Shown one piece after another: positions 1 through 64,000 of a stretch of 64,000 bases of DNA. A program made the translations under genes and the position numbers. Origin of the DNA: Labyrinthula sp. Ha (lineage: Eukaryota > Sar > Bigyra > Labyrinthulida > Labyrinthulaceae); contig JAALGZ010000028.1 of assembly GCA_015227615.1 (NCBI GenBank), forward strand, positions 434,001-498,000, in the 5' to 3' direction. The notes under the pieces are model-generated. The model was not told the origin of the DNA. It ran no database searches and worked only from the letters and a program-made list of their open reading frames with translations. The number at the start of each line of letters is the position of its first letter. Within the stretch, counting starts at the first letter, position 1.

Positions 1-91
1 TTCTATTCACAAATCGTTAACCAACAATGCAAAAATTAAAATGAAAACACGATCAGAAGATGACAACATCCATGAGAGGTTTATAAAGGGC

Positions 92-127
92 GTGAGAGGC
101 ATGTGCCTATAGTGCAGTGCCTCTCAC
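92..127. repeat. perfect 10-bp inverted repeat (hairpin)
   Basis: GTGAGAGGCA at 92-101 is the exact reverse complement of TGCCTCTCAC at 118-127, with a 16-nt loop. Apart from this I see nothing supportable in bases 1-184. It may be a transposon end or a structured RNA element, but it does not match the half-site design of the MULE1 end at 3285. No function can be assigned. Confidence 0.5.
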
Positions 128-184
128 TCATTGGGAATAAGTTTTATTCTTCTCATTTATTTTTTAGGTATAAATACAAACAAA

Positions 185-400
185 AAAAAATCAAGAAAAC
201 CAATATTTGGAAAAGAATTTGGAAAAGAAAAATAATATTTGGAAAAGAAGTTCAAGAAAAACAATATTTGGAAAATAATTTGGAAAAGAAGTTCAAGAAA
301 AACAATATTTGGAAAGGAATTTGGAAAAGAAATTCAAGAAAAAACTATATTTGGAAAATAATTTGGAAAAGAATCTCAAGAAAAACTATATTTGGAAAAA
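185..400. repeat. minisatellite, unit about 40 bp
   Basis: Imperfect tandem copies of a unit of about 40 bp, built from TATTTGGAAAA, AATTTGGAAAAGAA and a TCAAGAAAAAC tail. The reading frame that stays open across it is only a product of the repeat and shows no protein features. It lies downstream of the MULE1 transposase and may belong to that element. Confidence 0.75.
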
Positions 401-955
401 AAATATTATTCTCAATCAAAGCATCGAACAAAAAATATGAACAAAAAATATTATTCTCAATCAAAGCATTGAACAAAAAATATAAACAAAAAAAAATATT
501 TTTCTCAATCAAAAGTTCGAACAAAAAATATTATTCTCAATCAAAAGTTCAAACAAAAAATATTATTCTCAATCAAAAGTTCAAACAAAAAATATTATTC
601 TCAATCAAAAGTTCAAACAAAAAAAATATTATTCTCAATCAAAGCATCGAACAAAAAATATGAACAAAAAATATTATTCTCAATCAAAGCATTGAACAAA
701 AAATATAAACAAAAAAAATATTTTTCTCAATCAAAAGTTCGAACAAAAAATATTATTCTCAATCAAAAGTTCAAACAAAAAAAAATATTATTCTCAATCA
801 AAGCATCGAACAAAAAATATGAACAAAAAAATATTATTCTCAATCAAAAGTTCAAACAAAAAATATTATTCTCAATCAAAAGTTCGAACAAAAAAATATT
901 ATTCTCAATCAAAAGTTCAAACAAAAAAATATTATTCTCAATCAAAACATCGATG
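400..955. repeat. minisatellite, unit about 31-33 bp
   Basis: Around 17 imperfect copies of a unit of roughly 32 bp containing ATTATTCTCAATCAAA followed by AGTTCAAAC or GCATCGAAC and an A-rich run. The unit length is not a multiple of three, so each frame cycles through the same three short peptides. This explains the long but meaningless open frames. On the minus strand the unit reads TTGAACTTTTGATTGAG, similar in character to the TTGAACC-rich array inside MULE2 at 37665-38400. Confidence 0.85.
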
Positions 956-1027
956 CAGATTAACGTTTACTTAGTACTTAAGTTACTGGCTAAGTGACGA
1001 AAAATCTAATCCACTTGGGCTTACAGC

Positions 1028-3116
1028 CTAGGTAGTTTGGGTTGTCCTCTGGCGCTTCCTGGGGGTTTCAAAAGTCACAACGGTGTCATCTGAGACGCGC
1101 TGTAGCTGTACAAAATTTCCATCTGGATTATTTTGCAATGTGCGTCTGATTTTTATCACCGTTGCAAAGACTTTCCTCCATCCTTCGTCTGAATGTTTTG
1201 CTTCTTCTGCAAGCAACTTGCATTCAGCGAGGAGACGGGAGTACTTAGCCTCGCCACTTTTAGGAACAGCTTTCATCTCTAGATCTGCAACTTTAACTTT
1301 GAACTCGATCCCTTTTGTGTCAGATGTTTTTACTCTTCCAAGTTCTTTTAGCGCCACTTGGTACAATGGATGGTCCTGTTACCTCCATCTAGGAAGCAGA
1401 TTACCAGGATGAATAAGTTCTTCTCTTTTTTTGTCACACACCCGTGCAAAATGCCTGCAAGGTAGGTGATGATTTTGCCATGTGGTACATGTGCACTTAG
1501 GCAAAACATCATTTTCAATTCTTTTTACAGTTAGAAGATGTGTTCTTCTAACCCTAGACGTGTTGTCAATAAAAATGTAATTGTTTGGCTCAGGTTCCTG
1601 TTGAATCCAGCAGCTGTGCATTAATTTTAGCTCTAACAACATCAAATCTTCAACTTCTTTGCAAACTTTAACATCTTTTTTAATTAGTTTTTTTTGACTT
1701 TTTCTAAAGTAGTGTTTAGGTACAGGTCAATCACGATTTCATGGTGTTGAATTAAGTCATCTAAGGTCCAAGTTTTTAAAATTTGTTTCATTCCTCTTCC
1801 TTTCAACTTTAAATGAAACGATTCAAATCTTTGTGTTGCTCGATGAGCAAAGGGTAAACATTCCTTTGTGTAGGTCCAGCAGATGCTTCTTTTTTCTTTT
1901 TCTAAGTTTTTTAAATATTTTTCTTGAACAAAGTTTGTAAACTTTTGCTTCATCTTTTCAAGAGCTTCGTCTAATGCTCTAACATTAGGTAACGTTCCAG
2001 TAATTACTCCTGCCAAAATTTGCCTAAATTCAATTAATTCACTTCCTCTGAGCCCTTTAGCCCCTTCAGTAAAGCTTGCTGCAAGATATTTTAAACAACG
2101 AATGTGTCTAGCTCCACAAATTTTCGCCACTTTAGCCAAAAACAAACTGCCATCAGACATCATCACTTCAGCTTTGTCTAACTTCAGCTCTTCTAGACCA
2201 CGTTAAACGTCATTAGAATTTTCATTTTCCATCATTGTGTACCCAAAATTGATTGTTCTTAAAAAACAATCAACTCCTACAGGGAGAATAGCAACCAGAC
2301 GATATCTTGTAAGTCCATGTGTGGTGTCAATTTGATTGAATCACCATAAGGTTCACTTAATTTCAATTGAAGAGCCTCTTGAAACGTAACTCCAGTTAAA
2401 ATTGAACCATTATTGAAATGTAAATTGAAAGATACGCCTTTTATAATGCATTTTTGTCCACAATTTATCAATTTTACTAGATTTGTGTTTTCTGAATTTG
2501 ATTTTTTTTGTTTAACTTTCTTCATTTCACGTTTAATTAGCACTTTTGAGAACAAAATTACAAGAAATGCGCGATGTATGACCACCATAGCAGCTGAAAG
2601 GCTCGTTTGAGCAACTCCTAATGGTGTAATAAATGTTAATTCTTCTGCACTTAACTGTTGAACATATTTTTTCACCTTTCCTAGCGCTTTAACTTCATGA
2701 TCTGTGTGAATTGGGTGAATTACGTTAAAAAAATAGAGCATTTTAGTAGAATCAAAGTTAATATTTACTCGAAATTCGCAGTTTTTGGAAGAGCTGCATT
2801 CTATAACACAGCGTTTTAATTTTTTTGAGTCCATTCTAAATTTTACCTTACTCAACTCAGCTGAAAAGCACGAAGACGTCCTTTTTCTCCACTTGAACAG
2901 CCCACTTGCAACGGTTGAAAGCTGCACAAACATCTCGTCTTCACTAGGAGACTGGAAATTCTCCAATAGTTCGACTTCTGTCATTGTTTGGGGGTTTTTA
3001 GGGTCTTCTTGCAAAGTTGACTCGTCCTTGGAAGTCAGAACAATTTTTTTGCATTTTTTTTTCTTTTTTTCTGATTTTGGGTTAAATGGCCCACTTTTCA
3101 ACCCTGTTACCTCCAA
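1028..3116 (-). pseudogene. MULE transposase, frameshifted
   Basis: Transcribed right to left. The N-terminal part (3116 to about 2300) has a zinc-binding FAR1/WRKY-like domain with Cys at CVIEC and NCEF and a distal HTDHE motif. The DDE core follows: a D-T-T-H-G segment near 2310 in a shifted frame, then MSDGS near 2160 (second catalytic Asp) and ATQRFES near 1830 (catalytic Glu). A SWIM zinc finger (CTCTTW then CRHF) is at 1450-1500. The C-terminal tail at 1028-1366 matches that of MULE2. I count at least three frame changes and one in-frame stop, so it cannot be functional. The usual Cys-x-x-His after the second Asp reads C-L-K-Y here. Confidence 0.8.
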
Positions 3117-3179
3117 AATTTCGTAAAGTATAGTTTTTGGTTATATGGCCCAAATTTGAAATCATGAAATCACAAATGT

Positions 3180-3285
3180 CATTAATAATTATTTTGACTT
3201 TATGTCTTATTTGGCCATACTCAAAAAAATTCAACCAATCAGACACCGTGTGTAAATTTACACATGTGTAAAAAATCCGTTTCCC
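3180..3285. repeat. MULE1 terminal region with three half-sites
   Basis: Read inward from 3285 the end begins GGGAAACGGATTTTTT, then TTACACA, its inverse TGTGTAA, one base, and TTTACACA, followed by a CTGATTGG box. On the plus strand this gives two overlapping palindromes, 3249-3264 and 3258-3271. MULE2 has the same layout with a different half-site (TGACTCC). This looks like the transposase binding site of a MULE terminal repeat. Confidence 0.6.
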
Positions 3286-3581
3286 AAAAAATTGAAAATA
3301 AATCAGAAGTGAGTCTGAATCTAGTTAAAGAAACGCTAATCTACAATGAAAATTGCAAAATCTGTCCAATTGGTGCAGGTAATAAACATATTTTCAAGGT
3401 TTAGCTTTCAGAATGTGTGAAGTGATATCGTTCCAAGTTATTAGCAAGTCTTCTAAAAGTTTATTCATTCAAGATGTTCAATATCCTTTGTGAAAAAAAT
3501 AAAATTGCTGCTAAGAATCCTTGCGAAGAAGATGGATCTGGGACGTGTACACTATGTTTCGAAAGTTTAAAACATAAATAA
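3286..3581 (+). pseudogene. small Cys-rich gene, 3' end, copy 1 (5' part replaced by MULE1)
   Basis: Unrecognised gene seen as its last two exons. The frame ...KIENKSEVSLNLVK... runs to 3378 with a C-x-x-C pair (NCKICP). An intron 3379-3444 (GTAATA...TTAG, 66 nt, phase 1) joins it to 3445-3581, which ends CTLCFESLKHK-stop with two more Cys groups. The 66-nt gap could also be two introns of 26 and 28 nt around a 12-nt exon; both keep the frame. Compared with copies 2 and 3, differences in the coding parts are mostly silent or conservative (Ser/Thr, Glu/Gln, Leu/Ile), supporting the frame. Everything upstream of 3286 is MULE1, so this copy is broken. Function unknown; the Cys pairs suggest metal binding or disulfides. 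Confidence 0.4.
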
Positions 3582-4303
3582 GTTAGTTACGGTTTCACGA
3601 AATGAGTAAGTCTTGTTAATGATGAAATTTCACTATAGAAATAATTTTGTAATTAAGGGTTAAACAATACATTTTGACATAGATCTTTCTTATAAACAAT
3701 GCTGTCATATTGTTGCTTAATCTAAGCTCAACACTTTGATATGCTCTTCATTTCACATTCTTCTGTACATGTAAGGCTTCAATTAACTAAAATTTAAGTT
3801 AAAAAAAATAAAACACTTTTTTCTCTAACTCTATGAGTTTGTCCTTGTTTTGGCTTTTGTAGGTCCCTAATTTAGAAGACTGTGTGTTTGGTTCTTGACA
3901 TTGCATTATTAAGGGATATTTTAAAATGAGAATTCTCCGCGTTAAGATCATTTTTCGAATTCTCTCCCCATTCTCTATAAAATTTTTAAATTCCCTTGTT
4001 CTTTTATTGTTTTTCAGGATTTCTCGAAAGGAAAATCATTTCTCGATTCTCAATTCCCATCACTGTTAATTAACATTTATCATTATGGTAATGCAACACT
4101 GTGCTTAATCTCAAAAACTATGAAAAACGACTATACAGAAAAACAAGAAATAATATTACAAGAATAACTAGATAAAAAATAGAACTAACAGAGATAAACA
4201 AGAGAGGATTATATTAGTTGAATTGTCTAGTTAACAACTAGGAAAGTATAGAAATTACATTGTTGAGAAGTTGTTTCCGAAGAGACAATCATTTGTGAAA
4301 GGT

Positions 4304-4778
4304 TGTAGAAATATGTGGAAGTTTGGTGTATATTCGCGCTCGTAAGTTCTGGTAAACAATCGTTTGGCAATTTATTATATTTACGAAGTTTGCATTTTTA
4401 CAGCTTTTGATTAGAGTGATGACGTGGAATGATGAATGAAATCACGTGATGTGTATTTCAAGTTAAAATACAGCTAATTAGAAGAATACCAGTAAGGAGA
4501 TGATAATAGAATACAGTAAGTTGCAGTATAAAGACTAGAATATAATAGTGTTTTAATTAGCTGTGGAATTTGATTCAGGGAGAAGTTTTAGAGGTAGTAC
4601 TAAGAAGATACTAACTTAATAGTTAAGAAGAAAGAAAAGAACTTCTGTCGACTTTTCCTAGCAAATTTAAAGAGAAGAATCAGAAGATTTAGATAGAAAT
4701 TTTAAGACAACTAAAAGCCAAAGAAAACTTACAAAAAATATATTTTAGATAAGTAGAAACCTATACTAGCACTCCGTA
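4304..4778. mobile_element. solo LTR, Ty3-like, 475 bp
   Basis: Present in unit 1 but absent at the matching place in units 2 (about 32545) and 3 (about 51025). Flanked by a 5-bp target duplication AAGGT at 4299-4303 and 4779-4783. It starts TGTAGAAATA and ends ACTCCGTA. It shares a GATGACGTGG box with the E3 LTR, so it is probably a relative of E3. No internal region remains, as expected after LTR-LTR recombination. Confidence 0.75.
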
Positions 4779-4976
4779 AAGGTTAAGAAAAAAGACTACA
4801 ACTTCAAGATTTACAAATAGTAATCAAGAAAAATTTTCCCCTTGATAGTACTGAAAAATAGATATTATCAACTTAGAATAGCTTAACTGCTGGAATTATT
4901 CTGAAACACTTAAAAAACAATTAACCTTAAAATCAGTTTAAACATTTTTCATCGGATTAAATATCCGTCGTACTCT

Positions 4977-7561
4977 TTAAAGGTGAGGGTTCTTTTGCTT
5001 TTCAGCATGAAAGATTTCCTCTACCTCTTTTTCATTCACATTGATTTCTTTAATCAACTTCTGTATAAAACTTACAAGAAAATCATCTCTTTCTGTTCCA
5101 ATAAATCTAAAACTAAGTTCGTTTTTTAACAACAAATATATCAAGTATTTCATCAGGACCAAAAATTATTCTAGAAAAGAACTTGTACAAAAATGAATCT
5201 TGAAGCCTTTTGTGGCTAAAGAAAATAAATACAATTTGCATAAACTTTTCTTTTGTAATTGGTTTATCTGTTTTCCACACTAAATCAGGAGTCAAAGATA
5301 TTTTTAATTTTGAATCTTTTACTTCAGGAAGTAATTCTGGAACAATAAAAGTATTTTTTTCTCTTGGATCTGCAAATAAAACCAAACTGTGTAAAGCTAT
5401 ATTCAAAACATATTCTTTTTCTTTTTTTGTATATTGTTTTAATAAAACTTCAAATAAATCTTTTCTTATTATTCCATTATCAATATATTTTCTATAGTTT
5501 GAAAATACTTTTTTATTTGTTCTAAAAGCAAGTTGATGAAAACTTTCATCACGAATAAAACTTCCCAGAGCTTGAGCTAAAAAAGAAGGGGCAAAAAATA
5601 TAAAATTTTCCCTTTCAGATAAATTTATATCTTTGAAATAAGAAATAATTCCTTCTTTAGAATAAATTTCTAACATTTCTTCCATTTCATCTTCAGAAAA
5701 GTTACTCTTTTTAGCTTTTAGTTTAAACTTTTCAACTGTCATATAACTTGATTCTTCACGACAATTATCCAAAAATAATACATAAACGGATTTGATCGAT
5801 ATACTTGGATTTAATAAGTCATATAACTTTGAGATATGAAAGTTTGATTTATAGCTCCCTATGCTCTTGAACTCCATTTTAATTGCCTTTTCACGACTCT
5901 CAGTAGAATCAATAGCGTTTTCAACAGGAAAAAAATAGTTTTTTCATCTTCAACAAGAGTTAACTTCCCAGAAAGCTTAGACAGAAAGGATTTAATTGTG
6001 TTGTTTATATTCTCAAGGTTTTTATTTTTCTTTAAAAAAGTATTTAAATAAGTTCCAATTAATAAAACAGGTACTTTTGGAGTATTTCTTAAAATACTTT
6101 CACACCAAAATTTAAGTCTAAATAAATCACATTCTCTTAACTTTGTCATATTAAAAACAACTAAATAAATAGCTTTTTTATTCATGAAAATATGATGAAC
6201 TGAAGAAAAAACTTCGTGTCCACCAAAATCATAAACACGTAAAAAAGTATCACTAGTACTGAAATCTGAAAAATAATCTGTTGTATATTGTTCAACAAAA
6301 CTTTTCTCTCTTACAGTTCTTGTAATCAACTCATCTTCAAAAGCTAAGTTATATTTTGACTTTTTCTGAACCTCATCTTCGATTTGATACTTAGAATACA
6401 TCATATTCTTTACTCTTTGAATACTCAAATCATATTTTGTAAGGGGTTTAAAATTATGGCGGTGAACTTGAAATATTTGATGATCTTCCAAAACTAAAGT
6501 AGATTGAGTTTCTTTTTGAAAACTTTTTCCAGATAGGTTTCTTAATAAAGAAGTTTTTCCAGTTCTTCCATCACCTAAAAATAAAACAAAACTAAATAAA
6601 ATACCCATAAGAATAACTGGAACTTCATTTAACGAGTTTGCTTTTTCATATTGACTTTGTAAAGCAGAATGAACAAGTTCTTTTAACATTTTACTCTTTC
6701 CTTTAGGTTCAATAAAATTTTCATAAACTTGTAGACCAAGTATAAAAGGATGTGAATTAACTATTTCTTGTAATTCAATAATATCTTCTTCTTCTAGCTT
6801 TTTGGATGGTTCAGTATGTCTATATATTAAATACTTTATTGTTTTATTAGATTTCAAGAAATTTTTTATAGCTGAAACAATAGCTTTATTGCGAACATCT
6901 TGATAAATACTAAAGACTCAATATATTAGTAAGAAATACTATATTTTTAGAATTGTTTCATTAAAAGATAAACTTTCAACTATATTTGATATATATATTT
7001 CAATGAAATTGTTTTCATATAGTCTAAGTAATAATAAAAAATATTCTTACTGTATATGTTTTACACTGATTGATTTCAAAAAACTGCAAAATGAACTGAT
7101 TTCAGGAATATTACAAAACTCAAACCTAAACTAAAAATATTAAAAAAAAATATACTCCAACTTATTCAGTTTCAAGTTTTTAAATTTTAGAAAGTTTTCG
7201 TCACTGAAACTACATTCGAAAAATCTATGGTCAAGAAAACAAAATACAATACCGGAGTGCTTTCACAGCTGGAAAATAAGAAATAAATCTTACAAATATT
7301 GATTTAACAGAATGAAAGGGACAAGAGTTAAACCTAATATAAAGATAAAAGAAGATAGTATACTCTAAAGTAGACACTTCTTTATCTGGTTGAAACACCT
7401 TTACAAACTCTTCTATTTCCCTTTTGAACATGTCTTTGGTATTTGGAGCTTTGTCATCATAAAAGTCCCTTTAAATAATTTATTTACTTAATATACCATT
7501 CAATATCAAAGGATGTTTTATTATCTCTTTCTTCACATTGCTTTTTAATTGATTTCATCAT
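4977..7561 (-). pseudogene. LRR-Roc-COR protein (Roco family), copy A, frameshifted
   Basis: Same eight-exon structure as copy B: exons 7561-7497, 7468-7364, 7333-7253, 7224-7156, 7125-7051, 7023-6940, 6909-6605 and 6574-4977, with introns of 27-30 nt. All splice sites are kept. In the last exon a homopolymer near 5930 is seven bases long where copy B has eight, shifting the frame after ...EKTIFF. A 2-nt deletion near 5125 shifts it again before ...ELSFRFIG. Otherwise the protein is almost identical to copy B, with a few substitutions (Ser for Cys after the P-loop, His for Tyr in LEDHQ). Element E1 sits 36 bp upstream of the start codon. The shorter homopolymer is shared with copy C, so it could be ancestral, or a sequencing error. 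Confidence 0.8.
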
Positions 7562-7597
7562 TTTATTTTTGTTTGTTTGTTTTTGTTATTTTAGTAC

Positions 7598-7802
7598 TCT
7601 CTCTCCCAGTTTTGGGTTACTGTTCCTATGCCTGAAAACTGTGGAGAGCTTACTTGTACTATAGCATTTGATATAAACCTAAGGTAACCCTGTAATAGTT
7701 ATCGTTTGACATATCGTATCACTTAACCGTTAACACACAATCTAACAAAAAAGGACTTTTCAAATCTCTAAATCCAAAGTCATCGCGACGCGAGATAAAG
7801 AC
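7598..7802 (+). repeat. E1 5' LTR
   Basis: 205 bp, starting TCTCTCTCCCAG and ending GATAAAGAC. It is not bounded by the usual TG...CA. The E2 LTRs start with the closely similar TCTCTTTCCCAG. Confidence 0.9.
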
Positions 7803-7819
7803 ATAATTCGAATTACGTC
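7800..7819. promoter_or_regulatory. palindrome across the E1 5' LTR/internal junction
   Basis: GACATAATTCGAATTACGTC is a 20-bp palindrome with one mismatched pair, lying where the minus-strand primer site should be. No TGG-initial tRNA-complementary primer site is visible. The same 20 bases occur in E2 (32113-32132, other strand). Confidence 0.75.
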
Positions 7820-7827
7820 AGAAGATA

Positions 7828-9180
7828 ATGGATCAGAGTGATTCGGAGAATATGCAGAGTAAAAACAAGGAAGTGGAATCTACCATGCCACCGGAAACGG
7901 AACACTCTGATGCAGCCGCTGGGGACGAAGGTTCTTCCACTCAATCGAATAACCCAGACACCTCCACTCCTACTACTGAATTTACTTCACCATCTCAGAC
8001 TCCAAAACGAGCGGATACACGCAGCAGGTTCACCAGCGTTCTTCCATTCTCTGCTTTGGACGAGCTGAAAAGGATCCGTAGGGAAAATAGGCGTCTTAAA
8101 AATCAAAATACCGCTTTAGAGGATTATGAATCTTGTCTCAGAGAAAAAGAAATCACAAACCAGCAGCAGCTAGAGCTAGATAAGGAGAAACTGGCAAAAA
8201 AGGAAGCTGAGCTCGACATCAGAGAAAAAGGCTTGGAATTTCTTCTTTCAAAGCAGCAAGCACCTCAAGATCACAACCTGAAGCAGCTTGAGAATCTTCG
8301 GAGCTGGCACGATAATCTGGTGGCTAAAGAAATGGAACTCAGCACGCTAAAAGATAACCTGAGAGAAGATATCGACCAGATAGAGGAGAGAAAGAGGCGT
8401 AAAGAGGAAAGCGAGCTACCTGATATTTCTACTGCTGCAGATGAAGAATTGCGTTCGTCGCGTGATAAGCAGGGACAAGATGAACCGCGCGATGTAGTAA
8501 GTATAGGGGGAAATGCAGGTAAAAATTCACATCGTGCCACGTCACTATACGATAAATGGTCTGAAACCGGTAGCACATTTTTGGAAAAGTATAAATACAA
8601 AGGGCTACCAGGCAATCCTGGATACCAAACACTTCCACAAGCACCGGTTACACATGGTTTACCTCTGGTTGAAGCTCAACTTCCGGAAAATTTGAGGCAA
8701 CTGACTGGAGACAAGATAGAGAATTTCCTACACCACTATCGCAACATAGTTAGAAATGTGCCGTCCCTCTCTATTCGATCTTTGTTAACGAAGGATTTAT
8801 CTGACTTGCTGGAACAAAGGGGAGTCAATATAGATTCTTCGGAGGCTATTATTAACTATCTCACGAGACACCTCATCAACTTTGAGAAAGCAAAACGTTT
8901 AAGATGCTTAGGTATACTGGAAAAGAATCTAAAATGTCCTTCAGCATATTTAATTCCTGCAGAACAAATCTACTTATTCTTCGACCAAGTTTCTAAAATA
9001 TTAAAACATCTAGACAAAAATGAGCTTAAAAAATATAAGAAGAAAATATTGTGGAGTGTTATAAACCAAATCCCTTCGGTTTTTGGAATTGAATATCAAC
9101 AATTTTTATTGGTATCTAAAGGCTTCTCTGTATCTAAGCTAAAGTCTATTCTACTATCAAGAAGATTTTTGCTGGAGAGA
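7828..9180 (+). pseudogene. E1 Gag region
   Basis: Ser/Thr-rich N-terminus, then a long charged coiled coil (about residues 80-200), then a capsid-like helical part (LTGDKIENFLHHYRNIVRN to about residue 350). The same capsid-like stretch is recognisable in E2 (LTGKGIENFLNEYRN) and E5 (IGDKIEAFL). No CCHC zinc knuckle is seen. Confidence 0.75.
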
Positions 9181-9369
9181 TGAAACTCAAAGTTGGAGGA
9201 GAGAAATGCAGTTGAGGTCAAGAAACAGAAACAGAGGACAAGAAATGTTGATGATGGAGATTCTATTAAGCAGTCAACCATATTTGGTTCTACTTCTCTA
9301 ATTTCAATTCGGGTCAAAAGAGTTGGCGACAAAGCAAGAAGCATATAACTTCTGTTGAAAAGCGTTGAA

Positions 9370-9690
9370 TCGGGTGATTTCATGCAAGTTAAGGGTCTTG
9401 CAAATACAGGAGCAGACCTTAACATTGCTTGACCTAGCTCGATGCAGGCATACAAGATCAGAGATGAAAAACCACAATTCATAAAAAATGTTACTATTAT
9501 GGACAAGAAGCCTATTCCAGTAAGGGCTGTGATAATAGCACACGTTGTTTTGGTCCAAGATGGATGGAAACTCGATTTAAAAGAACAACGCTTCTTCTGT
9601 GTGGATTCCAAGCTATGGGACGAAATGATCATAGGCGATCACACACTTAGATATTTCGGTTTGAAACTCAACATCAAAGACGCCCCCGAA
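9370..9690 (+). pseudogene. E1 aspartic protease region
   Basis: Retroviral-type protease signature in the segment VKGLANTGADLN, followed by the beta-rich stretch and the closing motif MIIGDHTLRYFGL. It lies between Gag and RT, the usual Ty3 place. The same signature is present in E5 near 63395. Confidence 0.7.
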
Positions 9691-10579
9691 AGCTGGTCGC
9701 ATGGACAAATAGGAACCTGGCGGGGAATTAGGTGTAGTTCCTGTGCCTCAAGATTATAAAGTCAATCATTATACTTCAACGCAGGACGAGCTCACATATT
9801 TCTCTGCTATATTTCACGATGAAACTGAAGTTTTGGATCAAACATCTTTCAAACACTCTCTCCCAAATTATTCGTTTGTATTTATTTCCTTACGAGCAGC
9901 AAACCAATACGCTATCTTTTCTTCCTTCTATAAAAATAATTTTCGGTTGCCGGATTTTTTACTATTTACAAACAACCTTGTTTTTACAGATAATACTCAG
10001 ACCTTTTTTCAGAACGATTCTTTTATATATTTCTTATTTATTAATACTTCTCACAGAAACTTACCTCTTATTCACCAAAGCAGAACCGACGTTGTTGAGG
10101 AGGCGGTTGACGTCGAATCCTTACTCATTAATACACTACGGAATCTATTTTAAATAGGAGAGCACAATATATCGATAGAATCTAATTCTCTGGATGAAAA
10201 GGAGCTTGAATTAAAACAGATGCTGATTGAGAATGACCTAAGAAGAGAGGAACCTATTCCTATTTCAAAAATCAAAGATGATTACACAGACCACATTCAA
10301 CATCTTTCCCCAGACGAGCCTATTCCACCAATACTTATTTCCAACATGGTGGAAAACATGCCTGAGGAGTTTAATGAGATAGAAAGAGGTGAAGGGAATA
10401 TTGAAAAAGAGGAAGAAATCAAGAGTTCAAAGAGCATGATGGCCAGCAAGTTAGAAGATTCTAATTTAGACCAAAATCAAAATAAAGATATGACAGATCT
10501 CATGATTCTAAATATTAACAGCCGGGGTGTTAAGCAATCGAACGCTCAAATGAGCCTCCTTCTCGAATAGAAATTTCTT

Positions 10580-12000
10580 TGAAACAATGTTACATAATCC
10601 TGAGATTGGACAGATACCACCTTACAGTTGACAAAGAAAACTTTCTAGATTTAAAGTTCAAGGCGTTAGAGGCGGTAGGAATAGTTGAGAGATCAACTAA
10701 CCCCACTTGGGGACATCCTGTCTTCGTAGTTGAAAAGAAATTGGCAAACCCGTCAAACTGGGTAGAACTAACCACCGAGGAAAGGGTAAAGTGGAAACGG
10801 GAAAACATCTTAAACCGTTATCACATGGTTTTGGTCATGATCCGGTTAAATAATATCACAGTTCCCATCTCACTCAATTTGTCTAACCTTGAAAGGCAGT
10901 TTTTTTTCTATTACAAACAGTTCATTTTACTTAACTCTCAACATCCTTGGTGACTTTGACTTTTTGCCAACAGCCGAAAAGGATCGGGATATATTTACTT
11001 TGGTTACAAGGCGCTCCGCTTGGAGAATGAAGGGCGCCCCTGTCGGGTGGTTCAACACTCCAGCTCTATTTTTTGAGCGCGTAATCAGTGAAATTATCAA
11101 CGCGGATGGTGTCGACGACTTATTTGGAGCCCAATCAAATGGCGTCATCGCGTGGTTAGACGACCTTCTGGTCTATTCGCAGTCTTTTGAACAACTTCTG
11201 ATCATATTTGAGAAACTTTTAAAGCAAGCTGCAAAGAAGCGGGTCCGGTTCAACCTCAGAAAGTGTGGAATATGCATCCCAACCACAGTTTGATGTGGAG
11301 GGAGATACGACAGGTCAGGTGGAAATTCGATCCCGCCTTCTACGATAAGATCCTAAATATGAAGAGACCAGAATACCGCCATTAAATGGTCCAACTGATA
11401 TATCTGGCAAACTGGATCTCATCTAATATTCCTAAGCTCGGCGAGCTTATGAAGACTTTTGAACATTATCCCAACCTCAAAGACAAGAAACTTTCAGAGA
11501 TAGAAAATTGAAAGAGCCGGTGATCTGGACAGATGAGTTGCTTGAAGCTTACAAGAAATTATTAGAAGAAATTGTCTCAACCAGCAAACGTTTTCTTTCT
11601 ACCTACAATCATGAAGAGCCACTTTTGCTCTTAACCGACAGTTTGAAGGACACTTGGTCAATCGCTGTATTCCAGGGCTCTCCTGGCAACGTTACAAATG
11701 ACGTCCGCACATTTTGACCCCGACCCTTGATATTCCTAAGCGGTGGATTTGTACCTAGTGAAGTAAGATAACACATAAGCTCCAAGGAACTTTATCATCT
11801 CATCTACTCGTTTGAAAGAATTGACTTCCTTCTTAGGACGCATATTGTGGGATCTATGTATACACCGATCACAAGGCGCTCCTTACTGTTGTTAGGGTCA
11901 AGGAGAACAAGAAGCGCATTTATTGGGATCTGCTATACCGCTGGATTATTCGCCTCAAATCAGTGGATCTGGTAATATTCCACATAAGCTCAAGAAATAA
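10580..12000 (+). pseudogene. E1 reverse transcriptase and RNase H region
   Basis: RT fingers and palm are recognisable by GIVERSTNPTWGHPVFVVEK, WRMKGAPVGWFNTPALF and the catalytic-loop segment IAWLDDLLVYS. An RNase H-like segment follows (about 11508-11990), with the tether motif near DLVIFHISSRNNFVSDLLTR. Typical Ty3 order. Confidence 0.85.
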
Positions 12001-12399
12001 CTTTGTCTCTGATCTGCTAACCCGCTGGGCTAAAGAAGAAGAAGAGAGCAGTAACAGAATAACACGTTGCTCTATGGATTTTAAACTGGAGGATGAACAA
12101 ATTCCTACAGAAGAAGAGTTAGCATTTGAAGGTCAAACCTCTGCAGTTCGAGGTGGAGAAGAAGAACTACATAAAGATATATTTTCAGTGGACGTCTCTG
12201 AAGTGGAGTTCTCAGAACATCCTCAATACTTGGAATATGAAAGGACATTGGTTAACAGAATGCGAAGGACGGTTGATCCGGAAACTAATACTGATTTCCA
12301 ATCAAGGCCTATTTCTATCACTACAAATTATTCGGAGATTAAGGAGTTCTTATTCTCTGAACATATCCCCTAGTTATCCCCATTTTATTCAAAAAAAAA

Positions 12400-13930
12400 A
12401 CAACAAATTCGATGTTTCTGCAGGCACAATCAGTAAGAAGCAGAAGGAATTACCTGCAGATTTTATAGTGGAATGCACTGAAATGGAAGGCTTATTTTAT
12501 TTTCAGGAGAAACTTGTTATTCCGCGAAGTCTATTTGGCCACTTATTAGTAAAGAACCACATGGACAAGTATCATCCATCCTTAGCAGCGGAGAAGAAAT
12601 CGATCTCTAATGTTTATTTTCACGGGATCCGCAAGAGTGAATAGCTGAAGCTGTTGAAGCCGTTCCGACAAAGATGATTACACTCCCAGAGGGAGCCTCA
12701 TATTCTGCGGCGCCCATATAATCTCACACATCTCGCTAAGAAATCGTGTGAGATCCTCAGGACTTACTATCTGTATGTAAACAAAACTGGTTACATATTA
12801 GTACTTGTGGATTCATGTACCAGGAAGCTGAAGTTATTTTACTCAGAAGCGCCAACAGCTAAGGCCATGGCCAACGCCTTAATGCAGTGGCGTTCCGACC
12901 TCGGTTTCAACAATTATTTCTTGGTGATAACTGATAATGGTTCACATTTTTCAAATCACTTGCTCAAGGCACTAACAAAAAATATAGGGTTCGAGCAAGG
13001 GTTCTCGGTGGCATACTCACCATGGAAAAATGGCTCGGGTGAAGTGGTAAATTCAGCTATCCTTCGCTGCATGAAGAGCCTAACCTCCAAATACAGACTC
13101 CATGAGTCTGAGTGGCCAAAATTACTTACTATTTCATATGTTATAAACAACAGACCATCTAATGAAAGGCTAAATAAATCTCCCAACAAGTTGTTTCTAT
13201 ATTACAAGCTTACTACACCTCTTCTCCAACAATCTCCTAAACATTTTTTCGATTTCATTAGCCAACAACGTTAAGGAGCCACTGGATGTTGCTACGCTTA
13301 TTGAGGAAGCTGATGAAATTATGAGTATTATCGAGTCCGTACAGGATGAAGTTTATACGGAGGTCAAATTTAAGCGGGCTATGGAGAACAGTCGTCAAAA
13401 TAAGAAGAGGAAAGTTATATTCTAATCTTTGCAGGGTGGCTATGTACTCGTTTCTGAGTATGGAACCCTTAATGCAAAAAAAATAGACGTGCCTTAACTG
13501 GATCGGTCCTTATCAGGTCACAAACATTATTAGTAAAGATGTCTATGAAGTAGAAAGCATCGTAGGGAAGAGAAGAATTATTTGCGCTTCACAATTATGG
13601 TTTTACTCAAATGAAAGGCCCTTTGGCAACAAAAACCTTAAGGCTCTATTCGTTCACAATTTTCAAAGCCTAGAAATCATAAGGATAAAGAAGATTCAAT
13701 TATTCTCATCCCCTTGAGTTGAATACAGTGTGTGCGTTTCTTGGCTTGGTTTTCAGTTGAAAGCGATACATTGGAACCGCTGGATACAATTTACCGTGAT
13801 GTTCCCCTACTAGTACGGGATTTTGTTAATAAAATCAAAAACAAATATAGGAAAGATGCACTATTATCCCACTTACAAAAGTTGGACGCTACTTCTCAGA
13901 GGGGGAATACAAATATTAGAAGAGCAACCT
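12400..13930 (+). pseudogene. E1 integrase and chromodomain region
   Basis: Integrase core with VITDNGSHFSN and YSPWKNGSGE, preceded by the zinc-binding-type segment around HMDKYHPSLAAEKK. A chromodomain-like end (13690-13900) is shown by WFSVESDTLEPLDTIYRD followed by an F-V-N-K helix, as in chromoviruses, where it steers integration to marked chromatin. Confidence 0.8.
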
Positions 13931-13979
13931 TTTGAACTTTAAAGCAACTTCGAATTTTGACTTAAATGAAAAAAGAAAT

Positions 13980-14180
13980 ACACTGGGTTGGCTTGATGAG
14001 GAAAAGAACATTTTATGTTGCCTTCTAAAAAAACTTTGGCTGTGGAAATTAAGACAAATACTACATGGAGTTTCATTTACCATACCGAACTAAGCAACAA
14101 GTCAATACCCAGATTCAGAGTATTTTAAACCTCCAGGCTATTAGTATGTTCTACAATTTGAAGTTTGATTTAATTGAAGC
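13980..14180 (+). pseudogene. E1 SANT/Myb-like region
   Basis: LGWLDEEKNILCCLLKKLW followed by a segment with TKQQVNTQIQSILNLQAI. The spacing of tryptophan, acidic and leucine residues and the Q-rich third helix fit a SANT/Myb fold. Close counterparts are at the same place in E2 and E3. Confidence 0.55.
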
Positions 14181-14499
14181 TCGCGAATATTTGTGCACTG
14201 AGCTTGGAATCAATAAGTTTCACAAGAACTTACCAGGAAGATCAAATATGTTCTCAGAGAAATATGTCTTTTTAAATCAGTTCAAGAAAATTTTATACAA
14301 AGGGAATTATGAAGATCTTTCCATTCCTTATTTTTGAAGGATTAACGATTTACGAAATATACAGCTTTTACTTTCTGAAGTTAATTTAGAAAGTGCTCAG
14401 TGTTTTATAAAGAAAGATAGTCTTAATATTTTTATTCTAGAGAAGAAGTTATCAGATCATACTTCACAGTTGGAAGAAATTTATATTCACAATAAAGGA

Positions 14500-15330
14500 T
14501 CTTTGGACAATTTTTATTCAATTATTAGCATCAATGATGATTTTTTGGACTGCTCTTAGCAGCTACTGGTGCACAGTTAGAGGTTCTGAGGAAAGTTCAG
14601 GTTTATTTACTACTTCTAGCTCCCAATATTCTATTTCTGAGGACCAGTTTTCGGTCTCGGTGGAGTTTCACGATGAAGATGTAGTTATCACATTATTGGA
14701 CCTCGATAAAGTCTCCAAGGTTATTTTAAACTATCAGGGTGGAAACTTATTCCAGATCGCTGGCACGACGTTAAAGATTTATTTCAGACCTGCTCATTCT
14801 AGAGTTATTTTGGAAAATGTATTCAGCATGACCTATTCACATCCTACAAGAAGCTCGGATGTATACACCCTAGTCGTAATGGATCCGCCATGGAAAGTTG
14901 GCGTTACAAATCCCACTAGGGGTTGCTCTAGATTACCCAACTATCTCTCTAGAAAAATTCTCAAAAATTACTTTACCTTTAGTCAATTATCTGTATGGCT
15001 CACTTCTCTTTATTTGGGTAACCAATTATTCATACTTTACAGTACTGAAGTGGGCTAACTCTCTCAAGTATTTTCTGGTCGATAGCATTACATGGATTAA
15101 ACGAAATAATTCTGGCAAGTTGCACAAAACTCCTGGCTATATCCTGCAACATAGCAAGGAGATTTGGCTCGTATTCATACGAAAAGAAAACAAGAAATTA
15201 ACTTACTCTGACACCTTCTTCGAGATATTCGCTAAAGGACATTCTAACTTAATTTGGGCGCAGCCTGAGAAGCAATCGGTGAAAACTGAATTATTCTACT
15301 CACTGTTGAACCGAAGTTTTCCTTAGCATA
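14500..15330 (+). pseudogene. E1 MT-A70-type adenine methyltransferase region
   Basis: Contains the MT-A70 catalytic motif in LVVMDPPWKVGVTNPTRG, then the family landmarks YPTIS, LLFIWVTNYSY, ITWIKRNNSGKL and LQHSKEIWLV. In cellular MT-A70 proteins D-P-P-W is the N6-adenine methyl transfer site and the later motifs shape the Rossmann core. It is the last module before the 3' LTR. Confidence 0.85.
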
Positions 15331-15456
15331 ACAAAATTAGGTTTTTTGCACGTACTAACAATGTGGGCTGCAACTGGACAACAACGGGATTAGACCTTAC
15401 ACCATCTTTTGACGTGAACTATTTCTAACCCTGTTGGATCCCTTATTTCGGGAGGA

Positions 15457-15661
15457 TCTCTCTCCCAGTTTTGGGTTACTGTTCCTATGTCCGGAAATTG
15501 TGGAGAGCTTACTTGTACTATGGTATTTGTTATAAATCTAAGGTAACCCTGTAATAGTTATCGTTTGGCATACCGTATCGCTTAACCGTTAACACACAAT
15601 CTAACAAAGAAGGACTTTCCAAATCTCTAAATCCAAAGTCACCGCGACACAAGATAAATAC
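15457..15661 (+). repeat. E1 3' LTR
   Basis: 205 bp, starting TCTCTCTCCCAG and ending GATAAATAC, directly followed by the AGTAC target duplication. It differs from the 5' LTR mostly by transitions. Confidence 0.9.
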
Positions 15662-17610
15662 AGTACATAAACTAATTGCCCAAAATATTTTTTGGTGTAA
15701 AAGTAATCATTCAAAAAAACCAACTGGCTGTATCTAGGGTCCTTCATCGTGCTTACCGTTAACTATTGGATATTTAAATATGCCAATTTTTTTAACGTTA
15801 TTAACGGTAAAGTATCCTTAACGGATCGGAAATTAACGGTAAGTAAAAATTCTGATAGCCTTTATTGTTCCCAAAAATTTTTAACAATTTAATATTCAGT
15901 CCAAAATAATATCCTAATAATATATTATATCTATATTATTGCTATAAAGAAACTAAACTGAAGCAAAAGCTGACTCAAAAGTAGATGCAACATGGAATCA
16001 ACATCATTTGCAAATTTTTACATACGAAAATTTTCTTATAATTACTACCCTTACGTTTGAATTTATCTCTATCTGAGCTAAAAATAACTCCTAAAAAAAT
16101 TTAAATATTTAAAATACCTTTTCTAAGTAGTTTTAAAGAATTAATTCTTCTCACTAAGAGAAAATGCAACTGAGAAAATAGAGGTAATACCTTGGCCATG
16201 TCAAGAATTTTGCATAGTCTTCAAATAGAAATGCTTGTATCTTGACCTGAACTTCTTTTAAAAAAAACTATGATATATCACTGGCACAATATTTAAATTT
16301 ACTATACATTCAAGGAATGTAATTTTGTTTTTCCATAAGTTGATTACGAGTTATGTGCATTTTAATACCCGAACATCAAGATCAAATCTATCATAGGAAT
16401 ATTTTCCTCAGTAAAAGCCATTTTCTCAGTCAATACTTCTTCTTTTTAAACCAAATAAGATTTTAAGATGCTTTAAATATTTGTTCCAAAATATTATAGC
16501 TTTTGTATTTTCTTTTACTGTGAAATACTAGGGTTAAACTACTTATTTCTATGTTTCTAGAATATTGGTCAATTTCAAGTCATATTTTGGCTTCTCTTAT
16601 ATCTACCTTAATTTTTATGTGGAACACTATTATAAGTTATAATACTTGTTTTAAAATTTTTTTTCTACCCACTGGCTTTTAAAAAATTTGTGTTTGAAGA
16701 CTAAAAGATACTTTTCTATTCTGTTCTTTTCACGTCATCCGGTATTTTAGAACAATCTCTAAATAATTGCAAAGATCTTTTCTCAATGAATTTTTGAATA
16801 TATTAAAAACAAAATACATTTTTAGAAAGGTCTTTTAAACATTTTTTAGCCATATAAGATAATATAGGATGTGAAAAGAATAAATACATGTAGAATCCAA
16901 AATATCACCACAATATCGCACATCCATTTTATATCGATCAGAAAACCATAAAAAAAGGTTAACCGATCTCTGTACACTGACAACGTTCGCTCTTATATTC
17001 AATTTAAGCCTAGTAGTGAATAATATTGTTTTATGGTCTTTGTTATTACAGGCTGTTGGAAACTTTATCAAAGATTTTTTCAAAAATAAGTATAATGGCC
17101 ATAAAATCAACAACACCTCTTCAACTTTTCTACAAAGCTCAAAACGTATTGCAAACTAGAACAATTACTTACCCACATAATAATATAGAGGATTAAAACT
17201 ATATAAAGCATAAGAAAACGATGATTATTGAAAACATAAAATATAGTATTTGTTAGATTTTGTCACGAAATCTTCCTCAAATACAATATTATCACCCACA
17301 ATGTGTTTCAAATTAAGAAAACTTTCCAACCATGTATTTTATCAATGTATTTCATAAGAATGGATACTTTAAACCCTAAAAAAGCCAATTTTATGGGGGG
17401 GTTCACTAAGTTTACAGATCTCTAAAGAATATACATTCAAACGTAACATCACAAAGAATAACTCTATAAATAATCTGATTCTTCTCAGATCCTAAGAATT
17501 CATTATATCTGACTTCTCAAACTGTTTTTCGTGATTTTTTTATCTAGTTAACTGTAACTGAGCTAACCTTTACGCAGAAAAGTAAAATGTTGAAAATCTG
17601 CACATCTGAA
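15662..17610. other. array spacer, unit 1, left part
   Basis: AT-rich sequence matching 38823-39199 plus 46939-48541 of unit 2. The only open frame of note (16835-17116, minus) is not kept in the other copy, so I see no supportable gene. A cluster of TTAACGGTAA motifs lies at its left end. Confidence 0.75.
15753..15842. promoter_or_regulatory. cluster of TTAACGGTAA / TTACCGTTAA motifs
   Basis: TTACCGTTAA at 15753 (inverted), TTAACGGTAA at 15801 and 15833, plus a partial TTAACGG near 15819. The cluster is kept in unit 2 at 38941-39032. AACGG is the core of Myb binding sites, so this may be a regulatory cluster or part of an old repeat; nothing here shows which. Confidence 0.35.
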
Positions 17611-17833
17611 TGTTGAAACCAAGAGAGGAAACGGCCCGGAGAAACTTCTCAGGGAAACTGTTCGGGGAAATGGCCCGGAGAAACTTCTCGGAGAAACTGT
17701 TCGGGGAAACAGCTTGGGTTAACGGCTCGGGGAAACGGTTCGGGGAAACTGCTCGGAGAAACCTCTCGGACGGAAGAAGACAGAATTAATTAATAAAAAA
17801 GGAATAATTCTCAACTCGCCTATTCGTGGAACA
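17611..17833 (+). repeat. Copia 5' LTR with internal short tandem array
   Basis: 223 bp, about twice the 3' LTR. The extra length is an array of about 15-bp units of the form CGGGGAAACNG/CGGAGAAACTT between 17630 and 17770. The first about 45 and last about 70 bases match the 3' LTR. Confidence 0.88.
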
Positions 17834-17868
17834 GGTTAAGAGTCTAAACAAAAAGGAAAAAACTGAGC

Positions 17869-18650
17869 ATGGCGAGTGGAAATGAGAGTAGATTACCGAA
17901 GTTTAAAAAACTGGCAGCAGGAGGCGACATTTACGAATGGATGTCGCAGCTCCAATTTCATTTTGAAGCTCTGAGTTTGTGGGACCATGTAAGTAGTGGG
18001 GCGGAAATTGTCCTCAAGGAAGGTGACACGGAAGAAACCCGAGCAACGAAAAGAGCAATCTGCAAACGTGACATGATTTTAAGCTTGGAATCGGAGTTGT
18101 CTGTAGCCGTGAGACATCTGGAATCGGCAGATCAAATGCTTGAGCGTGTGAGAAAAATGTTTGTTGGTTCAATTTTGAGTCAAAAGACGAGGATTCGTGC
18201 GGACTTAGCAAAATTGACATTTCAACACGATTACTTCATCTTCATGATAACGTACCAGCCACTGGTGGCACAGCTACGTAGCTTTAATGGGGTTTTCAGT
18301 GACAAGGCTCTGTCAATGCAATTTTTGGAAAAACTACCACGATCACTAGCTCTCATCACGCATGGGTTGAAAGAGCATGAGGAAAATGCTGAAATTAATG
18401 AACAGGATGTCTGGATTCATTCCTACGATGGTATTCTCAACTACTTGATCGACACTGGGTTGTTCGATGCAAGTCGAAAGCAACTCAAGAAGGAAAGGCA
18501 GGAACAAAAGGTGTTGTTGTCAAGGAAAACAAAAAAGAAGCCACTGGACAAGTCAACGCTCAGGTGCCACAAGTGTAAGAAACCGGGCCATTTCAGACGT
18601 GAGTGTCTTTTGAACTACATACCAGACAAAGAAGCATCAGCGGAGAAGTG
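17869..18650 (+). pseudogene. Copia Gag region
   Basis: About 260 residues with a Gag-polypeptide (UBN2-like) helical body and, near the end, a CCHC zinc knuckle (CHKCKKPGHFRREC) that would bind genomic RNA. The usual Copia layout. Confidence 0.85.
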
Positions 18651-18689
18651 AAAACAACAATCATGGATGTGTGCTAAAGTGAGTGATGG

Positions 18690-21600
18690 TTGTGGGAGTT
18701 TCTTCTTAGACTCTGGATCGATGAACCATGTGTGTGGAAGTCTAGAATGGTTCACGAAGATTAAGAAGGCAGAACCGCAACAAGTGTTGACTGCAAATGG
18801 TTTTGTGTCTTACAATCAAGTGTGAACTGTGGAATTGGAACTAGAAAATGGACTACAAGTTAGACTGAACGATGTTGGTTTCTGGCCAGCTGCTCAGAAT
18901 TTGCTGTCTGTTTCTGCTTTGGTGAGGAAAGGGCTCAGTGTCAGGCTTTCTGAAACGTCTGCAGAGATTCGACAAGGAACTTCGACCTTGTACAAGGCAA
19001 CTTTGGATGGGGACTTGTTTCCTGGGAAAGTGAAAACAACTCGTGTTCCAAAGGTTTCCATGTTGTCGGCTCACGTGTGGCACTGTCGTCTCAATCACTG
19101 TAGCCAGAGTTGCCTAGAAGAGACGCTGAAAGGTGTGGAAGAATTGACTGGTTTGGTGGAAAAATCTGTTTGTACCGGATGCATGGAAGGAAAGATGCAC
19201 CGAACCCCGGTGAGTAAGAAGAAGTCACCAACAGAGTGTCAAGTTCTTGAACTTTTAGTAGCTGACTGTGTGGGACCTTACAAATTGTCAGTGGATCGGA
19301 AAAGAGGTGCATTGGTTGTTGGAGACGCCAGGAGTGGGTTCCTTTGATTTCTACCTTTCACTCAAAAGTCGGAAGTCCCAGATCTGCTTTCTGGTCTTTT
19401 GCTGAAATGGGAAGGATGTTCCCAGGACAGTTGTGACTGATTCGTATGGACAATGATACCGAGTTTTGTAACAAGAGGTTTGACGATTCTTGCGAGAAGA
19501 ATGGTCTTACACATTAAACGTCTTTTTCTTACGTGCATGAGTTAAATGGACGCACAGAAAAGAACAACCGGATTGTGTTGGAAGGTTTGCGAACTCTTTT
19601 GTTTCAAGCAGAGATGGGCTTGGGATTCTGGATTTTTTCCGGAAAGGTGGCAGTGTTTGCGCAAAACTTGACGCAAGGTAAAAAATCGATCAGTCCTTGG
19701 GAATTGCTGTTCTAGCAAAAGCCAGATCTCAAGCGTCTTCGTGTTTTTGGTGTGCGAGGCTACGCCCATGTTGCAGGAGAATCCAGACGGAAGTTAGACA
19801 AGACAGGAGTACCCGTTCGTTTCCTAGGGTACGTAGAAGACTCAGTTGGGTACATTGTGCAACGTGAAGACAATGGCAGAATCTTCAACACAGCAACCTT
19901 CTTTTGTGACGAAACGTCATTTACAGCAAAGCAGCCAAAGATTGATCAGTGTTTGTTTGACCAGTTGAGTGACGAAGTGACAGACGGTTTTGAGTTTGAT
20001 CCAGTTGATGTCACAAACACGGGGGTGGTAACACTAGTCAATGTTGAAGGGGACGAAGAAGAAATTGCATGGGAGATCACGGAAAACACTGGGTCAATGG
20101 TAGACTTGCAGAGAGAAGCGGAAGAAGTAAGTGGTACCGAGGGTGTTGGCCAGATCACGACGGAAGAAAAGAGAAGCCGGAGTGACATTTCGACAGACAA
20201 CATTCTTCCAACAAAACTTCGGTCGGGAGCTTTGGTGTTCAAAGCACTGGCAAAATGTCTGTTCAATTACAAGGTGGCACTGGGGGCTAGAGAACAGCGA
20301 GAGTTTTGAAATTACAAGGAAGCGGTGAAAAGTAATGGAGACTGGAAAGAGGCCTACTTGCGTGAGATCAAGAAGCTAGAGAACATTGGAGAACTACAGG
20401 TGGTGTCTCGACCAAGCGATGTTCAAGTCTTGCCCTTTATGGAAGTTTTGACTGAAAAAGTGGACAACATCTCCGGAGAAAGAAAATTAAAGGTCCGATT
20501 AGCTGCAAGGGGAGATCTTCAACAAGACACACCATAGGAGGTCTTTAGTCCTGCAGCTGAAATCATAGAGATGAGGTTGTTCTTGATCATCATGAAGTCA
20601 GAGGGTTACTTTGTTCGTCAAGGGGATTGCCCTAGCGCTTACTTGAACGGGCGCCTGGAGAATCCTGTTTTTCTTGAGCTACCCTCTGGACATCCTACTA
20701 GAGACGAGGACAACAAGGATCTTGTGTATAAATTCCCTGCGAGCTTGTACGGTCTAGCGGTAGCAGGAAGAGTGTGGTACATTCACTTTAAGAACAGCAT
20801 CAAAAAGATCGGGCTGGAACCATTGATGAGATCGCCGACGTTGTTTGTTCGAAGGGGAAAAGGTCGATTAGAAGATGTTTACCTACTTCTGTACGTTGAT
20901 GATTTCTTGTTGGGCAGTAAAAGCTGCAGTGCTTTGGAGGAGTGCGAGAAATTTGTACTAGCGACGTTCAAGGTGAAGTGTACGAGTTCGATCAACAAGT
21001 TTGTGGGATTGGAGTTAACACACAATGACCAAGAGTTGGAACTGCACCAGGACGGGATGTTGACTGAGTTGGGAATCAAACACCAAGTCAGCAGATTGTT
21101 TGACAAGCCGATGATTTCAAACTTGAAGTGGAGAGAAGATTCCATCAGACTGTCCAATGTTAGAAAACTACAACAGATCTTCGGTTAACTCAACTACATT
21201 GCGGGATTGCCTAGACCAGATGTCGCTTTTACAGTCAACAAGATTGCTCGAAGACTTCATGACGGGACGAAGGAAGTCCTGATAGCTGCGAAACAGATTG
21301 TGGCTTACCTGATGAAGACGAAGCATTTGTGTTTGAAGTATAGGAAATGGGAACAACATGAGTGGGAAGTGGTTGCCTACACGGACTCTGCTTTTGCTGA
21401 TGATCCTAAAAAGTTCAAAAGTACAAGGGGGTTTCTTACTTTTTGTGAATGGCAATATGGTCCATTAGCGATCAAAAAAAACTCCCGTGGGTAGCAACAT
21501 CATCCAGCGAAGCTGAGTTCTTTGCAGCCTACGATTGTGCTCGAGAGCTGAAAAGCGTAGGCCACATTCTTGAAGACTTGTTTTGCAAATCTCTTTGGTC

Positions 21601-21880
21601 TGTGGTGATGTTGTCGGTCAACAAGGCTGTGGTGAACGTTGTCAATGGTACGGCACCAACAAAAATGACAAGACATCAAGGAAGTAAATTCTTTGCCTTA
21701 CAACAATGGGTGCAGGAGGGAATTCTTAGAGTGGATTACGTTCCAGGGCCAGAAAACTGGGCTGATGGCATGACGAAGATCTCTCCAGCTTTTGCAGCGT
21801 TCCAAAGAAGTGTTCTGGAGAGACGGGGGTGTGTTGAAACCAAGAGAGGAAACGGCCCGGAGAAACTTATTGGATAAAAG
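18690..21880 (+). pseudogene. Copia Pol region (PR, IN, RT, RNase H)
   Basis: Protease signature FFLDSGSMNHVCG near 18705; GAG_pre-integrase zinc segment WHCRLNH...VCTGCMEGK at 19080-19200; integrase to about 19730; RT with AYLNGRLENPVFLELP (20640) and the catalytic YVDDFLLGS (20890); RNase H with TSSSEAEFFAAYDCAREL (21500) and VDYVPGPENWADGMTK (21740). The integrase-before-RT order defines Copia. Confidence 0.9.
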
Positions 21881-21938
21881 AATATAATTAATTAAGACTT
21901 AAAAAAGAATAACTCTCAACTCGACTATTCGTGGAACA
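21832..21938 (+). repeat. Copia 3' LTR
   Basis: 107 bp, TGTTGAAACC to GTGGAACA, with no expanded inner array. Followed by the CTGAA target duplication. Confidence 0.88.
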
Positions 21939-23398
21939 CTGAAAATACAAAATCACTCAGTTTTTCTATAATCTTATCAAATTTTGTATTGAGCAACCAA
22001 TAACTATAAGAAAAGAATCTTTAAATGTGATTTCTGTTTTGATGAAGTTTTTAATATTTTCTTAAGAAAAGTTTATATCGGGGTAATTTGCAGTTTTTGT
22101 CAAGGTCAACCCGTGTAGTGTCTCTGGAAATTTTCGTCCATATCTTGAACAGATCTTAAACGTCAAGAAAAAGGATGGATTTTTATAAAACAACAAACAT
22201 GATTACAAAATGAAGTATTGTACATAGAGTTCCAAGCAATATATCCTATTTACGAGAATACAGAAACCTTACAAAAGGCTACTGTTAAATTGCAATTTTT
22301 TCTGAATGTGCGATAAAAAACAGTAAAACACTCGAAAAAAATGTTAGTCACATTTTATTAGTTATAATTTAGGCTTTCCTCAACTTTAGTTCCATTAAAT
22401 TTAAATAATTTTGCTATTAACCCCGCGATAGTAACTTGGATAAATGAAATTTCGTATTAAGATAACTGTAAAATAGTCAAAACTGGGCTACATATTAGTG
22501 AAATACAATGAAACTACCTTATTAGATTATTTAATATTAGTTCCCAGTAATTTGAAATATAGACAAATATATTTTGATGATCTTAATACTTTTAATAATG
22601 CAAATCTCAGTCATTCTAATTTAAGTTCCTAGTTATAAATAATAGTTTTCTCTTACCTCTTAAACATGAAATAGTATGCAAAACCTAGAATAATTTAAAA
22701 TATATATTACTATAAATATTTAGAGTAAATAAATTTTTGTTTTATAGAAAACTCGTATTTGAGACGTTTACATGGTATACTTAAATTGGAAAACTGATAT
22801 TCTTGTTTGTGCAAGTTAAATAAGCTAAACATGATTAATCAAATATTACTAGTATCATGTCAATGAGAATAAAATTTGCTTCTAGATGGTATTATTTAAG
22901 ATTTTTAACGCTTAGCAGATTTTCTTACTAGGTTGTATTAGCCTATAACCAAGTCCATATGAATCTTTTACGTAAGAGTTAATTATGGTAGACTTGGATT
23001 CAGGGAAATTAATTCAAATCATTTTAAACAGAGAATTTTATTTCATCTATGGTATTTATTCTATTTAGTTCAAAGTTAGAATTATTTAAAACTTTCCTAT
23101 TTTTGGTGTCATTATATTATTATTATTATCTACTGGTATTGTAATAGATAACTACTCACAAATAACCTGTAAATAGGATTAACGTTATTAATATTTACTT
23201 CCGGAGGTGTCTTGATCTATAGAATTTTCAGTGCAGCAAAATAGGATGAACTTTTATTGAACTTATGAAATGAAAAAAAAAATATTCCCTGAGGGAGAAA
23301 GACTAGTTAGAAGTGGGAGTGTTAGCTAAGCTGGGTAGTAGCAATATTCATTAAATAGTACCAGAACTAAGCAATGATCTTCTGACTTCACTTTGTAG
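21939..23398. other. array spacer, unit 1, right part
   Basis: Continues the spacer and matches 48537-49994 of unit 2. AT-rich, no long open frame on either strand. Short coding-like patches (near 22120 minus, near 23210 and 23290 plus) are too small or not kept between copies to call. Confidence 0.7.
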
Positions 23399-23707
23399 GA
23401 AACCTCGCAACAAAAAATTGAGAATAAATCAGAAGTGACGCTGAATCTAGTTAAACAAACGTTAATCTACAATGAAAATTGCAAAATCTGTCCAAGTAGT
23501 GAAGGTAATAAACATATTTTCAAGGTTTAGCTTTCAGAATGTGTGAAGTGATATCGTTCCAAGTTATTAGCAAGTCTTCTAAAAGTTTATTCATTCAAGA
23601 TGTTCAATATCCTTTGTGAAAAAAATAAAATTGCTGCTAAGAATCCTTGCGAAGAAGATGGATCTGGGACGTGTACACTATGTTTCGAAAGTTTAAAACA
23701 TAAATAA
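23399..23707 (+). CDS. small Cys-rich gene, 3' exons, copy 2
   Basis: The upstream exon begins after an acceptor TTTGTAG at 23398 and reads ETSQQKIENKSEVTLNLVK, then TLIYNENCKICPSSE. A phase-1 gap of 66 nt with GT...AG ends follows, then the exon ending CTLCFESLKHK-stop at 23707. Earlier exons should lie to the left; no start could be fixed. It is adjacent to and convergent with a Roco copy in every unit. Function unknown. Confidence 0.4.
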
Positions 23708-24215
23708 GTTAGTTACGGTTTCACGAAATGAGTAAGTCTTGTTAATGATGAAATTTCACTATAGAAATAATTTTGTAATTAAGGGTTAAACAATACATTT
23801 TGACATAGATCTTTCTTATAAACAATGCTGTCATGTTGTTGCTTAATCTAAGCTCAACACTTTGATATGCTCTTCATTTTACATTCTTCTGTACATGTAA
23901 GGCTTCAATTAACTAAAATTTAAGTTAAAAAGAATAAAACACTTTTTTTTCTCTAACTCTATGAGTTTGTCCTTGTTTTGGCTTTTGTAGGTCTCTAATT
24001 TAGAAGTGTGTGTGTTTGGTTCCTGACATTGCATTATTAAGGGATATTCTAAAATGAGAATTCTCCGCGTTAAGACAATTTTTCAAATTCTCTCCCCATT
24101 TTCCACAAAATTCATAAATTTCCTTGTTCTTTTATTGTTTTTCAGGATTTCTCGAAAAGAAAACCATTTCTCCATTCTCAATTCCCAGCACTGTTAGTTA
24201 ACATCCATCCTTATG

Positions 24216-24421
24216 ATTTTTTGGCACGCTGTTCCAGAAAAAAAATTAATAGAAGCTTAGTTTTTGTATTTCAAATGTTAAGTTTAAGTGTAACGGTTAT
24301 ACGACACCCAATATCAAATTAACTATACCAATGTTACTGTCGGATATTACAATTACTATAGTACACACATTTTTTCCGCAGTTCGATATCTTGGAACATA
24401 AATACCCAACTGGGAAAGAGA
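24216..24421 (-). repeat. E2 3' LTR
   Basis: 206 bp; on the minus strand it starts TCTCTTTCCCAG. Pairs with 32130-32334. Confidence 0.88.
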
Positions 24422-24559
24422 TCCCCCCCAAATAATGGATTCAACCGGGTTAGTGGTAATTGACATGAAAAGAAGGATTGGGATCTAATCCAGTTGATGT
24501 CCAGCGACAGCACACTCTGTTAGTGCGAGCAAAAACTCGATCTTATTTTGATGAGGGAA

Positions 24560-25390
24560 ACTGCTGTCGATTAGGTAGTAAAAGAGTTCAGTTTTCACAG
24601 AAGAACTTTAAGGAGATGAATGAAAAGTGCCCTGTAGTTGATGTGAAACTTTTTCGAACAAAGTGTCGAAATAAGTAACCTTGTCATTTTCTTTTCGGAT
24701 AAAAATTCAACAAATTTCTTGGCTGTGTTGAAAAATTTAGCCCAAACTCTTATGTAATTTTCAAGAAAGGTTCTTTTGACCGAATTATTTCTTTGTAAAG
24801 GTAGTAATCTAGAGAACTAATCCATTGCAGAACTGTGTTATAAGAATAGTTGGTAGCCCAGATGAATGAAAGGGATCCACGAGGAAAATATTGTAGTGGA
24901 AATTTAATCTTCAAAAACTGATGCACAGATAAAATAGGACATACCAAGGAAACTCCTCTAGTAGAATTTGAAGTACAAACCCTCCACGCGGGATCCTTAA
25001 TCACCAGGACAAAGATGCCCATGTTTCTAGTAGGATGCAAAAATTTTAGAGTAAAGACGTTTTCTAATATAATTCTAGAGAATTCGGTTTAAAATAAACT
25101 TGTAAAGTAGCTTTAGAGACCAATGATATATTACCGTAACGATGAATTAAAATAGACCTGTTTGAGTCAGGCAAATCCAATAAAGTAAGAGAAACACGCT
25201 CGTCATGTAGTTCCCGAGTAATTGAAAACCCGTCCTCGGAAATAGAAAATTGAGGACCAGAATGAAGTTGTAAATATGAATCATCTTCAGCATTGACCAC
25301 TGTACACCAATAATTACTGAGGACCGTCCAAAAGTCTCCATTACGAGAAACTAAAGAAAAAAAGTGATCTAATAAACCCCTTTTGTCCAA
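24560..25390 (-). pseudogene. E2 MT-A70-type methyltransferase region
   Basis: Catalytic motif in LVIKDPAWRVCTSNSTRG (DPAW variant), then SLSFIWATNYSYNTVLQW, the family's W-x-T-N strand. The upstream segment (FSISEDGFSI...HDERVSLTLLDL) matches the E1 region just before its DPPW, showing that the whole module, not only the motif, is shared. Confidence 0.8.
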
Positions 25391-25689
25391 ATAAATTTAT
25401 TCGAACAAGAATTAATGATTGGAAAGTTTTTGATTTTAGGAAGTTCAGAGTAACTTTAAACTTAGCCATGAAAGATCTGTATTCTTTGTCACCGACTTCA
25501 GAAACCACCAGCTTGATATGTTTTAAGTCACTCAATCTTCGTAAATAAGGAACATGAGTGTTAGATAAATCTTCACCACTCAACCTGTTCTTGAAACACA
25601 CGAAGGGATGTATCACGTTTAGAAAACATATTAGCTTTGCCAGATAAATTCTTATGAAACTTTGTAACACATATTTCTTTTTTAAGATA

Positions 25690-26300
25690 TTCATGAGCAT
25701 CGTATAGATTGAAATAAAGTCCATGAAACATACTAATTGATTGTAAATTAAGAATGTTTTGAATTTGCGCAGCAATTTACTGTTTACTTCCAAAGGGTAA
25801 ATAAGACTGGCTTGGAAACTTTCCGTAATTTCCACAACTGAAGCGTTTAACCAAACAAACTAAGACTTCTTTCTCCTCTTCATACCAACCTAACGAGTTT
25901 TAATTCTCATCTAAAGAAAAAAATGTTTTTGACTTATAATTAACTGTACTTGTTAGTCTTAATACGGTCTCTTCCTCCGATGAATTGTTGTCTAATCTGC
26001 AAAGATAAACAAGAATAGCATCTTTCCGATAATTGTTTCTCATCTTATTGACAAAAGTGTGAAGTAAAAGAGGAAAATCTCTGTAAGTGTCGTCTAATGG
26101 TTCCCAACTGTTGCTTTGGGAGTCAAATCCAAACCATGAAATAATATTCTGGTATTCAGGTGTATTGTTCCCGCGTAGCTGGATCTTCTCTATTTTATCA
26201 ATTTCGAGACTTTGAAAATTATGTGTAAAAAAATGCTTTAAGGTTTTCATTTCCAGTTGGCTTTTCATGTGAATAAAACCATAGTCGTGAGGTATAGACC
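25690..26300 (-). pseudogene. E2 chromodomain and SANT/Myb-like region
   Basis: Chromodomain-like segment at 26010-26230 (IISWFGFDSQSNSWEPLDD then FPLLLHTFVNKM). Downstream on the minus strand a tryptophan/acidic segment (LGWYEEEKEVLVCLVKRF) and a Q-rich helix (IAAQIQNILNLQSISMF) correspond to the SANT/Myb-like module of E1. Confidence 0.65.
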
Positions 26301-26539
26301 ACATGACGTTTTACAGGTAAATTTCCAACTTCATATACATCTTTAGAAATAATATCAGTGACTTGGTACGGCCCCAATCAACTTAAACGTGTTTTTTTCG
26401 TTGACGTTTAGGGTACCGTGTTCAGAAACTAGGACATAATCTCCTTGGGAAAACTAAATGATTATCTTATGCTTCTTATTTAAACGAGAGTCATCAATGT
26501 CTCTTTTTAGCTTGACAGAGTTATAGACTTCTTTTTGTA

Positions 26540-27450
26540 CCTGATATATAGCGACCCGAATTTCTTCAGCATCTGAAATTAGTTCTTTGACTTTGATAGG
26601 TTTTTTAATTTGTTTGAAATATTAATTGCAAAATGTTTGAGAGAACTTTGGATTAGAGGAGTAGTTAATTTGTAAAATAGGAAAAGTTCGTTTGGAGTTT
26701 TATTCGTTCTTCTTTCCATTGTTTGATTATTAATAATATAAGAAATAATATTTAGCAACTGAGGCCACTCTGATTCATGTAATTGACATTGTGACACTAA
26801 ACCTTGTAAACAACGTAAAATAGAAGAATTTATAGTTTCTATGGAATTATCGATCCAAGGAGAATACGCTACGGAGAAAGACTGTTTGAAGCCTATCTTC
26901 TTTGAAAGCGTTTCAACTGATCGATTTGCAAAATGAGAGCCATGATCTGTAATAAAAAGAAAATAGTCATTGAAACCAAGATCAGTTCGCCATTAAAGTA
27001 ATGTATTAGCCCGAGTATCAGTTGTAGGAGAAACAGTGTTAAAGAGCATAATCTTGCGGGTACAAGAGTTTAGCAGAGCTAATATGTAGCCTTCTTATTA
27101 ATATATAGGCAATCTGCTCGCAAAATATACCTCGCTCTCTTAGCTAAATTAGTTAAGTTGTAAGGTCTCCTTAATATATGAGGTTCTCGTTGGCAATGAA
27201 GCTAACGTTACCGATATGACTGTAACAAATTAAATAGATCTCCTTTCCGAATTCCATGGAAATATATATTAGATAAAGATTTCTTCTCAAAGGAGAGCGA
27301 TGGATGACATTTGTCAATATAGTTCTTTACCAAAAATTGCGCCAAGTGTGTATGTAGGACTAGAAGCTTGCCCTGAAAATAATATAGATCTTCCACAAGA
27401 TCATATTTCGATAAAAATTCTTCGTTCAACTCATCCTGCTCTGATTTTTA
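26540..27450 (-). pseudogene. E2 integrase region
   Basis: Integrase C-terminal core (LHESEWPQLLNIISYIINN, NELFLFYKLTTP) and, upstream on the minus strand, the zinc-binding-type segment KNYIDKCHPSLSFEKKS. Both match E1. Confidence 0.7.
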
Positions 27451-27819
27451 AAATTTCTGAGTTGATTTCTACCTTGTCCTTCTTTGAATCAAAGGCAATA
27501 AATAAGATATATGTTCTGTGAATAAACAGTCTTTGATGTCTGAATAATTTGAATGAACAAAAACAGATTGGGAGCTTAATGGGTTTCGAGTTATATTTAC
27601 CCTAGCACAAAATTTTCTCCCTATTAATAATCTTTCATACTCTGGAGCATCATCCTGATTTGAGAAGTCAGCCTCAAAGCAACCCTTGTCGTCAAATAAA
27701 ACTGGGCCAGCATCCAAATAAGTCACTCTGATTGAATCCGTAGTTAATTGGAGTTCCCCCTTACCTTTGAAATCTTTTTCGTCTAGTTGAACTTCCCACG
27801 AGGATCTAGAGATTTTAGA

Positions 27820-29250
27820 TATGTTTTATGTATCATCTGTAGCCCATATAGTTACAATATCTGAAACAAAGTTATCTCGGGAGGTAATGTGGAAGATTAC
27901 GAGATCAAAAGACTGTAATATTATTATGCAGCGATACAACCGAACCCAATAAATGTGTTTATTGTTCTCTTTGACTCGAACAACTGTGATTAGCGCCTTG
28001 TGATTGGTGTAGACAAAAATACCACCAATGTGTGTTCGGAGTAAAAAAACAATACGCTGAAATGAATAGATCAAGGCGTTTAATTCTTTTGAACTGGTGT
28101 ACCACCGAGTTTCACTTCGTGTAAATCCTCCACTAAGGAAAATAAAAGGATGCGGTTTCAGCGTCCTTACATCGTTTGTAACATTTTCTGGAGAATCCTA
28201 GAAAACTGCGATGGACCATGTGTCTTTAGAGCTGTTAGTAAATAAAAGTAAATGAGAAATATGATTATAAGTTGGAAAAAAAACTCTTGCTTGCATCAAC
28301 GATTCCCTCCAGCTGATTCTTCTAGGCAATTTCTAACTCGGGGGTCTAATGAATAACCTCTTTAAGTTTTTCAATTTCAGTTAGCTTCTTCCCCTTTAAG
28401 TTTGAAAAATCCTGAAATGGTCTACGAAGTTCAGCCAACTTCGGGATATTTGGAGAGATCCAGTTAGCTAAATAAACTAAATGAGCCATTTGATGACAAC
28501 AGACTGGCTTTTTCATGTTCAACGTCTTTTGATAAAAAGCTAGGTAAAAGTCCCATCTGTCCTTATTAATCTGCCTACCACACCAGACGATTGTATGGGA
28601 ACAAATGCCACATTTACGAAGGTTGAAACGAACTCTCTTTCGAGCGGCTTGCTTGAGTTACTTCTCGAAAATAACCAACGACTCTTCAAAAGACTGAGAA
28701 TAATCTAAATGATCATCAAGCCAGGCAATAACTCCATTTGAAGGAGCATTGAAAAGATCCTACTCATCATCTGTATTTATAATTTCCGTAATAACTCTCT
28801 CAAGAAATAAAGCTGGAGTGTAACCACCCCACCGGAGCGCCCTTCATTCTCCAATTGGATCGTCGAGAGACCAAAGTATAAATGCCCTGATCATTTTCCG
28901 CTGTTGGAAGAAAATCAAATCCACTTAAAATATTAATAGTAATATAAGAACTGCTGTTGGTAATTGATAAAAACTGTCTTTCTAAATTTGGTAAATTTAA
29001 AGAAGTAGGGACCGTTATTTTGTTTAGGCGGATCATGTTAGCCACTATCCGATAACGATTCAAGATATTATCCTGTTTCCACTTGACCTTGAAACCGTTT
29101 GAATATTGCGACCAACGAGGAGGGTTTTCAATTTTCTTTTCTACAGCAAAATCTGGATGTCCCCAGCTTGGGTTAGTGTATCTTTCCACCATTTCCGCTG
29201 CTTCAAGAACCTTGAATTTGAGATCTAAAAATCCTCTTCGTCAACCGTAA
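27820..29250 (-). pseudogene. E2 reverse transcriptase and RNase H region
   Basis: RT begins VERYTNPSWGHPDFAVEKK and continues with NWRMKGAPVGWLHSSF. The RNase H part includes GGIFVYTNHKALITVVRVKEN and the tether FHITSRDNFVSDIVT. Same order and close sequence to E1. Confidence 0.8.
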
Positions 29251-30249
29251 GATGGTAATTATCTGAACGAAGAATGTGGTACCCATATACAAAAGATACT
29301 TCGATTGATGAAATCAGGGACATCTGGGCGCTGGACTGTTTGATCCCCAACTTGACATGTGCCCAGAAACAACCTGAATCATGGTCTCCTCCTGCTCATT
29401 TTAATTGTAGACTCAGAAACCTTTGTGGAGATCGTACTTCTTAAGCTCCCTAGTTCTTCCTTTTTTGAAATATTACCCTCCTCGATGTCCACTTCATTAA
29501 ACTCCTCAGACGTGTTGTCAACCATGTTGAAGATAATTATAGGCGGGATCGGCTTATTCTGGCCAAGGTTGTCAACATGTTCCGTATAGTTATCCTTGAT
29601 AACAGATAAAGGAACTGCATCGACCTTGTTAATAATAAAATTGTCAGAAATATTTTCGAATCTAATACCACTTTCTGAAGCAGGGGCTGAAGATACCGTA
29701 TTTTTATGCTGCCTCTCGGAAAGAAGGTTATGTAACGTTGAAATAAGAAAAGACTCAACGTCGACACCCTCCTCCACCATATTCCTTCTGCTTTAGTGAA
29801 TCAAAGGGTGGCTTCTTCCTTGGGGATTTAAAATAAAAAATATTTGAAAGCATATTTTAAGAAGGGTGTATTGTCTTCCAAACCATTTGAAGGGTTACTT
29901 AGAAATAAAAGAGAATCAGCTAAATGAAAGTTTTCTTGTAGAGATAATAGAAAATTCCTTTTTGCGATCTTGATCCCATTCTAATAAGAATGAAAATGTA
30001 CTTCAAAATAGAGCGGTCTACCTGCTGGTCAGGCTCTAAAATGTCTTCTTTATTTTGAATGATTAGAGAAAAATGTTGCACCTGCTTTGTCGGGAGCCCT
30101 CGATGTTTTCAATAACTTCCACTCGGCTCCAGAGATACATCACCCTCCTTGCCTGCAACCTATTTTTCAATTTTTCTGCCTTCGGCGTATCCTTCAATTT
30201 CAGCTTGACTCCAAAGTAGCGAAGGGTTCTGTCACCAATAATAATTTCA

Positions 30250-32107
30250 TCCCAGACATCCGAGTCAACGCAAAAGAAACTTTGCTCCTTAAGATCCAGC
30301 TTTCAGTTGTCTTGAATAAGGGCAACATGTGCAACAATTACGGACTCAACGGGAATAGGTTTCCTTTCCGTAAAAGTGACGTTTTTAATATACCGATGCT
30401 GCTCCTCTCTGAACATAAATTTTTTTCATCGTGGTCAGACCGGCGACAATCAAGTCTGCTCCGGTATCAGCTAGACCTTTAACTGGGAGAAACTCTCCAC
30501 TTTCAACATCCTTCAAAAGTAGAGATATGTTTCAAGCCTTTTCATCCATCTTTTTTTACACCAATGGTAAGATGTGAACTAGTATTCAATAAAACTGAAG
30601 CATTGGAGGACTTGAGAGAGGCTGGAGATTAGATATTTTTGATGTGTTGGCCGCTGTTGTTCTCTTGATGTTTTGCTTTATGTTCTTCATGCAATGATCC
30701 TTTTCTACAGCTTTTCTTTCTAAAACAAATCTTCTAGTAAGCAGCAACGACTTCAACTTTGCTAGGGAATATCCCCCTCTCCGAAATAAGAATAAATTCT
30801 TGATATTGAACACCAAACTCTCGTGGAATCCTATCTATGACCTTCCTCAGTATCTTTTCTTGTGCAAGTTTTTTTTCTTCTTCATCTAAATGCTTCAGGA
30901 TTTGAAAGACTTGATCAAAGAATAAATATATCTGTTCAGCTGCATCAAAATTTAATTATGGCCACTTCATATCATTCTCCAACCCAGTGAAACACTTGAG
31001 CCTTTTTGATTTTCCAAAGTTTAGGAGATGGCGAGTTAAATAATGGCGAATTGCTTCAGATGAATCAAGTTCTACCTCTCTTTGCTCCAATGCATCCGCT
31101 ACATTCTTTGAGAGAAGTGTCTGCACCGAAAGTGCCGGAACCTTTCTAACTGTATTTCTATATTCATTCAAAAAGTTTTCTATTCCTTTTCCTGTAAGTT
31201 GCTTGAGCTTGCTAGAGAGTTGGACTTGGACAAGTGGGAATCCTCTATTCATGTTACTTGTTGGATAAGCAGGTGGAATTGAAAACTGGTATCTCTTCTT
31301 GTATTTATCGCGATCGACGTAGGAATTTCCAGTCTTAGACCATTTTTCGTAAACCGATAAAGATCTTACTGACTTTTGATCCTTATTCATATCTTCAGGC
31401 AACTGATTTGAAGGAGTAGGTTCATTAAATTGAGATAATTTGTCAGGAATTGAAGGCGTCCTATCTACAGGAGTTTCAAGAGGTTTCTTATCAACGGCAG
31501 ACTCGGTAGCCTGATTTGATTCTTGAACAGATGATTTGATTTTTTGTTCTGTAGTAGGTAACTCCAGTTCTTTAGCAGTCAGACGATCTTGCCATTCACT
31601 CAACTTCTTAAACTGATTATTCTGCTGCTTCTTTGCTTCCAATTGTCCAGGAAGAAGATCGTCGATACTTTTCTCCCGCGAAATGAGTTCAAGTTCCCTT
31701 TGATCAAGTACACTCTGTCTTTCTATAGCTTCTGATAATTGTTTCTCTTCCATGCGTAGCAGACCCGATTGCATATCCTCTAAAGCTGCCTTTTGTGTTT
31801 CCAGCTTTCTAGCTTCACGACGAATACGAGTGACTTCACCCAAAGTAGAAAAGGGTAAGGCACCAAGAGCTGGGCTTCTAGTTGAAACGGTTTTTGTAAT
31901 ATTTGTAAACGAGGGTGATAAAGATTGTACTGTAGTAAGTTTTGAAAGTGTGCTGAAACTGCTTGTCGTTTTTGAGTGTGTAGCAAGGTTTTCGTCCGCA
32001 GAGTTGTCTGCGTCCCTGCCAAGTTTTCCCTGACCTAACGCATCTGTAGCTTCCTCTGGTTCCTTTTGACTTCCGACTTCCTTCGAATTGTCTTTTTCTT
32101 GTTCCAT
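30250..32107 (-). pseudogene. E2 Gag and protease region
   Basis: Gag (32107 to about 30650): acidic N-terminus, coiled coil with RREARKLETQKAALEDMQ, capsid-like LTGKGIENFLNEYRNTVRKV. A protease-like segment follows around 30250-30550. No zinc knuckle seen. Confidence 0.7.
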
Positions 32108-32112
32108 GTTAC

Positions 32113-32132
32113 GACGTAATTCGAATTATGTC
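32113..32132. promoter_or_regulatory. palindrome across the E2 5' LTR/internal junction
   Basis: On the minus strand identical over 20 bases to the E1 junction palindrome (GACATAATTCGAATTACGTC), although the LTRs have otherwise drifted. Confidence 0.75.
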
Positions 32133-32334
32133 TTTGCGCGCTGTTCCAGAAATAACTTCAATAGAAGTTTAGCTTTTGTATTTCAAATGTTAAGTCTTAA
32201 GTGTAACGGTTATACGACACCCAATATCAAATTAACTATACCAATGTTACTGTTGGATATTACAATTACTTTAGTACACACATTCTTTCCGCAGTTCGAC
32301 ATCTTGGAACATAAATACCTAGCTGGGAAAGAGA
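32130..32334 (-). repeat. E2 5' LTR
   Basis: 205 bp, read on the minus strand from 32334; ends AAAGAC at 32130 like the E1 5' LTR. Confidence 0.88.
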
Positions 32335-32747
32335 ATGGTAACGCACCACTGTGCTTAATCTCTAAAACTATGAAAAACAACTATAAAGAAAAACAAGAAA
32401 TAATATAACAAGTATAAACAGACAAAAAATAGAACTAACAGAGCCAAACAAGAGAGGGTTATATTATTTGAATTGTCTAGTTAACAACTAGGAAAGTATA
32501 GAAATTACCTTGTTGAGAAGCTGTTTCCGAAGAGACAATCATTTGTGAAAAGTTAAAAAAAAAGACCACAACTTCAAGATTTACAAATAGTGATCAAGAA
32601 ATTTTTTCACCTTGATAGTACTGGAAAATAGATATTATCAACTTAGAATAGCTTAACTGCTGGAATTATTCTAAAACACTTAAAAAAACAATTAACCTTA
32701 AAATCAGTTTAAATATTCTTCATCGGATTAAATATCCGTCGTACTCT

Positions 32748-35333
32748 TTAAAGGCGAGGGTTCTTTTGCTTTTCAGCATGAAAGATTTCTTCTACCTCTT
32801 GTTCATTCACATTGCTTTCTTTAATCAACTGCTGTATAAAACTTACAAGAAAATCATCTCTTTCTGTTCCAATAAATCTAAAACTAAGTTCGTTTTCTCT
32901 AATCACAATTATATCAAGTATTTCATCAGGACCAAAAATTATTCTAGAAAAGAACTTGTACAAAAATGAATCTTGAAGCCTTTTGTGGCTAAAGAAAATA
33001 AATACAATTTGCATAAACTTTTCTTTTGTAATTGGTTTATCTGTTTTCCACACTAAATCAGGAGTCAAAGATGTTTTTAATTTTGAATCTTTTACTTCAG
33101 GAAGTAATTCTGGAACAATAAAAGCATTTTTTTCTCTTGGATCTGCAAATAAAACCAAACTGTGTAAAGCTATATTCAAAACATATTCTTTTTCTTTTTT
33201 TGTATATTGTTTTAATAAAACTTCAAATAAATCTTTTCTTATTATTCCAGTATCAATATATTTTCTATAGTTTGAAAATACTTTTTTATTTGTTCTAAAA
33301 GCAAGTTGATGAAAACTTTCATCACGAATAAAACTTCCCAGAGCTTGAGCTAAAAAAGAAGGGGCAAAAAATATAAAATTTTCCCTTTCAGATAAATTTA
33401 TATCTTTGAAATAAGAAATAATTCCTTCTTTAGAATAAATTTCTAACATTTCTTCCATTTCATCTTCAGAAAAGTTACTCTTTTTAGCTTTTAGTTTAAA
33501 CTTTTCAACTGTCATATAACTTGATTCTTCACGACAATTATCCAAAAATAATACATAAACGGATTTGATCGATATACTTGGATTTAATAAGTCATATAAC
33601 TTTGAGATATGAAAGTTTGATTTATAGCTCCCTATGCTCTTGAACTCCATTTTAATTGCCTTTTCACGACTCTCAGTAGAATCAATAGCGTTTTCAACAG
33701 GAAAAAAAATAGTTTTTTCATCTTCAACAAGAGTTAACTTCCCAGAAAGCTTAGACAGAAAGGATTTAATTGTGTTGTTTATATTCTCAAGGTTTTTATT
33801 TTTCTTTAAAAAAGTATTTAAATAAGTTCCAATTAATAAAACAGGTACTTTTGGAGTATTTCTTAAAATACTTTCACACCAAAATTTAAGTCTAAATAAA
33901 TCACATTCTCTTAACTTTGTCATATTAAAAACAACTAAATAAATAGCTTTTTTATTCATGAAAATATGATGAACTGAAGAAAAAACTTCGTGTCCACCAA
34001 AATCATAAACACGTAAAAAAGTATCACTAGTACTGAAATCTGAAAAATAATCTGTTGTATATTGTTCAACAAAACTTTTCTCTCTTACAGTTCTTGTAAT
34101 CAACTCATCTTCAAAAGCTAAGTTATATTTTGACTTTTTCTGAACCTCATCTTCGATTTGATACTTAGAATACATCATATTCTTTACTCTTTGAATACTC
34201 AAATCATATTTTGTAAGGGGTTTAAAATTATGGCGGTGAACTTGAAATATTTGATAATCTTCCAAAACTAAAGTAGATTGAGTTTCTTTTTGAAAACATT
34301 TTCCAGATAAGTTTCTTAATAAAGAAGTTTTTCCAGTTCTTCCATCACCTAAAAATAAAACAAAACTAAATAAAATACCCATAAGAATAACTGGAACTTC
34401 ATTTAACGAGTTTGCTTTTTCATATTGACTTTGTAAAGCAGAATGAACAAGTTCTTTTAACATTTTACTCTTTCCTTTAGGTTCAATAAAATTTTCATAA
34501 ACTTGTAGACCAAGAATAAAAGGATGTGAATTAACTATTTCTTGTAATTCAATAATATCTTCTTCTTCTAGCTTTTTGGATGGTTCAGTATGTCTATATA
34601 TTAAACACTTTATTGTTTTATTAGATTTCAAGAAATTTTTTATAGCTGAAACAATAGCTTTATTGCGAACATCTTGATAAATACTAAAGACTCAATATAT
34701 TAGTAAGAAATACTATATTTTTAGAATTGTTTCATTAAAAGATAAACTTTCAACTATATTTGATATATATATTTCAATGAAATTGTTTTCATATAGTCTA
34801 AGTAATAATAAAAAATATTCTTACTGTATATGTTTTACACTGATTGATTTCAAAAAACTGCAAAATGAACTGATTTCAGGAATATTACAAAACTCAAACC
34901 TAAACTAAAAATATTAAAAAAAATATACTCCAACTTATTCAGTTTCAAATTTTTAAATTTTAGAAAGTTTTCGTCACTGAAACTACATTCGAAAAATCTA
35001 TGGTCAAGAAAACAAAATACAATACCGGAGTGCTTTCACTGCTGGAAAACAAGGAATAAATCTTACAAACATAGATTTAACAGCATGAAAGGGACAATAG
35101 TGAAACCTAATTAAAGATAAAAGAAGATAGTATACTCTAAAGTAGACACTTCTTTATCTGGTTGGAACACCTTTACAAACTCTTCTATTTCCCTTTTGAA
35201 CATGTCTTTGGTATTTGGAGCTTTGTCATCATAAAAGTCCCTTTAAATAATTTATTTACTTAATATACCATTCAATATTAAAGGATGTTTTATTATCTCT
35301 TTCTTCATATTGTTTTTTAATTGATTTCATCAT
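32748..35333 (-). CDS. LRR-Roc-COR protein (Roco family GTPase), copy B, intact
   Basis: Complement of eight exons: 35333-35269, 35240-35136, 35106-35026, 34997-34929, 34899-34825, 34797-34714, 34683-34379, 34348-32748. The introns are 28, 29, 28, 29, 27, 30 and 30 nt, all GT...AG with GTAT/GTAA donors. Coding length is 2385 nt, 794 residues. Residues about 20-250 are LRRs of 23-28 residues (STLEF, ALRFFECSF, KLEFEFCNI, HIQLYENNF, KIYIYQ). The Roc GTPase has P-loop GDGRTGKTSLL (about 262), G3 DFGGHEVF (about 377; Roc usually has Gln for His) and a weak G4, GTYLN. The COR domain runs from about residue 500 (GIISYFKDINLSERE, FAPSFLAQAL). No kinase. Roco proteins are cytoplasmic signalling GTPases that dimerise through COR. 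MULE2 lies 12 bp upstream of the ATG, so native promoter use is doubtful. Confidence 0.88.
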
Positions 35334-35345
35334 TTTATTTTTGTT

Positions 35346-35420
35346 GGGTTCGGGTTTTTTTGACTCCGGAGTCAGATACTCCTCGCGATCTCATTGGTCA
35401 GATCGATTTCCCAAAAATTT
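35346..35420 (+). repeat. MULE2 left terminal inverted repeat
   Basis: Starts GGGTTCGGGTTTTTTT, then TGACTCC, its inverse GGAGTCA, a base, and ATACTCC, then CTCATTGGTC and TTTCCCAAAAATTTTT. The same three-half-site layout as the MULE1 end with a different half-site sequence. Confidence 0.8.
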
Positions 35421-35668
35421 TTTTTCATCATACTTCGTCTGAACAAAAGAGGCGCAGAATTTGTGAATCCCATACTTGGAGAAAATTTAAAGAGGGCAGA
35501 CATAAATATTTTGGGCAAATTTGAAAACAAAATTATGAACAAAAACTATGCAAAAAAGACGAAACCAAAGGGACGAGCTTCCAACTAGAGGTTCTAGACC
35601 CTGAACAACAAAGTCAATCAGAATTACTGGGAAAATGGACTGCAGCAACGTATTCTACGTCAGAAGAA

Positions 35669-37490
35669 ATGCTGGAAGTGTTCAGTAGACTTTTCAGTGG
35701 TCGATTTAAGTGGAAAATTCGTGCTTTTCACTTCTTTCACGAGGTAATATGCTTTGCTAAGTGGGGTTGGAACTGCAAAAGACTCAAGAGATGTAAACTT
35801 AAGTGTAGTTCAGACAAAAATTGCTCGTTTGAAGTTAACATTAAGCTTAATCTTGAAACTTCTAAGTACATTTTCGTCGTAATTAACGAAAATCACTGCA
35901 ATCATGAAGTAAAGGCACTAGGAAAGACAAAAAAATGTGCACAACAGCTTACAAGTGAAGAATTAAAAATGATTAAACGCTTAGCAGTTGCGGACAGTGG
36001 AATTGCAGCGGCAGATGTCGCTCTACATCGCAATTTTCCAGGCTCATTGTTTGACAAAGCACTAGTAAAACGAATTATGAAAAAAGCTAAAGAGGGTGTT
36101 GGCGCTAGCGAAGATTATAAAATTAAAAAGTTAATTGCGTGTGATAAAAGATGCCTAGAACGTGGAGGAAGATTTGATCTGACTTGGGATTATCCCAAGG
36201 AAGGCAAAGCTATTCTAAATAGACTCAGTTTTCAAGAAGACCTACAAAATGAATTAAGAAGAGTGTACGGGGATAGTATCTAAGTGGATACTACCCATGG
36301 AATGAGCAGATATCGATTGGTGGTAATGTTCCCTTGCGGGATCGATTTCTTCCGTAAAACAATAAGTTTCAGGTGCCCAATGATGGAAAGCGAGGCCAGT
36401 AAAGATGTTGTGAAAGGGCTAAAACTTTTGGGTCTTCAGGATGCGATGATCATCATGACCGATGGGAGTAAAGCTCTGGAAGCAGCTGTGGAGGAACTGG
36501 GGGCACCTCATGTTCTTTGCAGGAAACACTATCTTTCCAGCTTGAACTCAGCAACATCTGGCCTAAAAGGGATGAAAAAAATAAAATTTACAAGTAGCTT
36601 GGAAGATGTTCCCACTGGAATCTTTTCAGAAGAAAAAAACTTGATCAGCTCATTGAAAACATGTTAATTGAATATCCTGAAGAACCGCAGCAAGTTGCCC
36701 TAAAAAAAATTCAGGAAAACATAACAAACTGTGTTGGGAAATGACGAGAAAACTTCCAACGTTCTCTCACAGCGCTACTCAGAGGGTTGAATCATTTTAC
36801 TCAGCCATCAAAGTACAAGGAACTTTGATATCCACTATCAAAACCTGGACTCTTGATGAGGTTGTTATATACCACGAGACTACTGTGGATAAGAACCTGA
36901 AGACAACTCTAGAAAAGTTCAAGGATTTGATAAAGAAGGAAATTGTGTTTTCCAAAGAGGCTAATAAGATGTTTTCAGTAGAGTTGAGGTTGATGGGAGT
37001 GTGCTGGATCGTTGAAAAATGGAGTGAGCGTGATTTTGTTGTAGGTGATTCAAAATCCAAGGTGAAGAAGAAGTATATTTTTGAGGTTGTAGAATGAGAT
37101 TGGGTAGAAGCTCCTTCTTTCAGTTACGAGACGAGGACTAATCTTCATTTTCCTTGCAAGCACTAGGCTCGAAACTGTGATCATAAAAGGATCCAATGTT
37201 TTTCCATAGATCACCTAGCTAAAAAGATGGGAGTTCCAGACTCATCTACTTTTTCAAAAGGCTTTGCGGGTGATGATTTAAAAGACTTTTGTGGCTGATG
37301 GGGTTATTAAACTTAAGTATAAGTTTCTTCAACTTGGTCTTGCTCACATCTCAGGTAAACCGGAGGCTAAATATTCATGGCTTATCACTGCATGCAAAGC
37401 ACTCAATGAACAGGCAAAAGGCAGCAACAGCGGCAGGCAGAAAACCTTCGCAACAAGTGTGAGGATGACAGCACCCTTAGAGGAAAATTA
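35669..37490 (+). pseudogene. MULE2 transposase, broken
   Basis: The N-terminal zinc domain (35780-35950) has CKLKCSSDKNCSFEV and a distal NHCNHE, a FAR1/WRKY-like CCHH arrangement. The DDE core shows VDTTHGMSRYRLVV (36280, first Asp), MIIMTDGSKALEAA with LCRKHYLSS (36450-36530, second Asp and the family C-x-x-H), and SATQRVESFYSAIK (36775, Glu). A damaged SWIM-type segment (FPCKH) is near 37155. At least one in-frame stop just before the first Asp, a frameshift near 36660 and further breaks toward the C-terminus. Better preserved than MULE1: all three acidic residues are visible. Confidence 0.8.
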
Positions 37491-37664
37491 GAATGGAAAT
37501 TGTGTAAACATAGATGGGTTTCGGAGGAAAGTGGGATGGGGTTTGAGTCGTCGAAGAAGAGGGTCAAAAGAAGGGGAATTGAGAAAACGTCGCTTCGCCT
37601 ATGGACTTCTCACAGACTACTTTTCTCACAGATGAGTGAGAAAAGTGGTCCACTGTTCAACCCT

Positions 37665-38400
37665 TTACTTTTCTTGAACTGTTTCTTTAAAAATAAATCT
37701 TTGAACAGTTTACTTTTCTTGAACATAAATCTTGATCTTTGAATAGAAATCTTTGAATCCGAACCCCCTCCCCTTTTTTAATATAAAATCCTGGAGATGT
37801 TTTCTTTGTAATATAAAATCTTGAACCTTTTTCTTTTGAAATATAAAATCCTTGAACCTTTTTTCTTTGAAATATAAGTTGAACCCTACCACCCAGCCAT
37901 GTAGAAGAGAACTGAGTTCTCAACCACACTTTCAACCCTATCCCAAAATGAAATTCCTGAACCCATGAATTTATTTTTTAAATTTAATTTGAACTCAAAC
38001 CCCCAACCATGCAAAAGAAATCCCCAGATCTCTAAAGTTTGAATATAAATCTTGAACCTTGAACCTTGAACCTTGAAATTTCCCTAAGAAATATGAGTTG
38101 AACCCAAGCACCCAACCATGCAGAAGAAAACTGAGTTCTCAACCACATTTTCAACCCCATCCCAAACTAAGAAACTTTGAACCTTGTTCTTTTAAAATAT
38201 AAATCCTGAACCTGTTTTCTTTTTAAATATAAAATCCTGAACATTTTCTCTTGAAATATAAAATCTTGAACCTGTTTTTTTTTACTTAAAATCCTGAACA
38301 TTTTCTTTTGAGATATAAAATTTTGAAAATTATTTTTGGAAATATAAATTCTTGAACTTGTTTTCTTGAAATATAAATGTTAAACCCCCTCCCTTTTGCT
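37665..38400. repeat. MULE2 internal minisatellite
   Basis: Degenerate tandem units of about 28-32 bp built from AAATATAAAATCCTTGAACC and TTTTTCTTT. It lies between the transposase and the right terminal repeat. From 38400 to 38750 the sequence is AT-rich with short AATCTTGTA repeats and no gene. Confidence 0.7.
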
Positions 38401-38747
38401 TTTAATAGTCCTGATCCCTGAGCATTGGCTGTAGTTAAAATTGAGTTCTGACCCCTCTGAGCAGCTATGTATCAACAAAAAGATGTACCTTTGTCCTTTA
38501 CTAACTGCTTTCCTGCACTCGTTTTTCTTGAATATATATACCTCTTGTAAAATCTTGTAATATCCATTTTAATTTTGTAAAATTCTGTTCAATCTTGTAA
38601 AATCTTGTTCAATCTTGTATAATCTTGATCAATCTTGCTAATTATGGTGCTTTCTGGGTCCTAGCTTTGTCTTGTCCTGTATTTATCAGGCAATTGTCAT
38701 GATTTCAAATTTTATATCTTGATTTTGTTGGTTAGGTTTTTTGTAAA

Positions 38748-38822
38748 AAATTTTTGGGCAATTGAAAATTCGGCCAATGAAATTTTGGAGTATTTGACTC
38801 CGGAGTCAAAAAAAACAATTCG
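38748..38822 (-). repeat. MULE2 right terminal inverted repeat
   Basis: Read inward: CGAATTGTTTTTTTTGACTC, then the rest of the palindrome TTGACTCCGGAGTCAA, then ATACTCC, CATTGGCC and GCCCAAAAATTTTTT. Inverted match to the left end. Confidence 0.8.
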
Positions 38823-39199
38823 ATTTTTTTTGTTTGTTTTTGTTATTTTAGTACATAAACTAATTGCCCAAAACATTTTTTGTGTGTAAAAGTAATCATT
38901 AAAAAAAACCAACTGGCTGTATCTAGGTCCTTTATGGTGCTTACCGTTAACTATTGGAAATTTAAATATCCCATTTTTGCTTAACGTTATTAACGGTAAG
39001 GTATCCTTAACGGATCGGAAATTAACGGTAAGTAAAAATTCTGATAGCTTTTAGTGTTCCCAAAAATTTTTAGCAATTTAATATTCTGTCCCAAATCATA
39101 TCCTCATAATATATTATATCTGTATTATTTCTATGAAGAAAATAAACTGAAGCAAAAGCTGACTCAAAAGTAGATGCAACATAGAATCAACATCATTTG
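38823..39199. other. array spacer, unit 2, left part
   Basis: Matches 7575-7597 plus 15662-15990 of unit 1, and includes the TTAACGGTAA cluster at 38941-39032. No gene seen. Confidence 0.75.
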
Positions 39200-39636
39200 T
39201 GTTGAAATAAGTTAGTTTTGGTTTGTAAATATACGAGAAAGAGCTGATGTTCTGACCTCTAGTGATTGAAATATAAAGATAGATGTAAGTTGAGTGGGTG
39301 AGGTATATCCGAACCTTTGTTGAGAGCCAAGCGGAGCTCTTATGGGAAAATATAAGCTTGTTTAGACTTAAGAAAAATGGTCGTTATTAGAAATATAAAA
39401 TCGGTGGTAATGTCATATTGGAAGTTAACGGAAGAGAAAAATGTGATGACGTGGTTTGGTGAAATACAGTTTTAGTGATGATCGGGCACGAACTGTAGTT
39501 TGCTGAATATAGTTTTTAAGAAGTTTTTTAAGCCTTAAGTAATCGATAGAAGAAGTTTACAATATTTTTAAGAAACCAAGAAGAAAAGGAAGAAATAATA
39601 TTTAGAAGTGTAAATTGAGAACTAGACGTACTCAAT
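39200..39636 (+). repeat. E3 5' LTR
   Basis: 437 bp, TGTTGAAATA to ACTCAAT. Ends in CAAT, as the E4 LTR does, rather than the usual CA. Contains GATGACGTGG, shared with the solo LTR at 4304. Confidence 0.9.
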
Positions 39637-39666
39637 ATTGGATCCAATATTCGTATAAATAGTACG
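39627..39666. promoter_or_regulatory. nested palindrome across the E3 5' LTR/internal junction
   Basis: AATATTGGATCCAATATT (39634-39651) is a perfect 18-bp palindrome, flanked by the inverted pair CGTACT (39627-39632) and AGTACG (39661-39666). It occupies the primer-site position; no tRNA-type TGG primer site is seen. Confidence 0.75.
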
Positions 39667-39679
39667 AATTATAATAGTT

Positions 39680-41040
39680 ATGGAAAAAGTGAATAAAAAC
39701 AGAAGTGAGCCTGCGGTTCTAAGATCGGAGGGTGGTAGGAAATCAGGAGGAAGGGTGGTTGCAGAAATCAGTTCCAGGAACATTATCACCCGAGATACAG
39801 AAACTCCTCAGGAGTTGAATCAGGTTGCGGTTGAGGAAAATAGCAGTCAAGGAGACTTGCGAGACACTAGTGAAGTGTACAGGAGCGTGTCTGATCCAGG
39901 AGAAAACATTACAACCCCGGATCACGTAGTAGTAACACGTGAAAGTTGGGAGCAGCTTCTGCAAAATTATGAGACTCTACAACTTCAAATGAGCACCTTA
40001 CTCCAACAAGTAAAGGCAAACATATCAACGGGAAGCAATAAGAGAGTTAAAAAGGATCTGTTCAGGATCAAAGATAAGAGGAAAAATATGTCGGATGTCG
40101 AGGACTCGAATTCTGAGAGTAGTAATCTTTCGACATCTTCATCGAGTTCGGCTGAGTCAGATGACGATGCTGGAAATAGTAGAGGTTTGAGAGAAAGTGA
40201 GAGAAAGAGGGCGAGAGAGGAGAAATATAAGGGGAAGCTAATATTGCGAACCCTGGAGCCTAGTAAGGTGGCATCATTTCTAGAGGAATTTCAGGTGTAT
40301 GAGACCAATGTGGTCAGAGGGAGGTTGAAGCTGCCTAATGCTGATATTTCTTTAAGTTTGAGCAATCAGGTGCAGGTGATGTTGCAAGATGAGGGAGTAA
40401 GTGTGATGAGAAGGAGGTCTGTAATGAAGTACCTCAATAACATCAATCGGCTACAAAATAAAGGAAAAGAAAAAATACTAATGAGAAAGGTAGAGAACTT
40501 GATGTGGTCTAGTGAGGGCACACCTATGAAGTCCATGACTCATTTTTTAAAACAAGTTACATATATGGTAAGAGGAATTAAGTGGGAGACCAAGTCGATG
40601 AAGAGGGAGTTTTGCTTGAAGGTGATCAAGAAATTGCCTTTAGAGTTTGGATCAGGGAACGCAAAAGAAACCCAGTCGATAAAGAAGTGGAAGACAGTGG
40701 GAAAATTAAGGAGAGATTTGAATGAGGTGGCCATGATAATATCGGAATGGGATCTTCAGAGTCCAGCTTTAAAACTTTTGACTAATGATCCCCTAAAGAA
40801 TAAAAATAAAGTAAGTGTGAAGTCGGATCCAGCTTCGAAGCAGCGTCCAAAAAACCCTCGAGGGGAGTCAAACCCCTCAGAAGGGGTAAGAAAGACGACT
40901 CTAGAGGATGGATCACTAAAACACTTCCTACCAAAGAGCTGGTCTAAGGAAAAAAGGAAGCAGTATGGCATGGATCATAACCTGTGCCTCTTCTGTTACA
41001 CCAGTAATCATCGATTTGATGATTGTAAGTTGGTTAAACA
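39680..41040 (+). pseudogene. E3 Gag region
   Basis: Charged N-terminus with a Ser-rich stretch, a helical capsid-like body, and a CCHC-type zinc knuckle CLFCYTSNHRFDDC near 40985. An acidic linker leads straight into RT without a protease. Confidence 0.75.
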
Positions 41041-41499
41041 GAGGGATGCTAAGAAGGAGAAGACGGTAAACGAAATTGAAAAAGAGGAGAGGAGTAATGA
41101 AAAGTTGGAGGCGGAAGAAAGCAGTTCGGAGGATGAGGAGTCGGTATTTGTAGGAGCGGTCGAAGTATTGGATGTTGAAGAAAATTATGGAGATGAACCG
41201 GAGGACTTCATGGTGGGGTCTCTAGATCCAGTTGACTTAGGAGAAATATTAATTGAGGATGAATTTGAAGTCGGAGGAGATGTAGGGAAGCCACATGTAA
41301 CCAATAAGAAAGTGCAGGCGTACCTAAGAAATAAAGTTAAAGAAAAAGTTTTAGTAGGAGTGGAAGAAGGAACCATAACTTCTATTCAAGCACAAGAGCT
41401 GGAGTCCATTTTATTAGGTCATCTTGAAGCTTTTGGATCAAAAATTGCTAAATGCGACTTCAATAATCTTACTCCTATGAAAATTGAGCTACGTGAAGG

Positions 41500-42880
41500 A
41501 GTCGCAGAATATGTAAGTAAACCTTACCCAATGTCCAAAGTCAGCATGGAGGCCCTAAAGAAAAAATTAAGAGAATTAGAAGACATGGGGATGATTAGGA
41601 GAGAGCCAAACCCTTTCTTCTCTTCACCTGTAATTATGGTCCCGAAGCCAGGAAAAAGGGATGAATATAGGATGGTAGTTGATCTTCGTAGGTGTAACAG
41701 ATCTGTTAGACCTACCGGAGCAGGATTGCCGGACTTGGAAACTCAGTTGGCTTGGTTTAAGGGTACCTAGAGATACTTCGGGGGTTTTGATAGATTAAGT
41801 GAATTCGATTATTTGAGGGTGGAAGATGGAGCTCAGAAATATTTGGGGACGGTGACGCCGTGGGGTTGCTCTACTATGTTGATGACCCCCAGGGATATAT
41901 CAATACTCCCCAGATATACCACGAAAGACTGATCAACGAAGTCCTAGGTGGTGTAAATGATAATAGTTTGTTCGGTAATGGAGTTCTGCAGTGGATTGAT
42001 AATTCACTGATTTATGCTTCATCCTGGAAAGAATATAAGGATATTCTTTCCCAGTTTTTAACCCAGTACATAAAGGTGAATTTTCGTTTGAATCTGAATA
42101 AGTGTGATTTGATCAAAAGTAGGGTGGGATGGTGTGGGAGAATCTTGGAAAACGGGAGATGGAGATATGATGAGAAATATTTTTTGAAGTTGGAAGATAT
42201 GGGGGAGGTGAGGAAGATGGGTCAGTTGGAGGATTTGGTCTATGTAAGCACATGGCTAGCTTCCAGCGTACCAGATTTAGCAAGGAAACGTCACTACCTT
42301 AGTAAGAGAATGAATGAGCTTGAACGGGATCTAAAAATAAAATATAAAAAGAAGCTAAATAAGCATCAACGAAGAGCTTCATCGGTGGAAGAGTGATATA
42401 GCGAAGAGGACCAGAACGAGGTTCGCAAATTCTTGAAGTCTATATCTTCCAGTGCAGCCAGCAGTTTAAAGTTGTACCAGCTTGATAGGAGGGTAGCCGT
42501 ATTCACGGATGCAAGTTTTCAGTTCTGGTCAGGGGTGCTTGGACTGTGGAATGATGACGGGTGGTTGCCTATTTGTTTCTGAAGTGGAGAGTTTGTGGGA
42601 AGTAGTATTCATTGGAGCATGACCGTTAAGGATATCTATCCCATTATTAAGTTAATGAAAAGATATAGATTCATCTTGTACGATCACCAAACACCCATAG
42701 AACTCTATACAGATCACAAAAACTTGATATACTTAATGACACCAAAAAAAACATGAAAGCTGCTGCGTTTGGGCGGGTTCAGAGATGGATACTCACCATC
42801 CAAGAATTCGTCACGGTGTTTCATCATCTTCCAGGAGAGACTAATGTTCTGGCGGATCTGTTGACGAGGTGGGGGAATGA
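41500..42880 (+). pseudogene. E3 reverse transcriptase and RNase H region
   Basis: RT fingers with LEDMGMIRREPNPFFSSPVI, YRMVVDLRRCNR and the catalytic-loop segment VLQWIDNSLIYASS; RNase H from about 42470 with FTDASFQFWSG, YTDHKNL and HHLPGETNVLADLLTRW. Clear Ty3-type order. Confidence 0.88.
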
Positions 42881-43239
42881 GGAGTCAGAGGACACGTTAA
42901 ACTTGAAGGCTATGCTGGTAGATAACAATGGGGATATGGGTTGGAGAATTAGATGGAAAGGGATAACATTCTTTGCAAATAGTGGAGACGTTGATGTTGA
43001 AAAGATGGAGATTGCTAATATGATTGATGGACCCGAAAGTGAAGAGGTATTGGAAGTAGAAGTAAATAAGGGCTATAGTTGGAGGTTTGATCCAGAAGTA
43101 GTAAAGTTTGTGGAAAATAGAGTTGCTGTTCATTTCCCTAAAAGAAAGCAGGAAATGAAGATTTTTACAATTCCAGAGATAGTGAAAGTCCAAGAAGCAT
43201 GTGAATTAAACTTGAAGGATTTGGATGCATCTCAAAATG

Positions 43240-44610
43240 AATCAGGGGCCTGGATCAATAAGCAAGGAAAAATAATTATACCTGGAGAGTTGATTGAACA
43301 ATTCATCGTTACTGCTCATAATGCTTCAGGACATGGCAGTGTGGATGAAGTTATGCGTATTTTAGATCCTTTTTTTTTCGTCAGTATACCTAGGAATAAA
43401 TAAAAAATCTTAGTACAAAATCTAAAGAAATGGTGCTTGCATTGTGATAAAGATATAAAAATGATCCGTAGACCTTTGGGGGAAATATATCATCCTATAA
43501 AAGGAGAGGTGGTGCTACATCTAGATTTTTTGAAGGTAAAGGAATCGTACATCTTGGTTATATTGGAAGATGTGTCAAGAAAAGTGTTGTTGATTGAAGA
43601 TCCCAGTCCATGCGCAGCTGTAGTTGTAAGGGCGTTGGTAATGTGGAGGGGATTAATAGGATTGCCACCCACATTCACTTTGGTATCGGACAATGGTTCT
43701 CATTTTAACAACGAAGTGTTAAAAACCTTTGAGTCACGATTTCCAGCTGAACATAAACTTTCAATAGTATATAGCCCTTGGAGTAACGGATCAATCGAAG
43801 CAATGAATAGGTTTGTTCTCCGAGTTCTTCGCCAGCTGTATAGTTGCTACATGATTGAAAAGGAAAAGTGGAGTGAATTATTACCCCAAGTGATGAATGT
43901 CATAAATAACAGCCGTTCGCGTCATGGGTATTCTCCAAATGAGCTAACCAAATATTTATCTACTGCAAGAGGGTTGAATAAAATAGTAGAAACTGATAAA
44001 ACAAGCATCTTGCTAATAGTGACTCAGGGGAAACTTAGAGAATGTAAGGATTCTGGGAAGTTCAAGTCAGCTGTAGAAAAGTTGATGTAAATAATTTTGA
44101 ATAGGAGAAATATAGTAGAGCCTATCATTAAAGAAAGCAGAGACAGGTCAAGAAGATATATCAATGCTAAATTCAGATCATCGAGTGTAAATTTTGCAGC
44201 TGGAGATTTTGTATTGATATCTAGAGTAGGTACACCGTGGTTAAATGATAAAATAAGTTTAAGATGGATTGGACCATATATAGTAGTAGCGGTTGAAGGT
44301 GAACATTGTTATAGGATGAAATCCGTTGGAGGTAAGGAGCAAGTAGTTCATTCGCAACGAATGGCTCTGTATCAGTCAAAATCTGAAGACTTTAAGGTAA
44401 CCTCAGAAATAAAACATAGTTTTTATTATAATCAGGGACCTTATTATGTGAAAAAGCTGCTAGATTTGAGAAACACAATAGATGGATTTGAGGTGTTGAT
44501 TTGGTGGCAAGGATTTTCAAAAAGTGATTCAAATTGGCAATGCATGCGTAGACTCTACGAGGATGTGCCCCAATTGGTGAAAGAGTTTGTAAGGAAAAAT
44601 AAAGATGATA
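43240..44610 (+). pseudogene. E3 integrase and chromodomain region
   Basis: HHCC zinc segment (TAHNASGHGSVDE and WCLHCDKD), core with LVSDNGSHFNNEVLK and YSPWSNGSIEAMNR, then the SH3-like end (ISLRWIGPYIVVAVEGEHCY). A chromodomain follows at 44430-44600: YYVKKLLDLRNTIDGFEVLI, WWQGFSKSDSNW and a C-terminal helix. Confidence 0.85.
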
Positions 44611-44799
44611 CCGTAGATTTTGAGAATGCTCATAAATTGATCAGAGAATGGGAAAGAAGTAAAGGTAGTAAAGAAGTAAATATGATTGCAGAAAGTGTAA
44701 ATAATGTACCTAAAAATATCTGGCTGAAAGAAAGGATAAAAATAATTAAATATCCAAGTAGAATAACATCGATGTCGGAAGGGGTGTCAGAAGGTTTAA

Positions 44800-44980
44800 G
44801 TAGATCTAAAGGTTGGTCGTTAGCAGAAAAGATAGTATTTGAAAAGTTGAGTTTGAAATTTGGAATAGGAAATTGGAAAGAAATATGCTCACTAAGTTGC
44901 CTTCCTGGGAAAAGTAAGTCTCAAATGGTAACTCAATTGCAGGCATCGTTAGGTAGTCAATCGATCGGGGTATATAGAAT
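44800..44980 (+). pseudogene. E3 SANT/Myb-like region
   Basis: KGWSLAEKIVFEKLSLKFG, GNWKEICSLSCLPGK and SQMVTQLQASLGSQ follow the three-helix SANT/Myb pattern with the spaced tryptophans. A DNA- or histone-tail-binding role is inferred from the fold only. Confidence 0.65.
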
Positions 44981-45217
44981 ATTGAAAGTAAAGTTTGAGA
45001 AGATCAAAGAATATAATGATAGTTTGAAGAATGTTTATAGACGTAATGGAATTATTGTGCGAACTGGAAAAGAGATATCAACATCTGAATTAAATAAGGA
45101 AAAAGAATTTTATAAGGAAAATTTTGAGGTGCAAAGTAATAGAAATCATATTGAAATTCCAGTTTTGAATGTAGCAGATGTAAACAATCCACGTATTAAT
45201 CTTCAGGATATAAAAAG

Positions 45218-45650
45218 ATGATAAACTTTATAAAGAATTTCAAAATAGAAAAGGAGTTTAAAGAATCGGTGAATCATATTGAAGATAATGCAGTAGAAGT
45301 AACTTGGCCAAAGGATAGTTTTAGATCAAAAATCGGGAATAAGTGGTATAAGGTGTTGCTTGACAGCGGAGCGGGGATCAGCTGTATAAGAATTAATGTG
45401 ATATCTTCATCTGAATTGCAAGTTAAGGGGGAAGAGTTGGTAAAGTTAAGTAATGTATACAGTGTAAGTGGGAGAAAATTAGAAATAATGGGGTATGTTT
45501 GGATGGAGATTAAATTGATACATCCTAGGGTAAAACTGAACTTGGGAAAGGTGTGTTTATATGTGCTAAAGAGATCAATGAATAAAATAATAATAGGAGA
45601 GAAAGTTTTGAAAAAATATAAATTGAGACCGGTAGATATATTGATGGGGA
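45218..45650 (+). pseudogene. E3 aspartic protease in a C-terminal position
   Basis: Signature KVLLDSGAGISCIRI near 45355, then the hydrophobic strand and NKIIIGEKVLKKYKLRP (about 45590), the usual end of Ty3 proteases. It sits after the integrase, chromodomain and SANT domains and in one frame with the methyltransferase. Its start overlaps the end of the preceding frame by a few bases, suggesting that the arrangement is original rather than an accident of decay. Confidence 0.8.
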
Positions 45651-45959
45651 GAAGTAGTAAAGTTGATTTTGAAGTAAATGCTCTTGAGAATGATTTGAGA
45701 GATAAATGTTTGAAAGAGTGGGAGGATTTGTATAAGAATGAATTAAATAAAAAGGAAGAAAGAAAAAAGTATAGAAGATCGTTTTCGGAATATTTGAAGA
45801 ATAATAATAATTGCTTTGATGGAGTTCGAGTAGGTGAAATTAGGGATAATTTGTATAAGTTGGATGATTTTGAAAAGGTGGGAGAACAGTGTTTTGTTGT
45901 TTGGAAGCAACCTGAAAGAAGTAGATATATGGTTTCGGATGTGTTGAAGTTGAATTTGA

Positions 45960-46480
45960 AGGTAGTAGGTGAATATGATATTGTTTTACTTGATCCTGCT
46001 TGGGATGATGGAGTGTCGTCTAATCCAACAAGGGGGTTGTCAATAACTTATCCAACAATTAAAGTAGACCAAGTGAAGCAGATCCCCGTTAATAAGCTCT
46101 GTCCTGTTGTAGTTGTAGCTTTGTGGGTGACAAATTTGAAGTTGCAGGAGGGAATCGATATTTTGAAAATTTGGGGATGTCGTTTAGTTGAAGTAGTGGT
46201 ATGGGTAAAAAAGACCAGTAGCGGAAAACTTTGGCACTCACACGGACAGTTCTTGCGGCATAATAAAGAGATATTGCTGTTGTCAGTCAAGGGAAAATCC
46301 TTTTTATCTAAATCAAGAAGTGGAGATGTAATAATGAGTAAAGTTCGTCAACAAAGTAGGAAGCCAGATGAGGTTTATCAACTGCTTGAAAGACTAAATC
46401 CTGGCGCTAAATATTTGGAATTATTTGGGAGAAGATGGAATTGTCGTGAGGATTGGTGTACTATCGGTTTAGATGGAGCA
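45960..46480 (+). pseudogene. E3 MT-A70-type adenine methyltransferase region
   Basis: The clearest of the four: YDIVLLDPAWDDGVSSNPTR, YPTIKVDQVKQIPVNKL, VVALWVTNLKLQEG, WVKKTSSGKL, LRHNKEILLLSVKGK, then RQQSRKPDEVYQLLERL and KYLELFGRRWNCREDW. The last two are the SAM-pocket landmarks of MT-A70 (R-x-x-S-x-K-P-D and L-E-L-F-x-R). Full domain length for the family. Confidence 0.92.
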
Positions 46481-46501
46481 TCGAGCTTATAAAGAAAGCA
46501 G

Positions 46502-46938
46502 TGTTGAAATAAGTTAGTTTTGTTTTGTAAATATACGAGAAAGAGCTGATGTTCTGACATCTAGTGATTGAAATATAAAGATAGATGTAAGTTGAGTGGA
46601 TGAGATATATTCGAACCTTTGTTGAGAGCCAAGTGGAGCTCTTATGGGAAAATATAAGCTTGTTTAGACTTAAGAGAAATGGTCGTTATTAGAAATATAA
46701 AATCGGTGGTAATATCATATTGGAAGTTAACGGAAGAGAAAAATGTGATGACGTGGTTTGGTGGAATACAGTTTCAGTGATGATCGAACACGAACTGTAG
46801 TTTGCTGAATATAGTTTTTAATAAGTTTTTTAAGCCTTAAGTAATCGATAGAAGAAGTTTACAATAGTTTTAAGAAACCAAGAAGAAAAGGAGAAAATAA
46901 AAATTATAAGTTTAAATTGAGAACTAGACGTACTCAAT
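46502..46938 (+). repeat. E3 3' LTR
   Basis: 437 bp, TGTTGAAATA to ACTCAAT, followed by the ATTTG target duplication at 46939-46943. Confidence 0.9.
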
Positions 46939-49900
46939 ATTTGCAAATTATTATATATGAAAATCTTCTTATAATTACTAACCTTACGTTTGAATGTATC
47001 TCTATCTGAGCTAAAAATAACTCCTAAAATTTTTTTAAATATTTCAAATACCTTTTCTAAGTATTTTTAAAGAATTAATTCTTCTCACTGAGAGAAAATG
47101 CAACTGAGAAAATAGAGGTAATACCTTGGCCATGTCAAGAATTTTGCAGAGTCTTCATATAGAAATAGTTGTATCTTTGCTCAAAATCCTTTTCATAAAA
47201 CCAAAGATACATAATTGGAAATATGTTTTAATTTCCTGTGCACTCAAAAATTGGAGTTACTTTTAAGAAGTTAGTCACAAGTTATGTGCGTTTTAATATC
47301 CGAATATCAAAGTCAAATCTAGCATAGGAAGATTTTCCTCAGTAAAAGCCGTTTTTCTCAGTCAATACTTCTTCTTTTTAAACCAAATAAGATTTTAAAA
47401 TGCTTTAAATAATTGTTCCCAAAATATTATAGCTTTTGTATTTTCTTTTACTGTGAAATACTAGGGTTAAACTACTTATTTCTATGTTTCTAGAATATTG
47501 GTCAATTTCAAGTCATATTTTGGCTTCTCTTATATCTACCTTAATTTTTATGTGGAACACTATTATAAGTTATAATACTTGTTTTAAAATTTTTTTTCTA
47601 CCCACTGGCTTTTAAAAAATTTGTGTTTGAAGACTAAAAGATACTTTTCGATTCTGTTCTTTTCACGTCATTCGGTATTTTAGAACAATTTCTAAATAAT
47701 TACAAACATCATTTCTCAATTGATTTTTGAATATATTAAAAACAAAATACATTTTTAGAAAGGTCTTTTAAACATTTTTTAGCCATATAAGATAATATAG
47801 GATGTGAAAAGAATAAATACATGTAGAATGCAAAATATCACCAAAATATCGCACATCCATTTTATATCGATCAGAAAACCATAATAAAAAGTTTAACCGA
47901 TCTCTGTACACTGTCAACGTTTGATCTTATATTCAATTTAAGCCTAGTAGTAAATAATATTGTTTTATGGTCTTTGTTATTACAGGCTGTTGGAAGCTTT
48001 ATCAAAGATTTTTTCAAAAATAAGTATAATGGCCATAAAATCAACAACACCTCTTCAAATTTTCTACAAAGCTCAAAACGTATTGCAAACTAGAACAATT
48101 ACTTACCCACATAATAATATAGAGGATTAAAACTATATAAAGCATAAGAAACCGATGATTATTGAAAACATAAAATATAGTATTTGTTAGATTTTGTCAC
48201 GAAATCTTCCTCAAATACAATATTATCACCCACAATGTGTTTCAAATTAAGAAAACTTTCCAAACATGTATTTTGTCAAGTTATTTCATAAGAACGAGTA
48301 CTTTAAACCCTAAAAAAGCTAATTAGGGGGGATTAACTAAGTTTACAGATCTCTAAAAAATATACATTCAAACGTAACATCATGAAGAATAACTCTATAA
48401 GTAATCTGATTCTTCTCAGACCCTAAGAATTCATTATATATGACTTCGCAAAATGTTTCTCAGGAATTTTTTCTCTAGTTAACTGCAACTGAGCTAAACT
48501 TCACGCAGAAAAGGCAAAACTTGAAATTCTGCACATCTGAAAATACGAAATCACTCAGTTTTTCTATAATCTTATCAAATTTTGTATTGAGCAACCAATA
48601 ACTATAAGAAAAGAATCTTTAAATGTGATTTCTGTTTTGATGAAGTTTTTAATATTTTCTTAAGAAAAGTTTATATCGGGGTAATTTGCATTTTTTGTCA
48701 AGGTCAACCCGTGTAGTGTCTCTGGAAATTCTCGTCCATATCTTGAACAGATCTTAAACGTCAAAAAAAAGGATGGATTTTTATAAAACAACAAACATGA
48801 TTACAAAATGAAGTATTGTACATAGAGTTCCAAGCAATATATCCTATTTACGAGAATACAGAAACCTTACAAAAGGCTACTGTTAAATTGCAATTTTTTC
48901 TGAATGTGCGATAAAAAACAGTAAAACACTCGAAAAAAATGTTAGTCACATTTTATTAGTTATAATTTAGGCTTTCGTCAACTTTAGTTCTATTAAATAC
49001 AAATAATTTTGATATTAACCCCGCGATAATAACTTGGATAAATGAAATTTCGTGTTAAGATAACTGTAAAATAGTCAAAATTGGACTACATATTAGTGAA
49101 ATACAATAATACTGCATTATCAGATTATTTAATATTAGTTCCCAGTAATTTGAAATATAGACAAATATATTTTGAGGATCTTAATACTTTTAATAATGTA
49201 AATATCATTCATTCTAATTTAAGTTCCTAGTTATAAATAATAGTTTTCTCTTACCTCTTAAACATAAAATAGTATGCAAAACCTAGAATAATTTAAAATA
49301 TATATTACTATAAATATTTAGAGTAAATAAGTTTTTGTTTTATAGAAAACTCGTATTTGAGACGTTTATATGGTATACTTAAATTGGAAAACTGATATTC
49401 TTGTTTGTGCAAGTTAAATAAGCTAAACATGATTAATCAAGTATTACTAGTATCATGCCAATGAGAATAAAATTTGCTTCTAAATGGTATTATTTAATAT
49501 TTTTAACGCTTAGCAGATTTTCTTACTAGGTTGTATTAGAATATAACTAAGTCCATATGAATCTTTTACGTAAGAGTTAATTATGGTAGACTTGGATTCA
49601 GGGAAATTAATTCAAATCATTTTAAACAGAGAATTTTATTTCATCTATGGTATTTATTCTATTTAGTTCAATGTTAGAATTATTTAAAACTTTCCTATTT
49701 TTGGTGTCATTATATTATTATTATTATCTACTGGTATTGTAATAGATAACTACTCACAAATAACCTGTAAATAGGATCAACGTTATTAATGTTTACCTCC
49801 GGAGGTGTCTTGATCTAGAGAATTTTCAGTGCAGCAAAATAGGATGAACTTTTATTGAACTTATGAAATGAAAAAAAATATTCCCTGAGGGAGAAAGACT

Positions 49901-49994
49901 AGTTAGAAGTGGGAGTGTTAGCTAAGCTGGGTAGTAGCACTATTCATTAAATGATGCCAGAACCAAGCAATGATCTTCTGACTTCACTTTGTAG
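46939..49994. other. array spacer, unit 2, right part
   Basis: Uninterrupted counterpart of 16011-17610 plus 21939-23398; it contains the Copia empty site at about 48531-48545. Divergence from unit 1 is uneven by eye: about 1-2% near the Copia site, higher around 48980-49060. No gene supportable. Confidence 0.75.
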
Positions 49995-50303
49995 GAAACC
50001 TCGCAACAAAAAATTGAGAATAAATCAGAAGTGACGCTGAATCTAGTTAAACAAACGTTAATCTACAATGAAAATTGCAAAATCTGTCCAAGTAGTGAAG
50101 GTAATAAACATATTTTCAAGGTTTAGCTTTCAGAATGTGTAAAGTGATACCGTTCCAAGTTATTAGCAAGTCTTCTAAAAGTTTATTCATTCAAGATGTT
50201 CAATATCATATGTGAAAAAAATAAAATTGCTGCTAAGAATCCTTGCGAAGAAGATGGATCTGGGACGTGTACACTATGTTTCGAAAGTTTAAAACATAAA
50301 TAA
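49995..50303 (+). CDS. small Cys-rich gene, 3' exons, copy 3
   Basis: Same frame as copy 2, ending CTLCFESLKHK-stop at 50303. Within the intron region a GTGAAG is changed to GTAAAG, and the exon codon ATCCTT reads ATCATA (Leu to Ile). The upstream acceptor TTTGTAG is kept at 49988-49994. Function unknown. Confidence 0.4.
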
Positions 50304-51221
50304 GTTGGTTACGGTTTCACGAAATGAGTAAGTATTGTTAATGATGAAGTTTCACTATAGAAATAATTTTGTAATTAAGGGTTAAACAATATATTTTGAC
50401 ATAGATCTTTCTTATAAACAATGCTGTCATATTGTTGCTTAATCTAAGCTCAACACTTTGATATGCTCTTCATTTCACATTCTTCTGTACATGTAAGGCT
50501 TCAATTAACTAAAATTTAAGTTAAAAAGGATAAAACACTTTTTTTTCTCTAACTCTATGAGTTTGTCCTTGTTTTGTTTTTTTTAGGTCTCTAATTTAGA
50601 AGACTCTGTGTTTGGTTCTTGACATTGCATTATTAAGGGATATTCTAAAATGAGAATTCTCCGCTTTAAGATCATTTTTCGAATTCCCTCCCCATTCTAC
50701 ACAAAATTTTTAAATTCCCTTGTTCTTTTATTGTTTTTCAGGATTTCTCGAAAGGAAAATCATTTCTCGATTCTCAATTCCCATCACTGTTAATTAACAT
50801 TTATCATTATGGTAATGCAACACTGTGCTTAATCTCTAAAACTATGAAAAACAACTATAAAGAAAAACAAGAAATAATATAACAAGTATAAACAGACAAA
50901 AAATAGAACTAACAGAGCCAAACAAGAGAGGGTTATATTATTTGAATTGTCTAGTTAACAACTAGGAAAGTATAGAAATTACCTTGTTGAGAAGCTGTTT
51001 CCGAAGAGACAATCATTTGTGAAAAGTTAAAAAAAAAGACCACAACTTCAAGATTTACAAATAGTGATCAAGAAATTTTTTCACCTTGATAGTACTGGAA
51101 AATAGATATTATCAACTTAGAATAGCTTAAATGCTGGAATTATTCTAAAACACTTAAAAAAACAATTAACCTTAAAATCAGTTTAAATATTTTTCATCGG
51201 ATTAAATATCCGTCGTATTCT

Positions 51222-53639
51222 TTAAAGGCGAGGGTTCTTTTGCTTTTCAGCATGAAAGATTTCTTCTACCTCTTGTTCATTCACATTGCTTTCTTTAATC
51301 AACTGCTGTATAAAACTTACAAGAAAATCATCTCTTTCTGTTCCAATAAATCTAAAACTAAGTTCGTTTTCTCTAATCACAATTATATCAAGTATTTCAT
51401 CAGGACCAAAAATTATTCTAGAAAAGAACTTGTACAAAAATGAATCTTGAAGCCTTTTGTGGCTAAAGAAAATAAATACAATTTGCATAAACTTTTCTTT
51501 TGTAATTGGTTTATCTGTTTTCCACACTAAATCAGGAGTCAAAGATGTTTTTAATTTTGAATCTTTTACTTCAGGAAGTAATTCTGGAACAATAAAAGCA
51601 TTTTTTTCTCTTGGATCTGCAAATAAAACCAAACTGTGTAAAGCTATATTCAAAACATATTCTTTTTCTTTTTTTTGTATATTGTTTTAATAAAACTTCA
51701 AATAAATCTTTTCTTATTATTCCAGTATCAATATATTTTCTATAGTTTGAAAATACTTTTTTATTTGTTCTAAAAGCAAGTTGATGAAAACTTTCATCAC
51801 GAATAAAACTTCCCAGAGCTTGAGCTAAAAAAGAAGGGGCAAAAAATATAAAATTTTCCCTTTCAGATAAATTTATATCTTTGAAATAAGAAATAATTCC
51901 TTCTTTAGAATAAATTTCTAACATTTCTTCCATTTCATCTTCAGAAAAGTTACTCTTTTTAGCTTTTAGTTTAAACTTTTCAACTGTCATATAACTTGAT
52001 TCTTCACGACAATTATCCAAAAATAATACATAAACGGATTTGATCGATATACTTGGATTTAATAAGTCATATAACTTTGAGATATGAAAGTTTGATTTAT
52101 AGCTCCCTATGCCCTTGAACTCCATTTTAATTGCCTTTTCACGACTCTCAGTAGAATCAATAGCGTTTTCAACAGGAAAAAAATAGTTTTTTCATCTTCA
52201 ACAAGAGATAACTTCCCAGAAAGCTTAGACAGAAAGGATTTAATTGTGTTGTTTATATTCTCAAGGTTTTTATTTTTCTTTAAAAAAGTATTTAAATAAG
52301 TTCCAATTAATAAAACAGGTGCTTTTGGAGTATTTCTTAAAATACTTTCACACCAAAATTTAAGTCTAAATAAATCACATTCTCTTAACTTTGTCATATT
52401 AAAAACAACTAAATAAATAGCTTTTTTATTCATGAAAATATGATGAACTGAAGAAAAAACTTCGTGTCCACCAAAATCATAAACACGTAAAAAAGTATCA
52501 CTAGTACTGAAATCTGAAAAATAATCTGTTGTATATTGTTCAACAAAACTTTTCTCTCTTACAGTTCTTGTAATCAACTCATCTTCAAAAGCTAAGTTAT
52601 ATTTTGACTTTTTCTGAACCTCATCTTCGATTTGATACTTAGAATACATCATATTCTTTACTCTTTGAATACTCAAATCATATTTTGTAAGGGGTTTAAA
52701 ATTATGGCGGTGAACTTGAAATATTTGATAATCTTCCAAAACTAAAGTAGATTGAGTTTCTTTTTGAAAACATTTTCCAGATAAGTTTCTTAATAAAGAA
52801 GTTTTTCCAGTTCTTCCATCACCTAAAAATAAAACAAAACTAAATAAAATACCCATAAGAATAACTGGAACTTCATTTAACGAGTTTGCTTTTTCATATT
52901 GACTTTGTAAAGCAGAATGAACAAGTTCTTTTAACATTTTACTCTTTCCTTTAGGTTCAATAAAATTTTCATAAACTTGTAGACCAAGAATAAAAGGATG
53001 TGAATTAACTATTTCTTGTAATTCAATAATATCTTCTTCTTCTAGCTTTTTGGATGGTTCAGTATGTCTATATATTAAACACTTTATTGTTTTATTAGAT
53101 TTCAAGAAATTTTTTATAGCTGAAACAATAGCTTTATTGCGAACATCTTGATAAATACTAAAGACTCAATATATTAGTAAGAAATACTATATTTTTAGAA
53201 TTGTTTCATTAAAAGATAAACTTTCAACTATATTTGATATATATATTTCAATGAAATTGTTTTCATATAGTCTAAGTAATAATAAAAAATATTCTTACTG
53301 TATATGTTTTACACTGATTGATTTCAAAAAACTGCAAAATGAACTGATTTCAGGAATATTACAAAACTCAAACCTAAACTAAAAATATTAAAAAAAATAT
53401 ACTCCAACTTATTCAGTTTCAAATTTTTAAATTTTAGAAAGTTTTCGTCACTAAAACTACATTCGAAAAATCTATGGTCAAGAAAACAAAATACAATACC
53501 GGAGTGCTTTCACTGCTGGAAAACAAGGAATAAATCTTACAAACATAGATTTAACAGAATGAAAGGGACAATAGTTAAACCTAATATAAAGATAAAAGAA
53601 GATAGTATACTCTAAAGTAGACACTTCTTTATCTGGTTG
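51222..53639 (-). pseudogene. LRR-Roc-COR protein (Roco family), copy C, 5'-truncated
   Basis: Nearly identical to copy B from the second exon onward, with the same introns, but the array boundary at 53639 removes exon 1 and part of exon 2 (start codon and about 40 residues). Two homopolymer differences shift the frame in the last exon: one base fewer near 52180 (as in copy A) and one base more near 51670. A non-coding relic, unless these homopolymer lengths are sequencing errors; even then it lacks a start. Confidence 0.8.
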
Positions 53640-53662
53640 TCACTATTTTGCAAAATATGAAG

Positions 53663-54198
53663 TGTTACGATAAGGTTTCAGCTCCTAGAGTTGCTATGGG
53701 GAGTTATAAAGTGATATGAAACATTTTGGAAAGTTTCGAAGCGATTTCGGGTTGAAGTCTTAGTTTTCGGTGCGATATTGTATTTTTGATTTTCAGAATG
53801 ATGTGATATGCGTGATATCTGATGTAAAAATTTCCGGGGTTTTGATGTGGGAAATTTTACATTAACGTGATATTTGAGATTATGTGAGCCTTGATTTTCG
53901 ATACCTATTTTCAATAATTTGTAAGATATAGAATATATCTGCGATATCAAGGGAAATTTTTACCTATAAATAACGGAGCTTATTAGAAACAGTGGATTTG
54001 GATAACAGTCATATTGAAAAATCGACGCTATTCCAACAACTTTGATAAAGATATAATTGTTTTTTGTTAACCATTAAGATATAAAGAAGAAAAAAATTGA
54101 AACTTGCAACAAGTTTTCTCAAGGAAGAATACAAAAAACCTGTCAGATTTCCGGGACGTCTTAAAGCAGATTTATTAAATTTAGATGATAAACGCAAT
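53663..54198 (+). repeat. E4 5' LTR
   Basis: About 536 bp; pairs with 60596-61132. Start fixed by the common AGTGTTA, end by the common CAAT. Confidence 0.82.
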
Positions 54199-54210
54199 AT
54201 TTTAATATTG
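54195..54210. promoter_or_regulatory. palindrome across the E4 5' LTR/internal junction
   Basis: CAATATTTTAATATTG: 7-bp arms CAATATT and AATATTG around TT. Its left arm is the LTR end. Same core (CAATATT...AATATT) and same place as the E3 palindrome. Confidence 0.65.
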
Positions 54211-54299
54211 TGAATTTAGTTTGACGGAAGCCTGAGTATATTTTGGGGAGATTTTTGTGAGGATTTTGAGAAGAATTTAAGATAATTCTTGATAAATTT

Positions 54300-55830
54300 A
54301 TTTTAAAAGATATGAGTGAGGAGAGGTAGCTTAATATGAATATAATTTTGAAGCTCCCTGAAGAGGTATTATTGAAAACAACAGAGACACAAAGAAAAGT
54401 ATTTGAAGCTATGGAGAAAAGGAATGAGGAAAAGGTAGATTTTTTAAGGAAAAAGAGTGAGAAAAAGTTAAATGCATTAGCGGGAAGAAGTATTAAGATG
54501 CACACATTAATGGATTTCAAACTGGAAAGTCTAGGAAATTTTATTTATGAATACGAAACTGCTGATGAACCTACAAGAGAATCTATAAATTTGAAAGGAA
54601 AATTAGGAATCAATATATACAGGAGATTGTATTACACAGGAAATGCTAAAGATAACTCAACGACCATAGCAGCAATATAGGAAAAGATCAAAGAAAAGAG
54701 AGGAAGAGATTTAGTTACAGCTGAGAAATTGATTGAGCAGAGTGTGAGGTTTAATAAGGATGTTTCTGAAGAATATACGATTGAATATCTTTTTCAAGAT
54801 GTAGAAGAAGTATTGAGCTATTTACCAGCTGAAGCAGAGAGAAAGAGAAAATTAAATTCTAAAGCTATTTTCAAGAAGTTACCCAAATATATCTGGGTAT
54901 ATGAAGAAGATCTGGTTTTAAATCCTGCTTTGCAGAATGAGGATAGAAAAGAGTTGATGAAATATATTCTTAGTTGTATCGCTCCAAGTTATGTGAGAGG
55001 AGACTTTAAGAAAATGATAGAGTTAGAGAAAATGAAAATAACTAGTGGAAAGAACGAGATGCCAAAGAAAAAACATTTTAAGTTAGGGTTGTAAAGAATG
55101 TAGTAGAAAAAAAAGAAAAAGAGACAACTAGAACCCCTTTATTATGCACTCACGACTGGGAAAATGAACACACTGAGCCTTACTTTTATAATAAAAATAT
55201 GGACGAACATGCACAGAAGCATCCGGGAGAAGAATAATTAAGAAGAAGATTAGATGAATATAATAAAAGGGAAAATAACAAGACAATAATGGCAAAAAAA
55301 TATGAGGCGAAAAACAGAGTTTAAAAAAGAAGTTGAAAAGTGATTGGAGCAAAAACATATAGTCTCATAGAGATGTACAATGAGAACAAAAAATCAGGAG
55401 AATAATAATTCTAGGTGAGGAAAGGTAGAAAGTAAGAGACACGACAGATAACGTGCTGTAGTAACTGTTGAAAGAGGAAAAGAAAGGTCTAAGGCACTGC
55501 TTGAGTCAGGTGTGTTTAAGAGCACCATAAATGTAAAGTTGAACAAATTTTGCGATGAGATCAAGAAGTTGAAAATACCAGCTCGCGTACAAGTGGCTGG
55601 TGGAACGATATATTCCGCGCGGGAGATAAGTAAGTTTTTTTGATGCTACAATAGTGAACAAGAAAGGGAAAGAAGGATTTACGTTTAGGAATATTGAGGT
55701 ACTTATTTTAAATATAGGAGAATGGGGTGATTTTATAGTTGGAAACCAAGTGTTATATAAATATCAATTAGGTCCATTTAGTACGTTAAAGATAAGAATG
55801 AAAAACAGAAAATAATTAAAGAAAACTAAC
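54300..55830 (+). pseudogene. E4 Gag and protease region
   Basis: Gag-like charged helical segment (54336-55094), then a protease-like segment with SKALLESGVFKSTIN (about 55490) and DFIVGNQVLYKYQLGP (about 55740). Here the protease is in its usual place before RT, unlike E3. Confidence 0.6.
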
Positions 55831-56219
55831 TTTGCACAGTGGTTTGTAGAGACAAATGGCGAAGAGGAGAAAGAAGTGATACCAATCACTAGTTTTTATC
55901 TTGCAAATGAATAAAGCAATTTAGCATAAGGATTAGAAACACTTTCATACATATTTAGTATATAATGGCCAACGCATCATGAGTTCATGGAAACAGAAGA
56001 TGTTCCTGTTAGATTATGAGCTGAGAAAAAGAGGGATATCAAAGATGATGAAAGGATGCAGCAGAAGATTAGAGGTAAAATAGAAAGTATCGAGGTATCA
56101 CTTTTTAATGGATCAACTGCTTGGAAAACGAAATTTGTGAACTTATTTACTAGCAACTTCTATGCATTTGGGGATGGAGAAATTTTGACTAAGTTCTCAA
56201 AAATAACCCACCATATGAT

Positions 56220-58960
56220 GTGATTTGTTATCAGAATCTAGAACGGGATGCAAAAAAAGTTACCTTTAGGTCAAGAGCAGGAAGATTATTTGCACCAGAG
56301 AATAGATCATATGTTGAAGACAGGAATTATCCTTCTGAATAAAAGTTTAACAACTGCTATGTCATTGTCGGTAATTCCTAAAAAGAGACCGAAAAGGTTT
56401 AGGCTAGTTGTAGGTTCTAGACCATTGAACCGTCTAATCCAGAAGGCTGATAATATGCTTCCGAGAATTGAACTTTAGCTACACAGAGTTATAGAAAACG
56501 GGTGGTTTTCTGGTTTTGATTTACTTAGTGGGTTTAATTATCTGGCTTGTGAAAACAAGCAGCAGAATATTTTACTTTTACAACCCCTCCTAGAGGATGG
56601 TTTATTCTTTTTTAGGAGTGCCTCACGGTTGATGCAATACAGCTATTTATTTTCAATGCATCAGATTGGTGAGGTGTCTAAGCCAATAGGGCTATGGCCA
56701 CGTAAAGTTCTACAGTGGGCCGATGACTCCGTAATCATGGGGGATACTGTAGACGAGCTTTATAATAACTTAGAAAAAATTTTAAATCAGAGTAGAAGCA
56801 GAAAATTACATTTGCTTATTGATAAGTTCGAATCAGTAGCGATTAGTTTAACATTTTGTGGTGGAAGTTTTGATGCAGACGGTTGGAAGTTTGATATTCA
56901 GTATTCATAGAGTTTATTGGGCAGATTTGAGCCTGTATATTTACACGATTTAGCTCGGTTGATTTACACAGCGAACTTTATTTCTGAGACATCACCCGGA
57001 TTTTCAAGATTAAAAAAAACTGTTATAGGTTCTCATGAAATAGGAGGAAAGATGAAGAATTTAGAGGGAAGGAAAATAAAAATCATGTGGGATGAAGATA
57101 TGTATAAAGCCTATAAAGAGATGATGAAAGCTATTGAGCAAAGTATAAAGTGTTCAATAGGATATTATGACCCAGAGCAGATTTTATATTTTTTACAGAT
57201 GCCAGCAATTATTTTTATGTATTTTATATAACCCAGAGCGGAGAAGATGTGGATATTTTTGGTATATTTAAGTCAGAGCTTAGAGTGATTACTTTGAATT
57301 CAGGAAGTTTTAGTGGATCGCAACTCAGGTGGCTTATTTCATGTAAAGAGTGGTTTCCGGCTCTCATGGCTATTAAGAAGTACCCATTTTATCTAATATT
57401 TAATGCGAAGAAAAAATTCTTTTTACTGATAATAAGAACTTAATGAATATTATCAATCATAAAGAAGTGAAGTTGAAGTCTCACGATTGACGTTTAAGTA
57501 GATAGACACTTGAATTTATGAAAATTAACCGTTGTGACTCTCTTTTAGGGGGGGGGTACAGAATTATACTAGCGGATTGTTTATCCAGTTGGTTGAACCT
57601 AAATACAGATACGAGGTAGAAGAGTTACTAATTCAACAAGCAATATTAGAAACTGGAGACAGAAATAAAGGGTTGGAGTCTTGGAACTATATAGATGAGA
57701 TGCATGTATCTCCTCGAAACCCAGGAAGTTTAGATTTATCTGAAAAGAATCTTGAAATAGTGGACAAAATATTAGTGTAGATATTGAACCAGAGAGAAGA
57801 TTCAGCCTTGAATAAAATAAAGATGAAAGAAGATAATATCTTCGTGCTGAAAACTGTAATACCATTGATCAAAATGCACACCCATTTTATTTTCAGTTAT
57901 GCGTCTATAAAAAAAGGAAATGAATTTAACAAAACCAGATAATTGTTTTGAGAAGGATAACATAGAGTTGTTGAAGAAAGCAATTGATTTATTCCATAGA
58001 CAATGTTTGCATTGCCAGTGTCCAAGTTTAGTGATCCGTCGACCATTATATGTGACAGCATGAGGAAGTAAAGCGGGGGGTTGCTTTCTGACTTTATATA
58101 TATAAATACCAAAGAATGGGTACTAACCTTGGTTGATTCATTAACCAGGACTACTATTTTGCGGTATTGTGGCGAAGCCAATAGAGATAAACTGGCTGGC
58201 ATTATTTTGGATTTGAATGCTCACTTTAAACTTTTGCCGGTATTTACTTTCGTTATAAACAGAGGATCACAATTTACTTCTATAGTAGTTGAGAGGTTCT
58301 TATAACAATCTGGATGTCAACAAAAATTCACTGATACTTAGCTGAGTCACACAGCTGGTGCAGTTCAGGTTTAGAATAAGAATGTCTTGAGACATCTGAG
58401 ATCAATCGTGAGTGAATTTGATTTAGAAAATTGAGAATGACTGGATGTACGTTCAATGCTACAAGCTTTTATGAATCAAAATCTTTTGCCGTGTTGAGGC
58501 ACGAATTTAAGTCATTTAAAATCGATGATTGGTGTAAAAGATGGGAAGTTTCCACTAGGTGCAGTCTATAAAGAGATGGAGAAAAAAAGACTATAATAAC
58601 TTTTAGAAAGTAGCACTAGATTTGAGGAAGAACATTGAAGAGTTACAGTGAAAAAGCTAGTACATGTGGTTTAGAATATAGGATGTGGTATAATTTGAGA
58701 AGAAATAAAAACAAGAGCCTTAAGCCAATATTCTTTGGAGAAGGTGAGTTAGTGTGGCTTTCAGAAAAGGAATCTGGGGAAGTGAGACGTGACAAGTTAA
58801 TACCTAGAAAGTGTGGGCCGTACCAAGTTACAAAATGCATAAGTAAACATTTATATGAGATCCAAGATGTAAATGGAAAGAAGAAGATAAGACATTCAAT
58901 ATTGTTAGCGCCTTTTGCACCTGCGGTGGTTTGCCAACTCCTGAAACTTCACTGATATAT
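56220..58960 (+). pseudogene. E4 RT, RNase H and integrase region
   Basis: RT segments MLKTGIILLNKSLTTAMSLS, FRLVVGSRPLNRLIQKAD and the catalytic-loop VLQWADDSVIMGD (56710); RNase H around 57050-57480; integrase core with LTLVDSLTRTTILRYCGEA (58120) and FVINRGSQFTS (58250); SH3-like end with PRKCGPYQVTKCISKHLYEI (58810). Confidence 0.75.
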
Positions 58961-60029
58961 ATATAGGATGGATAAAGAAAAGTTGGAAATTAAAAAACTA
59001 TCGGAGTTAGTAAAGGATGATAAACGGCAGTCGAAGTTTTTGTGTAGTTGAAAAGATTTTCAAAAAGTGACAATATTATTGAGCCAGCGTTGACTTTTTG
59101 GAAGATTTACCTTTTTTGGTGATTCAATTTTGTAGAGATAATCCATTCATTGAGACAGTGCAGTTAGTGATTTTTTACTGTTTATCCTAACTCAGAATAT
59201 TTTAAGCATATTGAAAAGCAAAGGAAGATTTTTGCTATTAATGAAGATGAGATAACAAGTTTTTGCGGAGAAGTTGATATAGGAAAAAGTAATCATTGAT
59301 GTAAAAGGAATATGAAATAGATTGAATTGGTCTACCTTTGAGTTTCAGTCTTTGAGAATATGTATTATGAGTAGAGGGTTTGGAGATTTCAGGGAGTTGA
59401 AGAAGTTTGATCCGAGAAAAGTAAGCAGCATATTTACACTCGCCTTCAGAGACCTGTGGGAAAATGGAGTTAAAATGTTTACCATAGATTACATTTAGAT
59501 TTAATGCAGTTGAAAAGAGATAATACTAGATTTAGATGTAATTTTTATTTTCTCCAAAAGAAACTCATGAAGGAAAATCTAAAAATATTTTGGAATTGTG
59601 AATTTAAATGAAGATATAAGAAGTCAATTGAAAAAAAAAACAAAAGAAGCTTGGAAAAAGATTTTTAGAGGTACATGAAATGACTTTTAGTGAAGAAGTT
59701 GAAAAGTTATTTCGAAAATTAAATAGAGATAAAGCAAATTCATGGAAAGTAGTTCCAAGATGTAATGGTAAGAAAGATGAGTTCAGGCAACATCTTAAGT
59801 TGTTTTGGGCTGATTTAAAGAAAAGAGAAAAGGAAGTAGAAGATGAACTATGTAAAGCTAGTTTTATCATGACAAAAATAAACAAATTTGCTGTTGCGGA
59901 CGAAAATTGTGTATTTACAGACAGTGGAACTAATAATTTAATTGAGGAGGAAAATAGGAAGTTGAATTTTATTGGTTATTTATGGAAGGTACCAGAGGAT
60001 GCAGATTATCTTAATGGAAGAGTGCGAGA

Positions 60030-60570
60030 TTTTTATTAAGTGTTGAGGATCCGTATGATGTTATTGTAGCGGACCCACCATGGGAAACATTTTCAGATTA
60101 TCCAGTATGGGGTCCTGCTGTAGATTACAGAGTAATGACAGATTCTAAAATAGCGGTGTTGAATCTAAGACCGGTGATGAATAAAGGTATGGTTTCTGTT
60201 TGGATTATTAGAAGAAAATAACAAGCAGTGGACCATATGTTTACCTTGAATAACATTAGAAACTTGGGCCGTGTTGTTTGCGTAAAGACTGATGGAAAGA
60301 ATAAGGTTGTTTCGACGCTTGGCAATGTTACTATGTGGTGTACAGAAGAATTCCTTATTGATATTTATGGCTTGTTTCTTAGCAAGTTAAAACGTCGTAC
60401 ATTTGGCAAAGAAATATTATATGGAAAATGAAATCAAAATACTCAAAAACCTGATGAATTTTACAAGTTAATTGAAGAAGATTTTGAACAAGGCACTAGG
60501 ATGTTAGAAATATTTGGGAGGAAGAACAATTCGAAGTCAAATTGGATGGTTGTAGGCGATGAACTTTAAC
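60030..60570 (+). pseudogene. E4 MT-A70-type methyltransferase region
   Basis: YDVIVADPPWETFSDYPVWG at 60055, then GMVSVWII, and at the far end QKPDEFYKLIEEDF and TRMLEIFGRKNNSKSNW, the K-P-D and L-E-I-F-G-R landmarks of the family. More diverged from E1-E3 than they are from each other. Confidence 0.78.
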
Positions 60571-60595
60571 TACTTTAGCTGAAAGGGCGGTGTAG

Positions 60596-61132
60596 TGTTA
60601 TGATAAACTTTCAGCTCGTAGAGGTGTTATAGAGTGTTATAAAACGATATAAAACATTCTTGAAAGTTTTTAAGAAATTTCAGGTTGTAGTCTTAGTTTT
60701 CGGTGCGATATTGTATTTTTGATTCTCAGAATGATGTGATATACGTGATGTCCGATGTAAAATTTTCCGGGGTTTTAATGTGGGAATTTTTGCATTAACG
60801 TAATATTTGAGATTATGCAAACCTTGATTTCCAATACCTAGTTTCAATAATTTGCGAGATATGGAATATATTTGTCATATCAAGGGAAATTTTTACCTAT
60901 AAATAACGGAGCTTATTGGAAACAGTGGATTTGGATAATAGTGTTATTGGAAAACCAACGCTATTCCAACAACTTTGATATAGGTACAATAGTTTTTTGT
61001 TAACCGTCTAGATATAAAGAAAAAAAAATTTGAAACTTACAACAAGTTTTTTTCAAGGAAGAATAAAAAGAACCTGTCAGATTTTTGGAACGTCTTAAAG
61101 CGGATTAATTAAATTTAGATGACAAACTCAAT
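60596..61132 (+). repeat. E4 3' LTR
   Basis: About 537 bp, preceded by a purine-rich GAAAGGGCGG. Differences from the 5' LTR are frequent along its length. Confidence 0.82.
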
Positions 61133-61290
61133 ATAAGATATATGTGGAATTATTTCGTTTTGTGCAAAGTGATTAACAGTATCCTTAAAAATTTGTTCTT
61201 CTTCTACAAGATATTGAAGAGGAAGTGGTGAAAAACTAAATCTACGTAGATGATTTAATGATGTTTTGATTTTTGATGATGGGAAACATT
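61133..61290 (-). pseudogene. acyl-CoA dehydrogenase, N-terminal exon, truncated
   Basis: The minus strand reads KIKTSLNHLRRFSFSPLPLQ, then YLVEEEQIFKDTVNHFAQNE and IIPHISY, up to the E4 LTR. This is the N-terminal helix of mitochondrial acyl-CoA dehydrogenases, closest in my reading to the short/branched-chain type (EE-Q-x-x-K/R-D-x-V-x-x-F-A-x-x-x-I-x-P). The Arg-, Ser- and Leu-rich lead looks like a mitochondrial targeting peptide. These FAD enzymes oxidise acyl-CoA to enoyl-CoA in the matrix. The rest of the gene is absent: past E4 only 23 bp remain (53640-53662) before the Roco array. The ATG is uncertain and probably lies upstream beyond a short intron. Confidence 0.65.
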
Positions 61291-61461
61291 CTTTTTTTTT
61301 ATTACTTTATGTTTCAAAATTTATTAACGAAATATATATCGAATCTTATTGGGTTTTCACGAGATATGAGACCAAAAAATAATTATCTCAAAAATATTTT
61401 GGAATACTTTTATAACATATCGATAGATATCGCTATATCAACAACAAACCAAAAAAAAATA
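61291..61461. promoter_or_regulatory. short gap between divergent host-gene pieces
   Basis: About 170 bp separates the dehydrogenase exon (minus) from the ATG of the carrier-like frame (plus). AT-rich; probably held a shared promoter. No box can be defined. Confidence 0.3.
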
Positions 61462-61641
61462 ATGGCGAGAAAAGAAAATCAAAGAGCAAGTTTAACAACA
61501 GATGAAAATTTGATTGTAGGTGCAGTTGGTGGAATATTAGAAACAGCACTTTTAATGCTAATCATAACATATAAATTTTGTAAACAAGAAGAACGTCCTT
61601 ATCAAAAATTTCCTAGGATGTATAAAGGAGTTGGCATATAA
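61462..61641 (+). pseudogene. carrier-like (SLC25-like) membrane protein fragment
   Basis: From ATG at 61462: MARKENQRASLTTDENLIVG, then AVGGILETALLMLIITYKF and KQEERPYQKFPRMYKGVGI to a stop at 61641. In frame after that stop, AGYVACQHIDLAA continues to a second stop. A G-x-x-G-G-x-x-E-rich first helix, a short basic loop and a Y-K/R-G-x-G motif resemble the first module of mitochondrial carrier-like proteins. One module of about 60 residues is far shorter than the family's roughly 300. The two stops suggest a relic. The frame upstream of 61462 overlaps the opposite exon and is unlikely to be coding. Family assignment is tentative. Confidence 0.35.
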
Positions 61642-62301
61642 GCAGGATATGTTGCATGTCAACATATTGACCTTGCAGCTTAATTTCTATCCTCCACTCG
61701 TGAAAGGTTCACACGAATATATTTGCTGTTATATAAGTTATCATACACCTATTCGTCTACCTTATGCAATAGGCCTAGTACATACCTAAGTGTGTAATCC
61801 CATGTAATATAGTTCTAATACCGGTTTGCAATATCATAGTCTTTAAAACTATGTCGAACTTAGTCGTTAATATCAAAACCAACAAGTCTCAGAAAATAAT
61901 ATACTAAAGACATTATTCGAATAACTTAAGTATCTGGACGTGATGCGAATATTAAGCAAGAGAACTTGACATACAAGCATTGTGAACCAATAAGAAACTA
62001 ATTCTCCCAAAAAATCAGACTGATGCATTACCAATAGTTCAAGGAACAAAAAGAACGGAGCTGTCCCAAATCTAATATAAAGCGAACGTGGACAGACAGA
62101 ATCTACACCCACTAATCCATGAATGATACGTACTTATGCACAAGTATATGGTGGCGAGCTTTTTCCCCTGCGGCTTTGGACAGAGTAATCGTATTCTGAG
62201 AGAGAGAGAGAGAAACTTTATGAAGAATATAAGAACATATCGAGTCGAGGGAGCTTGTCCTTACAGAAAGGCAGTCTGCAGTTCTAGAGAAGGAGAAAAG
62301 A
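61642..62301. other. no gene seen
   Basis: AT-rich with a short (GA)n run at 62199-62213. It probably includes the leader and perhaps an LTR of E5, but no partner repeat exists in the window to prove it. Confidence 0.5.
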
Positions 62302-64000
62302 ATGAACAAACAATTAGAAGAAGTAGAAAGATCTGCATTATCTGGTAATAATAATTCGCAATTGGAAGAATCTAACAGGTTTTATTATCCGCAGAATAAA
62401 GACACACATCAAGACGGGAATAGTCCAGTAAGTTTGGCAGGTGTTATTGAAGTCAAACCTGCAAATTTCGACGATCATTTATCTAATTCTTCTATTAGGA
62501 ATAACGTTTTGGGCTCATTTTATACACCTTGGTAAGAAACTGGAAGCCGATACGTTGACAAGAAGGTGAAGAATAGCACATATAACTTTCCAATCTACAA
62601 ATGGCCACAGAAGACTCACTCTAATATAGGTATCCGCTTATTCAGATGCTATTTCCTCATAAGTTAAAGATTATTATTGGTGATAAAATCGAAGCATTCT
62701 TATATAATTCCTAAAATTTAGCAAGAAATGTTGCAGGAATCAGTTTAGAATCACTTTTAACTAGAGGAATTTATAAAGCTTTATATCAAAGAGGAGTGGA
62801 TATATCTAATAGAAGAGTTATCTTCAGCTACTTGCAAAAATACCTGGAGAAACATAGAAAATACTAACGCGGACAATACCTAGGAAATTTTAAAAAATGT
62901 CTCTTGGCCTGTCGGAAAACTTAAAGCTGTAGACTAAGCTTATTTATTCTTTGACGATGTTTAAAAAGGTTTTAAATACATGAACACTGCGGAAATGAAG
63001 AATAATAGAGAATATTCGCAATATTGTATTCAAGAAGATCTCTAGGGAGATTGATTCAACTTACAAAAGGTTTCAATTTAATACTGTATATATGGATTTA
63101 GAGGCACTCAACATTCTTTTAAGTGAAAAGATATTTTATTTTAAATACAACAACTCCGAAAGTTAAGAAGGGAAACAAAGATTATGAAGAGCAGAATCAA
63201 GCTTGGGCATATCCAACACTCAGAAACTAGAGAGGAAAAACCAGAACAAGTTCAATCATTTTGTGAAATATAACCATCTAGCTAGAATTTTCCCACATTA
63301 TTCATATTAAGAGCGTTGGTAACACTGCTAGAAGAATTAAGTTGATGATGATGATGCATAAAGTTGACAGAAACTATGTCATTGTTAAAGGGCTCGTAGC
63401 TACCGGAGCCGATTAAAACGTTTCTAGTGTTGAAACTATCCAACGTTACATTCTTAGTGAGGAAAAATCAAAATTTGTAAAGGAACTTAAATTCTTGGAC
63501 AAAAAGCGTTACTCAATCGACAATGTTTTAATTGCTAAAGTTATATTAATACAGAAAGATCTTGAATTGACCTTAAGCAAACAAATTTTTTCTGTGTTCG
63601 ATCTCCTTTATGGGAAGATATCAACATTGGAGAGAGAACGCTAAGAAGATTTGGTTTTGAGATAGATATTAGCAAAACTCCAAAAGCAGAAAAAAATTGC
63701 ATAGGAATTAGGCAAGGGGGTATTAACTCTGGGGCCAAAGACTGATAAATCTAATCTTTCGCGACAAAGAAACTTCCTACCAGACAACTTAAAATTTTAA
63801 TCGTTCACGATGCTTCAGTTTTAGAGCCTAAGGATACCAATTTTATCAGAGAAATTCAATATTACATATTTATAACTTTGCTTGTCAAGCGTCATCATTG
63901 GATGGATATATTTATAGTTTTTGTATAAACTGCATTTTATTTAGGAGAGTCAATAAATTTTGTGAACCAAACGCAGCCATCTAGCTGATTTCAAGGATCT
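62302..64000 (+). mobile_element. E5, Ty3-like element, left part, very decayed
   Basis: Gag segment with an acidic, Asn-rich start (MNKQLEEVERSALSG) and, at 62640-62870, the capsid-like stretch IGDKIEAFL, ARNVAGISLESLLTRGIY, LYQRGVDISNRRVIFSYLQK, which lines up with E1 and E2 Gag. A protease signature (VKGLVATGAD) lies near 63395, with the beta-rich segment following to about 63700. It is the same family as E1/E2 and older. The element runs off the right edge, so its RT, integrase and any methyltransferase are not visible. Many interruptions. Confidence 0.7.

What the first reader, a model, noticed from the sequence alone, without database searches (positions are those of the whole stretch)
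14500..15330. LTR retrotransposons encoding an MT-A70 (N6-adenine) methyltransferase
E1 (14500-15330), E2 (24560-25390), E3 (45960-46480) and E4 (60030-60570) all carry, as the last module before the 3' LTR, a domain with DPPW or DPAW followed by the W-V-T-N, W-I/V-K-x-x-x-S-G-K, H-x-K-E-I and (E3, E4) K-P-D / L-E-L/I-F-G-R landmarks of the MT-A70 family. The four copies are very different from one another, so the domain was inherited through a long retroelement history and not captured once at this locus. Cytosine methyltransferases in retrotransposons and Dam-like methyltransferases in DIRS elements are known; I do not know of a described MT-A70 lineage in Ty3-like elements. It could have marked element DNA (6mA) or RNA (m6A).
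Basis: partly seen in the sequence, partly recalled or inferred. Interest (0 to 1): 0.95.

Follow-up and report, generated by a model that had tools for sequence, protein, structure and literature searches.

The report
Retrotransposons carrying a 6mA DNA methyltransferase
A group of LTR retrotransposons in this protist genome carries, inside its own polyprotein, relatives of two parts of the cell's DNA adenine-methylation machine (the catalytic MTA1 and the DNA-binding p1), which suggests that these mobile elements may write an epigenetic mark of their own.

Summary
Confirmed and extended. Four Ty3-like elements in the window end in an MT-A70 domain. Over the assembly, 150 of 354 candidate places were scored; all pass the PF05063 cut-off and 53 lie in open frames of 1000 codons or more (recount). 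In 15 of 15 long-ORF elements the order is RT-RNase H, integrase, a Myb-like domain, methyltransferase. The Myb-like domain matches p1 of the Tetrahymena 6mA complex MTA1c (E 4.6e-18). The methyltransferase profile scores best on MTA1 (236 bits; METTL3 160, METTL14 90, METTL4-type 70), and 30 of 30 copies hold an MTA1-type PxRG insert. RT and methyltransferase trees share 11 of 12 splits; dN/dS is under 0.5 in 21 of 22 close pairs. The host has its own MTA1 and two p1-like genes. Best explanation: elements captured a p1+MTA1 pair and use it to put 6mA on their cDNA or new copies. Identity is well supported; catalysis and purpose are inferred. The tree leaves the place within MT-A70 open, even joining some elements weakly with METTL3. 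Nine literature searches found no description.

The parts
7598..15662 (+). E1, decayed Ty3-like element with LTRs 7598-7803 and 15457-15662; coding similarity 9848-15422 (L014 family)
   Evidence: tblastn; LTR pair 206 bp, 91.7%; GTAC on both sides
14786..15425 (+). E1 MT-A70 domain, frameshifted, pieces 14786-14935, 14880-15323 and 15327-15425
   Evidence: PF05063 40.3 bits for 14880-15323
24533..29633 (-). E2, decayed Ty3-like element (L014 family); no LTR pair found
24753..25088 (-). E2 MT-A70 piece (a further remnant reaches about 24500)
   Evidence: element profile 58.3 bits; no Pfam match at E<=1
39199..46941 (+). E3, Ty3-like element with LTRs 39199-39639 and 46501-46941; coding 39680-46489 split over several frames
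44445..44594 (+). E3 chromodomain (weak, below the Pfam cut-off)
   Evidence: PF00385 17.4 bits, residues 119-168 of window:44091-45221
44805..45101 (+). E3 p1-like Myb domain
   Evidence: Tetrahymena p1 query, 58.8 bits, (G000:C75:478805-479101)
45332..45634 (+). E3 aspartic-protease-like domain, between p1 and methyltransferase
   Evidence: element profile 148 bits; DSG visible
45974..46471 (+). E3 MT-A70 (MTA1-like) methyltransferase domain
   Evidence: PF05063 121 bits; 118.9 bits
53658..61134 (+). E4, decayed Ty3-like element with LTRs 53658-54200 and 60591-61134; coding similarity 54309-60566 (L011 family)
60015..60566 (+). E4 MT-A70 domain, three stop-free pieces

Best explanation
Ty3/Gypsy-type, mostly chromodomain-bearing LTR retrotransposons of this protist have long carried a captured pair of 6mA DNA-methyltransferase subunits, a p1-like Myb DNA-binding domain followed by an MTA1/AMT1-like MT-A70 domain, at the C-terminus of the polyprotein, behind integrase. 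Shown here: presence, domain order, p1 and MTA1 similarity, co-inheritance with RT and integrase, purifying selection, copies with nearly identical LTRs. Inferred: the two domains are packaged with RT and integrase, bind the element's double-stranded cDNA or its fresh insertion and methylate adenines (ApT, as MTA1c does). Because 6mA marks transcriptionally permissive starts in AMT1-bearing eukaryotes, the new copy is labelled as active or as self before the host silences or degrades it. MTA9- and p2-like partners, if needed, would come from the host.
For: 150 of 354 PF05063 candidates scored, all over cut-off, 53 in frames of 1000+ codons (one of the 150 is the host MTA1). Order RT-RH, INT, p1, MT in 15 of 15 long-ORF elements. 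p1 match E 4.6e-18 for L010 and 1e-7 for L043. 111 of 150 p1-like places have a same-strand MT-A70 place 454-986 bp downstream; 1 has one upstream, 0 on the other strand. MTA1 236 bits against METTL3 160. PxRG insert 30 of 30. DP[PA]W in 26 of 30. RT/MT trees 11 of 12 splits, shuffles at most 4. dN/dS below 0.5 in 21 of 22 pairs with dS 0.03-0.9. [quoted passage not shown] p1 helps to form the DNA channel of MTA1c (PMC9174199 passages).
Against: No methylation data. In Tetrahymena all four subunits contribute to DNA binding and MTA1 binds SAM stably only with p2 (PMC9174199 passages); I saw no element MTA9 or p2 and did not search for host ones. 4 of 30 copies lack DP[PA]W (L018, L028, L040, L041). 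The free tree does not put the elements with MTA1; some join METTL3 weakly (82/87). AMT2/5 and AMT6/7 references were missing. Foldseek ranks MTA1 first but METTL3 close behind. The selection test has no usable RT pairs and two integrase pairs for comparison.
Confidence: 0.6

Rival explanations
1. The p1-methyltransferase module is mainly a targeting device: it tethers the integration complex to the host's 6mA-marked promoters or to host MTA1c, so that new copies land in permissive chromatin; methylation is secondary.
For: The module lies directly behind integrase and the chromodomain; p1 is a DNA-binding subunit (PMC9174199 passages); 6mA lies downstream of active starts in AMT1 species (PMC12695648 abstract).
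Against: DP[PA]W is kept in 26 of 30 copies, which a tether alone does not need. Insertion sites were not examined.
Confidence: 0.17
2. The enzyme methylates RNA (m6A) of the element, to help translation, packaging or escape from sensing, like METTL3.
For: The MT-A70 fold is shared; METTL3 is the second-best profile match and close in Foldseek; two element groups join METTL3 weakly in the tree (82/87).
Against: p1 partner, 76 bits better fit to MTA1, PxRG insert present in 30 of 30 copies and in MTA1 but a gap in METTL3.
Confidence: 0.12
3. The element subunits act on the host's 6mA system: they compete with host MTA1 and p1 for MTA9/p2 and so weaken or redirect it.
For: Host MTA1 and two p1-like genes are present; the elements carry only two of the four subunits; 4 of 30 copies lack DP[PA]W.
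Against: Most copies keep the catalytic motif and low dN/dS.
Confidence: 0.08
4. Passenger or artefact: chance motifs, assembly chimera or a decayed passenger without function.
For: Three of the four window copies are decayed and E3 is frameshifted.
Against: 150 scored matches on many contigs, in one frame with RT and integrase, inside LTR pairs in 14 of 15 long-ORF loci, congruent trees, low dN/dS.
Confidence: 0.03

Closest known systems
MTA1c / AMT1 DNA 6mA methyltransferase complex (MTA1, MTA9, p1, p2)
   Same: MT-A70 catalytic domain with DPPW and PxRG, and a p1-like Myb domain
   Different: Fused in one retroelement polyprotein; no MTA9 or p2 seen in the element; long divergent branches; some copies have a protease domain between the two
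KnitGypsy-Dnmt3 of Klebsormidium nitens and Symbiodinium LINE/DIRS-Dnmt elements (PMC5890265, passages)
   Same: A DNA methyltransferase captured into a retrotransposon polyprotein and kept under purifying selection; KnitGypsy is also an LTR Gypsy element
   Different: Those are cytosine (5mC) enzymes; here an adenine enzyme of the MT-A70 family with its DNA-binding subunit
Dam-like adenine methyltransferases of DIRS elements (mentioned in PMC5890265, passages)
   Same: N6-adenine methyltransferase in a retrotransposon
   Different: Bacterial-type Dam enzyme, tyrosine-recombinase elements; no p1
METTL3-METTL14 m6A writer
   Same: MT-A70 fold and motifs
   Different: RNA enzyme; lacks the PxRG insert and p1; lower profile score
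Ty3/Gypsy chromoviruses
   Same: RT-RNase H-integrase-chromodomain order and LTRs
   Different: p1+methyltransferase extension; in some the protease lies behind integrase; a palindrome lies where a primer-binding site is expected

Membership tests
MT-A70 family (PF05063) | Match over the curated cut-off along the whole domain | tested here: met
   150 of 150 scored places over 23.9 bits; E3 118.9 bits; E1 and two E4 pieces over it, the E2 piece not
MT-A70 family (PF05063) | Catalytic DPPW-type motif | tested here: met
   DP[PA]W in 26 of 30 element copies; L018, L028, L040, L041 differ
AMT1/MTA1 subfamily | Closest to MTA1 among solved MT-A70 proteins | tested here: met
   236 bits against METTL3 160, METTL14 90, METTL4-type 70, MTA9 40
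AMT1/MTA1 subfamily | PxRG insert behind DPPW (seen here, not a published criterion) | tested here: met
   30 of 30 element copies by alignment; by motif search 20 of 23 element rows, 17 of 17 MTA1 rows, 0 of 9 METTL3-like or other rows
AMT1/MTA1 subfamily | Falls in the AMT1 clade of a tree | tested here: inconclusive
   Cellular MTA1 is one clade (99/97) without the elements; element branches are long and unresolved; AMT2/5, AMT6/7, METTL14 and METTL4 not included
AMT1/MTA1 subfamily | DNA 6mA activity | not testable with these tools
   No methylation data or assay
p1 (AMTP1) | Myb-like domain with p1-specific sequence beyond it | tested here: met
   L010 117 residues E 4.6e-18; L043 76 residues E 1e-7, next a TADA2 Myb at 3.5e-4. 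E3's own p1 piece gave no Myb match in Pfam but 58.8 bits with the p1 query
MTA1c complex | MTA9 and p2 subunits | not tested
   Not searched for in host or elements
METTL3 | METTL3-like fit of the domain | tested here: not met
   76 bits below MTA1, PxRG where METTL3 has a gap; but weak tree grouping of some elements with METTL3
Ty3/Gypsy LTR retrotransposon | RT-RNase H before integrase in one polyprotein | tested here: met
   15 of 15 long-ORF elements; Ty3 RT 4ol8 E 1.2e-12, best match 8r0s E 4.3e-21
Ty3/Gypsy LTR retrotransposon | Flanking LTRs and short target duplication | tested here: met
   LTR pairs in 14 of 15 long-ORF loci and in E1, E3, E4. 4-bp duplications readable at about half of the 17; many offsets were tried and chance was not computed
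Chromovirus | Chromodomain behind integrase | tested here: met
   Chromo matched in 6 of 7 polyproteins scanned, two of the six below the cut-off (L009, L010), none in L012
Ty3/Gypsy LTR retrotransposon | tRNA primer-binding site next to the 5' LTR | tested here: inconclusive
   A perfect 12-18 bp palindrome there in 14 of 17; no comparison with host tRNAs was made, the window has none

The most novel reading that the evidence does not exclude
A whole group of LTR retrotransposons is self-licensing: it carries its own writer, with DNA-binding subunit, of the permissive 6mA mark, methylates its cDNA or new insertion and so hands on an epigenetic 'active gene' label through transposition. It would be a captured, fused version of the ancestral eukaryotic AMT1-p1 system kept through at least five diverged element lineages.
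Probability: 0.45. Interest if true: 0.95.

Novelty: new variant of a known kind. Interest (0 to 1): 0.88.

Why it matters
Retrotransposons with cytosine methyltransferases and with bacterial Dam-like enzymes are known. An element that holds the eukaryotic 6mA writer together with its DNA-binding partner would, as far as my nine searches show, be the first case of mobile elements using 6mA, a mark tied to active rather than silent chromatin. It makes an open question testable: is 6mA instructive? 6mA calls over young and old copies, or an assay of the two-domain protein alone, would show whether a minimal writer works without MTA9 and p2.

Tried and rejected
METTL3-type RNA enzyme: disfavoured, not excluded. 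Recent single capture at this locus: rejected by congruent RT, INT and MT trees. Placing the element enzymes within one cellular clade by tree: not achieved, long branches. AF2 of the E3 chromo-p1 piece with three rows: mean pLDDT 36.6, discarded. Composition: CpG o/e 0.55-0.83 in element stretches and 0.52-0.74 in six others; ApT o/e 0.84-1.01 against 0.71-0.81; confounded by coding content, not used. ZZ-domain search for an AMT2/5-type host gene: 4 matches; comparing positions by eye I saw none beside a listed MT-A70 place. Frameshifted or unannotated elements elsewhere would be missed. Organism: no tool named it; host MTA1 groups with Mucochytrium and Hondaea (labyrinthulomycetes) at 96/64. 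SSU rRNA search did not complete. Literature; no listed title or abstract start describes MT-A70 in retrotransposons, and passages read in PMC12695648, PMC11258239, PMC5890265, PMC11441545 and PMC13297926 do not either. bioRxiv and most subscription journals are not held.

Full report
WHAT WAS CHECKED. The window is G000:C75:434001-498000 of an unnamed 50.8-Mb eukaryotic assembly. PF05063 over that assembly gave 354 candidates; 150 were scored and all 150 exceed the cut-off (23.9 bits; best 132.3). The 150 include one host gene (below) and may include others. 53 of 150 lie in an open frame of at least 1000 codons, the longest 2660 (recount). The same search in 14 control genomes gave 0. E3 is among the 150 (window 45974-46471); E1, E2 and E4 are not and were tested apart. 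A profile made from element copies finds all four places and nothing else above 9 bits in 1018 stop-free pieces of the window. Pfam itself recognises E3, E1 and two of three E4 pieces, but not E2.

ELEMENT ANATOMY. tblastn with element proteins outlines E1 (+, 9848-15422, L014 family), E2 (-, 29633-24533, L014 family), E3 (+, 39680-46489, about 90% identical to L009) and E4 (+, 54309-60566, up to 48-57% identical to L011 over its longer stretches). LTR-like direct repeats enclose E1, E3, E4 and 14 of the 15 long-ORF loci; none was found for E2, nor in the stretch held for L014. In the loci they are 93.3-100% identical (L010 93.3, L011 94.1, the others 96.5 or more; L016 and L017 give only short matches of 124-192 bp). 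Four-base duplications next to TG...CA/TA-type ends can be read at L009, L013, L015, L041, L042, L043 and E3 (and L040, as 4 or 6 bases), and at E1 without the TG; at L010, L011, L012, L016, L017, L018, L039 and E4 I call none with confidence. 289 offset pairs were tried per element, so single 4-base matches are expected by chance.

DOMAIN ORDER. Pfam on seven long-frame polyproteins gives RVT_1 (7 of 7 over cut-off), RT_RNaseH, rve (7 of 7 matched, several below cut-off), Chromo (6 of 7, two of them below cut-off) and MT-A70 at the C-terminus (7 of 7). Element-built profiles show RT-RH, INT, p1-like, MT in this order in 15 of 15 long-ORF elements. The protease lies before RT in L011, L013, L018, L041 and L043; between p1 and MT in L009, L010, L012, L015 and L039, weakly also in L016 and L040; none was found in the Pol frame of L014, L017 and L042. 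E3 has it between p1 and MT.

THE p1 DOMAIN. The stretch between chromodomain and methyltransferase of L010 matches the p1 chain of Tetrahymena MTA1c (7f4l_E, E 4.6e-18, 117 residues); p2 comes next at E 0.038. The shorter version in L043 matches p1 at E 1e-7, ahead of a TADA2 Myb domain at 3.5e-4. Tetrahymena p1 against the assembly gave 317 candidates, 150 scored: two stand out (104.9 and 103.8 bits, C1:1284467 and C100:135982, probable host p1 genes), 148 follow (71.5 to 28.4 bits). Of the 150, 111 have a same-strand MT-A70 place 454-986 bp downstream; 1 has one upstream, 0 on the other strand. The 39 unpaired include the two host genes; the MT list used (171 places) is incomplete. In a tree of 18 p1 rows the cellular p1 rows form one clade (98/96) outside the elements.

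THE METHYLTRANSFERASE. A profile of eight element C-termini scores Tetrahymena MTA1 at 236 bits, METTL3 160, METTL14 90, a METTL4-type chain (7cv6_B, deposited as Methyltransferase-like protein 2; the METTL4 label is recalled) 70 and MTA9 40. In an alignment of 30 element copies with MTA1 and METTL3, PxRG shortly behind DPPW is in 30 of 30 copies and in both MTA1 rows and is a gap in METTL3; DP[PA]W is kept in 26 of 30. By motif search it was found in 20 of 23 element rows, 17 of 17 MTA1 rows and 0 of 9 METTL3-like or other rows. The AF2 model of window 45200-46489 (mean pLDDT 65.2, about 90 over much of the methyltransferase) matches MTA1 7yi8_B best (E 1.6e-20), with METTL3 close (9.6e-19), so the fold does not separate them.

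HOST GENES. C91:220686-221273 is 55% identical to Tetrahymena MTA1 (248 bits; next best place 142) and is the likely host MTA1/AMT1 gene; its nearest named relatives are labyrinthulomycetes (65% identity over 62-63% of the query). A yeast Ime4-type query found nothing in the assembly above 118 bits, the best being element copies; a METTL3 gene split by introns could be missed.

EVOLUTION. RT-RH, INT and MT trees of the same 15 elements share 11 (RT/MT), 9 (INT/MT) and 8 (RT/INT) of 12 splits; 3000 label shuffles reach at most 4, 3 and 4 (trees, count). The methyltransferase thus travelled with the element core. In the wider tree cellular MTA1 is one clade (99/97) and the METTL3 rows another (100/100); the elements form several long branches outside both, and two groups of them (L012/L039 and L009/L010/L015/L016 with kin) join METTL3 weakly (82/87), a result against my reading. 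One clade of all element rows is not rejected (p-AU 0.143); seven rows were dropped before that test (RE_L013, RE_L040 and q_P0006, q_P0007, q_P0009, q_P0010, q_P0013). dN/dS of the methyltransferase: 30 pairs, 22 of them with dS 0.03-0.9, of which 21 are below 0.5 (median 0.20; one 0.61); 8 pairs lie beyond dS 1.3 and 7 of those are 0.55-0.67, probably saturated. p1: 21 pairs, median 0.135, 15 below 0.5; protease: 30 pairs, median 0.61, 14 below 0.5; integrase 2 pairs; RT none. Pairs are not independent.

ELEMENTS WITHOUT THE MODULE. Of 150 scored RNase H (PF17917) places (of 379 candidates), 75 have a listed MT-A70 place 2.5-3.2 kb downstream, 5 only a p1-like place, 70 neither within the distances asked. 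Of four of these 70 that I picked by hand, three carry the methyltransferase: L044, L046 and L047 (L047 lacks integrase and p1; its MT place was listed but lay too near). L045, of the lineage with the highest PF17917 scores, shows none in the 6.7 kb held. Both kinds coexist, and the count with module is a lower bound.

HOW IT MOST LIKELY WORKS. [quoted passage not shown]). MTA1 is the catalytic subunit and p1 helps to form the DNA channel; all four subunits contribute (PMC9174199: passages). In Mucor, loss of mta1 or p1 removes symmetric 6mA (PMC11258239: passages). Inference: the p1-methyltransferase C-terminus is packaged with RT and integrase, methylates double-stranded cDNA or the new copy and labels it as permissive or self. 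The DNMT-retrotransposon paper proposed cDNA methylation for DIRS-Dnmt3 elements (PMC5890265: passages); the same logic fits here with a mark of opposite sign. Weak points are the missing MTA9 and p2 and the absence of methylation data.

LIMITS. One assembly was searched at DNA level; the protein database may hold few transposon proteins. References for AMT2/5, AMT6/7, METTL14 and METTL4 were not in the trees. That this is undescribed rests on nine searches of an open-access library.

Noticed in passing
window about 39639 (E3) and 7803 (E1); 5' LTR ends of L009, L010, L012, L013, L015, L017, L018, L039-L043: A perfect 12-18 bp palindrome at the 5' LTR/internal junction, where a primer-binding site is expected, in 14 of 17 elements examined (not in L011, L016, E4); of random 36-mers in the same elements 0.25-1.4% have one as long. 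It may be a self-priming hairpin or a dimerisation site.
   Followed up: partly
L009, L010, L012, L015, L039; window 45332-45634: The aspartic protease lies behind integrase, between the p1-like domain and the methyltransferase, not between gag and RT.
   Followed up: partly
L033 1336-2487 (+), L034 1216-1896 (-): Two host p1-like genes (104.9 and 103.8 bits to Tetrahymena p1) on different contigs.
   Followed up: partly
L047 5794-7401 (-): An open frame that joins RNase H to the methyltransferase without integrase or p1, apparently an internal deletion.
   Followed up: no
window 17848-21188 (+): A broken Copia-type element (Retrotran_gag_2, gag_pre-integrs, SH3_retrovirus, RVT_2); no MT-A70 profile match there.
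   Followed up: no
window 5859-6917 (-), 32748-34691 (-), 52107-53165 (-): Three long frames with Roc/Ras-type GTPase domains at the same residues (one also COR-A), apparently copies of one host gene family between the elements.
   Followed up: no
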